From contig CM044955.1 of NCBI GenBank assembly GCA_024516035.1, positions 16,050,079 through 16,114,078 on the forward strand: a stretch of DNA of 64,000 bases. Reading direction: 5' to 3'. Source of the stretch: Bactericera cockerelli (lineage: Eukaryota; Arthropoda; Insecta; Hemiptera; Triozidae). Of this stretch, positions 1 through 64,000 are shown one piece after another. The notes below the pieces were generated by a model that was not told the DNA's origin, did not search any database, and saw only the letters and a list, made by a program, of their open reading frames with translations. Position 1 is the stretch's first letter, and every line of letters begins with the position of its first letter. The position numbers were made by a program, and so were the translations under genes.

Positions 1-125
1 TATCCGAAACAATAATGATTTCTTGTCTCCCTATTGTCTGTATGTATTTAAGTGCTTGTAGAATAGCAAAAGCTTCGGCCGAGAATATGCTGGCGAATTT
101 ATGAAGTTTATATTGACCTTGATTT

Positions 126-3071
126 TTATTTTGGTGGTCTAAAAAACGCTGATCCTACCGAGTTGCTGGTCTTAGAGCCATCCGTAAAGATTAGGTACGG
201 GTCGGGCCATCTTTCTTTTATTTCCCCAAGAAACCAGCTTTCCTTTTGATGATCAGGGGCGGATTCATAACCTTCGGGGTTATATTTTTGTATTTGAGTT
301 TGTGTCACCTCATAATTAAATAAATAGATGGGAGGTTTTTCGCTAGAGAATATTTTCGAGTTATATTTGTTCAGATGGCAATAGCTTTCTACCAGAGGTG
401 GGCTTTTTCTATCCTTCAATTTTTTTGATGTAAGGTGAGTTATTGTTAAGTCATTTAGTTTCCTAAGTGTTTTATTCTGTATGGACATTGATTTAATCAC
501 AAAGCGGTCTATGAGTTGTAGAGCTCTATCTGTTACAGATTTCTCCCTCGCTTCTTGTAGCATTACATCAATAGGCGTGCTATTCAGATAGCCCATCGCT
601 ATTCTAATAGCTTTTGATTGAACAATATGGACCTTATTAAGATTGGTTATAGCTGAGTTCACGTAGAAAATTGATCCAAAGTCCAATGTGGATCTGATAG
701 TTCCACGATAGAATGTGAGAGCAGTATGGGGGTCCATTCCCCAATGTTTATTACAGACAGACTTCATAATATTAATATATTTGTTAGCTTTCGTTGCTAT
801 GTGTTCTATGTGTTTTGTCCAGCTTAGCTTTTGTTCGATTATTAATCCCAGGAAGCGAACGTGTTTATTTAACGGAATTTCATATTCATTAACCCTGATC
901 TTTGGAGATATATTGTGACGCCTTTTTCGTGTAAAAAAAACGGCTTCACTTTTAGCGTACGATATTTTTAGACCATTGCGGGACATATATTTTTCCACTG
1001 CTAAAATACCACTTTTAATTTGAGTTTCGCAAATTTCTGGGGTCTTATCGGTGAAGTATATACAAAAATCGTCTACGAATTGAACGATTTTTATTTCTTT
1101 AGGAATTGACGATTCAAGATCCATTGTATATAATGAGTAGAGGGGACAGCTCAATATATCACCTTGTCCCAAGCCTAGACAAGCTGTCCTAGGACCAACA
1201 AGCTTATTATTAATTCTTAAATATAAGTTCCTTTGATTAATAATTGAGTAGATTATTCGCAAGATTCTGTATGGAGTTTTTATACGCTGAAGTTTTTGCA
1301 TAAGTATAGGTATTTGGATTCCGTTGTACGCGCCCTCTACATCGTAAAATATCGCTAGGGTTGACATTTGGTCTGCAAAACCTTGCTCTATGTCTAAAAC
1401 GAGGGATGCTTGGGCTTCAGTGACTGACTTGGTTTTTCGAAAGCCGTGTTGTGAAGCGGGCAGGAGATCGTTTTTCTCTAACCACCAGTCCAGTCTATTC
1501 TTAATCATTCTTTCAAATGTTTTTAAAAGGCAAGATGCTAAGGCTATTGGGCGGTAAGATTTATAATTATTTATGGGTTTCCCTGGTTTTAAAAAAGGAA
1601 CGACAATTACACATCTCCAGTCCTCTGGTATAATTCCTAGCTCCCAAATGTTGTTTAAAATGTCTAACAGATGCTGTTTTGCTACTACTGGGAGATTTTG
1701 AAGCATGGGGTAATGAATGTTATCCATGCCTGGAGCCGTGTTTGAATTAGATTTCAAAGATTTGTTTAGCTCATGGATTGTAAATTTTTTGTTCATTTCA
1801 TCATTAAAGACCACATTTGGTTCGCGAGGGATTGGGTTTTTTTCCATAACGTAGGGAGGGCATAAGGAGTTTAGCAGATCATCAGACCACTCTCCCTCTT
1901 GGATAGGAATCGAAGGGGCGGTTTTTTTATTTTTTAAACGTTTAATCGACTGCCAGACATCTCGTATTTTTACGTGTCTATTTAGTGAGCTACAAAAGGA
2001 TTGCCATGCTTTTTGTTTACTTTTTTTACATTCTTTTTTAAAAGTTGCATCACTTTTAGAATATTCAAGAAAATCTCCGACTGAGAGTGTTTCTTTGTAT
2101 TGATTTAATTTTTGCTGTCTGGCTTTCAGCAGCTTTTGGCACTCGGTGTTCCACCAGGGTCTACGGAACTTTGAATTCTCATTGAAGTGTGATACTTTAG
2201 GAATTGATTTCTCGCTAGCCAATTCTAGGTTTTTTATGAAATTTTCGTACGAGATTTTTTCCTCTTCCTTTTCAGAAAGTATTAATTTTCCTGTCAGGTT
2301 TTTCATTTCATTCTCAAAAATTTCCCAGTTAGCTTGCTTTATTTTCCATTTTCTGATTTGTTTCTTTAAAACTGATTTAATCGAGATATTATCAGAGGAG
2401 ATTAGAATGGGAAAGTGATCTGAACCCATAGGATCATCCAAAACTTTCCACTCCAGGATTACGCTCAGGTCGCTAGTAACTAAACTTATATCTACAGCGC
2501 TTACATTTGTTTGAGCTATACTTCTCATGCGTGTGGGTTCTCCAGTATTCAGAAGAAAAAGGTTCGAGTCATCCGCGGCATCCAGGAGAGCGCGGCCCTT
2601 GGCATCCGTCAGACCACAGCCCCACGCTTGATGATGGCAGTTGGCATCCCCCCCGAATATGCTGGACCCGGGAAAGCTGTCGAAGAATCGTCTCCATTCC
2701 TGTAAAGTGATGTTATTTGTGATGGGGTTATAAAAGGAAACAATATTTAAAGGTTTTTCATTAAAGGTAATTGATACTGCAGAGCATTGTAAGTTTGAGA
2801 TTTTATAATAAGTGATTTTATCGTCATAAAAAATATTTGTTTTTAAAAAAATGGCTACACCTGTCTTTCCATCAGTCCTATCATCCCTAATTATATTATA
2901 ACCGGGAAAATTAACAAAAACTCCCGGTTTAAACCAAGTTTCAGAAATAAGTGCTATATGCACATTTTGATCGAATAAAAGATTTTCGAGGGTAGTTTTG
3001 TTTGCTACAGCGGATCTAGCGTTCCACTGTAGAATATTAAGTTTTTCATTCTCAGGCAAGTTCATCATCAT
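126..3071 (-). CDS. LINE ORF2: AP endonuclease - reverse transcriptase - RNase H (frameshifted)
   Basis: The first ATG is at 3071 (three Met codons in a row); the frame is open back to 3101 without an earlier ATG. The endonuclease spans about the first 230 residues: LNILQWNARS, ISETWF, GDANCHHQAWG and SDHFPI carry the expected Asn, Glu, Asp and Ser-Asp-His residues. The RT core (about 470-750) has motif A IFYDVEGAYNGI, motif B GLGQGDILSC and motif C FVDD. RNase H begins with IFTDGSK, then the frame stops at 126. Reading the adjacent frame across 1-125 restores recognisable RNase H (AEAFAILQALKYI followed by IIIVSD), so one small indel near 126-135 breaks the gene. The protein nicks target DNA and copies the element RNA into it. 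Confidence 0.9.
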   Translation of the reverse strand: MMMNLPENEKLNILQWNARSAVANKTTLENLLFDQNVHIALISETWFKPGVFVNFPGYNIIRDDRTDGKTGVAIFLKTNIFYDDKITYYKISNLQCSAVSITFNEKPLNIVSFYNPITNNITLQEWRRFFDSFPGSSIFGGDANCHHQAWGCGLTDAKGRALLDAADDSNLFLLNTGEPTRMRSIAQTNVSAVDISLVTSDLSVILEWKVLDDPMGSDHFPILISSDNISIKSVLKKQIRKWKIKQANWEIFENEMKNLTGKLILSEKEEEKISYENFIKNLELASEKSIPKVSHFNENSKFRRPWWNTECQKLLKARQQKLNQYKETLSVGDFLEYSKSDATFKKECKKSKQKAWQSFCSSLNRHVKIRDVWQSIKRLKNKKTAPSIPIQEGEWSDDLLNSLCPPYVMEKNPIPREPNVVFNDEMNKKFTIHELNKSLKSNSNTAPGMDNIHYPMLQNLPVVAKQHLLDILNNIWELGIIPEDWRCVIVVPFLKPGKPINNYKSYRPIALASCLLKTFERMIKNRLDWWLEKNDLLPASQHGFRKTKSVTEAQASLVLDIEQGFADQMSTLAIFYDVEGAYNGIQIPILMQKLQRIKTPYRILRIIYSIINQRNLYLRINNKLVGPRTACLGLGQGDILSCPLYSLYTMDLESSIPKEIKIVQFVDDFCIYFTDKTPEICETQIKSGILAVEKYMSRNGLKISYAKSEAVFFTRKRRHNISPKIRVNEYEIPLNKHVRFLGLIIEQKLSWTKHIEHIATKANKYINIMKSVCNKHWGMDPHTALTFYRGTIRSTLDFGSIFYVNSAITNLNKVHIVQSKAIRIAMGYLNSTPIDVMLQEAREKSVTDRALQLIDRFVIKSMSIQNKTLRKLNDLTITHLTSKKLKDRKSPPLVESYCHLNKYNSKIFSSEKPPIYLFNYEVTQTQIQKYNPEGYESAPDHQKESWFLGEIKERWPDPYLIFTDGSKTSNSVGSAFFRPPK

Positions 3072-4485
3072 CTCCAGATGAGAACATGTCACTAAATTCA
3101 ACTTCTTGATGGTTGTTATTCCTAACTAATTCGTCCTGGATTATTTTCTGTAAATCTGTTTGAGTGATTTGTCTTTTACCACCTCCTAAACCTGAGGAAT
3201 TTTTAAAAACAGTACAAATAAATTGTGTTAACTTATCTAAGTTCTCGAATTCGAGGGTACATTTGGCAGACTCCCGATCTCCTTGACTCGCTTTCTGCTC
3301 CTCAGTGAGACAGACTCCGTTGGGGAACTGGTTTGGTTGATATTGGTAGCTTCGGTTGATATCCCGGCATTGCTGTAGAAATTGTTCATTCCGCGGCGAT
3401 TCTTGACGCATTCTTTTCTTTGTGACGTTCCTCTCCGGGGTGGTGGGTGAGAAAGTCGCGCTCCTGACGCCTGATAGTCTTCTTATCTGACCTCTGCTTT
3501 GATTACTTGTACTCGGTTCGTTGAACGAAACATTTGTATTTTTAGTCCTAGCAGCTAGGCTTGAGTAGTTAGAGGCTATTTTTTCTTTAGCTTCAATGAA
3601 AGTGATATTTTCAGTAGCCATTAGGTTTTTAATAGATTTTTGTTTAATGAATTCCGGACATACCGGGTTCTTAAAATTAACGCGAGATGAGTGCGGTCCT
3701 TGGCAGTGGACACATTTTGCCTCACTTATATTTTTAGTACACTCGCTGTCTTTGTGTTGTTCAGAGCAGATGCTGCATCTAAAATTACCCCTACAATTCT
3801 CATCGTGATGACCAAATCTCAGGCATTTAGCACATTGGGTAACTTTAGGAATATATTTTTCAACTTCACAGCGCACGTAATATATAGAGACGTGGGTGGG
3901 TAGTACTTGGCCTCTAAATGTAACATGAATGGTACCTGTTGGTAAGTATTCCGCTTCACCGGCAGTATTCGTAATTTTCCTAGTAAATCTCCGCACTGTA
4001 GAGACTTTCATGTCAAGACTGTACAGAGGTTTGATTTCTTCTAGAAGGTCCTCGACCGTAAGACTAGTGTCCACATTTCTGATGATTCCCTGACGGAAGA
4101 GAATGAACTTTGGTACATAAGCTTTCAGGTTTTCTTTTTTAAGAGTCTCGGATTGGATTATCTCATTTGCTTGAGATCTAGATTTTACCTCTATCTTGAT
4201 TCGATTTATTCCATTTTTTATCAATTTTAAAATTTCAACAGTAGGAAATAATTTTTTAAGTGTTTTTCCTATTGTCATGGGATGCATCCTGCCAACCCCA
4301 CGTTCAACTTGGGACATACTTTCAATAAATACATAGAAGGGTCCCTCATCTTTATTTTCATATAGAAAAATTTCTTGATCTTTTAGTTTTGTTTTATCAG
4401 GGGGGACCGGAGGATCTGGAGGTTTATTTTCCTTCCCCTCGTCACCGCCATTTTCAATCATTTCAGTATCTTCTGAACCGGACAT
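3052..4485 (-). CDS. LINE ORF1: gag-like nucleic-acid-binding protein with zinc knuckles
   Basis: The 477-residue protein starts at a real ATG (4485) with an acidic, proline-rich N-terminus. A middle region (about residues 50-200) has the alternating character of the RRM/PRE_C2HC-like domain of arthropod LINE gag proteins. Three cysteine-histidine clusters follow (about residues 215-275): CAKCLRFGHHDENC is a canonical CX2CX4HX4C knuckle, CSICSEQHKDSEC is a CX2CX3HX4C variant, and a third begins CVHCQGPH. The C-terminus is polar and probably disordered. In this family ORF1 binds the element RNA in the ribonucleoprotein. The frame is open end to end. It overlaps ORF2 by about 20 nt if ORF2 starts at its first ATG (3071), an arrangement usually translated by reinitiation. 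Confidence 0.9.
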   Translation of the reverse strand: MSGSEDTEMIENGGDEGKENKPPDPPVPPDKTKLKDQEIFLYENKDEGPFYVFIESMSQVERGVGRMHPMTIGKTLKKLFPTVEILKLIKNGINRIKIEVKSRSQANEIIQSETLKKENLKAYVPKFILFRQGIIRNVDTSLTVEDLLEEIKPLYSLDMKVSTVRRFTRKITNTAGEAEYLPTGTIHVTFRGQVLPTHVSIYYVRCEVEKYIPKVTQCAKCLRFGHHDENCRGNFRCSICSEQHKDSECTKNISEAKCVHCQGPHSSRVNFKNPVCPEFIKQKSIKNLMATENITFIEAKEKIASNYSSLAARTKNTNVSFNEPSTSNQSRGQIRRLSGVRSATFSPTTPERNVTKKRMRQESPRNEQFLQQCRDINRSYQYQPNQFPNGVCLTEEQKASQGDRESAKCTLEFENLDKLTQFICTVFKNSSGLGGGKRQITQTDLQKIIQDELVRNNNHQEVEFSDMFSSGDDDELA

Positions 4486-5507
4486 CTAGAATTTCAGATT
4501 TAAAATTGGAAAATTGAAACTTACATGCACGGAAAGATAAAGTAGGTTTTATTAAATATCAATGATAGAATCAATTGAGTGTAGGTATTCTGCTACGCGT
4601 CAGATGCACTAGCTTGGGTATTGAAATGACACTGTTACGTAATTAGAACTGTAGGTACTGTAAAATACACTGCACTGTTAAAATTACTTGTGCTCACTTC
4701 GAATGCTAGCATGGTACTGAAAAACTAATATATTTACATATTGAACTTAAAATGCTGAAACATATTGTCTACTGGCTTTCGATTAAGCTATCAACTACAT
4801 GAAGTCGGTCGTACATTGATTGGTTATGAAAAAAATATAGAAGGCTGAAGCAAAGAAGACTGATATTCCAATAGATTATTCTATTTCCATAATGTGTGCA
4901 ATATGGATTGTGACACTTCATACGTTCACTTATTTATTCATGGTGACTTTTCATTGAACTCCAATTCCAAGAATTTACCGACTGAGGAGAGAGAAGGAGA
5001 TATCAAACACCGTCCATGTGCTCAAACCGGCGTCATTCAAGGTTCAATGATTTAATGATTGCCCCCCCCCCTTCCATCTGCCCCCAACATTCAATGATTG
5101 ACCCGTGCTCAATAGGGGGGCCAAGGGGGGAGAGACAGCCATTCAATGAAATATTAATAAATGAAAAAAACAATGGCCAATCTTAACGTTTGATATCATC
5201 ATTCATTCATTCATTTCATTATAGATACTATAAATATTATTATTATCATCTTTCTATCAATTTTCATGACAATATCATTACACCAGCCATAATCATATCA
5301 TTTTATTCTCAATATCATTATCACTACCAGCAGTACCAGCAAAATTATCAATATCAAAATGATTGCCGATGTCATCACAGGGCAAGGTCGAATCGACAAT
5401 GACTTCGATTATTAGCCTGTCCGATGTTAACGACTTCATCGATCATCAATACCCCGGCAGTCCAATAATAAATGGAACGCCTCCGAAATGTCTGGGTCTT
5501 TGCTGAG

Positions 5508-5558
5508 GGAGGAGGAGGAGGAGGAGGAGGAGGAGGACGAGGAGGAGGAGGAGGAGGG
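5508..5558. repeat. GGA trinucleotide microsatellite
   Basis: About 50 bp of nearly pure GGA/GAG repeat with a single interruption (GAC). The minus-strand ORF over it reads as a leucine run and is an artefact. Confidence 0.95.
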
Positions 5559-6029
5559 ACGATAGGGTTATCGTTTGATTTTCATCACAGTGTATTGTGT
5601 CGGAGAACCAATGTAAAATGAGGCGATTTGTCAATGACCGTTTGGATCTTTGTGAGAATTAAAAAGGGCCGTTTGACATCGGAATCATCCTACAAATGCT
5701 ATGGGAAAGTCTCTTTTCCAGGAGACATATTTTCGATTAATTCAGCGGTTCGCGCCATATGACTGATGTGTACTAGTATGTTAAAATATTGAAGTATCGG
5801 CTACGGGGGCTAAGATTTTTTGGATGAACCTAACTATGTTCAGTAATATATGATCATACTCTTAAAATTAGACTATTTCTGCCCAACTGAGGATGTATGT
5901 AGATATCCGGTTTGGAAGTTTCCAGCGGATGGAGTGTTTGGTTTCGCTTTCCTCTCAAATGAGCTCAATGTTCTTCTCCTTCTTTCACCAATTTGCCTTT
6001 TCCCAAACATACTTGGGGTTGGTTTTCAT

Positions 6030-6180
6030 GGATAGATGTCCTTCCTAACGCCAATGATTCTAATCGATACGACGTCCTCTGTTGGACGGAGGTTTTACCG
6101 TCCATTCGCTGGAAATCGCACCAGCTACCCATATTAACCTCACTCAGCCTGGGTTGGGCTGGAAATGAGCTTACTGTCAA
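6030..6180 (-). mobile_element. Reversed tail fragment of a composite SINE
   Basis: On the minus strand this reads like the body found after the 5S-like head at 22.2 kb and at 52.5 kb: an AGGCTG-GTGAGGTTAAT segment, GGTAAAACC, then AGGAAGGACATC and a TGAAAACC end. The end resembles the GGGCATCC-GTAAAA tails I associate with RTE-type LINEs and their SINEs. No head is present. Confidence 0.6.
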
Positions 6181-7216
6181 TGAGCTCCCCCCAAAAAAAC
6201 ATCACATGGACCTTCCCCTAGGTAGAACGTATGACCGGCAGCTCATTGCCCCATTCAATTCATTGGATTGACGGCATGGGAAAGAAAACAGCCAGGAAAC
6301 CCAGGCTGTTTTCATTCCATTCAAAGTTCCATTCAACTTCCTGCGACCACTGTGCTGAGATCAGCGCTAAGAGTACTGATGATAACCTTGTCACTTGTCT
6401 AGGGGTTCTCAGAGTACACTGGCAAACATCTCAGGGAAATTTATAGTTTAGCCAAGGTTTAGCAAGTAAAAAATAGGTAGTCAATTTATGATTGTGTTTG
6501 GAAGAGAGAAAGATCGCGCTCACTATTACCATAAGTCCTACCTCAAAAATTCAAGTCTAAACAAATTTCTAAGATGTAAAAATACATTATATGCCACTGC
6601 CCTCTCTGCTATGCAATAGCTGCTACTCGGCAGTGTATTCCTGCTCACAGGCATCACTCGTCTAGAATCTACAGCTACTCGAGTCAGCAGGAGAACCCCT
6701 GACTGGGAGTGTAATGCACCCCGTGTGTTGAGTAATCAGCACAATCTCATGTCATGGGAAACACGCTTGCAAATGAGCCGCCTATATTCCTGCTTACAGG
6801 CATCACTCGTCTAGCTGCTACTCCATGCGAAACTATCTGCAGTCTTGATCTACGAGACGAACTACCTGATTAACCTGATCTATGCATTACATATGCACTA
6901 GCCGTTTCCCAGTTCTTCGCCACAGGATTGAATTTCAGATCAACCAAGACATGGTAATGACATGGGAAGGATTTTTATGCCTTACCGGCAGATTTACGGC
7001 CATGCCTTTTTACTCTCACGGTAGATAGGTACAGGCAAGACTTCTTCTTGTTTTCTACTGACTTAGCGTGAATGATTTTAGAAGCAAACCAGGGTCAATT
7101 TTTATAATAAAAAATCGCTGTACAAAATTTTAGCTATCGACCTTTTTTTTTTTAATTTAAATTTTTTGGCATTGGTTATTCTCCATCATGGGAATTTGCC
7201 ATACAGCCATGCTAGC

Positions 7217-7345
7217 GACCTCATTAGCTCGATTGATTAAGCGGCGTACTCATAACCAAGAGGTCAGTGGTTCGAGTCCTAAGTTCAGCAAGGATTTAGG
7301 AAGGCGAGTGTAACTGTGCACATTTATGCACAAATGTGATAACTT
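7217..7345 (+). mobile_element. tRNA-derived SINE, family S1
   Basis: It has an A-box-like TTAGCTCGATTGATTAAGCG and a B box GGTTCGAGTCC, followed by a shared body ending near a GTGATAAC motif. The same head and body recur at 12.2, 31.1, 31.2 (reverse), 35.2 and 39.2 kb, which marks a repeat family and not a tRNA gene. Confidence 0.8.
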
Positions 7346-8854
7346 TATAATATTATCTACTTAATTATAGCTTATAGTCTAGTAGGCAAATATTTCGCTG
7401 GCATCGTCACAACTACATTACCGGCACTGCCCACTCACTCGCTTTCAAGCCGAACTTCCCATGTCATAACCGTTGCTTACATTATACATAATTTCTATGT
7501 ATAACATACATATTTCAGCCACTTACATACATATTTCTATGTACACATGTATGTAGGTACACATACTCTCATGTCATGTACAGTTGTACACTCGGTATGC
7601 CCGTAGGTTATGCCAGGCATACCCACCCGTATACCCTCCCTATATTGACATCATATGTGTGCAGTGGTTTCCAATCAAGAGTCATTTAAACAAAGTAGGT
7701 AAAGTTGAAACTTGAGGCATTCTATGTTTAGTGGTCTACAGCACCAGCGGTCGTCTGGTAAACTAACACATCGAATCCAAGGTTTCGTGATGTGTTTCCA
7801 CGCGCGGCCGTAGCTAAGGAGCTGCGGAACTGCAGCACCCCCAGACGAAAAAGAGAGGATTTTCTCAAGTCCTAGCTTGTACACAATAAAATCATCACAC
7901 ATTTCAAGAATTATTATTGGATAATTATTATGATTAGCATGGTTAAAAAACTCAAACTCTTTAGACACTGAAAGAGCGACTCTAATATAAATCCCATTTT
8001 AATCTGGTTTATGTGGCAGCACCTCCAAAACTTTTTCTTACCGGCCGCGCTTGGTTTACACCCCAATCATTGTTGGCATAATGGAACTGCCTGAACCTAT
8101 TGCGCGGACTGTTTAAATAAAGTGCAATAACTATACCTTATACTCGCATTAACACTAATTTTACTATGTCGTCGTCGGTCTAGCAATATGAGCTATGTGG
8201 CAAAACCCTAATTTTACAGGAGAGACAAAAAACGTTTTACGTCGCCCTGTTGTAAAAAAAACGTAATTTTTATTGGATGACCTGAAAGGCACAATTTTTG
8301 TGGTCCTAAATATGTAATTTTTTTCATTTTTTATTAAGGCTATCATTGCTTTTTTTCCAATTTACTGTTTTTTGTATCACATAGCTTTTATTGTCTTTTT
8401 TCTCATTTGACACATGGCTTTTATTTTTTTTCAATACCAGCTATGTGCCAAAAATGCCTTACAATATCAGCTACGTGTAAAAAAGTGAAAAGAAACACAC
8501 TCAAATAAAATGTCATTAATAATAAAATTATGAATTTTCGTAGTTTTCATTGCTGTAAGTAAGCTCACCTACAATATGCCCATGCCCACTCCCAGATTTG
8601 AAATCGCTTCTTGTTAAAATGTTAATCTCACACTCTAGTTCTATTGTGGTAAATTCTATCTCATAGTCATAATATTATTATTATTAATAATAATAGGAAG
8701 ATTAAGAATAATGTAAACTGAATGGTATCTAATTAGGTTTTTAATAAATATGTGAGTAACTAGGTAATAATAATCGTATGGCATTTTTGTCCGGGAGATT
8801 GGTTGGATAACTCCAACCAATTATTATTTGGACGCCAGAGCAGAGATTATTATA

Positions 8855-9030
8855 TAATACGTCCCTTATGAGACGGGGGTTTTACCCTCCAGGGCGTTGC
8901 CCTACCTTACCAACTACTTAAATTAACCTCACCCAACCTGAGTGGAGTCGGGAATAGCCAGCATCACGCAATTCGTACCCAGGCGGTCACCCATCCAAGT
9001 ACGAACCACGCTGGACGTTGCTTAGGTAGA
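8855..9030 (-). mobile_element. 5S rRNA-derived SINE (family S5), minus strand
   Basis: The minus strand carries a 5S-like head (AAGCAACGTCCAGCGTGG, then GGATGGGTGACC) followed by the family tail (GGTTGGGTGAGGTTAAT, GGGTAAAACCCCC). A plus-oriented scrap of the same 5S head (CACGTTGAATACACC) sits at about 9152-9190, so the copy may be rearranged. Confidence 0.75.
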
Positions 9031-9809
9031 TACCTATTATTATAATTTTATTATCTTTATTGTTAGTCAGTATCGAAATCATCTGAAAATTTCTATCTGC
9101 ATTCACTGTCTTCTGCTACATCTCATCATCCGTACTTATTATCTACTTATTATGGCACGTTGAATACACCAGTTCCCCGCGGATCAGTGAGTTAATCAAT
9201 AATAAGAATAAAATGTATGTAGGTAACTAAATAAAAACACTTCTGGTTGTTTATTTGTAAAAACAAAAACAAAAAAGACAAAACAAAAAAGATTAATCAT
9301 AGGTAGGTATAGGTAATAACAAAAAAACTATTTGTACCTAATAAAACAAAAAACAATATACCTAGTTATCTAAACAGGAACTTCAAAATGTAAAAATAGT
9401 AATGGACTTTGCAACTAAGCTATGTGTTAAACGGACACATAGTTGAAATTACATACTCATGCACTGTGAAATTTAAAAATATTTACTCACATAACTTGTA
9501 TTGTTTGGCACATGATTCATATTGTAAAAACATAAAATGGAACCTTCACATAGCCATTGTTATTTTCCTTAATAACTTCATTCCAGTAAGTTTCATCACA
9601 TAGCTGATCTTACAGATCGATCGGCAAGACCAAGACGGTTCCGGCGATAACCATAACTCCATTTGGCCAAAATTGACACATAGCTCATATTGCTAGACCG
9701 ACGACGATGTGTTAAAAATTTGAGCGTACAGTAAAAATCACAGATCAAGGTCAGCTTGGTGTTTGAAACGCTTAAAAGAAATTTCTCTACAAAAAAGTTC
9801 ATTTCCCGT
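9031..9809. other. Gene-free AT-rich stretch
   Basis: A+T-rich sequence with A-rich runs near 9250-9350 and the small 5S-like scrap noted above. I see no coding or RNA gene. Confidence 0.5.
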
Positions 9810-10016
9810 CTGTCCCGGTAGCTCAGTGGTAAAGGCGGCACTCTGTGAATCCAGAGGTTCCAGAGGTCGTGGGTTCGAAAACCAGCCGGGACATGACAAG
9901 TTATCCCCTAACATTTGGGATTTTTACCACATAATAATATGTCTTGGGCTTACTGCTGGAATAATGGGACTTTAATAGTCTTAATCGGGCAGTATAAATA
10001 AGGCGATATTATTATT
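9810..10016 (+). mobile_element. tRNA-derived SINE, family S2, full length
   Basis: The tRNA-like head starts GTCCCGGTAGCTCAGTGGTA (A box), has a B box GGGTTCGAAA, and closes with CCGGGAC, which pairs with the 5' end like an acceptor stem. The body contains AATAATATGTCTTGGGC and ends TAAATAAGGCGATATT with ATT repeats. Similar copies lie at 19.7, 32.1 (reverse) and 49.4 kb. Confidence 0.88.
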
Positions 10017-10029
10017 TATAAATAAGGTT

Positions 10030-10068
10030 CACGCCTTATTTATAAATAATATTTATAAATAAGGCGTG
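10030..10068. repeat. 39-bp near-perfect palindrome
   Basis: Two 19-bp arms (CACGCCTTATTTATAAATA and its complement) flank a single central base, directly after the tail of the S2 SINE. The arms contain the SINE-end motif TAAATAAGGCG, so the palindrome may come from an inverted duplication of the SINE 3' end. Confidence 0.85.
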
Positions 10069-10099
10069 ATATTTCTAATGTTTAGAGGAAATAATAATA

Positions 10100-11700
10100 A
10101 TAATAATAAGGTCAGCTTGGTGTTTGAAACTTTTACCAAGAAATATCTTGGTAAAAGTCGTAATCTCATAGATATCAGTCACGATCTTTAAAAGTCGCCA
10201 TGTCGTGCCCACAGTTTGGACACGGCTAGCATGGGCGGACTAGCTCGGCTATCTTCCTACACGGGACATGACTTCCACCCAGGGCACGTGGGCGAGTGCC
10301 CAATATAATTGAAATCCCAACCACTCACATCACAGAGTGAGCGGGCTAAACCTGTTACTCCCATGTGATAGATGGTGACTCTGGCTATGCAATCAACTGA
10401 TCAGAGAACAAGTGATTGTTAGCAGAGATCATACAATTTCATCAACAATACCTAGTACTTATTCTGATTGCTGATTAAGATTGTCTGGAGTGTGATTTCA
10501 CTCATGTAGATCTATAACACACAAAAAAAAAGTTTCTGAAATCTACCTTTAGTCTTTTTTTATATTAAGTTTTGTAATCAATTTACAACTTTGGCTGTGA
10601 AAATCATTATAACAGGAACACTGGATTGTGGGAGGTCTGGTCATGTAATAGAAAAAGAAATCCTAATATAAAATTGTTTTCTGACCATGTACGTATGTAA
10701 CTATTATTAGATAGTTAATAGTTAGGGCCAGAAAAAAGCTAGGGTACCGAGATTACAATACTTCGCCCTAACATTAACAACGAAACCAGCTCACAAAGTA
10801 ATCACGTCCAATGACAAATCTTCTCATTTTCCACCAAATTACACTCCAAGACTCCCAAATTAATCTCGAATCTCATCATCCAGCTAATGTGAGGACAGAA
10901 TAAATGTTCAACTCCCGTCCAAGTACAGTAAGTATACCTCCTCCTTGGTAAGTTACCAGCGTACCAAGTAGCGGAGGAAATTACACCCGGTCATAAAACC
11001 AGTGCGTTCTCCTTGGTAATGGGGTCTGCTGGGTTCAGATCCGAAGCGTGGAATACTAATGGGGTCCTGGGAGTAGCGTCATGGGAGGCCAACCCGGGTA
11101 ATTAATAGGACCCCGGCCAGTTCTGAACCCCAGGTATCCGGACCAGAGACCTCGCAGGATAATTACGGGTCCGGGACAAGACCTATTGGGCCCTCCACAT
11201 TAAAACAAAACTTCAACTTTCAACAGTTTGTGTAGTTTGTACGCATGGTAGTCTCAAGAGTTTATATATGAATCAAGAATGTATTTTATAATTTCAGTCG
11301 AATCTGAAAGAGAACTCAAGGGTACGATTTGTTTCTCTCTAATATCCAGGTCTCTTATAAAGAGGTTTTTTCTACCTAATACAGAGGAATTTTACAAGGA
11401 AATCGTTCTCTCATATTCACATTTGACTGTATTTGAAGTCGTCTGATCTGGTGAGCTCACAGTAATTTTAGGCTTTTTTTAGAAGATTGGCAGTGGGCCA
11501 AAAATAAGCCCATACAGCCACTATAATTTTAGTCTTATATAGTTTTAGGCTCCTTGGAAGATTTCGTTCTTCTAATCACAATAAGACTTCGGTTCTTTGC
11601 AGAAAGTCTTACAAATCTTACAATTATCGATGAGTTTTTACAATGAGCCCCCAGGGGCTTCAACACAGTATAAAATAGAATACAATTAAATTATTCATAT
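10100..11700. other. Gene-free stretch
   Basis: I see no coding sequence, RNA gene or clear transposon here beyond an AAT microsatellite (about 10090-10110). A degraded copy of the repeat containing TATCCAGGT lies near 11327-11430. Confidence 0.5.
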
Positions 11701-11949
11701 GACCGGTTCTACGGATCTTGAAAAACACCTAAAAAACATGAAACCGGGGATTGGGAACGTTAGTTCTAAAAGAATTCGTCAAATTAACGCTCGTGCAGTA
11801 AATCGAGGGTTTTGACACCCCGGTTTGGCGCGCAAATCCCTCGATTTACTGCACTAGCGCTAATTTGACGAAACTTTTTGGAAAGTTAACGTTCCCAATC
11901 CCCGGTTTCGTGTTTTTTTAGGTGTTTTTCAAGATCCGTAGACCCGGTC
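11701..11949. mobile_element. Fold-back (palindromic) MITE, about 250 bp
   Basis: The arms (about 11701-11811 and 11837-11949) are reverse complements over most of their length. The outer ends match (GACCGGTTCTACGGATCTTG against the complement of CAAGATCCGTAGACCCGGTC), as do the inner CCTCGATTTACTGCA segments. About 25 bp lie between the arms. No ORF is present. I could not fix a target-site duplication, so the superfamily is unknown. Confidence 0.88.
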
Positions 11950-12224
11950 AATGATGTCATTTTCTCTGAATAAACTTACCACTAGGCTGCAAAGGATGAC
12001 ACGTAAATTATAGAAGAGCTTGGAATGAAAAGAACATACATACCTGAAACAATGAAAAGAGAAGATGAAATTAGCAATCATTTCCAAGATACAAAAAAAA
12101 AAAACAAAAAATTGATAGTGTAAGTAAACAGTTAATTTGATATTGTTATAAGAAAATAGATGCATAATTTGTTCTTCGAGTTCATCAGGTTTTAAAAAAC
12201 GTCTTTGCCAATTCAGATCGATTT

Positions 12225-12385
12225 ACCGACCTCAGTAGCTTGTTCGATAAGGCGGCAGACTTGTACCCTGGAGGTCGGTAGTTCAAGTCCCGGTTCCAGC
12301 GTGGATTTAGTAAAGCTAGTTTGAGTAGTTGTGCTACCACGTAGGTGATTAACACAAATATGATAACGATTTGTTTGAGTAATCG
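12225..12385 (+). mobile_element. tRNA-derived SINE, family S1
   Basis: The head is ACCTCAGTAGCTTGTTCGAT with AAGGCGGCAGACTTGTA and a B-box-like GTTCAAGTCCC. The body TTTGAGTAGTTGTG and the end TGATTAACACAAATATGATA are shared with the other S1 copies. Confidence 0.82.
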
Positions 12386-14035
12386 GTCAGACATAATGAC
12401 ATTTTGCGCTTAGAATTTAGCCGGAATCAGCAGATTGTAACACTTTTTGTTAATAACAAAATGACCTACGTATTTTCATGCTAAATGCCAGTTGAATTAA
12501 TTCTCCACGCGATTTATTTATCTAATTGGTCAATTTATCTCCCGTCCGTTTATCTCTTAGCTTCTTTTTATCTCTCCTAGTCGTCCTGTTTATTTCAAAA
12601 TTCTCTTCACAGTCCAATTGCGCCTTCTAAGAAGCCCCGCTTACACTTTCTCAATGATGACTGACCCGCCCTCAACTCCTACCTATAACTCATGTTGTTA
12701 CACAGAACTTGATAAATCCGTATGAGCTCATTCATATTTATAAAAAAGTTCATAAAGTTAACTGATTTAAATGAACTTCTGAGCCATGCGGAACGCTTTT
12801 AGAAAGAAATCAAAACACAAACAAGGAAGATAGTACAAATCAACTATCATCTTGTTGACTAGGCGCATTCTAGTACTTCTTGACTAGAATAAATTAAAAC
12901 TTTTGGACCGTGGCGAGAAGCAGTATACGGACTAAATTTTCACACGTAGATATGCATAGACATAGATGGATAAGTCCAAGAATGTAGGTGTTGTTGTAGT
13001 AACCAGCTTGGTTACAGCTGGGGGGAGTGATGGTCTCCAAGAGTTGAAAAGTTGACTCTTCCAGAACCACATATTTCTCTGTGCTCAACAATCGTGAGAT
13101 CTCCGGCTTTTTCTGCCTTTAAAACCTTGGGAAACTGCAAGTGCTTGTCTTTTTAGGGTTGTTTAGTTTTTCTCTTTTTAAGGTCCTCTAGCGAGACACT
13201 GGTCTTCTCCCTGTTTAACAACCCCAGCATGACAAGTATGTAGAATAGTTAGTTTCAGGTACAGTCATAACGTCATTAGTTAGGGACTTATACTAGTGGA
13301 TTTCTGGATTAAAAAAAGATATTTACGCGCTCGTATTTTTACGAATGCAAATCTCTGACTTCCATCTCCACATGCAATAAAAATGCGGCATCGATGCCGA
13401 AGAAAAAGAAACAGACCATACAATGATGTAACTAAACCAACAGCTCAGAAACTCCGGAACCGACAGTCAACAACGCGTTGAGGAAATCTAATTAAGACCA
13501 GTCACATCGAGTCCCGGATAGTTACGAAAAAGTCTCTTCGAACCTAAACCTGAACCAAACCCTAACCGCTCAATTCAGAACCCCGGAACCGTCAATCAAC
13601 AGACGAGGAAATCAAATTAGGGGCCGTCAATTGCTTACCGCTTCCCGGCCATCCAGGACAGTTACGGCAATAGTTTCGACTCAACTGTCGTAATTTAGTC
13701 GCGTTCGGTGAGACCCTAAGAGAGACAAGTCCCTCGTAATTAATTAGGTATTATTCTTTTAACATGTTCCTCAGATTGAGGGTCTAAAAGGAAACTTATG
13801 TTTCTGGAGAAGGCACAGTGACAAGTGAGAGAGAAAGAGAGGTGAGTGAGAAGGATGAAGACACATGAGGGATATACCGGATGGGCTCTTCAGTAACGAG
13901 ATTTTTGACAGTACATATATGTATTTCATTCATATTTCATTTTATTAAATGAAATAGTACTGACATATTTAAATATAACATTATTGCATTCCTATAGTAT
14001 GAACCTTATAACAAATAGTACATATTTCGGTTGAT
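12386..14035. other. Gene-free stretch with a dispersed repeat and a diverged tandem duplication
   Basis: No coding region is supported. About 12985-13200 holds a dispersed repeat also found at 47.46-47.66 kb (shared TGATGGTCTCCA and GAACCACATATTTCT). About 13447-13690 contains two diverged tandem copies of a roughly 120-bp unit (CGGAACCG-CAGTCAAC, GAGGAAATC-AATTA and GGACAGTTACG-type landmarks repeat). Confidence 0.55.
12985..13200 (+). repeat. Dispersed repeat R10, copy 1
   Basis: It shares ordered landmarks with 47461-47660: GTTGTTGT, TGATGGTCTCCA, AACCACATATTTCT, CTTAAGAAACTGC/TGGGAAACTGC and CTCTAGCGAGA/CTTCTAGCAAGA. Its nature is unknown. Confidence 0.65.
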
Positions 14036-14248
14036 TTATTTATTTTATTTTATTTATTTTTTTTTTATTTATACAACAAAATACGGGCGGACCCATTGCT
14101 AACTATACAATAATTAGTTCCTAGCTATAAAAAACCTATTGAAGTATAAAACTAAAAAATATTCAGGTAATAACTAATTAATATTAAAACTAAAAATGGT
14201 GAAAAAAATCAATATGTGGTAGGTGAAGTTGTATGAGGTGGAAGAAAG

Positions 14249-16600
14249 TTAGTAGTTAAGATCAGGATGTTTAGAAAAGAAATCCTTTATGTCACTGAGA
14301 GACACTGTGAAATAGTCCATATGTTCTGAGTATGAGTTGGCGGACCTTTGAAGTCGTATTAATGGTGAATTTTGAAGGTAGTTAGATCTAACAAAGGGTG
14401 GACGAAAAGGAAGAACTTGACGAGTGCCAGCGTGGCCAGGAACATTAATATTGATGGAAGAAAGTAAATCTGGAGAATTGATTTTACAGTGTAGGATGCC
14501 ATGGAGTGTGATGATATCATACATTGCCCTCCGTGTATGTAAAGGCAGAAGATTTAGTGCATTTTCAACGGTTGCATAGGATTCATCAGGAGTTCTCATT
14601 TTAATTGCCAAAGTTTTGAGTGCTCTATGTTGAATTTGTTCTATTCTTGCGGAGGTATATTTATAGGATGGATTCCATACAGTAGACGAAAATTCAAGTG
14701 TACTTCTCACAAGTGAACAATAAAGAATTTTAAATGAAAGAACATCCTGGAAGTCTCTAGATGACCGGGTTACAAATCCAAGAACTTTTGACGCCTTGGC
14801 GCATATAGCATCAATATGGGAATTAAAGGAAAGACTGCTATCAAAGAGTACGCCAAGATCCCTTACACATGAGGTCCTAAGAATTGGAGTATTATCGAGG
14901 TAGTATGTAAATACTAAGGGTGTACGAGAGCGAGTAAAAGAGATGACATTACATTTTAAGGGATTTATTGCTAGAAGATTAGAGTCGAACCAATTTTTAA
15001 TATCATGAAGAGCATTTTGGAGAATGTAGTAATCATCTTCTGATTTTATACTACGAAAAAGTTTTATATCGTCACAGAATAAAAGGAACTGAATATCATG
15101 TCTAGACAGACAATCAAATACATCGTTTATGAACAACAGGAAGAGAATAGGACCAAGATGAGAACCCTGAGGGACACCGGAAGACACAGTGAAAGAGCGC
15201 GAAATCTCAGAGTCAACTCTAACCATTGAGCACCTCTCTGAAAGATAGCTAGAAAACCATAGGAGCATAGAACCGGATATTCCATAAGAAGAGAGTTTGT
15301 CTAGAAGAAGCCTATGGTTTACCCGATCAAAAGCTTTGGTGAGATCAAGATATAGAGAGTCTACTTGTGAAGAGGATATGTGACCTGAAATATAATTAAG
15401 ATATTCTAGAAGATTTGAAGAAACAGACTTGGAGGGTAAATATCCATGCTGATTTTGAATAATAAGAGGATTGATGAATGGAAGAATTTTTTCAAGAACG
15501 ATAGCTTCAAATAGTTTTGGAATAGTTGAGAGAATAGTGATGGGCCTATAGTTGATGACTTCATTACGACCAGTCTCTTTCTTAGGAACAGGAGTAATAA
15601 AAGAGCTTTTCCAAGCAGCTGGAAAAACGCCTTTTTCAAGAGACAGATTGAAAAGGTAACAGAGAGGTTCAGCAAGAGAATTACGACAGTTTTTGAGAAA
15701 TATCGGTGGGATTCCATCAGGGCCCATGCCTTTATAGATTTTTAAGGACTTGAGTTTAGTATAAACATCAGTGCGTGAAACAGAACAATCAAACAAATGC
15801 TGACAAGATTCAAACTCAAAAGATGGAGAACAAACAGGAACATCGGCATATGCTGAAGAAAAATGTTGGACAAAGAGATCAGCGGAAGAAACAGAGGAAG
15901 AAGATTGGACACCATTATATCTGAGGACACTGGGAAGAGAAGAGCCACCACGAAGATTCTTATTGAAGCGCCAAAAATAACGAGGGTTATCCTTGATGTT
16001 GCGAACGACAGAATCCATGTAAGTCCTGTAACAACGAGCAGAAACATCCTTACATAAAGACCTAAGGTTGCGGAAGTGATGATAAACATTCGGATTTCTG
16101 GAAGTTTTATAAAGCTTATGAACTGCTTTTTTTTCAATTATCAGATATTTTAAGAAAGGAGAGTACCAAGTTGGAAAATTGTCACGTTTAAAATGAAAAG
16201 ATGGAACAAAAACTTTGATGACATCAGAAAGAAAAACATTGAAGAGGTTTACACTGAAATTGACGTCAGAAGAAACTAAATATGATTTCCAGTCAAAGTT
16301 TGAAAATATATTATTGATAATGTCATACGGAGCTTTTTTGAAATTGATACCACCAAATTCGTTACTAGTAGCAAGATTCAAAGAAGAGAGAGAAACAGTG
16401 ACAGTGAGAGGAGGATGATGGTCATCTACTGGAAGAAAAGATTCTGCATGCTCAACAGAGATGTCATCAAGGAGACCAGAGGCCAGAACAAGATCTAAAG
16501 TTCTGTCGTTTGCATTTCTAATGAAGCACAGCTGATGCAGATCAAGAAAGGCAGTTTGGTCAAGAAAAGTCGAGCTACGTGGTGTTGTGCTAACAGATTG
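14249..16600 (-). CDS. LINE ORF2 fragment: endonuclease C-terminus plus complete reverse transcriptase
   Basis: The frame is open from just after a TAA (16601-16603) to the stop at 14249, with no genuine ATG near its 5' end, as expected for a truncated copy. It starts inside the endonuclease: RTLDLVLASG and DDHHPPL are the terminal endonuclease motifs. The RT core has VINYRPITILSTIPKLFE, NQHGYLPSKS, motif A LYLDLTKAFDRVNH, motif B SSGVPQGSHLGPILF and motif C LLFCDDIKLF. Cys replaces the more common Ala in the FADD box, but both catalytic Asp residues are present. The thumb and C-terminal region run to HPDLNY. The frame is intact over about 780 codons, so the insertion is probably fairly young. 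Confidence 0.9.
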   Translation of the reverse strand, partial: QSVSTTPRSSTFLDQTAFLDLHQLCFIRNANDRTLDLVLASGLLDDISVEHAESFLPVDDHHPPLTVTVSLSSLNLATSNEFGGINFKKAPYDIINNIFSNFDWKSYLVSSDVNFSVNLFNVFLSDVIKVFVPSFHFKRDNFPTWYSPFLKYLIIEKKAVHKLYKTSRNPNVYHHFRNLRSLCKDVSARCYRTYMDSVVRNIKDNPRYFWRFNKNLRGGSSLPSVLRYNGVQSSSSVSSADLFVQHFSSAYADVPVCSPSFEFESCQHLFDCSVSRTDVYTKLKSLKIYKGMGPDGIPPIFLKNCRNSLAEPLCYLFNLSLEKGVFPAAWKSSFITPVPKKETGRNEVINYRPITILSTIPKLFEAIVLEKILPFINPLIIQNQHGYLPSKSVSSNLLEYLNYISGHISSSQVDSLYLDLTKAFDRVNHRLLLDKLSSYGISGSMLLWFSSYLSERCSMVRVDSEISRSFTVSSGVPQGSHLGPILFLLFINDVFDCLSRHDIQFLLFCDDIKLFRSIKSEDDYYILQNALHDIKNWFDSNLLAINPLKCNVISFTRSRTPLVFTYYLDNTPILRTSCVRDLGVLFDSSLSFNSHIDAICAKASKVLGFVTRSSRDFQDVLSFKILYCSLVRSTLEFSSTVWNPSYKYTSARIEQIQHRALKTLAIKMRTPDESYATVENALNLLPLHTRRAMYDIITLHGILHCKINSPDLLSSININVPGHAGTRQVLPFRPPFVRSNYLQNSPLIRLQRSANSYSEHMDYFTVSLSDIKDFFSKHPDLNY

Positions 16601-16610
16601 TTAGCACAAC
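16584..16610. repeat. Palindrome at LINE 5' junction
   Basis: Two perfect 12-bp arms, GTTGTGCTAACA and TGTTAGCACAAC, are separated by GAT. They lie exactly where the LINE reading frame and homology stop. Confidence 0.9.
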
Positions 16611-19600
16611 ATTTGATTTTGTACAGTAATCTTGTTATAGTTTAAAAAAAAAAACCATTTTCAATTTTCCTTGTCAACAGTATGATATGGGCTGATGCGG
16701 AATGGATCGTGAGGTCTTTTCAAGCCTTTTCTTGTCTCTAATTCAAACCTCTTGAGGCCACCTCTGAAAGTTAAACGCTTGGGGATCTAGAAATGTATGT
16801 TAATTATGTAAAACAATACAATAATAAGTATACACAGAAAAATGAGAACTTGTACAATTTCAATAAATAAATTGAAATTAAGAATCGAACTTCTAGCAAG
16901 GCTTTGCTAATCGATAAGGTGCTAAAATTTGGTTTTAACCAGTCATGGAACCAGAATGAATGTCCAATATTAGTGCCCAAGAAAACACACGAAAACAAAA
17001 GGAAAAAATCCCCTCAGGTTTCGGAGTCACCTTGTATGCTTTAAGATGTGTTGTGGTGTACAGAAGAAATTTTTCACACCGGAAATAGACAATGAAGACC
17101 CAGCCGAGAGGGTAGAAGAATCCTGAATGTGAACCCGGGGATAACATCGGAGGCACAATATGGTATCCTTAGAGCTAAAACCAAACTCGTGTTTCCTCTG
17201 GTTCCTAACTAGATTCTACAGAAGGGCTATTCTGAAGTATGTTTGTGTCTCCCTGGATTGTTTTTTCAATTTATCTATGATGTGTACCAATAAAGCAAAA
17301 AATGAAGCTTTATTTAGACTTTGAAGGATAAACAGAAAGTTCCATATATATTTTTTTAATATGTCTAACGAGTTGTAGTACCAACAAAGAAAAAAGTCTC
17401 CTGAAAGTCCTGGCTTTGATGGCTTTCCACCACTTATTAAAATTCTTCTAATTCACTTTTTGATATCACGTACATAATTGTAACTACGGCATTATGGTAA
17501 ATTATGTAGTTGTAGCTACTCTTTCCAGGGTTGTGGACTCTTTGTCACAAAATAAATAAATTGGCACTTGAGCACAATACTGTACATAACTTTGCTACTG
17601 AGACTCCATTCTATTTACTCTCGACGGCAAATATTTGCTTGTATATATTAACTCATATTTGCCCAGTTTAAACACTCGCATGCTAAAGAACAATCAAGGA
17701 CGAAAATCGATAATTCTTAGTCTTTCCAGTTTCTGTCATATATTTATTTCTGATGATTTAATACGTAATACATCACAGATTATGTCATTTTTTATACAGG
17801 GTTGGATATGTAAGAGACATTATAAAAAAAAAAAAAAAAAAAAAAATCGGTGCGAGAAAAATAACGATATCTTGAAAATCCTAGATATAGACCTTGGAGA
17901 TCTGCGATCAGGTTAATTAACTTACTATTCACGGACTTCACTTACATTGGACAGTATAATTTGGTCAGCTTTCAAAATGTCCTACACCTTTTTTGGACCG
18001 ACGGTCTACCGAAAGTCTACACTACAAGTTATCAGTGTTAGTCATAAGGGTTACATTAAAAAAAAATTCATGTCACAATCTCTTGTATTTGTTAACCGAA
18101 AACAAACCACCGAACTCCAGGTTACGAGTCCAGAGTCCGCTGCTTTGTCAAACGCATTACTGAGGTCGGTCTCTATAATAATGGCCTGAAGTGTCCATGT
18201 ATTAGGTATCGTATTGATGCATTCAGGCCATAAAAATCCATTTGAAAGGAATACGTCATAGGTCCTTCCTTCGGATATTTAAACAAAACAATTCCTGGAA
18301 AGTCTCGATAGTCTAAACAAGAATCAACATTTCCTGCGCTCTATCATTACAAATTACAACGCGTTTCCGGTCATTCATAATTTAATGCCTACGAATGAAT
18401 ATTCCGATAGTTTTCAATCGTTGGGAAGTAATAAATAAATTCTGGTGTAATTTAGAACTCTGATTAATTCAGGTTGGGAGCCTGAAGGCTTAATGGGAAC
18501 TTTGAAAGAGTTCCACCCATCGGGTCCATTCAGTTAAAGACGGGACTGTCTAGGAGTTCTTGACCCTTTGAAGACCAGTACGAGCCTCTCATTTCAGGAA
18601 TCTGAATTGACAATACCAGCGTCCGAACTATGAAATAGGATTAAATATCAAGGATTTGTTAATTCAAGCACTATCACTTGACCATTGATTGATATAAATG
18701 CGCTGTGTTCAGTTGAAATTCCCACCATAGGGCAAGTTAGGGAAACTGTAGGATTAGTATGTCAATCTAATCCTGTTTCATAATGACTCATGTGCTTGTA
18801 ATCTACACAGAAACTCTGTGTATGAGGTAAAATAACCTTTTTATCAGAGTAACCTGGATATAAGAGAAAAAATTCCCGTCCCCTTGAGTCCTCTTATATC
18901 CAGGTCCTACTGTATCTGGATAGTTTATGTAAGAAAAAAAATCAGTTTCTAAACTTACAAGGAACCCCAAGACCCTCTGGACATCATTGGGTTAATAATA
19001 ATAGTTATGAATCTTTAATAATCCTTCCTTACATCTTCAATACCTAAACGATTCCATTCATCAGCCGTGTAGAATATTGATTCCATTCTTACACTTGGAA
19101 GTAAATAATATGATATGCAACTTTCTCTAATTGTCTGGTAAATTTCGACAGTAACATATCACAATAGAATTCGCACATGCCAATGTAATTTGATAGAAGA
19201 AGCAAAAAGATGGACCATCTTGAATTACCATTAGTAAGTAGTTCATTGATTAGGATGATCACAGTCAAACCAGGATGAGTAGATACTCAAGGGACTGGCA
19301 ATATTTTTCTGCTAATAGAAGTTTCCTCCTAAAATGAGTTTTTTTCAAAACAGGAAACCTCCATAAGGACCACGAGATTTTTTCTCAGTTTATCCAGGTT
19401 TCCTGTTTACAAATTTCCTGTTAATTCCATGTTCGATTATAATACTATTTTTTTAGACCATTTAAATAAATAAGAACATCTTTATACTGGTTGAGATCCA
19501 AAATCCGACTCGGTCAGAATTCCCCCAGTTATTTACAAGATACCAATCCTATAGCCGGGTCAAGATGCACATGGCTATTAGAAAGCAGACAAGACCTTTC

Positions 19601-19689
19601 CACCAATCAAAAGGCTCGTAGTCCACTGTGATTGGTTGAAACTCCTTCCCTGCTTTCAGCTAGTAGCCAGCATGAGTATCTTGATCAGC
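16611..19689. other. Gene-free stretch
   Basis: I recognise no coding exon. It contains an A run (17824-17846), an inverted-repeat relic near 18850-18915 (CTGGATATAAGAGAA against CTCTTATATCCAG, then TACTGTA) resembling pogo-like MITE ends, and a similar relic near 19340-19420. Confidence 0.5.
17824..17846. repeat. Poly(A) run of 23
   Basis: An uninterrupted A tract. It may be the tail of an old retro-insertion, but I recognise no body upstream. Confidence 0.85.
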
Positions 19690-19840
19690 CGAGAGGTAGC
19701 GGGTTCGAAACCCATCAGCCGGGACATGACAAGTGAACCTCCCATTTGTATTTTTGACATGTCTTGGGCTTACTGCTGGAATAATGGGACTCATTAGTCC
19801 TAGTCAGGCAGTAAAAATAAGGCGATATTATTGTTAATTC
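19690..19840 (+). mobile_element. S2 SINE, 5'-incomplete
   Basis: It starts at the B box (GGGTTCGAAACCC) and continues through GCCGGGACATGACAAGT, TGTCTTGGGCTTACTGC and ATAAGGCGATATT, matching S2. The A-box half is missing or rearranged. Confidence 0.8.
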
Positions 19841-19866
19841 GTCACATCATTCTCCTTTTCTCCTCA

Positions 19867-20085
19867 AATGACTTCCGAGGGCCAAATTATGAAACAGTAT
19901 TTTTATTATGAAACAGGCCAAATTATTCAATCTAAGTGGACACTATCCTTTAACACGCCCTTTGGTGGGAATATTAACCAATCACAGCAAAATCTAGTCA
20001 GCTGATAGTGTCACAGCGTCTGAGTCAGCTCATAGAGTCCACTTAGATCTAATACTTTTTCATAATTCGATCCTGAGGCCAAATT
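19867..20085. mobile_element. Harbinger-like MITE, copy 1
   Basis: It begins GGGCCAAATTATGAAACAG and ends with TTCATAATTCGATCC, the diverged complement. Internal text (TAAGTGGACACTATCC, CCAATCACAG) is shared with the other copies. It is tandem with the next copy. Confidence 0.7.
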
Positions 20086-20214
20086 ATAGAGAACAGGATA
20101 AGCCAGACTGTCTCTCAACTCGGCCTAAGTGCTCTGTGATTGGTTGAAACTCCGACTTAAGGGCGTGTCTGGCTTATCTTAACTTTAATCCTGTTTCATA
20201 ATTTGATCCTGAAA
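20086..20214. mobile_element. Harbinger-like MITE, copy 2
   Basis: The ends GGCCAAATTATAG and CATAATTTGATCC flank the shared internal text GATAAGCCAGAC, GTGATTGGTTGAAACTCC, GGGCGTGTCTGGCTTA. Confidence 0.75.
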
Positions 20215-20783
20215 GAGGCAAATTCGGAGATAAACAACTCTATTTTATTACAAGACAACAAATGTGAAAAGGATTCCTTCAGTCTGTATCTCTGCTTCAG
20301 TTCAGACCCTGAAGAGGTCTGGGCGGAGGATGGCTCGAAGATTAGAATGAATCAAAGCCTACAGAAGTTCAGCAGGACTATATTTATGTCCCTCCATTCT
20401 CCCTGCCCAAAACAAAACAACACGAAAAGAGACTTTAATACCAGGCCTATTTAGATCAAATATACAAGCTCTACTTAGATCTAAACTAGTTATTAGCTCT
20501 ACTTAGATCAGAGCGTTGGGTTGGTAGTGGAAACAAATGGTATAGGAACTAATGGATTTGAACATGTGACTCGTGATTGTCATGTTGGTAGTAAGTAGTA
20601 ATGGGTTTTATCCTGTGTAGGATTACTCCGAATTAAAGGATAAGGGAATGTCTTCAGGTTTAGTATCAGGCTTATGGTACACAGTGCCTTGCTACTTAAA
20701 GTAAGCAAACCAATGTACGCACATTTGACTTGGGATTAAATAATTCTGGATCATATATGTATAGCTGAAAGCCTTCAATGGTA

Positions 20784-21235
20784 GACGGTCTGACTAGAGG
20801 ACTGTAAAATGGCAGTAGACAACTGGTCTGGCTGAGGAACTGTAAACAGGGAGTAGACAAGTAGTCTGGCTGAGGGACAATAAACAGGAAATAGACCAGT
20901 AGTCTGACTGGGGGACAATAAACGGGGAGTAGACCAGTAGTCTGGCTGAGGTACTGTAAACAGGGAGTTGACAAGTAGTCTGGCTGAGGGACAATAAACA
21001 GGGAATAGACCAGTAGTCTGACTGGGGGACAATAAACGGGGAGTAGACTAGTAGTCTGGCTGAGGTACTGTAAACGGGGAGTAGACCAGTAGTCTGGCTG
21101 AGGTACTGTAAACAGGGAGTAGACAAGTAGTCTGGCTGAGGGACAATAAACAGGAAATAGACCAGTAGTCTGGCTGGAGGACAATAAACGAGGAGTAGAC
21201 CACCATTCCAACTAGAAGACTATAGAGAGGACTAA
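20784..21235 (+). repeat. 38-bp minisatellite, about 11-12 units
   Basis: Head-to-tail units of 38 bp (landmarks AGTAGACCAGTAGTCTGGCT, then a TGTAAACAGGG or AATAAACAGGG half). Variants alternate in a pattern that suggests higher-order units of several monomers. Because 38 is not a multiple of 3 and the unit lacks stops on the minus strand, all three minus frames stay open, giving spurious serine/leucine-rich ORFs. Confidence 0.95.
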
Positions 21236-22030
21236 ACAGGTAATAAATAAGTAGGCATAATACAACAATCAAGGAGGAAGGTTGACAACTAGAGATAATA
21301 AGATTTGTTTGAGTAGGTACAATAGAATTGTGTAAACTCAGAGTATGTTCTCAAAGTATCAATGATCTTTTAAGTCCAAATTGAACAATAAGGAAGCTGC
21401 ATTTATGATAATTTATCTCTTCTTTCAAAGATTTCAACATGAGTATCGAAGTATATTAGGTCCGGAACTAGCAGCAAACTGTGTAGTCTTATTCACAAGA
21501 TAAATTTGGTGTTCTCTAATCTTTTGTAATTTAAATATCTTCGTAGGTAACAGAGCTTTATGAATTCAAATACCAACCCCTAAAGGACTGTCATTATTTA
21601 AGGACACTAATATCTCCGGGTGTTTACATTATTCTATTATAATAAGAATAACAATAAATAAATATTCTTTACTATCGCTCATTTTCATCACATTCCACAT
21701 CAGTACTTACAAAGTTCCATCAGAACTATCATTAAGCTATGAAATTTCAACATCCTTTAAGCAATTCTATATAACAACAGATGACTCTAAAATTCTAATT
21801 CTCTCATCACAAATAGAAATTTTCTAATCATAGATGTCTGTAGCAGAAGACTAGCTCCGAACTCAATCATCTCATCACGATTGAATAGACTCCTCTCAGT
21901 ACCTAACGATTAGACCCATTCATTGATTGCATCCAATGTTTGTTCAACAATGTCATAATTGTATACTGGATGAACCAATAGAAAAGATTATAGTTATTCC
22001 TCGACATACAGGGTGTATGTCGTGCAATGA
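21236..22030. other. Gene-free stretch
   Basis: AT-rich sequence with no coding region or transposon that I can name. Confidence 0.5.
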
Positions 22031-22478
22031 CTACAGGAGAATACGGTTAACTCGGAATTTTATTCAAGAATGAGAAGCAGCCAGCGTCGATGGCATGTTG
22101 AATGCACCGGTTGCCTTCAGAACACCGAAGTTAAGCGACATCCAGCGAGGTTAAGACTTGGATGGGTGACCATTCAAATTCTAACTCTCGTGACGCTGGC
22201 TTTTCCCGGCCCCACTCAGGCTGGGTGAGGTCAATGTGAGTAGCAGGTTTGTGAGTTTCCTGCGAATGGAGGGTAAAACCCCCGTCGTGATATGACCATG
22301 GCAGTTGAAAGCGACGTTAAACCCCACTTAAAAAAAAAAAAAAAAAAGAATGAGAAGCGTCATTTCGATCGGAACTTCGAGTAAGGAGCGAAGTTCGACA
22401 AGGGCTGAAAAATTTCTTTCGGGTTAATGGGATTTTCAACCTAGCGGAATTTCGATTTAGCGAGATTCTACTGTTTTA
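22031..22478. mobile_element. pogo/Tigger-like MITE interrupted by a SINE
   Basis: The left end ACAGGAGAATACGGTTAA resembles the complement of the right end (ACAGTAGAATCTCGCTAA). Such CAGTAGAA-CTCG ends are characteristic of pogo-type elements. With the SINE removed the MITE is about 170 bp. Family assignment rests on the end motif only. Confidence 0.6.
22080..22345 (+). mobile_element. 5S rRNA-derived SINE (S5), full length with target-site duplication
   Basis: The head is an unmistakable 5S rRNA relative: GCCAGCGTC pairs with the later GACGCTGGC (helix I). CACCGAAGTTAAGCGACATC and CTTGGATGGGTGACC correspond to the box A and box C parts of the 5S internal promoter. A tail (GGCTGGGTGAGGTCAATGTG, GGGTAAAACCCCCGTC) ends in a run of A. 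A 13-bp target-site duplication, AAGAATGAGAAGC, lies at 22066-22078 and 22346-22358. This is a retroposed SINE and not a functional 5S gene. Confidence 0.93.
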
Positions 22479-22844
22479 GTGAATAGAAGGACAATGATTC
22501 AAGTGATTAGTGAATAATAATAGGACAAGTATTCAAATCGTTGTTGTGGTGTGTATGATCATGACCATAGATGTTGACAAGCACTAATAAAAAATAGATA
22601 GATGGATTCAAATCGTTAGTGAACATCATGATAGGTATTAAAGTCCTTAGTGTGTAACTGAGTACTAGTGTTTTATTTGCCTATAGTAGCCAAGGACCAA
22701 AATGAAGCAGAACTTCCGTTTATTCGAATGATCTCTTGTAATGGGACCGATCTTTTTTGAAGTACAAGTTTATTGCAATACTTCCGACAGTTTCGACACC
22801 CAGTAAGATCTCATTGAAATGTGCATAAAGAGAGCGCAAGGCCA

Positions 22845-22848
<4 letters not shown>

Positions 22849-22895
<47 letters not shown>

Positions 22896-22905
22896 GAGAG
22901 AGAGA

Positions 22906-22942
<37 letters not shown>
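22849..22942. repeat. GA dinucleotide microsatellite
   Basis: About 94 bp of (GA)n with two GTGA interruptions. Long ORFs through it on both strands are artefacts. Confidence 0.97.
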
Positions 22943-22943
<1 letters not shown>

Positions 22944-23386
22944 AGCTGGTCAGGTATCCTCGCGTGTGAGGATAGAGAAAAGACAGCAGGTGCCCTCGTG
23001 TGCAGCGTGCGGATTCGAACAGGCGACCTTCCACTCATGGACTCTAGCACGGGAAGAACCATCAGCCCCACCACTGAACAAGGTCCCTATACATGTACGT
23101 ATTCTGTTCTCCGGACGGATGAAATTCTGGACGTCTTGAATTCATATAATCATATTGGGTGAACAATATTTATTCCTATTCCATGGGACAATATAGATCG
23201 TGTTAGATCGTAAATCTGAAAATACGAGGAGACTAAAGAAGGAACTAACCGGGTTTAGCTGGAATAGCTCAAAAGTGAAAATCCTGTCACAGTAAAGAAA
23301 GTCATTAAAAAACTAAAAAGAACTAAGAAAGTAAGACTGGATTAGTTTGCAACTTCAATGGAGGCATGTTCTGACAGGCTGTATGG
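22943..23386. other. Gene-free stretch
   Basis: No coding region, RNA gene or recognisable element seen. Confidence 0.45.
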
Positions 23387-23575
23387 TGTGTTTGTGTTGG
23401 CTCAGCACCTAAATCGAACGTACTGTGTCAGGGTGTCACGTCTCGGCCATCAGAGGGGAGACATACAACAGTACAACACAGACCACAAGCGTATACAGTA
23501 GCTGTCGTTTCATGGCTTCGAAAAAAAAGGCTGTGAGACACTCACTCTACTTCAAGGAGAATAACTGATATATTT
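23387..23575 (+). mobile_element. S3 SINE, 5'-truncated
   Basis: It matches the body of the full S3 copy at 25.97 kb: TTG-CTCAGCACCTAA, CATCAGAGGGGAG, AACACAGACCACAAG, TACAGTAGCT, TTTCATGGCT-CGAAAAAAAA and GAGACACTCA. The tRNA-like head is absent. Confidence 0.8.
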
Positions 23576-23639
23576 TAATTTCTTCATGCAATGGCCATTG
23601 TGAGTTTTGCGGTCACATGAAAATATTTTCCTATGAGCC

Positions 23640-23823
23640 TTAGGGCCAAGTTATGAAACAGGAATAACAGAATTAAAATTAAGATAAGCCAGACACGCCT
23701 TCAAATCAGAGTTACAACCAATCACAACTCACAACACACTAAACAGTCCAAGTTGAGGAATAATCTGGCTTATCTTAACTTATCTTATAAAACAGGCTTA
23801 TCCTGTTTTATAATTTGGCCCTT
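23640..23823. mobile_element. Harbinger-like MITE with TTA target duplication
   Basis: Terminal inverted repeats of about 20 bp: GGGCCAAGTTATGAAACAGG at the left, and the complement of GGGCCAAATTATAAAACAGG at the right. TTA flanks both ends. A TWA duplication with GGGCC termini fits PIF/Harbinger-type MITEs (family knowledge). It has no ORF. Confidence 0.85.
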
Positions 23824-24559
23824 AATAATCAACAAACAAACTGGTAGAAAAAGGGCTCCCGAAGGTTCCGTCAATTAATTCTGAGTAATTATCCGCCATT
23901 CATTAGAGTCCGATGTTCGACTCCCCTATCATGTCAGGATTTATATCTCCGTCCGGCTGACCCTCCTCCGATTCAGGCATAGTATGCTGCTCTTGCTCTG
24001 TTGATTCAGTTGCTATGGCCCGCGGCTGTGGTTGATTGCACGAGCGCTAATTTAGCTATTCATGATGTCTACGGACGTTTCCGAGATAGAGGTCTACTCT
24101 CCAGCGATGATGTCTATATGTAGAAAATACAATGGATAAATGGAGGTACCTACATATATATAATACTCTACAGTCTACAGCGATGATGCCTCTAGACTCC
24201 AGAGGTACTACAGATACATACGTATGTATAAAGAGTATATAGACTACATAGGTATACTCTCCCCTGCATATGTCTACAGAGGAACTCTCTACATCTTCAA
24301 GAGGCAGCACGAAAGCTCTTACGGTCACTCAAGAAGTTCATGATGAATTGATTAATAAAATTATAGATATAGAAGCCGGTTTTCTAAATACACAAGTGGT
24401 CCCGAGCTCGTTTCACAGACCCGAAATATTGCTTGTCAGAATTTTGTCTGTAGTGGTTGCCACAGCCGATCGATGCTAAAATGGCGAAAAAGAGAGAATT
24501 GGCCTCACTTCGAATTGATTACGTTGGGTTGGGTGGAAGAGATTGCTACAGGCAATAAC
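23824..24559. other. Unresolved stretch, possible old coding fragments
   Basis: Two short open stretches look protein-like but match nothing I know: minus strand about 23917-24055, ending MIGESNIGL then stop, acidic; and plus strand 24270-24479, beginning MSTEELSTSSRGSTKALTVT. Plus-strand codons near 24480-24583 end LGWVEEIATGNNPAL then stop, directly before a LINE-like 3' tail, and could be the last codons of that element. Confidence 0.3.
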
Positions 24560-25395
24560 CCCGCCCTTTAGATAGGACTTTAGCTTCTTTCTCTTTTTTG
24601 TTCTTGTTTCTTTGCTTTATCTATTTAATTTTTACTTTCCTTATCCTATAATAAGGAAAGTATTGTATTCGTCGAAAATTTGACCTACCTAGTTACTTTC
24701 CTTATCCTATAATAAGGAAAGTATTGTATTCGTCGAAAATTTGACCTACCTAGTTTTTCACATTTCTGGACGAATCATAGCCTCAGGATACCAAAAAAGT
24801 TGTTTTCAGCCATTGGTCCGTGCGTCTGTCTGTCTGTCTGTCTGTGTGTCTGTGTGTGTGTGTGTGTGTGAACAGGATATCTCAAGAACGGTATGAGCTA
24901 GAGACTTGAAATTTGGTATGGTAATTAATTTTATACCCCAAACGAACCATTAAACTTTTGGTTGAAATCGGCCGCATTCTGCGGCCGCAGGGCCGCAAAT
25001 ATTAGCCGCAAGCGCCGAATCTTCGAATCGGTTAAAGATACAAAAAAAGTTAGAGAATATCATTTTCTTAGATTAAAAAAATAATAGGGGTCTATTCTGA
25101 TCATTTTTTTGATATCTTGAACTTTTTGGACCTCGGCCTCAATTTACCGGTATTTTAGGGGGACCCGCTCGGACTAACTTTTTTATTATTCACCCTAGAT
25201 GGGGGTTGCGACATATCAAATCCAATGATTTTGAAGTACTGATTACGAATTTGGTATTGATTTTTAGTTATCTGTTACCGTTCAGTCACCAGTGGCGGAA
25301 TTCGACTTCTTTTTTGGGATAAGGAAAGTTGTGTGATGTTTACACCAGATTTTTCTTTATAATTTCATTGTATTCTACCTAATAAAGCTTACTAT
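24560..25395 (+). mobile_element. LINE 3' terminal fragment split by an inserted repeat
   Basis: AACCCCGCCCTTTAG-TAGGAC at 24564 and TTTCATTGTATTCTACCTAA TAAAGCTT at 25365-25390 are adjacent in an uninterrupted minus-strand copy at 32573-32720. Here they are separated by the R5 repeat (about 24634-25350), so the 32.6-kb copy serves as an empty-site control. Confidence 0.65.
24634..25350 (+). repeat. Dispersed repeat R5, near full length
   Basis: It begins with a hairpin (CTTTCCTTAT, 6 nt, ATAAGGAAAG); the first 61 bp are tandemly duplicated (24634 and 24695). A TCTG/TG microsatellite and the sentence-like GATATCTCAAGAACGGTA, AGAGACTTGAAATTTGGTAT follow. It ends GATAAGGAAAGTTGTGTGAT-GTTTACACCAGATTTTT. 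Related copies: 49917-50148, 61297-62015 and an inverted piece at 51650-51830. The element class is unknown. Confidence 0.85.
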
Positions 25396-25967
25396 AATAA
25401 TTACGATTTTTGATGAATACCTACTACAAGTCCAATTGGGAGACTGGGTGTATACAAACATGCACATACCGTGCTTTTGTTTCTTTTAAAAAATAGTGTT
25501 TCAGGGGAGGATGAAGTCTAGAATCAAGTAAACAAAACGTCAACATAGCTACGCCAATTGACTTTCGACTCGTGGAGTACGGGAAAACCGCTAGTTTTGA
25601 TACAAACAAATCTTCGAGTGCAGGAGAGAGAACTCTAACCATCTCAAGTAACAGAGGAAGCCTACGCTCTCAATACCCAACAACCAAATGATATGGGGGC
25701 GACACAAAACTGAGGGGGTTTCTCCGGAGAAAGGTGTTGCGAGCTGATCCGGTATAGCATGTAGGATGTGAATATTGTCACAGAGCTCCCAGTGGCGTCT
25801 TTTAATAATAAATATAACACGATTTTTTAAAAAATTCAAATTCAAAATTTGCCGCTCAAGGTGTTGAAATATAACACTCTTTAGTGGAAGGTAACCCACC
25901 AGGCGAGGTTATTGCTTAAATCATTTTCTACCATCTAACCCTCAAGAGTCTTGTTTTTATGTTTTAA
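25396..25967. other. Gene-free stretch
   Basis: No supported coding exon, RNA gene or recognised element. Confidence 0.45.
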
Positions 25968-26275
25968 GAGCGCGCGATTAGCTCAGTGGCTTTGCACTCG
26001 CTTGCCATGCGGAAGGTCCCGGGTTCGATCCCCCGTGCCGATTCTTAAATTGGTTACAATTGTTTGTAAGGGATACCTTCCGGAGCGCTCGTGTTGACCC
26101 AGCACCTAATTGGGAAGTATTGTGTCACTTCTCGCCCATTAGAGGGGAGGCATAATACGGGATGGGAAGGTTACAACACAGACCACAAGTGTCTACAGTA
26201 GCTCCTGTTTCATGGCTACGAAAAAAAAGCGGCTGAGAAACACTCATCTTAAAATAAATAAAAATGTGGTCACAA
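25968..26275 (+). mobile_element. tRNA-derived SINE, family S3, full length
   Basis: The tRNA-like head has A box TTAGCTCAGTGG, an anticodon-arm-like CTCGCTTGCCATGCGG and B box GGGTTCGATCCCCC. The arm and T-arm resemble tRNA-Gly(GCC), though the head is not a clean cloverleaf. The body continues through CACCTAATTGGGAAGTATTG and AACACAGACCACAAGTG to an A-rich AAAATAAATAAAAA end. Confidence 0.82.
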
Positions 26276-26282
26276 ACTCATG

Positions 26283-26372
26283 CGCCGGGTGGGATTCGAA
26301 TCAACGAACTCCTACGCTACCTGGATTACCAGACTAGCGCGTTAACCACTTGACTCTTTTGGGCCCTAGGGA
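26283..26372 (-). mobile_element. tRNA-like SINE head or tRNA pseudogene
   Basis: The minus strand reads GGGCCCAAAAGAGTCAAGTG, GTTAACGCGCTAG, then B-box-like GATTCGAATCCCACC. It is tRNA-like, but the ends do not pair cleanly, so I do not call a functional tRNA. Confidence 0.5.
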
Positions 26373-28367
26373 GTGAAAAATAGATAAGAATCAACCATGC
26401 TTAATATTGAAAAGCCTAAAATACCGACCATTAGAAGGTGGATTGGTAAGAACAGATCTGAGGAGTACAGATAATAAAGTATAGGGTGTAGTTGGAGAAT
26501 ACCGTCACAGATTTATAAGGATAGGATATGACAGGGGCATTCCATCAAACTAACGACCAAAAAGATTGACTAATAATCTAGACAAGCGCATGATCCCTAT
26601 AGAACGCTACTAGAAATTATTTTGCTGAAATGAAGGTAAGTATCAGCATATTTGAAAACAACACCGAACCAGTCCTAAATTGCAAGACAAGCAACAGTAA
26701 TATTGTCCTAATGGTCCATTGGTAATGATTGAACTCTTTTTATTTTAAAAATGAATATTTATTTGAAGAGAGGTCTTTAACATTCAGAGTCCCTTGCCCT
26801 ATTGAACTCTAATTGAACAGTAGAAAATTCATTCATTCTTCAAGATTAAATTTCGAAATTCTGTTTGTCCAAGAATCATACGAATTCAATGATTTTGGAT
26901 TATTCAGACAATTTTCGACTTCTCAAGGTTTGGGACTAATCTACTATTCCGCTTCAAGTTAACCCATGCATGCTCCAGTGGACACAAGCAGAAGCGTGAA
27001 ATCAGCTTAGTACTGATGGTATAATTCAGATATCAGCAAAAAATTCTGATCCACTCGTCCTTCACCCAGAACGGGTCAACACTTTAAGAATGCTTTAAAC
27101 TTTAAACATTATCAGTGATAAAATTTGTTTTTTACTAGCGTGAAGGAACGCGATTTGAATATAATCCCATTCCAACTGATGGTTTTATGTAGCAATAACT
27201 CGTAAACATCAAATTTGAATAATTCAAAAACAAGGAAATTGATAGAGCGAATTTTGTAGACTAACGACGGAATACTCATTCCAGATCTTCTTTTATAGCA
27301 ACAATATAAAATCAAATCAAAATTATTACATGTAATCTTAATCGGTTCCAATTTTTATCACCCCAAAACCGTCGTAAAAAGGGTCGTAAAATTACCGCCC
27401 ACTTGGCGTGTTTAATCAGCGATTCTTTTGTGTACATTTTTTATTAGCGTTTTAATGGTCTTTGATGGAGTGTCCACACAGGACATAGCTTTATGGCCAT
27501 TTTATTGAAACAAATCGCCAGAGACAAGCAAAAGTCGACCATAATGGCCCAAAGAAACACTTGAAATCTACAAATTTGTGCAGGGTGCGGCTCGGGAACT
27601 GCCTGAAACTCGTTCAGGAATTTCTGGACAGACTTGACGCAATCATGATCCTCTATTATAAGGGGTACTGTGCCAAAGCCGTGTTATCTAGCTCAGAATA
27701 TATGCATGCAAGGTACACCCAAAATTTCTTAGAAGAGTGCCCTTGAAGTATCTGAATTTTGATTCAGGGTGAAAATATCCAATTTAAACAATTAAAAGTC
27801 TAGATAAAGCGGTTTTAACAAAACAATTGCATTGGAAAGTAATATTTGTCTTGCATGATGATCTGCTGTTATGAGTTGTATTATGTAATTGTAATAATGT
27901 AATATACTATTTCATTTGCTCAAACAAAATTTTATAAGAACTTGCGTAATCCTGGTATATCTCAAACTATTAAATTTGACCGATTAGTTTACAATTCTCA
28001 CGTTAAGGCGGGAATCAGGTTTCTTTGCTATTCCAAATATTCGTGATTGTAGCAAAGTTACGTTAGGTAATCTCTTCCTCATTGGATTGGCGGAGTGGCC
28101 AAATCAGTGTTATCAGCAGCACTGACCTTTCCTGTGTTATCTTGCTCTAAGGTGACTAGCTTCGTGGCATAAAGCTTTTTCCATATTCTCTACACACGTA
28201 CCTAGATATGTAATTATAATTTATGTTCAAGTGTACTTCCCAAATCAGACAAAATGGACGTTTTACGGAGATGGTCTTGGAAGCTTTATCATTAGCTTAG
28301 AAAAAGAACCTTTGCAAAAATACAAAATTGTTAATAAATAAATGAAAAAAAGACTAATGTAATGATT
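26373..28367. other. Gene-free stretch
   Basis: Nothing recognisable as a gene or a named element. A GCGGAGTGGCC motif near 28093 is weakly tRNA-like and not enough to call. Confidence 0.45.
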
Positions 28368-28440
28368 TAGGGCGAAATTAAAAGACGTTTTTGTAATAAC
28401 GTTTTTGAAGAACTCTATTTTGTCTATTAATTTCGCCCTA
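28368..28440. mobile_element. 73-bp miniature element with 19-bp inverted ends
   Basis: TAGGGCGAAATTAAAAGAC at the left matches the complement of the right end at 18 of 19 positions. A half-copy (GGGCAGAATTAAAAGATG, TTTTTGTAATA) lies at about 44597-44632. Confidence 0.8.
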
Positions 28441-30090
28441 CATCATAGACTTTTACATATACTAGGAACTTCTCTACTTTCTTTTTCTGTCATTAGAGTG
28501 ATTATTTTTTCAACTTCATATCTATAATTCTGATAATAAGACACACAAATTCCCAGACAGTGTCTGGGCTCCTGCCATCTTTGCAGTTTTTGTCCGGGTG
28601 TATTTCGCAATGTAATGTAAACTGGATATTTTAAATTGAACTGAAAATTTCAGTGTGGAGCTAAAACATGGAATCATGTATTCTCGATTTCCTTGAGACG
28701 GATCTCTTTGTTGGTTTACTTCCTCTGCCAAAAGGAACAGTAGGTTATTCAACGGTCCATTCGGCCAGCTTGTACGTAGTTTCTTAATTTCAGACAACTG
28801 TTGATATTATAAGAGACAATTACTTCAGAGTATACAGAACTACGTAATGCACAAAATTAGGCTTGATCAGGAGTTGTGATTGTGATTGAAGGCTGACGGC
28901 GCGCGGCGTGTGGAGTATGCTAGCAACAGCCATCTCTTCAACTTGAAACCCAAAAGGTTATAAGTGAATCTCAAAAGGTTACACACACGAGAGTAACATC
29001 AACTCCTGTAATACGTAAAATCATAATGTCGTTGCAGATTTAACTATCCAACACACCTAGTGAATATGTCCTTTTCGTCATTAAAATCAAAGTATTATTG
29101 TCGCTGAAAATGCTGCAAACTGCCTTTTTCTATTGAAATTTTCACAAAAAGCATCACCCTGTATTAAATTTCATACCTGAGACCCCTGATAAGGTCGGCA
29201 AACAAAATGAGCATTTTACCTAAAAAACCTTTCGATAAGAAAAAACTCGACTTGGACTTCATATAGTTCATAGGATAGAAGAAGATAGTAAAGAAAAAGT
29301 AAGTAGACCCACAGTCAGAAAAATAGTGATACGTACCCAATCGAGAATACAGGCGGCACTTTAACCAGTCCGTGGTGGCAGCGTTGTCATTAAACTCCTC
29401 CGAGGCAGAAAATCAAATCCAAAGTGGACCAATTAAGTAGCAAAAGTAAATATTTACACGACACACATATTTTTCGCCGAGGATTTTAGATATAAGTTAA
29501 ACAAAAAAACAGCGCACGTTATTGCACCATCTGAAAAACTGTCACGAGTGAATTATTATTCATAAATGTCACGAAACATACAATTAAGAAATAGAAAGAA
29601 AAGATATATGAGGTAAACAATATAAATAAATTAAATGAACAAGACAAACTATTAATCGTTGATAATCAGGATAGAAAGTGGATCTTGATCGGCACAGTAG
29701 CGAGTCCACGCCGGCAAGTTGAGAGATTGTTCGAAATAAAAACCGAGCAAAAAAAACACACAATTATTTAGGCAACTACAAAAAAATCGCACAAAAAACA
29801 CTCGTTGAACGAGTACGCAAATGTAAACAAGCAAATCAGAAACGAAGAAGATATTGGAAGATTTTCTCAACCAAACGAGTGAACTCAATGATCACGAAGA
29901 CGGAGCAAGATAAGAAAGAGTACGCATGCTGCACGGAGCAACTACTCAACAACTTGGAACGAATGGAGGTGGAAGAAGCAACTCCATGCTCAGAATTCAG
30001 AATGAATGAAAGAGAATACCAAGGTTGTTCGGTGAATGAATGAAAACCAATGTGAGGACGTTTGTTGAATGAATCGTGCGAGAGAGAGCG
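28441..30090. other. Gene-free stretch
   Basis: No coding region is supported; minus-strand ORFs around 29650-30266 lack any family motif. Composition becomes more GC-rich near 29880-30230, which could reflect an untranslated exon or promoter, but I cannot demonstrate this. Confidence 0.35.
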
Positions 30091-30116
30091 GAAGTGGAGA
30101 GAGAGAGAGAGAGAGG
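30091..30116. repeat. Short GA microsatellite
   Basis: About 25 bp of mostly pure GA. Confidence 0.9.
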
Positions 30117-30414
30117 GGTTCCTCCACTGGCGGAAATGACGTCTACAGTGTAGGGATATCGCGGAGAGGCGTACAGGGTTCGCCGAGCGGCGGTTCTCAG
30201 GTAACGCACAGGACATGGTGGTTTGTGTCCTTGTACAGGGTCATGCAAGAATAATGTGTTATTCATGGTATGTTCTGTTATTCATGTACATCTAATACAA
30301 CTTCTCACTTTTATTTTTATACTGATATACTGAATGTGATTATTGAATGAATCGTACATTAAGTCATGAGGCTTTTTCTCTTTTTTTCGTGTCCATGGAG
30401 AGGTGTAGAAAAGT

Positions 30415-30535
30415 TCCAGGCTGTGGCGCTGAGTTCCGGCCCGAAAAGAAGTACGGCAATGCCTCATTGTGTAGATTAGGGTTAGGAAAAATAAACCTAG
30501 GGCCATGTCTCGCACCTTAACTCGGGTGCAGCCAG
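30415..30535 (+). repeat. Dispersed repeat R6, copy 1
   Basis: Ordered landmarks GGCAATGCCTCA, TAGGGTTAG-AA, AGGGCCATG and AACTCGGGTG recur inverted at 34112-34250. No ORF or terminal repeat was recognised. Confidence 0.7.
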
Positions 30536-31090
30536 TTTTAGACTGATGGTGTATTTTTACGAATTTTTGGAAGTATGGGAAACAAATAAATGCAATAGGT
30601 TCTGCAGAAAAGTTATCGGACGCGTAACGGAAAGTTGATGATCGTATGTTGGAGGTCAGTGTTTCGCATGCTGAGCAAGGTTTTATATAGTTGGTGGTTC
30701 TTTAGAAATTGAAATGTCACTTGAAATAATATTGATGGAAGGGTGGAAGGCTATACTTTGGGTAGATCTTCACATTCTTCACATGAGTCGTAGCAGCAAT
30801 GAAAAATCAAAACAATAAATTAATATTCACAATAATCATACTTCATACCAGACAACTTTCTGAAAATGTAAGGTCAGGGAAAGGTTAACTCTTTTCATGC
30901 GACAAAATGAGGGCAAAGGCATCAGAACATTCCACGAATTTCTTTTCAAAATTTCCGCGGATTTCAAACTATCAAAAATAATTCATTCAGGCCGGATGTG
31001 GTATTAAATATTCAAAAAATTGTAGCGTTCAGAGACTGGATTTCACGTTTGACCTGAGATATGTCACACGTGAGATATGGCAAATAGATT

Positions 31091-31225
31091 GGGAGCTAGC
31101 TCGACCGATAAAACGGCCGACTCGTAACCTAGAGGTCGGTGGTTCGAGTCATAAGTTTACCAAATATGTAGTAAGCTGAGTTTGAGTAGTTATGTGATCA
31201 CGATTATGATTAGTCACAAATTAAC
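31091..31225 (+). mobile_element. S1 SINE, head-to-head pair, plus copy
   Basis: GAGCTAGCTCGACCGATAAA, GGTGGTTCGAGTC and GTTTGAGTAGTTATG match S1. Its 3' end faces the inverted copy that follows. Confidence 0.8.
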
Positions 31226-31229
31226 ATAG

Positions 31230-31365
31230 TTAAAGTTATCGCATTTGTGTTAATCATTTTCGTGATATCACAACTACGCAAACTCGCTTTAAATCTACGC
31301 TGAAACCGGGACTTGAACCACCGACCTCCAGGTTACAAGTCCGCCGCCTTATCGATCAAATATGA
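31230..31365 (-). mobile_element. S1 SINE, head-to-head pair, minus copy
   Basis: The complement of GGACTTGAACCACCGACCTC and TTACAAGTCCGCCGCCTTAT is the S1 head; the tail reads towards the plus copy, so the pair can fold as a hairpin. Confidence 0.82.
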
Positions 31366-31684
31366 TAACATGTTTTTTTTAATTATGTATCCTATGTTAT
31401 ACCTGGTGATTAAGGTATGGCAGATGATGGATATTAATAAACATTGGAACTAACTTGTGGTAGTATATATGCCTCTTTTCTAGATTGTCCTAGTACACTA
31501 GAACCACATCAGCTCAAGTTAGTAATATTAAGCCAGTCCAGTAGCCTGAAAATTCCACTCCGACCGGTATTTGAACCCGAAACTTCCGCATCAAGAGGAG
31601 CATGATGTGTTTCAGCACCTCAGAGGTTGCCACAGTGCTAAACCTGGTCCTCATAATTATAGCAAACACCATTCATCAGAAGCT

Positions 31685-31790
31685 GAATCGTTAGGACTCG
31701 GACGTTAGAATCGTAACCTGGAGATTAGTGGTTCTAGTTTCCAAGAAGGCAAATTTTAGAAATGACTTTGAGTCATTGTGACATAACTTT
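31685..31790 (+). mobile_element. S1 SINE, degraded
   Basis: GAATCGTAACCTGGAGATTA, GTGGTTCTAGTTTCC and TTTGAGTCATTGTGA match S1 with many changes. Confidence 0.55.
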
Positions 31791-31997
31791 TCAGAGAAAG
31801 AATTTTTTTTAAGATCACATCATAATTATAAAGGTTTGTCCATTTTTTTTGTCCAGCTCTGCTCCCTGACGCTATATCATTCCCTAACCAACCTTTACAC
31901 CATCGACAGCTACCATCAACGATCCGATTTTTTCTTTTTTTAAGCACCAATTTCAATTTTTTTCCTTTTACTTTCGAAGGCAGTTCTAATTCCAAGA

Positions 31998-32001
31998 GAG
32001 T

Positions 32002-32067
<66 letters not shown>

Positions 32068-32072
32068 GAGGG

Positions 32073-32128
<56 letters not shown>

Positions 32129-32130
32129 TA
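31998..32130. repeat. GA microsatellite, about 130 bp
   Basis: A long (GA)n tract with GGGA interruptions, directly abutting the ATT-repeat tail of a reversed S2 SINE. Confidence 0.97.
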
Positions 32131-32337
32131 ATAATAATATCGCCTTATTTATACTGCCCGATTAGGACTATTAAATCCCATTATTCCAGCAGTAAGCCCA
32201 AGACATATTATTATGTGGTAAAAATCCCAAATGGGAGGATAACTTGTCATGTCCCGGCTGGGTTTTGAACCCACGACCTCTGGAATCTCTGGATTCACAG
32301 AGTGCCGCCTCTACCACTGAGCTACCGAGACAGACCG
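32131..32337 (-). mobile_element. S2 SINE, full length, minus strand
   Basis: It is the complement of the 9.81-kb copy from the ATT tail through GTCCCGGCTGGG to the A-box complement CTACCACTGAGCTACCGAGA. Confidence 0.87.
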
Positions 32338-32569
32338 ATAGAGAAAAAGTAGACGGCTGCACTAAAGCGCGAGTGCTCATCAGGCGAAAATGGATATACC
32401 GAACTCAAAGTTGTAACTTCATTCAACCAGTGAGGATCAGGTTACCACCTGCAACAGGCGAGCCACCTGGAGTGGGGGACTTGCAAGGTGCAGACAAGGA
32501 GGTGTCGGGTCTCCATCAGGGTCTTTTGGGTTAAAATAACAGGAATACAGGGCTGGTGGAAGTCGAGAC

Positions 32570-32720
32570 TTTTTTTTTTAAAGCTTTATTAGGTAGAACA
32601 AAAAATAATATATACAGTAGAACACAATGAAATATAAAGAAAAACAAAAAGATTAATACAAGAATATACAAGAAGGAAAAAAAGAGAGAAATGTCCTACC
32701 TAAAGGGCGGGGTTTAATTA
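32570..32720 (-). mobile_element. LINE 3' terminal fragment with A tail
   Basis: The minus strand reads AACCCCGCCCTTTAGGTAGG through TTCTACCTAATAAAGCTTT into a run of A. It matches the split copy at 24.56-25.39 kb, with AATAAA just before the tail. Confidence 0.7.
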
Positions 32721-32746
32721 CATTAATTTCTTTAATGTAATGCCTT

Positions 32747-33052
32747 GGGCCCGAATAATAAAACAGGAGATTTAATTTCAGTGGACACTATACCTTAACT
32801 AGGGCTATAGTGCGCTGTGATGGGTTGAAACTACAACTTGAGGGCGTGTCTGGCTTAGTTTAACTTTAAACCTGTTTCATAATGTGGCTCTTGGTCCCAA
32901 AATAAGATTACGAGGATAACGGAAAGTCATCCCTCAAGTCGAACTTTGTACCAATCAGCACAGTGCACCATAACATAGTTATGGTTGAGGTACGATTTTT
33001 CCTTATCCTAGTTGTTTTAAGTAATCCCATTTTATAATTTGACCTCAGAGCG
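32747..33052. mobile_element. Two adjacent Harbinger-like MITE remnants
   Basis: The first (to about 32892) has GGGCCCGAATAATAAAACAG, the shared GTGGACACTAT, GGGTTGAAACTACAACTTGA, and ends CCTGTTTCATAATGTGGC. The second ends TTTTATAATTTGACC. This double arrangement is also seen at 37.2-37.4 kb. Confidence 0.7.
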
Positions 33053-33169
33053 CTCGAAATAAAGAGCAAAGTGATTGCAATCATTCCAATAGAAAAATAA
33101 CAAACATTAATTGTAAGATTGAATGTAAATATTTCGCAATTCGACACTTGCGGAAATCTTTTGTTTAAA

Positions 33170-33800
33170 ACCGATCATTTGCGACAATGAAAAAAGGTTT
33201 CAAACCATACATTTGCGACAATATATTGCAGGTATAGATTTCAATGTTTCATACAGTGTGAATCAAATTTTAGTTCGTACTGGTAGGTGTTTTTTTGTTA
33301 GAGGAATTTTGTTGTTAGATAGGGTTAGGTAAAGTTAACAAGGTGAGATTGCACGATAGATCACTGACTTCAGTTTGTCGGGTAGGATGGTTGGGTGAGG
33401 GGCGTAGGTTAGGTTGAAATTAGCGCAGGCGGTTAGGCCGGGTTGCGTAGCGACCCGGTCTAACCCTGCGCTAATTTCAACCTAACCTAAGCCCCTCACC
33501 CAAGCTATCCTAGCCGGCTAACGAAACACAACATTTAGTCTGACAACCGTTTGTCTGACAAGGAATCTCCTCAAATAAAATAAATTTATCTATGATGAGA
33601 GAAGGAATTCATTAAATCGGATAAATTCACATACGTCCATATTTAAGTCGACCCGGTATTTATTTGGAAATTCCGAAATGAACAAAGGAGTTAACCTGTT
33701 CCTTTGTCTGTCTGATATTGTCGCAAACGTTACAGTGAATACCTTTTTCTGTTGTCGCAAATGTCGGGTTTTTTCAGGTAAATTGTCGCAAGTGATCGGT
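33170..33800. mobile_element. 631-bp fold-back element
   Basis: The outer ends are inverted (ACCGATCATTTGCGACAAT and the complement of ACCGATCACTTGCGACAAT). The motif TTTGCGACAA repeats near both ends in opposite orientations. The centre is a long palindrome: arms about 33384-33446 and 33449-33511, with GAGGGGC-TAGGTTAGGTTGA and AATTAGCGCAG mirrored. It has no ORF, and target duplication is unclear. Confidence 0.88.
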
Positions 33801-35164
33801 AGCCAAATATTTAGGGTCTTTTCTTCCTAAGATTCTTTAAAAAGTAAGAGAAGTGGAAATTAAGAGTTCTAAATTTAGGGTCAAGTTTTCAGAGAGCACG
33901 TCGAATTGACTTTTTAGGGTCTGAACTTTGAAAGCTAAAGTTTAATTAACAGACAAAAGGGACAAGTCAAAATTAAACTTTTTTGGAATTGTAATATATC
34001 AGGCAATGGGGGGTCACAAAACAGATATAGATTAAAATGACCATGATAAGAATATATAAACCTTTTCAAATCAATTAACAGCATATTTCAATCAAACAAT
34101 AGATCAGAGGCACGGTGATGAGCGGTTACACCCGAGTTCCGGCCCAAGGCATGGCCCTATATTTTCTTTATTTATTGTTCTAACCCTACTCTATAGTGAG
34201 GCATTGCTGTATAATCGTTTCGGGTCTGAAATCGGCGCCACCAATGATAAGCGACGTTAGGGCACCAAAGGCCAATGGGTAAGCAGTAAGCATGGACATT
34301 AGCTATTTGAAATTTCCTATATGTTCATCTCCATTGAAACATTCACAGATAATAGATACTTGAGAGGAAGTTAGAACAAACATGATCAAACAATTTAAAG
34401 ATTCTATCATACGAAAAGAATTTTCAAAGACCTTATCATGTTCACACACTAAGTACAAAATCTAGAAATCCTTTGCTCTGTAATAAATACCCTTTATCCT
34501 TTCCAACAGTCGGAACTACGGAGTCAGCCGGTATTCATTTCATGAAATGAAAATTACTAAATTTTCGGAAGGGTGACGATGCAGATTTTGGTCCTTTCCT
34601 ATCGGAACTGAGAGAACCAATCAATGATGAGTTTTCAAATCATCAATATATTAATTATGAACGCACATATTGTCAATACTCAATAACTGAATAGTGTGGA
34701 CGAAAGGGTGCGTGGTAGATTGAATCGACTTGGGATTATTTCACTCCGAGAATTTTGTTGGAAAAAAGGAAGGTCGTCTTTTCAGGTCGTCACGATTGTT
34801 GGTTTTGGAAGCTGTTCAAATTGGAAACTCAAACATGCCTCGTCACCGGAAGTTGCGACTGACATCACCTAGGGACTGTTTTGTCTCATGTGTTTGGTCC
34901 TACCGCCTCTCACTCTCTCGGTGTCAGCGACTTACGTGTGGAAACTACCTGTAATACCTGTGTACAATTGTATATTTTAAGAAAGTCAGAACATTCTTCT
35001 TTGAGAGGAAATTCTACTTTCTCTTTCTGCTTAAAAAAAAACATTACATCTCTTTATTTAAGCATGTAAGTACATATATGAGGTCGGTGAAGTATTTAAC
35101 TGTATGTTTAAGTGCCCAAGTAAAATATTCTAGGATTTAGAATGGAAAATATATACTCGTAAAA
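33801..35164. other. Gene-free stretch with one dispersed repeat
   Basis: Apart from R6 copy 2 (34112-34250), I see no gene, RNA or named element. Confidence 0.45.
34112..34250 (-). repeat. Dispersed repeat R6, copy 2 (inverted)
   Basis: The complement shares GCAATGCCTCACTA, TAGGGTTAGAACAATAAA, AGGGCCATGCCTTG and GAACTCGGGTGTAACC in order with 30415-30535. Confidence 0.7.
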
Positions 35165-35312
35165 TAACCGGCCTCCGTAGCTTGATCGATAAAGCGGCGG
35201 ACTTGTAACCTGGAGGTCGATGGTTCAAGTCCTGGTTTCAGCGTAGATTTAGCAAATTGAGTCTGAGTAGTTGTGATATCACGAAAGTGGTAAACACAAA
35301 CATGCTATCTAA
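35165..35312 (+). mobile_element. S1 SINE, best-preserved copy
   Basis: GGCCTCCGTAGCTTGATCGA (A box), GGACTTGTAACCTGGAGGTC (anticodon-arm region, Thr-like by eye), GGTTCAAGTCC (B box), then GTAGTTGTGATATCACGAAA and AAACACAAACATG. Confidence 0.85.
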
Positions 35313-36682
35313 CAAAACTCGTAAAACAAACATTCAAGAGAAACACAATATAGTCAGCCCAATTGAAGAAAAAAGAACATGTTAACAACATGGACGAACA
35401 AGGAGGTTTTATGACAGGAAGCGAGCTTATATGTCTTGGACAGACGGAACAAAACCCCCTCAATTTGTTATCCTCATGAGTAGAACAAACAAACCCGTAG
35501 TCACCACTCAACCAATTTGTTTCCCCGACAACTAAATCCACTAAACCATCCATTGATGACGAGTTACGAATAGGCCATTGTAACAACCCTGTGAGCGTGG
35601 AGAATCAGAGCTGTGTTTGTTTCCACATGGTATGGGTACCTAATGACAATATCCTTACCTAGAGACTACGTAGACTTTACTCCTCTACCCAAGGGATGGT
35701 TCCTATGTACAATTACATACGAAATGAATGGAATCTCAAGACAATTGAAAGGTTCATAATTTTATGAAATTTTCGCACCTTTGTGCTTTGTAACAAAAGA
35801 ATACCTTTTAACAGACTCTTTTGACGCACATTCTTTTGACTTCAGTTTCAAGAAGTGATAATTTTTTCTTTAAAAAATAAAATTCTCTAAATCATTTCTT
35901 TCAACAAATATTCTTAAACAATACTTCAGTTTTAAGTAAGCGACTATTGCATTGAATGTGTTTCTCTTTTCTTTTTCTTTCACCATAATTGTGTTACTAA
36001 GAAAATAATTCATAAATAACACAAAAAATAGTACTGATTGACATAATTTTGAGTCAAAAGTACTTAGGATCCAAGGAAATTTTGAGAAAAAATAAATAAA
36101 TAATAGACCTTTTTTATACTTGCTACCTGAATACTATTTACTAGCGTTCTTTAAATCCAGCAGTTGTTATGGCACAGAAGCTAATGTGGTCTTTTTTTAA
36201 AGGAAAAAGGAGAAATCCAGGCATTGGGTGAGACGCCAACTGCCATACGACAGCTCTTCAAAAGAAAAGGAAAAGAAATTTTGTGAGCTCTATTTTGAAA
36301 AAGAAAACACCGATTACAATACTTTTTATGCCTTAGAGCTTACAGGTATTAGAAAGCTAAAATGACTGAAGGGATTAAAACTGTATATTTTTCAACTAAT
36401 AGCTAGTCCTTTTCTTCCTTGACATTGAAAATAATAACGACTTCTCATTTTAAAAGAGGTAAGTCAAGAAAACATGAAACATGGTCAGGTTATGTACGAG
36501 ATAGTTTAGGTGGCTCTTAATAATAGCATCTTCAGATCTATTTCTAGAAGAAGGACTTCAGAAATCTTTAATTCCAGGAGATGAATCCAAGCACATACTA
36601 GTGAAACACCGCCAAATTTGGACAAAAAGCGGTCCACTGGTGATAAAGGGAGAAAAAATAACAGAAATTTAAGAAATGAAAT

Positions 36683-36810
36683 TACCCCACAAAAGAGGAC
36701 TGTATTCCCACAGTGTGGGGTAGCAGCGTTAGCTATTTGTTATCTATAATGTACAAGTACATATTAATTAATGCAAATAAATTTCAAATTACAAAAGTAT
36801 TCTTCAAGCA
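36683..36810 (-). repeat. Small hairpin repeat R11, copy 1
   Basis: A TACCCCACA / TGTGGGGTA inverted pair brackets AGAGGACTGTA; the flank includes TTAATGCAAATAAAT. The complement matches 40372-40497 in order. Confidence 0.72.
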
Positions 36811-37189
36811 TCTGAAAGTTGGTTTGATAAGTCATATGGATGAGGTTACACATAAAAGCGAAATTAGCTGACTTTGCTGTCAAAGTTTGAACTTCGGTTG
36901 GTCACTTTGGAACACTCAAAATTGTCTTCAAAAGGATGACTCAACACATAAAATATACAACCACTATTGCCACAGCGAATAAAATACCAATTGAAATAAT
37001 CAGCTATTTATACCACTTTCACCCTCAGCTTATTTTCAGCAAGTAATACAGAAGGGCGATGTTTTACATAGAGCTTTCAACACAAACAATGCGCTAGTTT
37101 TGAAACACCAAACAAAAGACCGAACTTATTGACGATAGACACAGAACAAACTTTCTATATTTTTCCTTCATCCAAGGAGATCTTCCCTA

Positions 37190-37437
37190 AGGGCCGAATA
37201 ATAGAACAGGATTAGATTTACTCTATCTGGCCACTATTCCTTAACTCAGGGTATAGTGGCATAGTGAGATGTGATGGGTTGAAACTTCAACGTGAGGGCG
37301 TGTGTGGCTTAGCTTAACTTTAATCCTGTTTGATAATGTGGCCATAAGTAGGATTTTCCACAAATCTCAGCTCACCAGCGTTTAAGGAAGAGTCTTCTTT
37401 TATACTCGGTACTATCTTATTCTATAATTTGGCCTTT
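37190..37437. mobile_element. Harbinger-like MITE pair with TAA flanks
   Basis: TAA, then GGGCCGAATAATAGAACAGG ... CCTGTTTGATAATGTGGCC, then a TAA within ATAAG. A second half ends TCTATAATTTGGCC. Internal TGGGTTGAAACTTCAACGTG and GGGCGTGTGTGGCTTA are shared with the 20- and 32.8-kb copies. Confidence 0.75.
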
Positions 37438-38943
37438 AGCGTCCATCAGGACTGAAGAGAATAAGAGAGAAACAAACGCGAGCAAACACAAAGAGACCCA
37501 CAATGGATGTGTTCAATGTTCATAAATATGTATTTGTTCAACATGAAAAGGTTGCCCTGAGAAGCTAGCTTCAAAAATCACACGTTCCACAATCCTTTGA
37601 CTGCGAGCTGACAAACGAGCGTGATGATTTTATTATTCTAAAATACCAGAGAAACCGGAAGTGCGATGAATAAGAGAAAACATGGGCTTTGTAAAGGTCA
37701 GGAGACCCAGCCTTTGAGGGGTACTGCTTACACTAAGGTTAGAGTCCTTTGTTTTCCGAGGACACAGCAGATATTTTCTTTTACAGCAGTGCCGAAGAGT
37801 TGGTGGAAAATGAAATTTCTCCCAATGTAACAACACTAATTCAAAGTTAGATTTTTACTGTCCTTATCTTATTTACAGGAAGGTAGGTAATAGAAGCACC
37901 AAAAAATTAGTATGCTACCTACTGAAACTCCGCTGTTTCAGTATGCTCCCTACCGACACTTACCTACATATCTTTTTACTCACCACCCGAGGCATGGACC
38001 TGCCCTAGCCTTACTTTAACCCTGAGACCCTACACAGTATTTTCTTCTAAGTGTATTCTACACTTGAGTGACTTGAGACATGGCCGTCAATTTAGGTGGA
38101 GGTAGGCAGCGGAGAGTTTGTAAATAGCACTTTTAAGAATTTGTTCCCAAAATCTGCCCAGTTCAAAAACATCCTTAGTTTGAAGCTAATAACTCGAGTA
38201 CGCCTCGACTATCTGGAACCCACATACCTTTCGAAACATAAAACTAATAGAGGATATTCAAGCTAAATTTGTTAGCTATTTATTCCACTAAAAATAATAA
38301 TGTCTAATAGAATCTCTACTGTACAGAGCTGCAAAAGGCTTGGGCTCCATTTTCCATTTGATATCTTCTTCTAGGTGAAATTTTTCTCAGAAAAAAATAA
38401 GAAAAAATTCGGAATCACATATTCGTGTCAGAACTTATGTTTCCCCATTTAAAACAACACGCAATATTATGAACATAGTCCACTAAAAAGTCTCACAAAA
38501 ATGACTAGTAAGTTCAGTTCTCCCATAGGTACATAATTTCGGTTCTTAATCAAAAACAAAATAATCAAAATCTGATAACGCTCAAGAAAATTAACGTCTC
38601 TTTGTCAAAAATCGTTCAAATAAATCAATCATCCCATGAGACTACGACAGAGTAGCTTCCTTACAAGATGCCAGAGTCTCCTTGTTTCGTAAGACGACAT
38701 AAAGAAAGAGCGAGAGAAATTCAAGTAAAAGTAGGCTCACAATGACACATCACGGAAGTACTTTAACGACCTAGGCCTAGCAGAAACAAAGAGACAATAT
38801 TAGAGTCTCAGTCAAAATTATTTCATCACTTCGAACCCCTGTCCCGCACACTACAACAAAGATATCACCCCCGGAGGAATACGACATACGACTCCATAAA
38901 ATTAATAGCTGTGGTGGAAATGTATGAATTTTAATAAGTTTAT

Positions 38944-39150
38944 TGCCAGCGTCGATGGCGCGTTGAATGCAGCGGCTCTCCTAGGATCGCCGAAGTTAAG
39001 CAACGTCTAGCTAGGGAAAGACTTCGTGATGCTGGCATTCCAGTCCACCCCAGGCTGGGTGACAATGTTGGTAGCAGGTTTGTGAGTTTCCTGCGAATAC
39101 GCCCCTCGTGATTGATCATGCACTTGAAAGCGACGTTAAAACACAAATTT
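38944..39150 (+). mobile_element. 5S rRNA-derived SINE (S5), second copy
   Basis: GCCAGCGTCGATGGCGCGTT, GCCGAAGTTAAGCAACGTC and a closing GATGCTGGC form the 5S-like head, with an internal deletion in the box C area. The tail GGCTGGGTGACAATGTTGGT, CTGCGAATACG, GAAAGCGACGTTAAA matches the 22.08-kb copy. Confidence 0.88.
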
Positions 39151-39204
39151 AAAGAAGAATAAATTTATCAGATTGGACTTTAGCTTTGAGTAGCGGACTA
39201 CTAA

Positions 39205-39340
39205 TTTAAGTAGCTCAATCGATAAAGCGGCAAACTCTTAACTTCGAGGTGAGTGGTTTGAGTTCCCAAATAAGGAAAATATTTAGTATTAAAAAGCGAG
39301 TTTAGAAATTGTGACCAGCAATATCGGATCCCAGTAAGTT
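39205..39340 (+). mobile_element. S1 SINE, diverged
   Basis: AAGTAGCTCAATCGATAAAG, CGGCAAACTCTTAACTTCGA and GTGGTTTGAGTTCCC match the S1 head; the body is weakly conserved. Confidence 0.68.
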
Positions 39341-39454
39341 TAGCTTCATGTCTCGCTCATGTCAAAAAAAAACGACTTCACTTTATGAAACTAGCACATA
39401 AATTTTATTCTCTTTTTTTTTGTTATTGTTATTATCTTTGACATTGAAAGGTGA

Positions 39455-39600
39455 AAGGGGGATTACTCGATTCGCTGTAAATTAACCTCAGGGAATAGAC
39501 TGGGTTGAGCGGGGAATAGACCAGCATTACTAGGGATTGAATTCGAGTGGTCACCCACCATTGCCCACTAAGTCCTAGCCTAACTAAACGTTGCTTGACC
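39455..39600 (-). mobile_element. Degraded 5S-like SINE remnant
   Basis: GTGGTCACCCACC and AACGTTGCTTGACC are complements of the 5S-like box C and box A segments; the adjoining TAAATTAACCTCAGG matches the reversed tail. Heavily decayed. Confidence 0.5.
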
Positions 39601-40371
39601 ACAGTTATCTTATAAGAGCCATTGACGCTGAGTTTTTCAGAACTGAATTTAGAATTCATGTGAACTGATTTCTGCGAGAGTTTTTTCCTTTTCTTTAAAT
39701 GCGACAGAGACAATGCAATGCAATTGTTTGACGCCAGGATGAATTCAGAGGAAGTAATAACGAGCTGACAGGTTTCTAACTTCCTCCGAATTCTCCTCAA
39801 TGCAAGTCTACAGGAGAATGGTCCACCTTGACAAGTTCATAACGAACTAATAACAAACGAAATATTTTTTTTTTCCTTTTCGGAAATTTTAATTACATTG
39901 AAGTCTACTACAGTCTTGAGACATCACTGGGCTGTCAGTCAATGTCGCCAGGCAGCTATTTCCATTCTAGGAAGTTCCTCTCTCGCTGATGTACCTACTT
40001 TACAATTAATTTCTAGAGTTTCAAATAATTTCTGGAACTGTTCCAGGATTTCCTCTCTTGAAATTAAAATTATTAATTACTTCGTCATTTTATAAAATCG
40101 GCCTCCGTTCATTCAGGACAGTTCGAGAGAGTGAGCCGAGTTTAAAATTAGAATCAAATATGAAATGATGAGAGTGGCAATCATTTTTATACTCTGAAAG
40201 TCTATAACGATTGAAGTCGATTGAATTGAAAGTGCAGTCTAACTTAGATATAAGAGAACTGAAGGGACCACAATTTTTCTCTCTTTTATCCAGGTTTCTC
40301 TTGAAGTAAAAACGCTTATTTTCCCTTGAAGAGAGGTAAATTGGACCTGGAAATCCTTTCTATATAATTAT

Positions 40372-40497
40372 ATTTGTATTTTGTAATTTATTTGCATTAA
40401 TAATTGTACATAATAGGTAACATATATTTAATGCGACTACCCCACACTAAGGGGGTACACCGGTACAGTCCTCTTGTTTTGTGGGGTAGTATATAAT
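40372..40497 (+). repeat. Small hairpin repeat R11, copy 2
   Basis: AATTTATTTGCATTAATAAT, then CTACCCCACACTAAGGGGG, ACAGTCCTCTTGTTTTGTG and GGGTAG correspond in order to the complement of 36683-36810. Confidence 0.72.
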
Positions 40498-40981
40498 TAT
40501 AATTATCCAGGTTCGACTGTACTGACATTCAATGCTACTTTTACTATTATATTGCTTTTTTAGATCAGTAAAAGGATTCTAACAAATTCTTGTTCACAAC
40601 TCCAAAAGAGAGGGTGGTCTATGGGCATTTTAGTTTTCAGTTGTTAGGTAGGTTTTAGTTTTAGTAAAGTATTTGTTAGGTAGGTTTTAGTTTTTTAGTT
40701 TTAGTAAAGTATTTGGACTGGTATTATTTTAAGTACTGGTGTGGTAAAATTACTAATAATAATAGAAATAAAAAGTTGTTTTACTAGGTCAATAATGGCT
40801 CTGATTATGTAACTATGAATTTTATTTAAAATCACATAGGAAAATAATTTAATTACTTCTTTCAGTCTCTTTCAAGCAAACTTGTTACTTGTAGATAGTT
40901 ATGATTTTAATGTATAGTTATTTCAAAAAGATATTATTAGACAAGATCAGGCAGTTAAATATAAGACTTTAAATGACTTAC

Positions 40982-43806
40982 CTAGTCTGTAGAGTCCTAT
41001 CCAGTCTTTATCTGATACTTCATCCACAATATTCCACTCAAGATGTACACAGTTGTGAGACATCCAATCCACGAGCAATCTATTTCTCCTGATGTTGTGA
41101 TTAACATACTCATTAGGCAACTTTTTGTAGTTGCTACATTTTTTGAAAAGAGTGCAGCATTCTTCAGTGTATGCACAAGCTGAGGACAGGTCTTGCTGAC
41201 AACTCTGAACTAAGCTGTGGATATCATGGAGCAGAGCTAAGGAGCAGGCATTGTCTGCATCACTTTGGATATTTTCAGGATGCTCATCATTGGAGCACAC
41301 TGATAAGTCTTGTGTAGGCAGTGTGGTTTTGTTGTGAGGCAGCTTCTCTGATTCATCCCCATTGGTAAAATTTTCAATATTACTGTTTCTTATACTGTCA
41401 TCTTGTTTGTGTTCATATAATGCTATGGTAGACACAGCCTTTTCTTCAGTTACATTTATATTGCTAATCTCCTCAGGTTTCACATTATTATTTACAGTAG
41501 TTGGGCTACTTGATATGCTACTCACTGAGTAATCACAACAAGAGAAAGGACCACTGTTGTTGTTATTGGTCTCACTTTCAGCAAGAAAGTCACTTTCATT
41601 TTCTGACTTGCCATTGCTCTTGCAGCATTTTCCAATGCTTTCACCATTTACATGAGGGACCCAGGAGCTGACTGGCTCTTGACCAGGTGTCATATTATCT
41701 TCAACAAGTTGATCTTCACTTGAGATTGATGGCTCAGATTCATAGTGAAGTCCATGAGCAATTGTTTTGACTAGGTATTTGTGATTGTTAGAGACAGTAC
41801 ATTGCACTGATGTTTCATTGTTATTATCATCATTTAAGTCCTCCACGTTGATTTTTTTTGTAACTTTATTAAACTGAAACAGAGAGATGTGGAAGGAAAG
41901 AATTTGAGAACTTCATGTTGGACTATTAACAAGCAATGAATAAAAAGTACATACATACTAGGCACATTAAAAGCAGAAGACCAACAGCATGTATGACGAC
42001 CTAACAGTGAAACATGAAAATATTTAATTTCAGGAGATAACTTCATTTGATTTGTTTAATTACAAAAGCAAAATCATTCAAATTTAAATCATTTCATAAG
42101 GAAATGAACTACAGAAATCACATGAATGTAATAATAGGTAGAGAACTTTGGTGTATTCAACTAAATATTTTGTTTTCATACTGTTTCTTAATATTTCATA
42201 GAAAATCTATTTTCTGGAATGAAAGTAGGACATGAAATACCCTAGCTTTTAAAATTATATTAATAGTTTTCTTAATATGATCAGAATAAACCAGATCAGA
42301 AAACTTAATACCTAACTCATTTGATCTAAAATTAGAAACTATTGCTTCTCACCCACCTATACTAGAGACTTCTGCATTCCACTTTCTCCCTCAGTAGACT
42401 CTGTAAGAAACACCCAGAACTCTTCAATGTTCTTATTTCAATGCAGTAATACAGGTCTTCTTTATCTTAAAGCACATTGATTAAACACCAAGCAATGGGA
42501 TTTCCTAATTTATATAAACATTCAATAAATTTGGCACTTGATTAAACATTTAAGACCATGAGAGATGAGAATTACCAAGAAATTAATTAGCTATCTTGTT
42601 TCAAAATTAAAGGACTTCAATTTCAACACAAAACTATCTCTCCATGAAAACAGAAACTAGATTAACTTGTCATACAGATCTGAGCTAAGAAGGTAAAGCT
42701 CAAACATAGAACACACTATTGAAAACACTATGGATAGTTACGGAAAAGTTGAAATAAGAAAAATAGAAAAACTGAAATTAGGTGATATCTTTATCAGTAG
42801 ATAAGTAGATAGTAGATATGAGTACTTGAGTAGATACTGGATTTCTCTAATATAATTATGTCAACAACTTTAATATTTGAAAAAGTTGCTCAAAGGTAAG
42901 TTTGCTAAGTTCACACATAAACAATTTCAAAGAGGTTAAAAATGGGTGGTCGATGGGAGCTATTTCAAAAAGTGAACCTATAAAGTCCAGTGAAGTGAGA
43001 CCATCACTGGCAATGAATCTTCTCTCATCTGAATGAATTGAAGGTCCCAGTCTACACGCTATGGTCCCAGATAAATTTGATGACAATTCAAACTTACTAC
43101 CTTACAAGGCACTGTGTATTTTCGATATTTAAATTTCGAAATTCAGAAAATGCAACTCATATTCTTTTTTCTTCCACTTGTTTCACAAGAAATTCAGAAG
43201 GATTTAGGATACTCTTATTTAGTGATTTGTGTGATCGTAACAGCAGATGAATGAGTTTGAGTACCACGGATATTGTGAAAACAAAATTACATTCCTGATT
43301 ACTCAAATTTGACTTAAATGAGTGTCCATTTGAACTGGTGCATTCATTTTAATTATGAGATCTTGGTTGTAGTCACTGTGGCCAAGTAGTGCCGCGCACT
43401 TATGCTTGCATCACCCAAGTTGATCTGGATTCGATCCCCAGCAGAGATGGAATTTCTAGTCGGTACTTGGATTTCTGGTGACCACTCATACCTCGCGAGA
43501 AAATTTTTAGTGCTGGCGACATGTTACGAGTAAGAATACGGAAGCTGTTGAAATTTGAAGTTTCGTACTGTTGAGCTACTGACTAAAGTTGCAGGCATAA
43601 AAAAACATACATAGGTAGTTATAACGTTCCCATTATAAGTTTATAATTAATAACTTAATAAGCATCATCCGCATCAAAACCAACCAAAAACTGGGAGTAA
43701 ATTTGAAGTTTTAGAGGCCCTTAGAGAGTTACTAAATAGTTGCTGACGCCCAAGAGAAAGAGAGGGCTGAGTTCACATACTTTACCATTTCCTGTTCATT
43801 TTCCAT
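40982..43806 (-). CDS. HECW-like E3 ubiquitin ligase gene, first two coding exons (partial)
   Basis: Exon 2 (41873 down to 40982) is bounded by an acceptor TCTCTGTTTCAG and a consensus donor (CTAG then GTAAGT). It encodes about 297 residues: acidic, Asn/Ser-rich low complexity, then a conserved-looking end with HLEWNIVDEVSDKDWIGLYR. That last motif resembles the N-terminal SKICH/C2-like segment of HECW HECT ubiquitin ligases (W-x-I, then DWIGLY). A putative start exon (43811 down to 43786, ATG at 43806) encodes MENEQEM. It sits between TTTCTTTTTCGCAG and GTAAAG and splices in phase 0 to FNKVTKKINVEDLN. The HECT and WW parts are not in the window, presumably because later exons lie further left beyond long introns. 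SKICH proteins of the CALCOCO type are an alternative. Confidence 0.6.
41874..43377. other. Intron of the HECW-like gene
   Basis: AT-rich sequence between the putative microexon and exon 2. I see no other coding exon or named repeat in this part. Confidence 0.5.
43378..43565 (+). mobile_element. tRNA-like SINE, family S4
   Basis: TGGCCAAGTAGTGCCGCGCA, B box GGATTCGATCCCCAGCA, then GGTACTTGGATTTCTGGTGA and CCACTCATACCTC. The complement of 47845-47962 matches in the same order. Confidence 0.72.
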
Positions 43807-43811
43807 TAAAT
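43786..43811 (-). CDS. Putative 26-nt first coding microexon of the HECW-like gene
   Basis: The exon is ATTTA plus seven codons (MENEQEM), preceded by a good polypyrimidine-AG and followed by GTAAAG. The phase matches exon 2, but the donor is weaker than consensus. An untranslated exon must lie upstream. Confidence 0.5.
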
Positions 43812-44815
43812 CTGCGAAAAAGAAACCAATATAATAAGTTACACATTCTAATATTTTGATTACTTTCGACTCCAGGCATTTGTAGTAACTAGTAACGTAC
43901 AATAGATAAAAAGTTGATAAGCTTTACCTTATGGTGGTGCTGTGGACTACCAAGGCATGCATTTATTTTTAATCAAAACTTATTTACATGTCGTCAAATC
44001 AGATCACTAAAATCAGAGAAAAATCAATAAAATAGCAGTACCTCCTACCTATCTCAAAACTGCTTGGACGGGATTAAATTTAATGGACATGACTATCAGT
44101 TATCAGTATCAAAACACAAAATATCAAAATTCAATATACATAATTATTGTATAATTATATTCATCGGCTCTTCCATTTTGTTCATTTCGAGATTTTTGAG
44201 TCTCATATTCGCACATATAGTTTGTTTCGTTCAAAGTTTTGCTGTTTTCTGATATACGACATTATTTTTTGACAAACTTTCATTTCTTTTTCGTTTCTAT
44301 TACTTTTTATTATATCTTATTTCTGATATCAGTCGAACGTTTAGAAGAATTTTATCTTAATATTGCAGTTTTTAAGAGCATCTTATTTATGTGAGCCAAA
44401 AGCCCAGCTTTCAAGAGTAAGGAAAATGTATAGATTTAGCACTTGACATTGGAACCCATACCCCAGCTTATCAGGTAATGAAATAAAGTAGTATCTAAAT
44501 CTAATCATTCCACCCGACCATATCTCTCCATTAATAGATTTGCTTGCGAATGATAATTATTTTAGGGTAGTGTGAGCTTGTATTTTGCTTTAGAGCTAAG
44601 GGCAGAATTAAAAGATGTTTTTGTAATACCTTGATGGTGCTAAATCCATTGGTGTGCAATGCTCTTTTTCTTGAGGCAAGGAAAAACTAAAAACCAAGTA
44701 TTGTTCTTGTTCTAGGATCACATTATTTTTTGAGAAAATATTTGCTCATCTTATCGTGAAAAAATATAGAAAACATTGTTTGGCTGTTTGTTATTCTGTT
44801 AAAAAATATTTTTAA

Positions 44816-45142
44816 CACATTGGGTGCCGCGTCTCTCATATGTGACAGATAGTGGTGTTTTATTTTTGCTGCGTCTCTCATATGTGAGAGACATGAAATT
44901 TTATTTTAAATGATTGTCTCTTCTATTTGCTTCCCAGTCCTAGGTAGTTGAATAGGAGAATTGAAAGCCTGGTCTTTGACAAATCTAACGTTATATATAT
45001 ATCTTTATTTGTATTATGATGTTACAATTTAAATCTAACGTTATACTTGCTGCGTCTCTCATATATGAGAGACATCGTAAAACAGGTATTATGAGCTTGG
45101 GCGATTGGAGAAACTAACATTGTAGGTCTGGTGCACAGTGTG
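44816..45142. mobile_element. piggyBac-like MITE with TTAA duplication
   Basis: TTAA at 44812-44815 and 45143-45146 flanks ends CACATTGGGTGCC and GGTGCACAGTGTG (related inverted ends). Three internal copies of a GTCTCTCATATGTGAGAGAC-type palindrome occur at about 44831, 44873 and 45054; the third is perfect (GTCTCTCATATATGAGAGAC). TTAA is the hallmark target of piggyBac elements. It has no transposase. Confidence 0.78.
44996..45030 (-). mobile_element. 35-bp retro-insertion stub inside the MITE
   Basis: Flanked by a perfect 15-bp target duplication AAATCTAACGTTATA (44981-44995 and 45031-45045). On the minus strand the insert ends AATAAAGATATATA, like an extremely 5'-truncated LINE 3' end. 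Confidence 0.8.
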
Positions 45143-45459
45143 TTAAGAATACATATATTATTTTCTGAGCAAGGAGTGTCACTATTATTACATACACTGG
45201 GCAGACCACTTGTACATTAAGTAAGACCACTTACTCAACACAGGAAAAAAACTGAAAGAAAATAAGTCAAATATTTTTTATAGTTGTTTAAATTTAAATT
45301 TTGCTGTCACCTAGTTAGAACTTATTATTTTTTTTCTCACACCAACACAAATGTTTCAAAATTGAAATGCATTAAAAAAAGAAAAAAATGCCTTCAATGT
45401 GAAACCGATGCAATGTACATGCTACTTTAGCTAATTTACAGACATGCATTTCATTTCAG

Positions 45460-45598
45460 ATGGTTCATAGATTCCCATTCCCAAGTTATTAACCTCAGCT
45501 GTCTCAGTCTACCACACATCATGGGCCGTAAAAAGCAAAAGAAACCCAAGACCTCTGCTACCACAATGACTTATGTGTCTAAAGACAATGATATCACA
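45460..45598 (+). CDS. Zinc-finger gene exon with start codon (plus 5' UTR)
   Basis: The acceptor TTTCATTTCAG precedes 45460, so at least one untranslated exon lies upstream. The UTR opens with ATG at 45460, a 10-codon uORF ending TAA at 45492. The main ATG (45521) follows, with 26 codons, basic and Thr-rich. The donor is ACA then GTAAGT, phase 0. Confidence 0.8.
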
Positions 45599-48500
45599 GT
45601 AAGTATATTTTCATCTCTAAAAAATTTACCTTTATGTATTTAGAGGCAACAACTAATTACTAAATACAAATGAAGTTGAGTATTACAAATGGTGATCAAA
45701 TTGGTGTCATTTGGGATAAAGTACAGATGAGGCTTCTCATTAAGAAGTTTTAGTTCTGATGTTTCAATGATAGAACAATAATGTCAAATATTGAGTGAAA
45801 ACTTAATATGGAGAAAGTCTCCAAGGAGTAGTAAAGTCTTTATTAAAATGTATTTACTTAAACAAGCCGTAAAAATTAAAAGTATTAATGCCAGAACCAA
45901 ACAACCTCAATGATGAGTAAGAGGTGGACTAATGCTGACTCAAAGTAAGTTTGGAAAAAGGGAAAGTTAAAGAAGAAGAAATTTATTTATTTAAACTATA
46001 AACAGGCTTAATTGCCTTGTTCTAATTAATTTACAATGTATTTCCCTAACTAATCCTAGTGAAAAATATATATAAATTCTATCTATTTAGATTATATATT
46101 GTTACATGGCTGTTTGGGTAGATGGGCCAAAAATTACAATAGGTGGAATTATTGCCTGAGGCAATTGAACTGAGTAGTAGAATGATAAATTCAGTTTATT
46201 TCCAGGTTTAGGAGATAAAGTTCTGAATTGGATTAAATCCTATTATAAGCAACAGGACACAACAAGTAAGACTTAACGGACAAATATCTTCACCTGTAGC
46301 ATGTAACAACTTCTCTATATCACAGGGTACAGTGTTGTCATGTTCTTTGTTCAACATTTTTACCCATTTACCCAATGTACCCCAAAAACCCAATGGTACA
46401 ACAATTTACCCAATGTGACCAGAGGGAAATCCTTTCTGTATGCCGATAATGCTGTTATAAGCTACTTGACTAATAACTGGACTCAAACTCATGACATTGC
46501 TACTGACAACATTAAAAATATACTACACTGGTACACAAAGATGTCTTTAAAATTAAACTTAAATAAATCTGACTATATTACATTTTCTATTACCAACAAA
46601 GGACAACCAACTGAATCTAAACTCACTATACAAAATCAATCTAACAATACTTTTACTAAACTCACAAAAACTAAACATGTAAGATATTTAGTAATTACTA
46701 TTGAAGAGAACATGAAATAGACTTACCATATTGACATACTAAACATGAAACTACACCACCTCATGTATGTATTTAATCAATTAAGAAATGTTTGTGGTAG
46801 GAAACTACTTTGAATAATTTGAATCAGACCTTTTCTTTAATTATTTTTTGTTGTTGTTTTTAAAAAATGGAATCATAATTGCAGTGTGCATCAATACAGT
46901 CCTGTGAGACATAACTTCTGCAGGTCCCATGTTAGCTCACAACCTTGTATTGAAGTTTAGTATAGGTACTTGTATTGTAGTTTACCTATAATTATATCTC
47001 TACTTCACAGGTGGTTCCTTTGGATTCATCTGACACACAACCTGAAGAAAAAACTCTTGATCCAGATGAAGCAACAAATATCAAGGAGAGACAATGTAAC
47101 ATGTGTCAGAAGATTATGAAGACCAAGCATGCTCTGAGAGCTCACATGGCAGTGCATCAGGACCGGACGGTGCAGTGTGACGAGTGTGATATGATGTTCT
47201 CTAATAAGAATGCACTGAACAGGCACAAGCAATGCAAGCATATGGATGAGAGCTTGCGGCCTTTCCCTTGCCACATGTAAGACAAAACACATAATAACTT
47301 AATGCACTTTAATTCTCTAGTCTTACAATAATTACAAAATTTTCTATTTTATTTTATATCAGCTTAAAACCCCTGTTGCATTATTTGAAACAAAGTTCTT
47401 AAACCAAAATTGCTTGTAAATAGAGACGCTTTAGTCCTATGCAAGAGTATAAATAATTTGTTGTTGTTAATGTAGCCAGATTGGCTATAGCTGGAAGGGG
47501 TAATGATGGTCTCCAGCTGACTCTATTTCAAAGTTGGCTCGTCCTGAACCACATATTTCTATGTGCGATGAACCATTGTGAGGATTTGAACTTTTTCTTC
47601 ACAAATCATTAAACCCTTAAGAAACTGCTAACCTTCTCTGTTTATGGTCTTCTAGCAAGATAATAAAATTACCTACTTGTAATAATAATGTATTAAATTC
47701 CAACTAAATATTTTTCTCATATATCCAGGTTCAACTGTAATGAGAGAATGTTATGGATACAATAAATATTATGTATGTGTTTCTCTGTGGGATTATGTCA
47801 CAATTTCAGTTAGTAGTGCAGAATTATAAGACTTTTCTAATATCTCATTTTTCCTCAGAGGTATGAGTGGACTGTATCCAAGTACAGAGTAGAAAAAATT
47901 CTACCGTGCTGGGGATCGAACCCAGGACACTGTGTGCAAGCCTCGTGCACTACCCACTTTTGTTGAGCACCTAATCTCTTGTCTTCAGAGGAAATTTTTC
48001 TTGAGCTTCCTTTAACCCTTAATTATTTTTTTGTTTGTAATTTGTATTCTGGCTGGGGGACTATAAACAGGGAGTAGACCAGCAGTCTGGCTGGGGGACT
48101 ATAAACAGGGAGTAGACCAGCAGTCTGACTGGGGGACTATAAACAGAGAGTAGACCAGCATTAACATGGTTCTGGGGGCCCTTGTCATTTATTAGCCTCC
48201 TTGTAAAGACAGTGGTAGAAGAGCTGACTCATTCCTCCACTGTCTGGCTACCATCGTTCACGATGACGCCACCCTATGATGATGATGAATTTGTATTGCA
48301 TAACTCTTTGACCTGTGTTAACATATATTTTAATTAATGCACAGTAAATAAATACTCGTAATTTTTCCGTAAATTAAAAGTATTAATGCCAGAACCAAAC
48401 AACCTCAATAATGAGAAAGAGGTGGACTAATGCTGACTCAAAGTAAGTTTGGAAAAAGGGAAAGTGAAAGAAGAAGAAATTTATTTATTTATTTATTTAA

Positions 48501-48762
48501 ACTATGAACAAGCTTAATTGCCTTGTTCTAACTAATTTACAATGTATTTCCCTAACTAATCCTAGTGAAAAATATATATAAATTCTGTCTATTTAGATTA
48601 TATATTGTTACATGGCTGTTTGGGTAGATGGGCCAAAAATTACAATAGGTGGAATTATTGCCTGAGGCAATTGAACTGAGTGGTTGAATGATAAATTCAG
48701 TAAGTTTAATGCTGACTCAAAGTAAGTTTGGAAAAAGGGAAAGTGAAAGAAGAAGAAGAAAT

Positions 48763-48794
<32 letters not shown>

Positions 48795-51700
48795 ACTATA
48801 ATTTTTTTTGCGGCAGGTGTGAGAAGCGCTTCCTGAACAAGTCGCATCTGGCCGCCCACGTGAAGACACACACGGGCGAGCGGGACGTCACGTGCGGCCT
48901 CTGCTTCCAGTCGTTCTACTCCAAGGCGGACCTGGTGCGGCACATGAAGGGGCGCCACCTCAACATCCGCAGCTTCCAGTGCCACCTGTGCGCCCGCGGC
49001 TTCTTCCGCAAGAGCTACCTGAAGCTGCACCTGCTCACCGTGCACATGTCCGCGGTGGACGAGGCTGCGGACGGCAAGGCGCGGCTGTTCACCTGCCGGT
49101 GAGTCGTTCTCTTTTCCTCTGGTTTAACATCGCTTTAGCATTCTGGTTTAACCTTCCCTTTATATTCTCGAAGCCCTAAAGTTCGTGAAAAGAAACAGTG
49201 CCCTTTTCGATAGTGTTGGCAAGTTTAGTTCAGTCTGAAGATCGGATCATTTAGTTCTTAGTCAATCAAAAGAACTAGTTCTTTTAAGTCGTTCATTTAG
49301 TTCAGTAGTTTAGTCAAAGATCACAGCATGATTGATTGTGGTTATCTGATTATTGTCTGTCCCAGTAGCTCAGTGGTAAAGGCGGCACTCTGTGAATCCA
49401 CAGGTTCCAGAGGTCGTGGGTTCGAAACCCAGCCGGGACATGACAAGTTATCCTCCCGTTTGGGATTTTTACCACATAATAATATGTCTTGGGCCTACTG
49501 CTAGAATAATGGGACTTTAATAGTCCTTATCGGGTAGTATAAATAAGGTGATATTATTATTATTATTATCTTTTTCTGGTTTAACACATACACGACCGGT
49601 ACCATTTTGAGTGTATGTACGCATGGGACCTCTATATCTGAGCATTACCCCAAACTTCTGTACATTCTGCTATCGACAGCTACTGCAAGAAGCTGTTCAA
49701 CTCCCGCACCTCCTGCTACACGCACGAGCGCACCCACAACCACCAGGGCGGCGACCAGCGCGCCCTCTGCATGATCTGCGGCAAGACCTTCTCCCGGAAA
49801 TAGAAATAATAAAAAAAGAGATTCATTCCATCTTCTACTCTTTCCATGTATAAATTAATTTCGACTTCGGGTTCCTTTTTCTTCGTCGCTTTATGAGCCC
49901 ACTTCTGCTCTTTTCTTTCCTTATCCTATTATAATAAGAAATGTATTGTATTCGTCGAAAATTTGACCTACCCATTTTTTCACATTTCTGGACGAATCAA
50001 AGTCCCAGGATACCAAAAAAGGTGTTTTCAGCCATTGTTCCGTGCCCTTCGTCTGTCTGTCTGTGTGGATGTATGTGAACACGATATCTCGAGAACAGTA
50101 AGAGTTAGGGACTTGAAATTTGGTATGAAAGTTAATTTTATAAACCTTCTGACTGTCTGGTTCCTCTGCTGTCGACAGCTACTGCAAGAAGCTGTTCAAC
50201 TCCCGCACCTCCTGCTACACGCACGAGCGCACCCACAACCACCAGGGCGGCGACCAGCGCGCCCTCTGCATGATCTGCGGCAAGACCTTCTCCCGGCCGT
50301 CCGGGCTCAAGAAGCACCTGGAGAAGCACGCGGGCCCGCCCAAGCTGCGCTGCGAACAGTGTGAGCGGCCCTTCTACCACCCCGGCTCCCTCAAGCGGCA
50401 CATGCTCACGCACAACCGACCTGACCCGGACATCTGCCAGGTATCTGATCTTAAGTTTTGTCTGATTCTTTCGGTGCGTAGTTTATTTTCCTCCCCCTCC
50501 ATATTTTCTTCAAAGAAACCACATAATAGATAAATAGAGCAGGTAACTATGTAGGTATAATTGAATCAAACACCTCGCCCAAAGTGTGAAGAACGCCCAT
50601 TACAAAGAAAGAGATATATTTTACTAGACGTTCGCCCGTGCTTTGCAACGGGACTAAATTTCAAATTTACTAAGGCATAGCCGTACTGCTGGACAGCAAT
50701 GACTCTTTGAACTTTTTAAATTTCTGGACAAAGCGATAATGGTTTTGGGGGGGTCAATTCTGAGACATTTTGGATCTCTTACCGTTTTGGCTAAACAACT
50801 CCGGACAAACAAACAAACATAGGTAGGTAGGTAGTCCTTTTTTCTGTTTTATATATATTATAGAGATAATAATAATAATAATAAGCCCGGTAAACGGAGC
50901 TAGAGCTTCGAACCCTACTGACTTCGCAACATTTCCTATTTAAAATTCGAGACAAAACTTTGTCCAGCGTTGAGCAACAAAAGTCATTCCATACCCTCTT
51001 ACTGATCTCTTTTTTTGTTACAGGTATGCGGTACTGTATACACCAATAGGGATGCATTCAAGCGGCATCTGAAGAGACACGTAGCGCGGGGAGACATAGA
51101 CCAGCTGCCACGTGTTGAGAGAGAGGTGCCGCAGGTAAGTTGTAAGATTAGAATAAATTTGAACATTTGGCTAACGGTAAAGTCCCTAATGAAACACGAG
51201 CTAATGCTCCATTAAGTCTATTTTAAACCTTGACTGATTTTAGTCTCCATTCAGTAGCAAAATTACAATTGTATTACATTTCGCGTGAAAAGTCTTCTGA
51301 TAGGTCAGAATAATGTACTAACTGATACAGGGTGGAGCCCGGAAGACGAATGGAAGAAATAAGAAAAACAAAACTAATATTATTGAAAAACTCTTAAACT
51401 TTTTATTTTTTTCTCACATTGAACAGCTTATTTGGCAAATGGGCAACGTCACACTGAATACACTCATTAAGCCGTTTTCCAACGTTTTCGTGAACTCTCC
51501 CGAGCATTTCCACAGGAATTTCGGCGATACTGGCCCTAATATTGTTTTCGATGTCTTCTATCGTCCAGGGACGATCATTGTAAACCTTGGATTTGAAGTA
51601 GTCCCAAAGGAAAAAATCTGTTGTGAAACCAAACGAGTGTCCTTTTCTTTAATTCCGCCATTAGTGACTCGACGGTAACAGTTAAATAAAAATCAATGTC

Positions 51701-54700
51701 AAATTCGTAATCAGCACCTCAAAATCATTGGATTTGATATGTCACAAACCCCATCTATAATGAATAATAAAAAAGATTATCTAAGCGCAACCTCAAAAAT
51801 ACCAGTAAATTGGGGCCATGCGCAACGCCTTGCGTTCCTACCAAATCGTCTCCCGCGCTCTACCCTGTATAATCTACCATTCTACCAATTAAATAAATTA
51901 TGAGGCTTTGCTTATTCTCTGTAGTTGTGCTTTATGGCCCGGACTATTATTGGGAAACTCAAAGGTGTATTTTTATTTCAACACAATAAATAAATAACAT
52001 CACAAGACTTTTCATTACAATAGAGGTAGTTTTTTTTGTGAAACTCCAGTTATTTTGTAAGCTAGGATGTCCTTCATTATTGCTTGAATGTCCAAGGCAA
52101 AAATCGAAAGTTGTGTATATACTTGCTGTACTCCTGTTGTTACTCTGAATGAATCGGTTTTGTGATTTTCAATTTGTACAGGCAAGTTTATTCTGATTCA
52201 GTGATTTGAGGATTGCGACCGTCAGTCAAAAGCGTTGCTTACATCAATAAATACTATGGCTAAGGTTTATGTTCTGTTCCAAAACTTTCACAATTTGCCT
52301 GGTTATAAAGGAAGGCCATATCCATAGTGAATCGTCCAGCTTTAGACTGAATTTAAGTTCACATTGTGTGTCTTTCAGTATCTTGTCTATATGAGGTTCT
52401 AATCTGTTGTAGAGTAGTCTTGCAAATGCTTTTGCAGGTACGTATGGAAGAGATATTCCTCGAGAGTGCATTTTGTGTTATTATTATTATTTCATTTTGG
52501 TTTCCTCAGAACACGTGAGGCTTGCATTTCTGGCCCTACCCAGGCTAGGTGATGTTAATGTGGGTAGCTTTTACGATTCCAAACAAATGGAGGGTAAAAA
52601 CCTCGTCCTAAGCAGGACGTTAAATCAAAATAGAATCGTTGATGTTATGAAGGGCATCCAGCCGTAAAAAATGTGTAAAACCAACCAACATAAAAAAAAC
52701 ATACATTTACAATTAAAATTCTCTGTTTGATCTTAGTCTTTAGTCCTATATCCTAATTATTTACATCTTGTATTCTACTCAGATCAGCAAGATGCAAGCT
52801 CTCATATCTCAGGGTGTGGATCTGGACGAAATTCTCAAGACGTGTAATGTGGAGGTGGTGGAGCTCGGAGGCAAGAACAACAGTTGGCGAGCCAGGAACA
52901 AGTTGGCAGACGACATGTAAGTAGACCATATTCTAGAATTCTAGTTCTTTTCAAACAGTTGAAATGAAATCCAAGTACTATTGGACTTAAGTCCTATTCA
53001 GCCATTGTAAATAAGGTCTGACAAACTAGACTAGATCATGTGCTGAGCCCAAGTCCTATCTGGTTAGTGTAATTAAATTTCTTGTGAATATTTATTTGTA
53101 ATATAAAAAAGAAGTCTTTTTGGATATTAAGAAAGCTTTTGGTCCTGTAATAAACTAGAGTATGAGAGTGATACAAACCGTTACAATTGATAGAAACATC
53201 AGGGACTATACATAGGAAATATGATTTAATATTAAAACCACAGTGGAAACTGACGAAGAGTTTGATATAACCAGGTTTGAGACAAGGAGGAGTTCTCTCG
53301 CCCTTAATGTTCATCAATCACCATCTGAAACATTCAAAATTATCAAGATCTGAGACTTTCAAATTAGTACTCTTTGCTGAAGACTTACTTTTAGCGTGAA
53401 TCTAAAAAAAAAAAAATCCTACAGATATACCTAACTGTGAGGGAATAAGATAAAGCAGAAAATGATGGCTTCGTATTCAGTATAGAAAAAGGCCAAGTTC
53501 TAATATTAGATCAAGCAAGTACATACAGTGACAGGGCAAGTGATACATAATAATCAACCATTAAAGCATTGAAAAATTGAACCAGAGTGTTATGATAATA
53601 TCAAAGAATGGAGCACTAAACAAAGAACTGGTAAATAAGATACAACAGGGTGTCGTTTCTATGGAGTGGTTAAGGATTTTATCTGTTAAAAGTTATCCTC
53701 AACATAAGATAATGTAAAAACCATTTTAAATCAAAATTCAAGCAATAGAAATGAGAGTCCATTGGAGTAGATATAACCCGTAAATCACGGGTTTGTGTCT
53801 ATCCGTTATGGTTCCTTATAGGTACGGTAATGGATAATATAAATATAAAAGCAAAAGCTTTTCCTTGCAAAATTTGATAGAATTAGTTCATAAAGTTTTA
53901 ATGGATGGATATTTATAAAACTGACCTTTCCTATTCATTTGAAGCATTGTATTTCCTTTCGCTCACAAGCAATTGATCCATTCAAGTTAAAGCTATTAAT
54001 AAAGAGAAAAAGGTCAGTTTTCTGAAGATCCATGCAAATATCTTTTACTGCCAAAAAATGAAAGCATTCGCTTTTTTAATTTAATGGAAAAGAAATTGCT
54101 CTCAAAACTTTATGAATAACGGCTGAAGAGAAAAGCTTTTATGGCCCATTGATAGGCCATATTATTTTAACTTGATTTTCTTATACTGTTCTTCTTTTAC
54201 ACAATTTCTCAACAATTATTATTAATTCTTTCTTCAGCTCAAAAAAGATTACCTATATTCCTATGAAGATGCTAATACTGTTTTATAATAATGAGTAGAC
54301 AAGCAAATCAACGCAAAAAGATTATTTAAGGTACCTTTTATTTCAAGAGAGTGAAAACTTAATATAAACCCAGAAACAATTTATTAACAAAAAAAAAAAA
54401 AAAAAAAAAAAAAACGAAGTTTTCCAAATGTGCATGTGATGTAATTTACACAGGTCACATGAGGACAGATTTTTTATAACTTGTGTTTGATAATAAATAG
54501 TAATAATACAATCTTTTACTACTGCTCTTCCTCCCTACATCCAGGATTGAAATGAGCCACAGATTTGCCAAGTGGATGAATGAAGTAGATAAAAACAACA
54601 AGGCAGTCACCTCCCATGTGCAAGATAACGCCTGGATGATCAGCTATCGTGTACCTTCAGAGTATCAGTTTCCCGTAGAGTCCCTTGGGATGATGAACCA

Positions 54701-56729
54701 CCTGGTGTATTCGGTGGTTAGCCATGACTTCAAGTCCCTTGTGCTAAAACTTTCTCTGGTGGATGCCTCAGACAATGATTCGGAGGCTATCCGGACAAGC
54801 CTGATATTCTCGCTCAAAAGTTGCCTGAGGCTGGAGGATGAGTCTGACATCTTTCAGAAAGATGTTAGTGTGGAACTATTCTCACCCGTGACCGATATCG
54901 ACATTCCCACGTATGTGGATGAGATACCAGAAATTAAACAAGAGCTCGTTGGCGGTTACCCACAGGTTTTGTTCCAGTGTATGGAGATTACTGCAGACAT
55001 GGAGGTCGCCCAGATAGATCTAGACCAGGACGTTTACGTTGTGAGCATTGCTCTGGAGAGGAACATGAGAGAAGTTTTGAAGCCTTTACAAATTGTGCCA
55101 CGAGGCCCACGAGAGAATCATATAGGCCTAGAGAAAGGATTTGATGAGTTTGAGTCAAATGCACACGCACCCCTCCCCACTGTACGTTCCACTAAGAAAG
55201 ACAAAGACTTGAGTGAGTTCCGTGACGTAAAACACAACATCGTCGAGTGGATGGGCAACATTCAGGAGGATAGTGAACAGTTAGAAGAGATCGTGTCTCA
55301 GACGGAGCCCTTTACCTATGTTGAAGAGCTGGAACAAAAAGCAGAAGTTGACGATCCAAATATGGATCCATTCGACGATCCATATGAAGACACAGCAGAC
55401 CCTGTGGAGCAGCCGAGTGATTCTGAACCGGAGCTGAAACCAGTGGTGCAACTGATAGAACCTAAAGTAGAACCCGACGTACCAGACGGCTATGATGAGA
55501 ACAAGGAGAATAAAAAGAAGAAGAGGAAAAGAAAGAGAGAAGTGTCGGATAGTGAGGAGGAGGAATATGTAGAGAGAAGGCAGAAAAAGCGAGGAAGAAA
55601 GAAAAAGATGAAGAGGGTGATGACAACAAAGAAGAAAAATGTGAAGGTGGAGATAAAAAAAGAAGTGGATCAGATGGACGAAAAGTGTGTCTCATGGAAT
55701 AATGTGCAGAAGATGACCGGTGAGTTCATCTGTTTCCACTGCGACAAGCAATCCGCCTCCAAGGCTAATCTCAGGAGTCACATCCGCTCCATCCACATGC
55801 TGGAGAGATCTTGCTCGTGCGACATTTGTGGCAAGAGCTTCCTCGATAAGTCACGCATAGAAAGGCACATCAAATATGTTCATCTTAAGATTCGGAACTT
55901 TCAGTGCGCCTCGTGTGTATGGTCTTTTTACACGCGTGCCGACCTGAATCGACACGAGCAGCGACACGCTGGAATCAGACCCTTCCAGTGTCACCACTGC
56001 TCCTGGGCTTTTGTGCGCAAGAATGATCTTAAATCCCACCTTGTAGTTCACACCGGGGAGCGAAATTACATGTGTTATTTGTGCGGAAAGAGATTTGGCA
56101 CGCGCTCCGCCCTTTTCACGCATGTGAAGCGGCATTCAAAAAAGAAGAAACCTCCGCAGTCTCAGCGGACTTTCGTCAACGGTAAGCGGACTTACGTCCC
56201 CATGGAGCCCGTCAAGTGTGATCAATGCGACAAGGCGCTGAGCACAAAGCAATCACTTGCCCGACATGTCAAACTGGTACATGAACAGACACATAAACGT
56301 CTGAAACCACGGGTACAGAAGCAGTGGCAGTGTCCTTGTTGCGAGCTCAGCTTTAACCACAGGACCTCTATGCAGCGACACATGTACAAGTTTCATGAGG
56401 ATTCCAATCTGCTGAAACAAGTGCAGTGCCGAGTGTGCGGTAAGAAACTTCTAGATGAGGCATGCGTCGTGCGGCACATGATCAGGCGACATCCTGACAA
56501 CTGCGACGATATAGAAGCAATGAATGCAGCCGTAGCCAAGTCATTGCAGCGACATATCCCTTGTCCAATCTGCAAGCGCAAGTTCCTCAGGGAGAAAGGA
56601 CTGCAAAAGCATATGGCAGAGAAACATTTATACAAGACTGAAGAGTACATGGAGTACCCACATTCCTTGCCCCCACCTGAGGCTCTGTACAGTGAGACCG
56701 AGAAGAAACCAAACCTACTTCTCAACTAG
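45521..56729 (+). CDS. Multi-exon C2H2 zinc-finger protein, isoform using terminal exon A
   Basis: I joined coding exons 45521-45598, 47011-47276, 48817-49098, 50179-50440, 51024-51134, 52783-52916 and 54545-56729. All introns are GT-AG and phases agree at every junction. The protein starts MGRKKQKKPK. Shared exons encode nine C2H2 fingers, the first CNMCQKIM with HMAVH and the ninth CQVCGTVYTNRDAFKRH; finger 3 is split by an intron inside CHMC. A linker (QALISQGVDLDEIL) leads into the last exon, which adds about 727 residues with nine more fingers: 18 in all. No BTB or ZAD domain is visible. It is probably a nuclear DNA-binding regulator; target and role are unknown. The last exon is one of three tandem alternatives. 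Confidence 0.85.
45860..46191 (+). repeat. About 330-bp dispersed duplicate, copy 1
   Basis: It is nearly identical to 48368-48702 (shared TTAATGCCAGAACCAAACAA, GGTGGACTAATGCTGACTCA, GGCTTAATTGCCTTGTTCTA, TGGGCCAAAAATTACAATAG). It lies in intron 1 of the zinc-finger gene. Possibly a LINE 3' end in reverse; class unresolved. Confidence 0.85.
46195..46730 (+). pseudogene. Reverse-transcriptase relic of a non-LTR element
   Basis: In shifting frames it reads LNWIKSYYKQQ, then NFSISQGTVLSCSLFNIF (motif B), then LPNVTRGKSFLYADNAVISY (motif C with YADN for YADD) and ILHWYTKMSLKLNLNKSDYI. At least one frameshift and loss of a catalytic Asp show it is dead. It lies in intron 1 of the zinc-finger gene. 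Confidence 0.85.
47011..47276 (+). CDS. Zinc-finger gene exon: fingers 1, 2 and start of 3
   Basis: The acceptor TACTTCACAG and donor CCACAT then GTAAGA bound 266 nt. It encodes an acidic leader (VVPLDSSDTQPEE), CNMCQKIMKTKHALRAHMAVH-type finger 1, finger 2 CDECDMMFSNKNALNRH, and PFPCHM, the start of finger 3. If the intron is retained, the codons ATG TAA end translation at once. Confidence 0.88.
47461..47660 (+). repeat. Dispersed repeat R10, copy 2
   Basis: The same ordered landmarks as 12985-13200 (TGATGGTCTCCA, GAACCACATATTTCT, TTAAGAAACTGC, TTCTAGCAAGA). Confidence 0.65.
47845..47962 (-). mobile_element. tRNA-like SINE, family S4, minus strand
   Basis: The complement reads GGGTAGTGCACGAGGCTTGC, GGGTTCGATCCCCAGCAC, TGTACTTGGAT and CCACTCATACCTC, in the same order as 43378-43500. 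Confidence 0.72.
48048..48160 (+). repeat. 38-bp minisatellite, three units, same family as 20.8 kb
   Basis: Three head-to-tail units (TCTGGCTGGGGGACTATAAA, then CAGGGAGTAGACCAGCAG) with the same 38-bp period and sequence as the array at 20784-21235. Confidence 0.92.
48368..48702 (+). repeat. About 330-bp dispersed duplicate, copy 2
   Basis: Near-identical partner of 45860-46191. An extra partial repeat of its AATGCTGACTCAAAGTAAGT segment plus an ATTT-repeat tract follows at 48707-48793, right up to the next exon's acceptor. Confidence 0.85.
48817..49098 (+). CDS. Zinc-finger gene exon: fingers 3-5 (GC-rich)
   Basis: The acceptor TTTTGCGGCAG and donor CTGCCG then GTGAGT bound 282 nt. It completes finger 3 (CEKRFLNKSHLAAHVKTH), then CGLCFQSFYSKADLVRH and CHLCARGFFRKSYLKLH, and starts finger 6 (FTCR). 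Third codon positions are almost all G or C, unlike the flanking exons. Confidence 0.9.
49363..49567 (+). mobile_element. S2 SINE, full length
   Basis: GTCTGTCCCAGTAGCTCAGT, GGGTTCGAAACCCAGCCGGG, then AATAATATGTCTTGGGCC and an ATT tail; in an intron of the zinc-finger gene. Confidence 0.9.
49680..49803 (+). pseudogene. Partial duplicate of the finger 6-7 exon with immediate stop
   Basis: It is identical over 118 nt to the first part of the exon at 50179 and keeps an acceptor (GCTATCGACAG). After CTCCCGG it diverges into AAA TAG. Spliced in, it would end the protein after CMICGKTFSRK. It is either a decayed duplicate, an alternative terminal exon, or an assembly artefact. Confidence 0.75.
49917..50148 (+). 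repeat. Dispersed repeat R5, 3'-truncated
   Basis: It starts CTTTCCTTATCCTATTATAA and runs through GAATCAAAGTCCCAGGATAC, TCTGTCTG and GACTTGAAATTTGGTATGAA. It breaks off just before the exon at 50179. Confidence 0.85.
50179..50440 (+). CDS. Zinc-finger gene exon: fingers 6-8 (GC-rich)
   Basis: The acceptor GCTGTCGACAG and donor TGCCAG then GTATCT bound 262 nt. It gives finger 6 (CRYCKKLFNSRTSCYTH), 7 (CMICGKTFSRPSGLKKH), 8 (CEQCERPFYHPGSLKRH) and ends DICQ, the start of finger 9. Phase 0 at the 3' end. Confidence 0.9.
50618..50885 (+). repeat. Probable LINE/SINE 3' tail, RTE-like
   Basis: CTAGACGTTCGCCCGTGCTT, GCAACGGGAC, then AACAAACAAACA, a GGTAGGTA run and ATATATTATAGAGATAATAA. This combination resembles RTE-type tails in insects by general appearance only. 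Confidence 0.45.
51024..51134 (+). CDS. Zinc-finger gene exon: finger 9
   Basis: The acceptor TTTTTGTTACAG and donor CCGCAG then GTAAGT bound 111 nt (37 codons, phase 0). It completes CQVCGTVYTNRDAFKRH and adds the linker VARGDIDQLPRVEREVPQ. Confidence 0.9.
51328..51867 (-). mobile_element. Deleted mariner-like element with TA duplication
   Basis: The inverted ends CAGGGTGGAGCCCGGAAGAC and the complement of GTCTCCCGCGCTCTACCCTG are flanked by TA on both sides. The minus strand (about 51645 down to 51403) encodes a transposase C-terminus: DFFLWDYFKSKVY, then IPVEMLGRVHENV, ending NVRKK stop. An inverted R5 fragment (51650-51830) fills the rest. An IS630-Tc1-mariner relic in an intron. Confidence 0.82.
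52490..52680 (+). mobile_element. Composite SINE body with RTE-like tail
   Basis: CCTACCCAGGCTAGGTGATG, TTAATGTGGGTAGC, GGAGGGTAAAAACCTCG, AGGACGTTAAATC, then AAGGGCATCCAGCCGTAAAA. It shares its body with the 5S-derived SINE but has a different tail; no 5S head is visible. Confidence 0.68.
52783..52916 (+). CDS. Zinc-finger gene last shared exon (linker)
   Basis: The acceptor TATTCTACTCAG and donor GACGACAT then GTAAGT bound 134 nt. It encodes ISKMQALISQGVDLDEIL, ending WRARNKLADD plus the first two bases of a Met codon. The phase fits all three downstream acceptors, each beginning with G. Read through unspliced, the next codons are ATG TAA. Confidence 0.85.
53085..53400 (+). pseudogene. Reverse-transcriptase relic in the last intron
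   Basis: Across frames it shows FLDIKKAFGPVIN (motif A), PGLRQGGVLSPLMFINHHL (motif B) and LVLFAEDLLLA (motif C, Glu for the first Asp of FADD). The part after AAGCTTTTGG recurs at 57088-57355. Confidence 0.8.
54391..54414. repeat. Poly(A) run
   Basis: About 24 A in the intron before terminal exon A; much shorter in the paralogous position at 58457. Confidence 0.85.
54545..56729 (+). CDS. Terminal exon A: novel domain plus nine C2H2 fingers
   Basis: The acceptor CTCCCTACATCCAG precedes 54545. With the upstream AT the first codons are M-I-E-M, so the ATG at 54552 is internal. About 310 residues of unknown fold come first (SEYQFPVESLGMMNHLVYSV onward; IKQE and IKKE fit the SUMO consensus). 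An acidic then Lys/Arg-rich NLS-like stretch follows (near residues 315-375), then nine fingers from about residue 394: CFHCDKQSASKANLRSH, CDICGKSFLDKSRIERH, CASCVWSFYTRADLNRH, CHHCSWAFVRKNDLKSH, CYLCGKRFGTRSALFTH, CDQCDKALSTKQSLARH, CPCCELSFNHRTSMQRH, CRVCGKKLLDEACVVRH, CPICKRKFLREKGLQKH. The stop is at 56729; AATAAA at 56837. Confidence 0.9.
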
Positions 56730-56836
56730 AAATCCAACATGCAACCTGTGAGCTTCTTGTTAGTCAGATTATCAACTTAAAAATTAATTTTTGTTTTTTG
56801 TTTTTCGTTTTAAACATAACCGTTCAGTAAATAAGG

Positions 56837-56842
56837 AATAAA
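56837..56842 (+). terminator. Poly(A) signal AATAAA for terminal exon A
   Basis: A canonical hexamer about 108 bp after the stop; the paralogous position after exon B reads ATTAAA. Confidence 0.7.
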
Positions 56843-57087
56843 GATTTATTTATAAACCTCATGGTTTTAGGACTTCGGAAATTTTGGTGTCTTAGGCAAA
56901 TGGTGGAAAACATTATGAGAGTCGACAACCATATTGTTGATAAATTCTTCCAATCTAAGAAAAATATTGATGAATCTATCGGTGGTGCAATTTAGCTCAC
57001 AAATTTAAATGGTTTGAGACTGAATTGATATTTTCGGATGTCATGTTAATTGATATTTTTAGATGTCATTATAACTAATTTAATAAG

Positions 57088-57355
57088 GAAGCTTTTGGTC
57101 CTGTAATAAACTAAAGTATGACAGTGATACATACTGTTAGAATTGATCAAAACATCATGGATTGTACATAGGAAATGTGATATAATATTAAAACCAGAGT
57201 GGAAACTGACGATGAGTTTGATAAAACTAGGCTTCTGACAAGGAGGAGTTCTCTCGCCCTTACTGTTCATCAATCGCCCTCTGAAACATACAAATTTATC
57301 AAGATCTGAAACTTTCAAATCAGTACCCTTTACTCAAGATTTACTTTATGGTTGA
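57088..57355 (+). pseudogene. Duplicated reverse-transcriptase relic (intron before exon B)
   Basis: It is homologous to 53128-53400, starting at AAGCTTTTGGTCCTGTAATA. Motif B remains as QGGVLSPLLFI and motif C has decayed (FTQDLL). The motif A sequence left of AAGCTTTTGG is missing, which marks the duplication junction. Confidence 0.8.
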
Positions 57356-58594
57356 ATCTATAAAAAAAATTACAGGTGTTTACCTAAATGTGAGGAAATA
57401 AGAAAATGATTGCTTCGTATTCAATATAGAAAAGAGCAAAGTTCTAAAATTAGATCGAGCAAGTACATACAGTGACAGGGCAAGTGGTACACAATAATCA
57501 ACCATTAATCCAGTGGAAAATTGAACCAGGGTGTTATGATATCATAGAATGGAGCACTTAACAAAGAACTGGTAGTTAAGATACATAGGGGTGTCGTTTC
57601 TATGGAGTGGTTAAGGATTTTATCTGTTTAAAGTTATCCTCAACATAAGATAATGGAAAAATCATGTTTGTTAAAATTCAAGTAATAGAAATGAGAGTCC
57701 ATTGAAGTGAGTAGATATAACCCGTAAATCACGGGTTTGTGTCTATCCGTTATGGTTCCTTATCGATAATTTTTTTAGATTAAAGAGAGTTTCACGGGTA
57801 AACTCAACGAAAAAAACGATGCAAACTAGTTTCATTCAAATGCGCTAAACCGTTACAAAGTTACGGTAATGAATAATATTAATAACTTTTGCTTGCAAAA
57901 TTTGATAGAATTAGTTCATAAAGTTTTGATAGCAATTGCTTTTATTCTTTAAAAGTAAATGGAAGATGGATATTAATAAAACTGACCTTTCCTTTTGAAG
58001 CATGGCATTTCCTTTTGCTCACAAGCAATTGATCCATTCAAGTTAAAGCTAATAATAAAAAGGAAAAAGTCAGTTATATGAAGATCTAAGTTTGTATGAT
58101 TTACTGCCAAAAAAAAATCCCATTTTCTTTTTTGATTGAAAGGAAAAGCAATTGCTTTCAAAACATTGTGAATAACGGCTGAAGAGAAAACCTTTTCCTT
58201 TTATGAAAATGGCCCATTAATAGGCCATATTATTCAAACATAATTTTCTTTTGCCGTTCTTCTTAAACAATCTCTCAACAAGTATCATTAATTCTTTCTT
58301 CAGTTCAATAGAGTTTATCTATATTTCTTCTATGAAGATGCTAATACTGTTTTATAATAAAGAGTAGACCAGCAAGTTAACCCAAAAGGATTCTTGAAGG
58401 TACTTTTATTTCGAAAGAGTGAAAACTAAATTCAAAACCAGAAACAAATTATTCACAAAAAAAACAAAGTTTTCCAAATGTGCATGTGATGTAATTTACA
58501 CAGGTCTTATGATGTCAGATTTTTTAAAACTTGTGTTTGAAAATAAATAGTAATAATACAATCATTTACTACTGCTCTTCCTCCCTACATCCAG

Positions 58595-60749
58595 GATTGA
58601 AATGAGCCACAGATTCGCCAAGTCGATGAATGAAGTGGATAACATCAACAAGGCAGTCAACCCCCACGTGCAAGATAACTCCTGGATCCATCATTTATCT
58701 TCGGAGTATCAGTTTCCCGTAGAATCCCTTGGGATGATGAACCACCTGGTGTATTCGGTGGTTAGCCATGACTTCAAGTCCCTTGTGCTAAAACTTTCTC
58801 TGGTGGATGCCTCAGACAATGATTCGGAGGCTATCCGGACAAGCCTGATATTCTCGCTCAAAAGTTGCCTGAGGCTGGAGGATGAGTCTGACATCTTTCA
58901 GAAAGATGTTAGTGTGGAACTATTCTCACCCGTGACCGATATCGACATTCCCACGTATGTGGATGAGATACCAGAAATTAAACAAGAGCTCGTTGGCGGT
59001 TACCCACAGGTTTTGTTCCAGTGTATGGAGATTACTGCAGACATGGAGGTCGCCCAGATAGATCTAAACCAGGACGTTTACGTTGTGAGCATTGCTCTGG
59101 AGAGGAACATGAGAGAAGTTTTGAAGCCTTTGCAAATTGTGCCACGAGAGAATCATATAAACCTAGAGAAAGGATTTGATGAGTTTGAGTCAAATGCACA
59201 CGCACCCCTCCCCACTGTACGTTCCACTAAGAAAGACAAAGACTTGAGTGAGTTCCGTGACGTAAAACACAACATCGTCGAGTGGATGGGCAACATTCAG
59301 GAGGATAGTGAACAGTTAGAAGAGATCGTGTCTCAGACGGAGCCCTTTACCTATGTTGAAGAGCTGGAACAAGAAGCAGAAGTTGACGATCCAGATATGG
59401 ATCCATTTGACGATCCATATGAAGACCCTGTAGAGCAGCCGAGTGATTCTGAACCAGAGCTGAAACCAGTGGTGCAACTGATAGAACCTAAAGTAGAAGC
59501 CGACGTACCAGACGGCTATGATGAGAACAAGGAGAATAAAAAGAAGAAGAGGAAAAGAAAGAGAGAAGTGTCGGATAGTGAGGAGGAGGAATATGTAGAG
59601 AGAAGGCAGAAAAAGCGAGGAAGAAAGAAAAAGATGAAGAGGGTGAAGACAACAAAGAAGAAAAAAGTGAAGGTAAAAGAAGAAGTGGATCAGATGGACG
59701 AAAAATATATCTCTTGGAATAATATGCAGACGACGACAGGTGAGTTCATTTGTTTCGACTGCAACAAGCAATATGCCTCTAAGGCTAACCTCAAGAGTCA
59801 CATCCGCTCCATCCACATGCTGGAGAGATCCTGCTGGTGCAACATTTGTGGCATGAGCTTCCTCGGTAAGTCACGCATAGCAACGCACATCAAACATGTT
59901 CATCTTAAGATTCGGAACTTTCAGTGCGCCTCGTGTGAATGGTCTTTTTACTCGCGTGCCGACCTGAATCGACACGAGCAGCGACACGCTGGAATCAGAC
60001 CCTTCCAGTGTCACCACTGCTCCTGGGCTTTCGTGCGCAAGAATGATCTTAAATCTCACCTTGTAGTTCACACGGGGGAGCGGAATCACATGTGTAACAT
60101 ATGCGGAAAGAGATTTGGCACGCGCTCCGCCCTCTTCACGCATGTGAAGCGGCACTCAAAGAAGAAGAAACCTCCGCAGTCTCAGCGGACTTTCGTCAAC
60201 GGTAAGCGGACTTACGTCCCCATGGAGCCCGTCAAGTGTGATCAATGCGACAAGGCGCTGAGCACAAAGCATTCACTTGCGCGACATATCAAGCTGGTAC
60301 ATGAACAGACACATAAACGTCTGAAGCCACAGGTACGGAAGCAGTGGCAGTGTCCTTGTTGCGAGCTCAGCTTTAACCACAGGACCTCTATGCAGCGACA
60401 CATGTACAAGTTTCATGAGGATTCCAATCTGCTGAAACAAGTGCGGTGCCCAGTGTGCGGTAAGAAACTTCTAGATGAGGCATGCGTCGTGCGGCACATG
60501 ATCAGGCGACATCCTGACAACTGCGACGATATAGAAGCAATGAATGCAGCCGTAGCCAAGTCATTGCAGCGACATATCCCTTGTCCAATCTGCAAGCGCA
60601 AGTTCCTCAGGGAGAAAGGACTGCAAAAGCATATGGCAGAGAAACATTTATACAAGACTGAAGAGTACATGGAGTACCCACATTCCTTGCCCCCACCTGA
60701 GGCTCTGTACAGTGAGACCGAGAAGAAACCAAACCTACTTCTCAACTAG
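58595..60749 (+). CDS. Terminal exon B: paralogue of exon A
   Basis: Same acceptor (CTCCCTACATCCAG) and phase as exon A, 4050 bp downstream. It encodes 717 residues from the splice site, with short deletions relative to A (GPR after VPR; DTAD near the acidic stretch). It is nearly identical in the N-terminal region and fingers 4-9. It differs in fingers 1-3 (CFDCNKQYASKANLKSH, CNICGMSFLGKSRIATH, CASCEWSFYSRADLNRH). The VKEE after the Lys-rich run keeps a SUMO-like site. Stop at 60749; ATTAAA at 60889. It has an internal ATG (58602) that could mimic a stand-alone start; I prefer the spliced model because copy C lacks that ATG. Confidence 0.88.
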
Positions 60750-60825
60750 AGATCCAACATGCAACCTGTGAGCTTCTTGTTAGTCAGATTATGAACTTAA
60801 AGTTAGTAATTGTTTTGTTTTGTTT

Positions 60826-60828
60826 TTT

Positions 60829-60859
<31 letters not shown>
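60826..60859. repeat. Poly(T) run after exon B
   Basis: A T-rich tract of over 30 bases in the 3' UTR; only a short T-rich segment exists at the matching place after exon A. Confidence 0.85.
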
Positions 60860-60866
<7 letters not shown>

Positions 60867-60888
60867 CATAATCGTTCAGTAAATAAGG

Positions 60889-60894
60889 ATTAAA
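60889..60894 (+). terminator. Poly(A) signal ATTAAA for terminal exon B
   Basis: A common variant hexamer at the position matching AATAAA after exon A. Confidence 0.55.
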
Positions 60895-61296
60895 AATTTT
60901 TTGGTGTCTTAGGCAAATGGTTGAAAACCTAATGAGAGTCGACAACCATAAAATCGATGATAAAATCTCTCGATCTAAGATAAAAATATTGATGAATCTG
61001 TGTGTGGTGGAATATAGCCCACAAATATGATTGGTTAGAGACTGAATTGATATTTTTGGATGTCTTGTTAATTGATATTTTGGATGTCATTTTAATAAAC
61101 GTTTCTGCAAAAATGTATTTAAGATGCATTGATAATAAGATGAAAAAAGTACTGTACTAAAATATCAAATTTGCTGGTTTCTAGGGCACCAAAATTTGAG
61201 CCTGGTACACACTCACATTACTCGTTCTCAAGACTATTTTGTGGTTTTAAAACGATTTCCTCCTTTCTCTTGGTCACTTAATCCCTATCCTTTTTT

Positions 61297-62015
61297 TACT
61301 TTCCTTACCCTATAATTAGGAAATGGATTGTATTGGTCGAAAACTTGACCGTCCCAGTTTTTCAAATTTCTGGACGAATCATAGCCTCAGGATACCAAAA
61401 AATTGTTTTTGGCCATTGGTCCGTGTGTCTGTCTGTCTGTGTTTGTGTGTGAACACGATATCTCAAGAACGGTAAAAGCTAGAGACTTGAAATTTTTTAT
61501 GGAAATTATTTTATACACCAAACAAACCACGAAACTTTTGGTTGAAATCGCCTGCACTCTGTCTGGCTGTGTGTGAGTGTGTCTGTAAACAAGTTATCTC
61601 AAGAATGGTAAGACTAGAGATCTGAAATTTGGTATGTAGATCTCATTCATGGAGAGGACGCGGCGTTTGGCGGTTCTAGCTAAACGATAAGAGATACCAT
61701 AATTTATAAGAACACCTTTTTCTTAAAATCAAAAAATATTAGCGGTTTACTTAGATTATTTTTTTGATATCTTGAACTTTTTGGAACTCGGCCGCAATTT
61801 ATCGGTATTTTCAAGGGTTCCCATTAGACCAACTTTTTTTTTTTAATATTTATCATATATGGGGTTGTGACTTATCAAATCCAATGTTTTTGTTGTGCTG
61901 ATTACAAATTTGACATTTATTTTTAGCTAACTGTTACCTATGAGTCACCAGTGGCTTTTGGTCCTGTTCCCATTCTTAGTATTATGATAAGAAGAGTCGT
62001 GTGATGTTTACACCA
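61297..62015 (+). repeat. Dispersed repeat R5, near full length, diverged
   Basis: It starts TACTTTCCTTACCCTATAAT and runs through GAATCATAGCCTCAGGATAC, GATATCTCAAGAACGGTAAA and a partial internal repeat of the same segment at 61590. It ends GTCGTGTGATGTTTACACCA-GATTTTTC. It lies between terminal exons B and C. Confidence 0.85.
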
Positions 62016-62028
62016 GATTTTTCTGCTC

Positions 62029-62440
62029 TGTATTATTGGATGTCAGGGGTCTACTCATACTTCCTGAGAAAAACACAGTAACTGCTTTAATATGAGCAGC
62101 AACCAGTTCATTATGTGCAAAAATAATATATTAGGATATTCAAGGAAAAGAAAAGGCCTATAATTATCCACTACCAACTTTAAATTGTGACATATTAACA
62201 CAAAGAAACATATTTCTTTATTATAATTATTATCATGTGTCGAGGGGATTCACATTTATATCAACTGTATATTTCTTGAAAAATTAAGTCCAGAGTTGGC
62301 CATTCACCTCACTAAACTTGTTTTTGTGATAAAACTAGAATGAGTATTTGCTAAATATACAGTGCCCTCGTTTCTCAACACTTCCCATAACTGTATTATT
62401 GGATGTCAGGGGTCTACTCATACTTCCTGAGAAAAATCGA
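62029..62440 (+). repeat. About 46-bp direct repeat, copies 364 bp apart
   Basis: CTGTATTATTGGATGTCAGG, then GGTCTACTCATACTTCCTGA-GAAAAA, occurs at about 62029 and again at about 62393 with no mismatch I could see. Confidence 0.8.
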
Positions 62441-62653
62441 GTAGCTTATTTTGCATTTTCTACCTTGCACATTTCCCAAAGAAAAATTGGAAGCAACACC
62501 CCAACAACATCAAACAGCAGCCATTCAAAACTGAGCCTTCTTCTTATGGTGTCTATCCCCGGTTCGTATACTGGCTATCATGTTAGCTATTTTGACTTTA
62601 CGGTCTGCTGTTAGGAAGAGTTGTGTTGTTGTCTGGTTGAACCGTGTTCTTAA

Positions 62654-62803
62654 CACTTAGACGACCGGGTGTACCACCGGTGGTACACGCACGTTCGTAC
62701 GGAATGGACCGGGTGTACCACCGGTGGTACACAATGTCGGAGAGCCGTATTATCGCCGGTCCCACAAGAGAATTCACGAAAAACCATGCCGGTCGTCTAA
62801 GTG
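62654..62803. mobile_element. 150-bp piggyBac MITE with perfect ends and TTAA
   Basis: TTAA (62650-62653 and 62804-62807) flanks perfect 15-bp inverted ends CACTTAGACGACCGG. Inside, the 20-bp palindrome GTGTACCACCGGTGGTACAC occurs twice (62669-62688, 62713-62732). It has no coding capacity and looks young. Confidence 0.92.
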
Positions 62804-63850
62804 TTAAGTTTTTTATCCATCAAAAATCAAGGAAAATTATGGGGAAAGCTGAAAAAACGATTGCACTTCGAGATTTGCTCTCGTGGAGGCCAGAACAAGA
62901 ATTCTACTTCTCAAATAAGCAATCTATTTCCAACAATTGAGACTCATTCTAGTTTTATTACAAAAACAAATATAAATGCACCACCCTACTGTACATATTA
63001 ATAAGGTCACCATAGTTAGTGTTTTGTACAATAAATTAATTGTATATAAAGTAGCTACATGAATTTCAGTCTAATCTTTTTGGTATATTTTACATTTATG
63101 GATTTTTTTATGTGATGATATAAATACAAATGTAAATTTACAAATGTAATTTGGTAAAATTAAATGATCTAGTTTCCTTTATTCTCTAATATACAGGGAT
63201 ATAAATAATAATTGGACAATGAGGGAAGTGATACTTTTGCTGTAGTAGCTTTTGTACTAGCAATCTGTACAATAGGGAGGTCTAGGGAGCAATCAACTTC
63301 TGTTGTGTTTTTGCACAGATCTTACACCTTATGTTAAAACAATAGCTGAGCGAGTACTGCGTTTCCTTGATGATGTTGAGAAACTCTGGTTGAAGTTGAT
63401 GTTTCAAAGTGATTTTAAAACATAAACGATTGGCGTAAAAGTAGGTACTGCACACAGAAAATTGTAAGAGAAAGCTTATAATAAGAAATCTATTAGGGGC
63501 CCTAATTTAGGGTACTTTAAATAAGACCATCATGGCTGGGGAAAAATTAGACCAGAAAATGAATTTTTTTTTGACAAAAAAGTACATAATATATGTTGGA
63601 ACTTTTTTGTTAAAAGGATGAGAACAAATTGAAAACAAACCTAAAACAGAAAGTACTTAAAGAAAAGCTCTGAATTAGAAAAAGATGCTTCAAATAGGAT
63701 GTGTTAAATTTCAAGTGTTGTTTTTTCTGTAATTTAAATATTTACATAGGTTCACCTGTGTAAATAACGACAAAAAATTTAAGTTGTGTTTGAAAAATAA
63801 AATAAATAATAATACTAACTCTTACTACTGCTCTTCTCCCCTACATCCAG
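62804..63850. other. Intron between terminal exons B and C
   Basis: AT-rich. The last ~100 bp before 63851 are homologous to the intron ends before exons A and B (AATAAATAATAATAC, TACTACTGCTCTTC, CTACATCCAG). I see no other gene. Confidence 0.6.
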
Positions 63851-64000
63851 GATTCAAGAAACTCATGAGCATGACAAGTGGATCCTTGATGTGGATAAAA
63901 TCAACAATTCAGTCACCTCCCACGTGCAAGATAACTCCTGGATGACCAGCCATCGTGTATCTTCGGAGTATCAGTTTCCCGTAGAGTTCCTGGGGATGAT
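63851..64000 (+). CDS. Terminal exon C: third paralogue, cut by window edge
   Basis: The acceptor CTACATCCAG and phase are the same. With the upstream AT it reads M-IQETHEHDKWILDVDKIN, then NSVTSHVQDNSWMTSHRV, then SSEYQFPVEFLGMM, to the window end. It aligns to exons A and B throughout but lacks the in-frame ATG of their MSHRF segment, so as an independent gene it would have no start before the WMTSH Met. Confidence 0.85.

Follow-up and report, generated by a model that had tools for sequence, protein, structure and literature searches.

Gene structure at the locus

In the 64-kb stretch of Bactericera cockerelli DNA analysed here (the window), a forward-strand gene was identified, of which exons 1 to 6 span positions 45521 to 52916 (Table 1). 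These six exons have GT-AG borders and form a single open frame of 377 codons encoding nine C2H2 zinc fingers, as the initial annotation had proposed, including its phase AT at the end of exon 6. Behind them lie homologous terminal exons. Two of these, A and B, are complete at about 2.2 kb each and open to their own stop codons; the third, C, is represented by its first 150 nt and is known by its start only, because the window edge cuts it.

The acceptors of A and B both end in ...CTACTGCTCTTCCTCCCTACATCCAG, with the last 26 bases the same and G as the first exon base, and the acceptor of C ends in ...CTACTGCTCTTCTCCCCTACATCCAG. Acceptor and phase are kept in all three copies, which are in frame with exon 6, so that three downstream exons with a G start behind near-identical acceptors, as first described, are borne out by the starts of A, B and C. 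Likewise, the claim of at least two complete nine-finger ends with their own stops holds for A and B, both of which consist of a long acidic and basic linker, nine fingers, a TAG stop and a poly(A) site. The poly(A) signals claimed for them were found as described in A (AATAAA), and in B the matching place holds ATTAAA, with an AATAAA further on. A and B are therefore homologous, in-phase terminal exons with their own stops behind one shared exon set.

Table 1. Features of the zinc-finger gene and of the duplicated region, in window positions.
Feature	Position	Strand	Content and support
Shared exon 1	45521..45598	+	Start codon; MGRKK... aligns with psyllid protein starts; GT donor
Shared exon 2	47011..47276	+	Fingers 1-2 and start of 3; AG acceptor, GT donor, open frame, orthologous
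Shared exon 3	48817..49098	+	Rest of finger 3, fingers 4-5, first Cys of 6; borders and orthologue alignment
Shared exon 4	50179..50440	+	Most of finger 6, fingers 7-8, start of 9; borders and orthologue alignment
Shared exon 5	51024..51134	+	Rest of finger 9; borders and orthologue alignment
Shared exon 6	52783..52916	+	Ends in phase AT/gtaagt; borders and orthologue alignment
Tandem unit 1	53125..57074	+	Terminal exon A with part of intron 6 before it and the 3′ flank behind; recurs as collinear blocks at 57081-61095
Terminal exon A	54545..56729	+	727 aa, fingers 10-18, stop TAG; orthologous to second half of psyllid proteins
Poly(A) signal AATAAA of A	56837..56842	+	
Tandem unit 2	57081..61095	+	Copy of intron 6 part, terminal exon B, 3′ flank
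Terminal exon B	58595..60749	+	717 aa, nine fingers, stop TAG
ATTAAA at B's counterpart of A's AATAAA	60889..60894	+	AATAAA also at 61094
Acceptor region of C	63780..63850	+	Intronic portion of a 78-column block that has 83 % identity with A's
Terminal exon C, start	63851..64000	+	Open frame, cut by window edge; start most orthologue-like

The protein ending in A has 18 fingers, nine in each half, by the strict pattern C-x2-C-x12-H; a looser pattern gives 19, one of which is an overlapping register. BTB, ZAD, KRAB and SCAN domains are absent from the shared half and exon A, where only zinc-finger families were matched (Pfam, E up to 0.001). When the linker, residues 1 to 382 of exon A, was modelled from seven sequences, the mean pLDDT was 36.6 and the pTM 0.15, which is too poor for a statement on its fold.

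When the whole protein was compared with the 64-kb window (tblastn), no second set of exons 1 to 6 was found; the remaining hits were weak matches between fingers and one truncated copy covering part of exon 4. The truncated copy (49666..49797, forward strand) comprises the acceptor and first 118 nt of the exon, is 99 % identical to 50165-50296, and runs into an in-frame stop at 49801; if used as an exon, it would give a truncated protein. A repeat element (49873-50146, with a relative at 61261-61519) lies between the two, and the partial copy may therefore be a long target-site duplication.

Elsewhere in the window, long open reading frames on the reverse strand at 126-4485 and 14249-16600 have, as judged by eye, the look of non-LTR retrotransposon proteins, and related 38-nt repeat units occur as two tandem arrays (20788-21202 and 48048-48160). 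Two further upstream minus-strand open reading frames (40950-41909 and 20699-21208) have no Pfam match, and no tRNA was found in the window using ARAGORN with the bacterial code.

Orthologues in psyllids

Exon A as query identified 30 proteins; coverage of the exon is 92-93 % for two 1100-aa entries from Cacopsylla melanoneura and at most 53 % for the other 28. Using a profile of the full protein and one Cacopsylla protein (P0001), 44 of the 3049 candidate proteins were matched at E up to 1e-60. Six of these are psyllid proteins that cover 67-100 %, four from Cacopsylla (P0001, P0002, P0031, P0033), one from Cyamophila willieti (P0032) and one from Diaphorina citri (P0034); the other 38 include one beetle protein, from Pyrocoelia pectoralis, with 90 % coverage and 23 % identity, and none of the remainder exceeds 30 % coverage. 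A search with four terminal exons returned at least six proteins at E up to 1e-30 among the 7990 candidates listed, and these were the same six psyllid proteins. The homologue searches reach relatives that share short exact words. No related loci were found in 51 pattern-matching viral contig stretches or in 4 genome contig stretches.

The six psyllid protein clusters (1100-1210 aa) align from MGRKK to KPNLLL, across the junction of exon 6 and the terminal exon and with the linker included. Because these proteins align over both halves, the fused form, in which the shared half is joined to a terminal exon, is the normal state of the gene, which supports the initial reading of the locus as one gene.

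Within Cacopsylla, the front halves of P0001 and P0031 differ (in exon 2, 39 of 88 columns are identical), with large parts of the terminal region identical. P0033 has mostly the front half of P0031, with differences in parts of exons 3 and 4 (76/96 and 79/86 identical), in the linker, and in the first two fingers of the second array. Such mosaics might be taken as proof of splice choice; this was ruled out, since apart from the protein ends the borders of the identical blocks (P0001/P0031 and P0031/P0033) fall inside exons of our gene model, for example at position 162 of exon 3, position 240 of exon 4 and position 556 of the terminal exon. Borders of this kind suggest turnover by duplication and conversion, or chimeric assembly of transcripts, rather than splice choice; the Cacopsylla entries presumably come from transcriptome assembly. 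The different front halves in Cacopsylla point to whole-gene duplicates and not to a shared front half, which counts against splice choice. P0001 and P0002, both of 1100 aa from C. melanoneura, differ by a 5-residue cluster in the linker and one residue near the end, which could be due to alleles, conversion or assembly.

Tandem duplication and order of the copies

As judged from the collinear blocks of the two tandem units, the terminal exon is duplicated in tandem along with part of its intron and its 3′ flank. Between the introns of A and B, 172 of 1378 aligned bases (12.5 %) are different and there are 14 gaps; in the 3′ flanks the count is 34 of 309 aligned bases. The likeness of C to A and B is confined to the exon start and the acceptor block of about 78 columns, and further upstream the intron of C gave no alignment with that of A or B (blastn).

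In a hand-picked, gap-free block of 13 residues at the exon start, comparing A, B, C and four orthologues, C matches P0034, P0031, P0032 and P0001 at 7, 8, 8 and 7 residues, A at 6, 5, 5 and 4, and B at 5, 4, 4 and 3. Since the start of C is closest to the orthologues, A and B would be later copies in front of it, and on the basis of these 13 residues C looks like the ancestral terminal exon.

A 55-nt sequence is identical between the two duplicated introns (53765-53819 and 57709-57763), can form a strong hairpin (-18.3 kcal/mol for a 60-nt stretch), and has matches of at most 10 nt elsewhere in the window.

Selection and probable conversion between A and B

Among 2151 aligned coding bases, 77 are different between A and B, with 29.5 synonymous changes on 438 sites and 47.5 nonsynonymous changes on 1713 sites (binomial p 0.00036 against neutrality). 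The deficit of nonsynonymous change is found in codons 351-560, the finger-bearing stretch that contains most of the divergent bases (24.5 on 499 sites versus 17.5 on 125; p 0.00066), while the remaining three segments gave no significant result (p 0.13 to 0.28). Each of the four coding indels (6, 9, 9 and 6 nt) has a length divisible by three, as do 7 of the 14 intronic indels and 2 of the 6 in the 3′ flank. There are no premature stops in A or B; of 5000 neutral simulations with 77 changes, only 4 % were stop-free. At the 56 columns where the two differ, gaps included, the orthologue state is kept by A alone in 13, by B alone in 13, by both in 6 and by neither in 24. Because each alone keeps the orthologue state at 13 columns, neither appears to be a decaying copy, and both A and B look protein-coding with no sign of decay.

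The silent differences are unevenly spread over four equal parts of the exon (6, 3, 15 and 3; chi-square p 0.0025, in bins set after the positions had been viewed). In the two similar segments, which were chosen after inspection, silent divergence is 2-3 % (7 on about 283 sites) compared with 12.5 % in the intron (p 2e-8). As tests for conversion, the longest run of silent identity gave p 0.06 and the longest run of identity over all bases p 5e-5, the latter being confounded by purifying selection. Partial gene conversion between A and B would be the simplest reading of this pattern; constraint on silent sites is also possible.

DNA is contacted by positions -1, 2, 3 and 6 of the C2H2 helix. 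At these positions 4 of the 36 predicted contact residues differ between A and B, namely -1 and 6 of finger 11, -1 of finger 12 and 2 of finger 15. It had been suggested that splicing would swap different DNA-binding arrays; the arrays do differ in a few fingers, but to call them clearly different is too strong, because only those 4 contact residues, and few bases overall, have changed. The data fit better with A and B as closely related arrays in which a few fingers appear to have been altered.

Candidate splice choice and alternative explanations

The reading favoured here, with modest confidence, is that one 5′ module is followed by at least three tandem versions of the terminal exon, of which one acceptor would be joined in each transcript. 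In this arrangement, the donor of exon 6 would be spliced to A in a transcript ending at the poly(A) site of A, and to B or C in one that reads past that site and skips A, so that poly(A) use would decide the acceptor. The resulting 18-finger isoforms would have a common first array, and the start of the linker and certain fingers of the second array would vary among them. Splice choice is supported because the fused form is normal in psyllids and a single shared exon set is present in the window, and because acceptors and phase are kept in three copies, with A and B free of decay. It is inferred that at least two of the acceptors are in use and that DNA binding varies among the isoforms. Pairing of the docking-selector type was not found, which counts against splice choice: in a crude test, the unduplicated start of intron 6 paired with the 300 nt before each acceptor no better than dinucleotide-block shuffles did, the observed value being reached by 51 of 100 shuffles for A, 19 of 100 for B and 35 of 100 for C.

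It is also conceivable, if rather unlikely, that a single terminal exon is used, either the first or the ancestral distal one, and that the rest are kept alike by conversion or are too young to have decayed. A comes first behind the donor and has a canonical AATAAA, and conversion could keep an unused copy looking intact, as the parts of A and B that are near-identical at silent sites, beside introns 12.5 % apart, would allow. Purifying selection on codons 351-560 and the uniformly in-frame coding indels count against this, and so does the preservation of acceptor and frame in C as far as it is visible. If B and C were instead separate genes, each would have its own promoter or first exon before it, or would start at an ATG near the start of the exon. 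An in-frame ATG is indeed present at exon codon 3 of A and B, and whole-gene duplicates appear to occur in Cacopsylla; however, this ATG is missing at that place in C and in the four orthologues compared, the stretch before B is mostly a copy of intron 6, and tblastn revealed no homologue of exons 1 to 6 between the copies, making separate genes improbable.

An assembly artefact, in which two haplotypes have been placed in tandem, might be suspected from the 4-kb unit that is present twice in direct tandem. This is considered very improbable, since the intron divergence, with its 14 gaps, was judged high for alleles, exon 6 is single, and C is a third and more distant copy.

Splice choice among tandem terminal exons may be part of a larger picture, which is put forward as speculation with a small chance of being correct. 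The gene would be a growing cassette array, in which a fixed nine-finger module is followed by at least three swappable second modules of nine fingers, perhaps with more past the window edge; partial conversion would homogenize linker and tail, the first fingers of the second array would remain variable, and the 18-finger isoforms would read different composite DNA sites.

Comparison with known systems

The alternative ends of lola carry zinc fingers, and its common 5′ exon encodes a BTB domain. Common 5′ exons with alternative 3′ ends are described for both lola and mod(mdg4) of Drosophila in PMC4667647, where mod(mdg4) is given a common 5′ exon encoding a BTB domain, a FLYWCH zinc-finger motif in most of its 3′ regions, and at least 31 isoforms with trans-splicing. 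The present gene differs from both in having no BTB domain (Pfam), in carrying C2H2 arrays in both of its halves, and in that A and B are recent, near-identical duplicates. Recent tandem duplication is also reported, in the account given in PMC6444547, for the hemipteran ZF271-like/APEZ C2H2 genes, which have no other domains, are clustered as whole genes, and have as their hallmark tandem C2H2 repeats with the penta-peptide linker of the subfamily. Compared by description, whole genes are multiplied there, whereas here it is the terminal exon alone.

Oyster AOX is, to our knowledge, without zinc fingers. In the description given in PMC5589949, its terminal exon 10 is tandemly duplicated and alternatively used (CvAOXA and CvAOXB) behind shared upstream exons, the distal copy being conserved and the proximal one derived, as may be the case here. 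It differs from the present gene in that the exon is small (41 aa), the product is an enzyme and there are two copies, for which transcripts are shown, and in that one form includes both duplicated exons, the first not being skipped (PMC5589949). The view in the initial annotation that no gene of such layout had been described goes too far in view of this duplicated terminal exon, as far as it is described in that source. Among the matches listed from open-licence PMC papers, no psyllid gene of such layout was found. The layout therefore has precedents, and what is unusual is that both halves are finger arrays and that there is no BTB domain.

Should more than one acceptor be in use, the gene would be a young case in which a DNA-binding protein is diversified by duplication of an exon rather than of a gene, with the steps of duplication, conversion and finger divergence still readable in the DNA. 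Related psyllids may retain the form with a single terminal exon, which would serve as a comparison.
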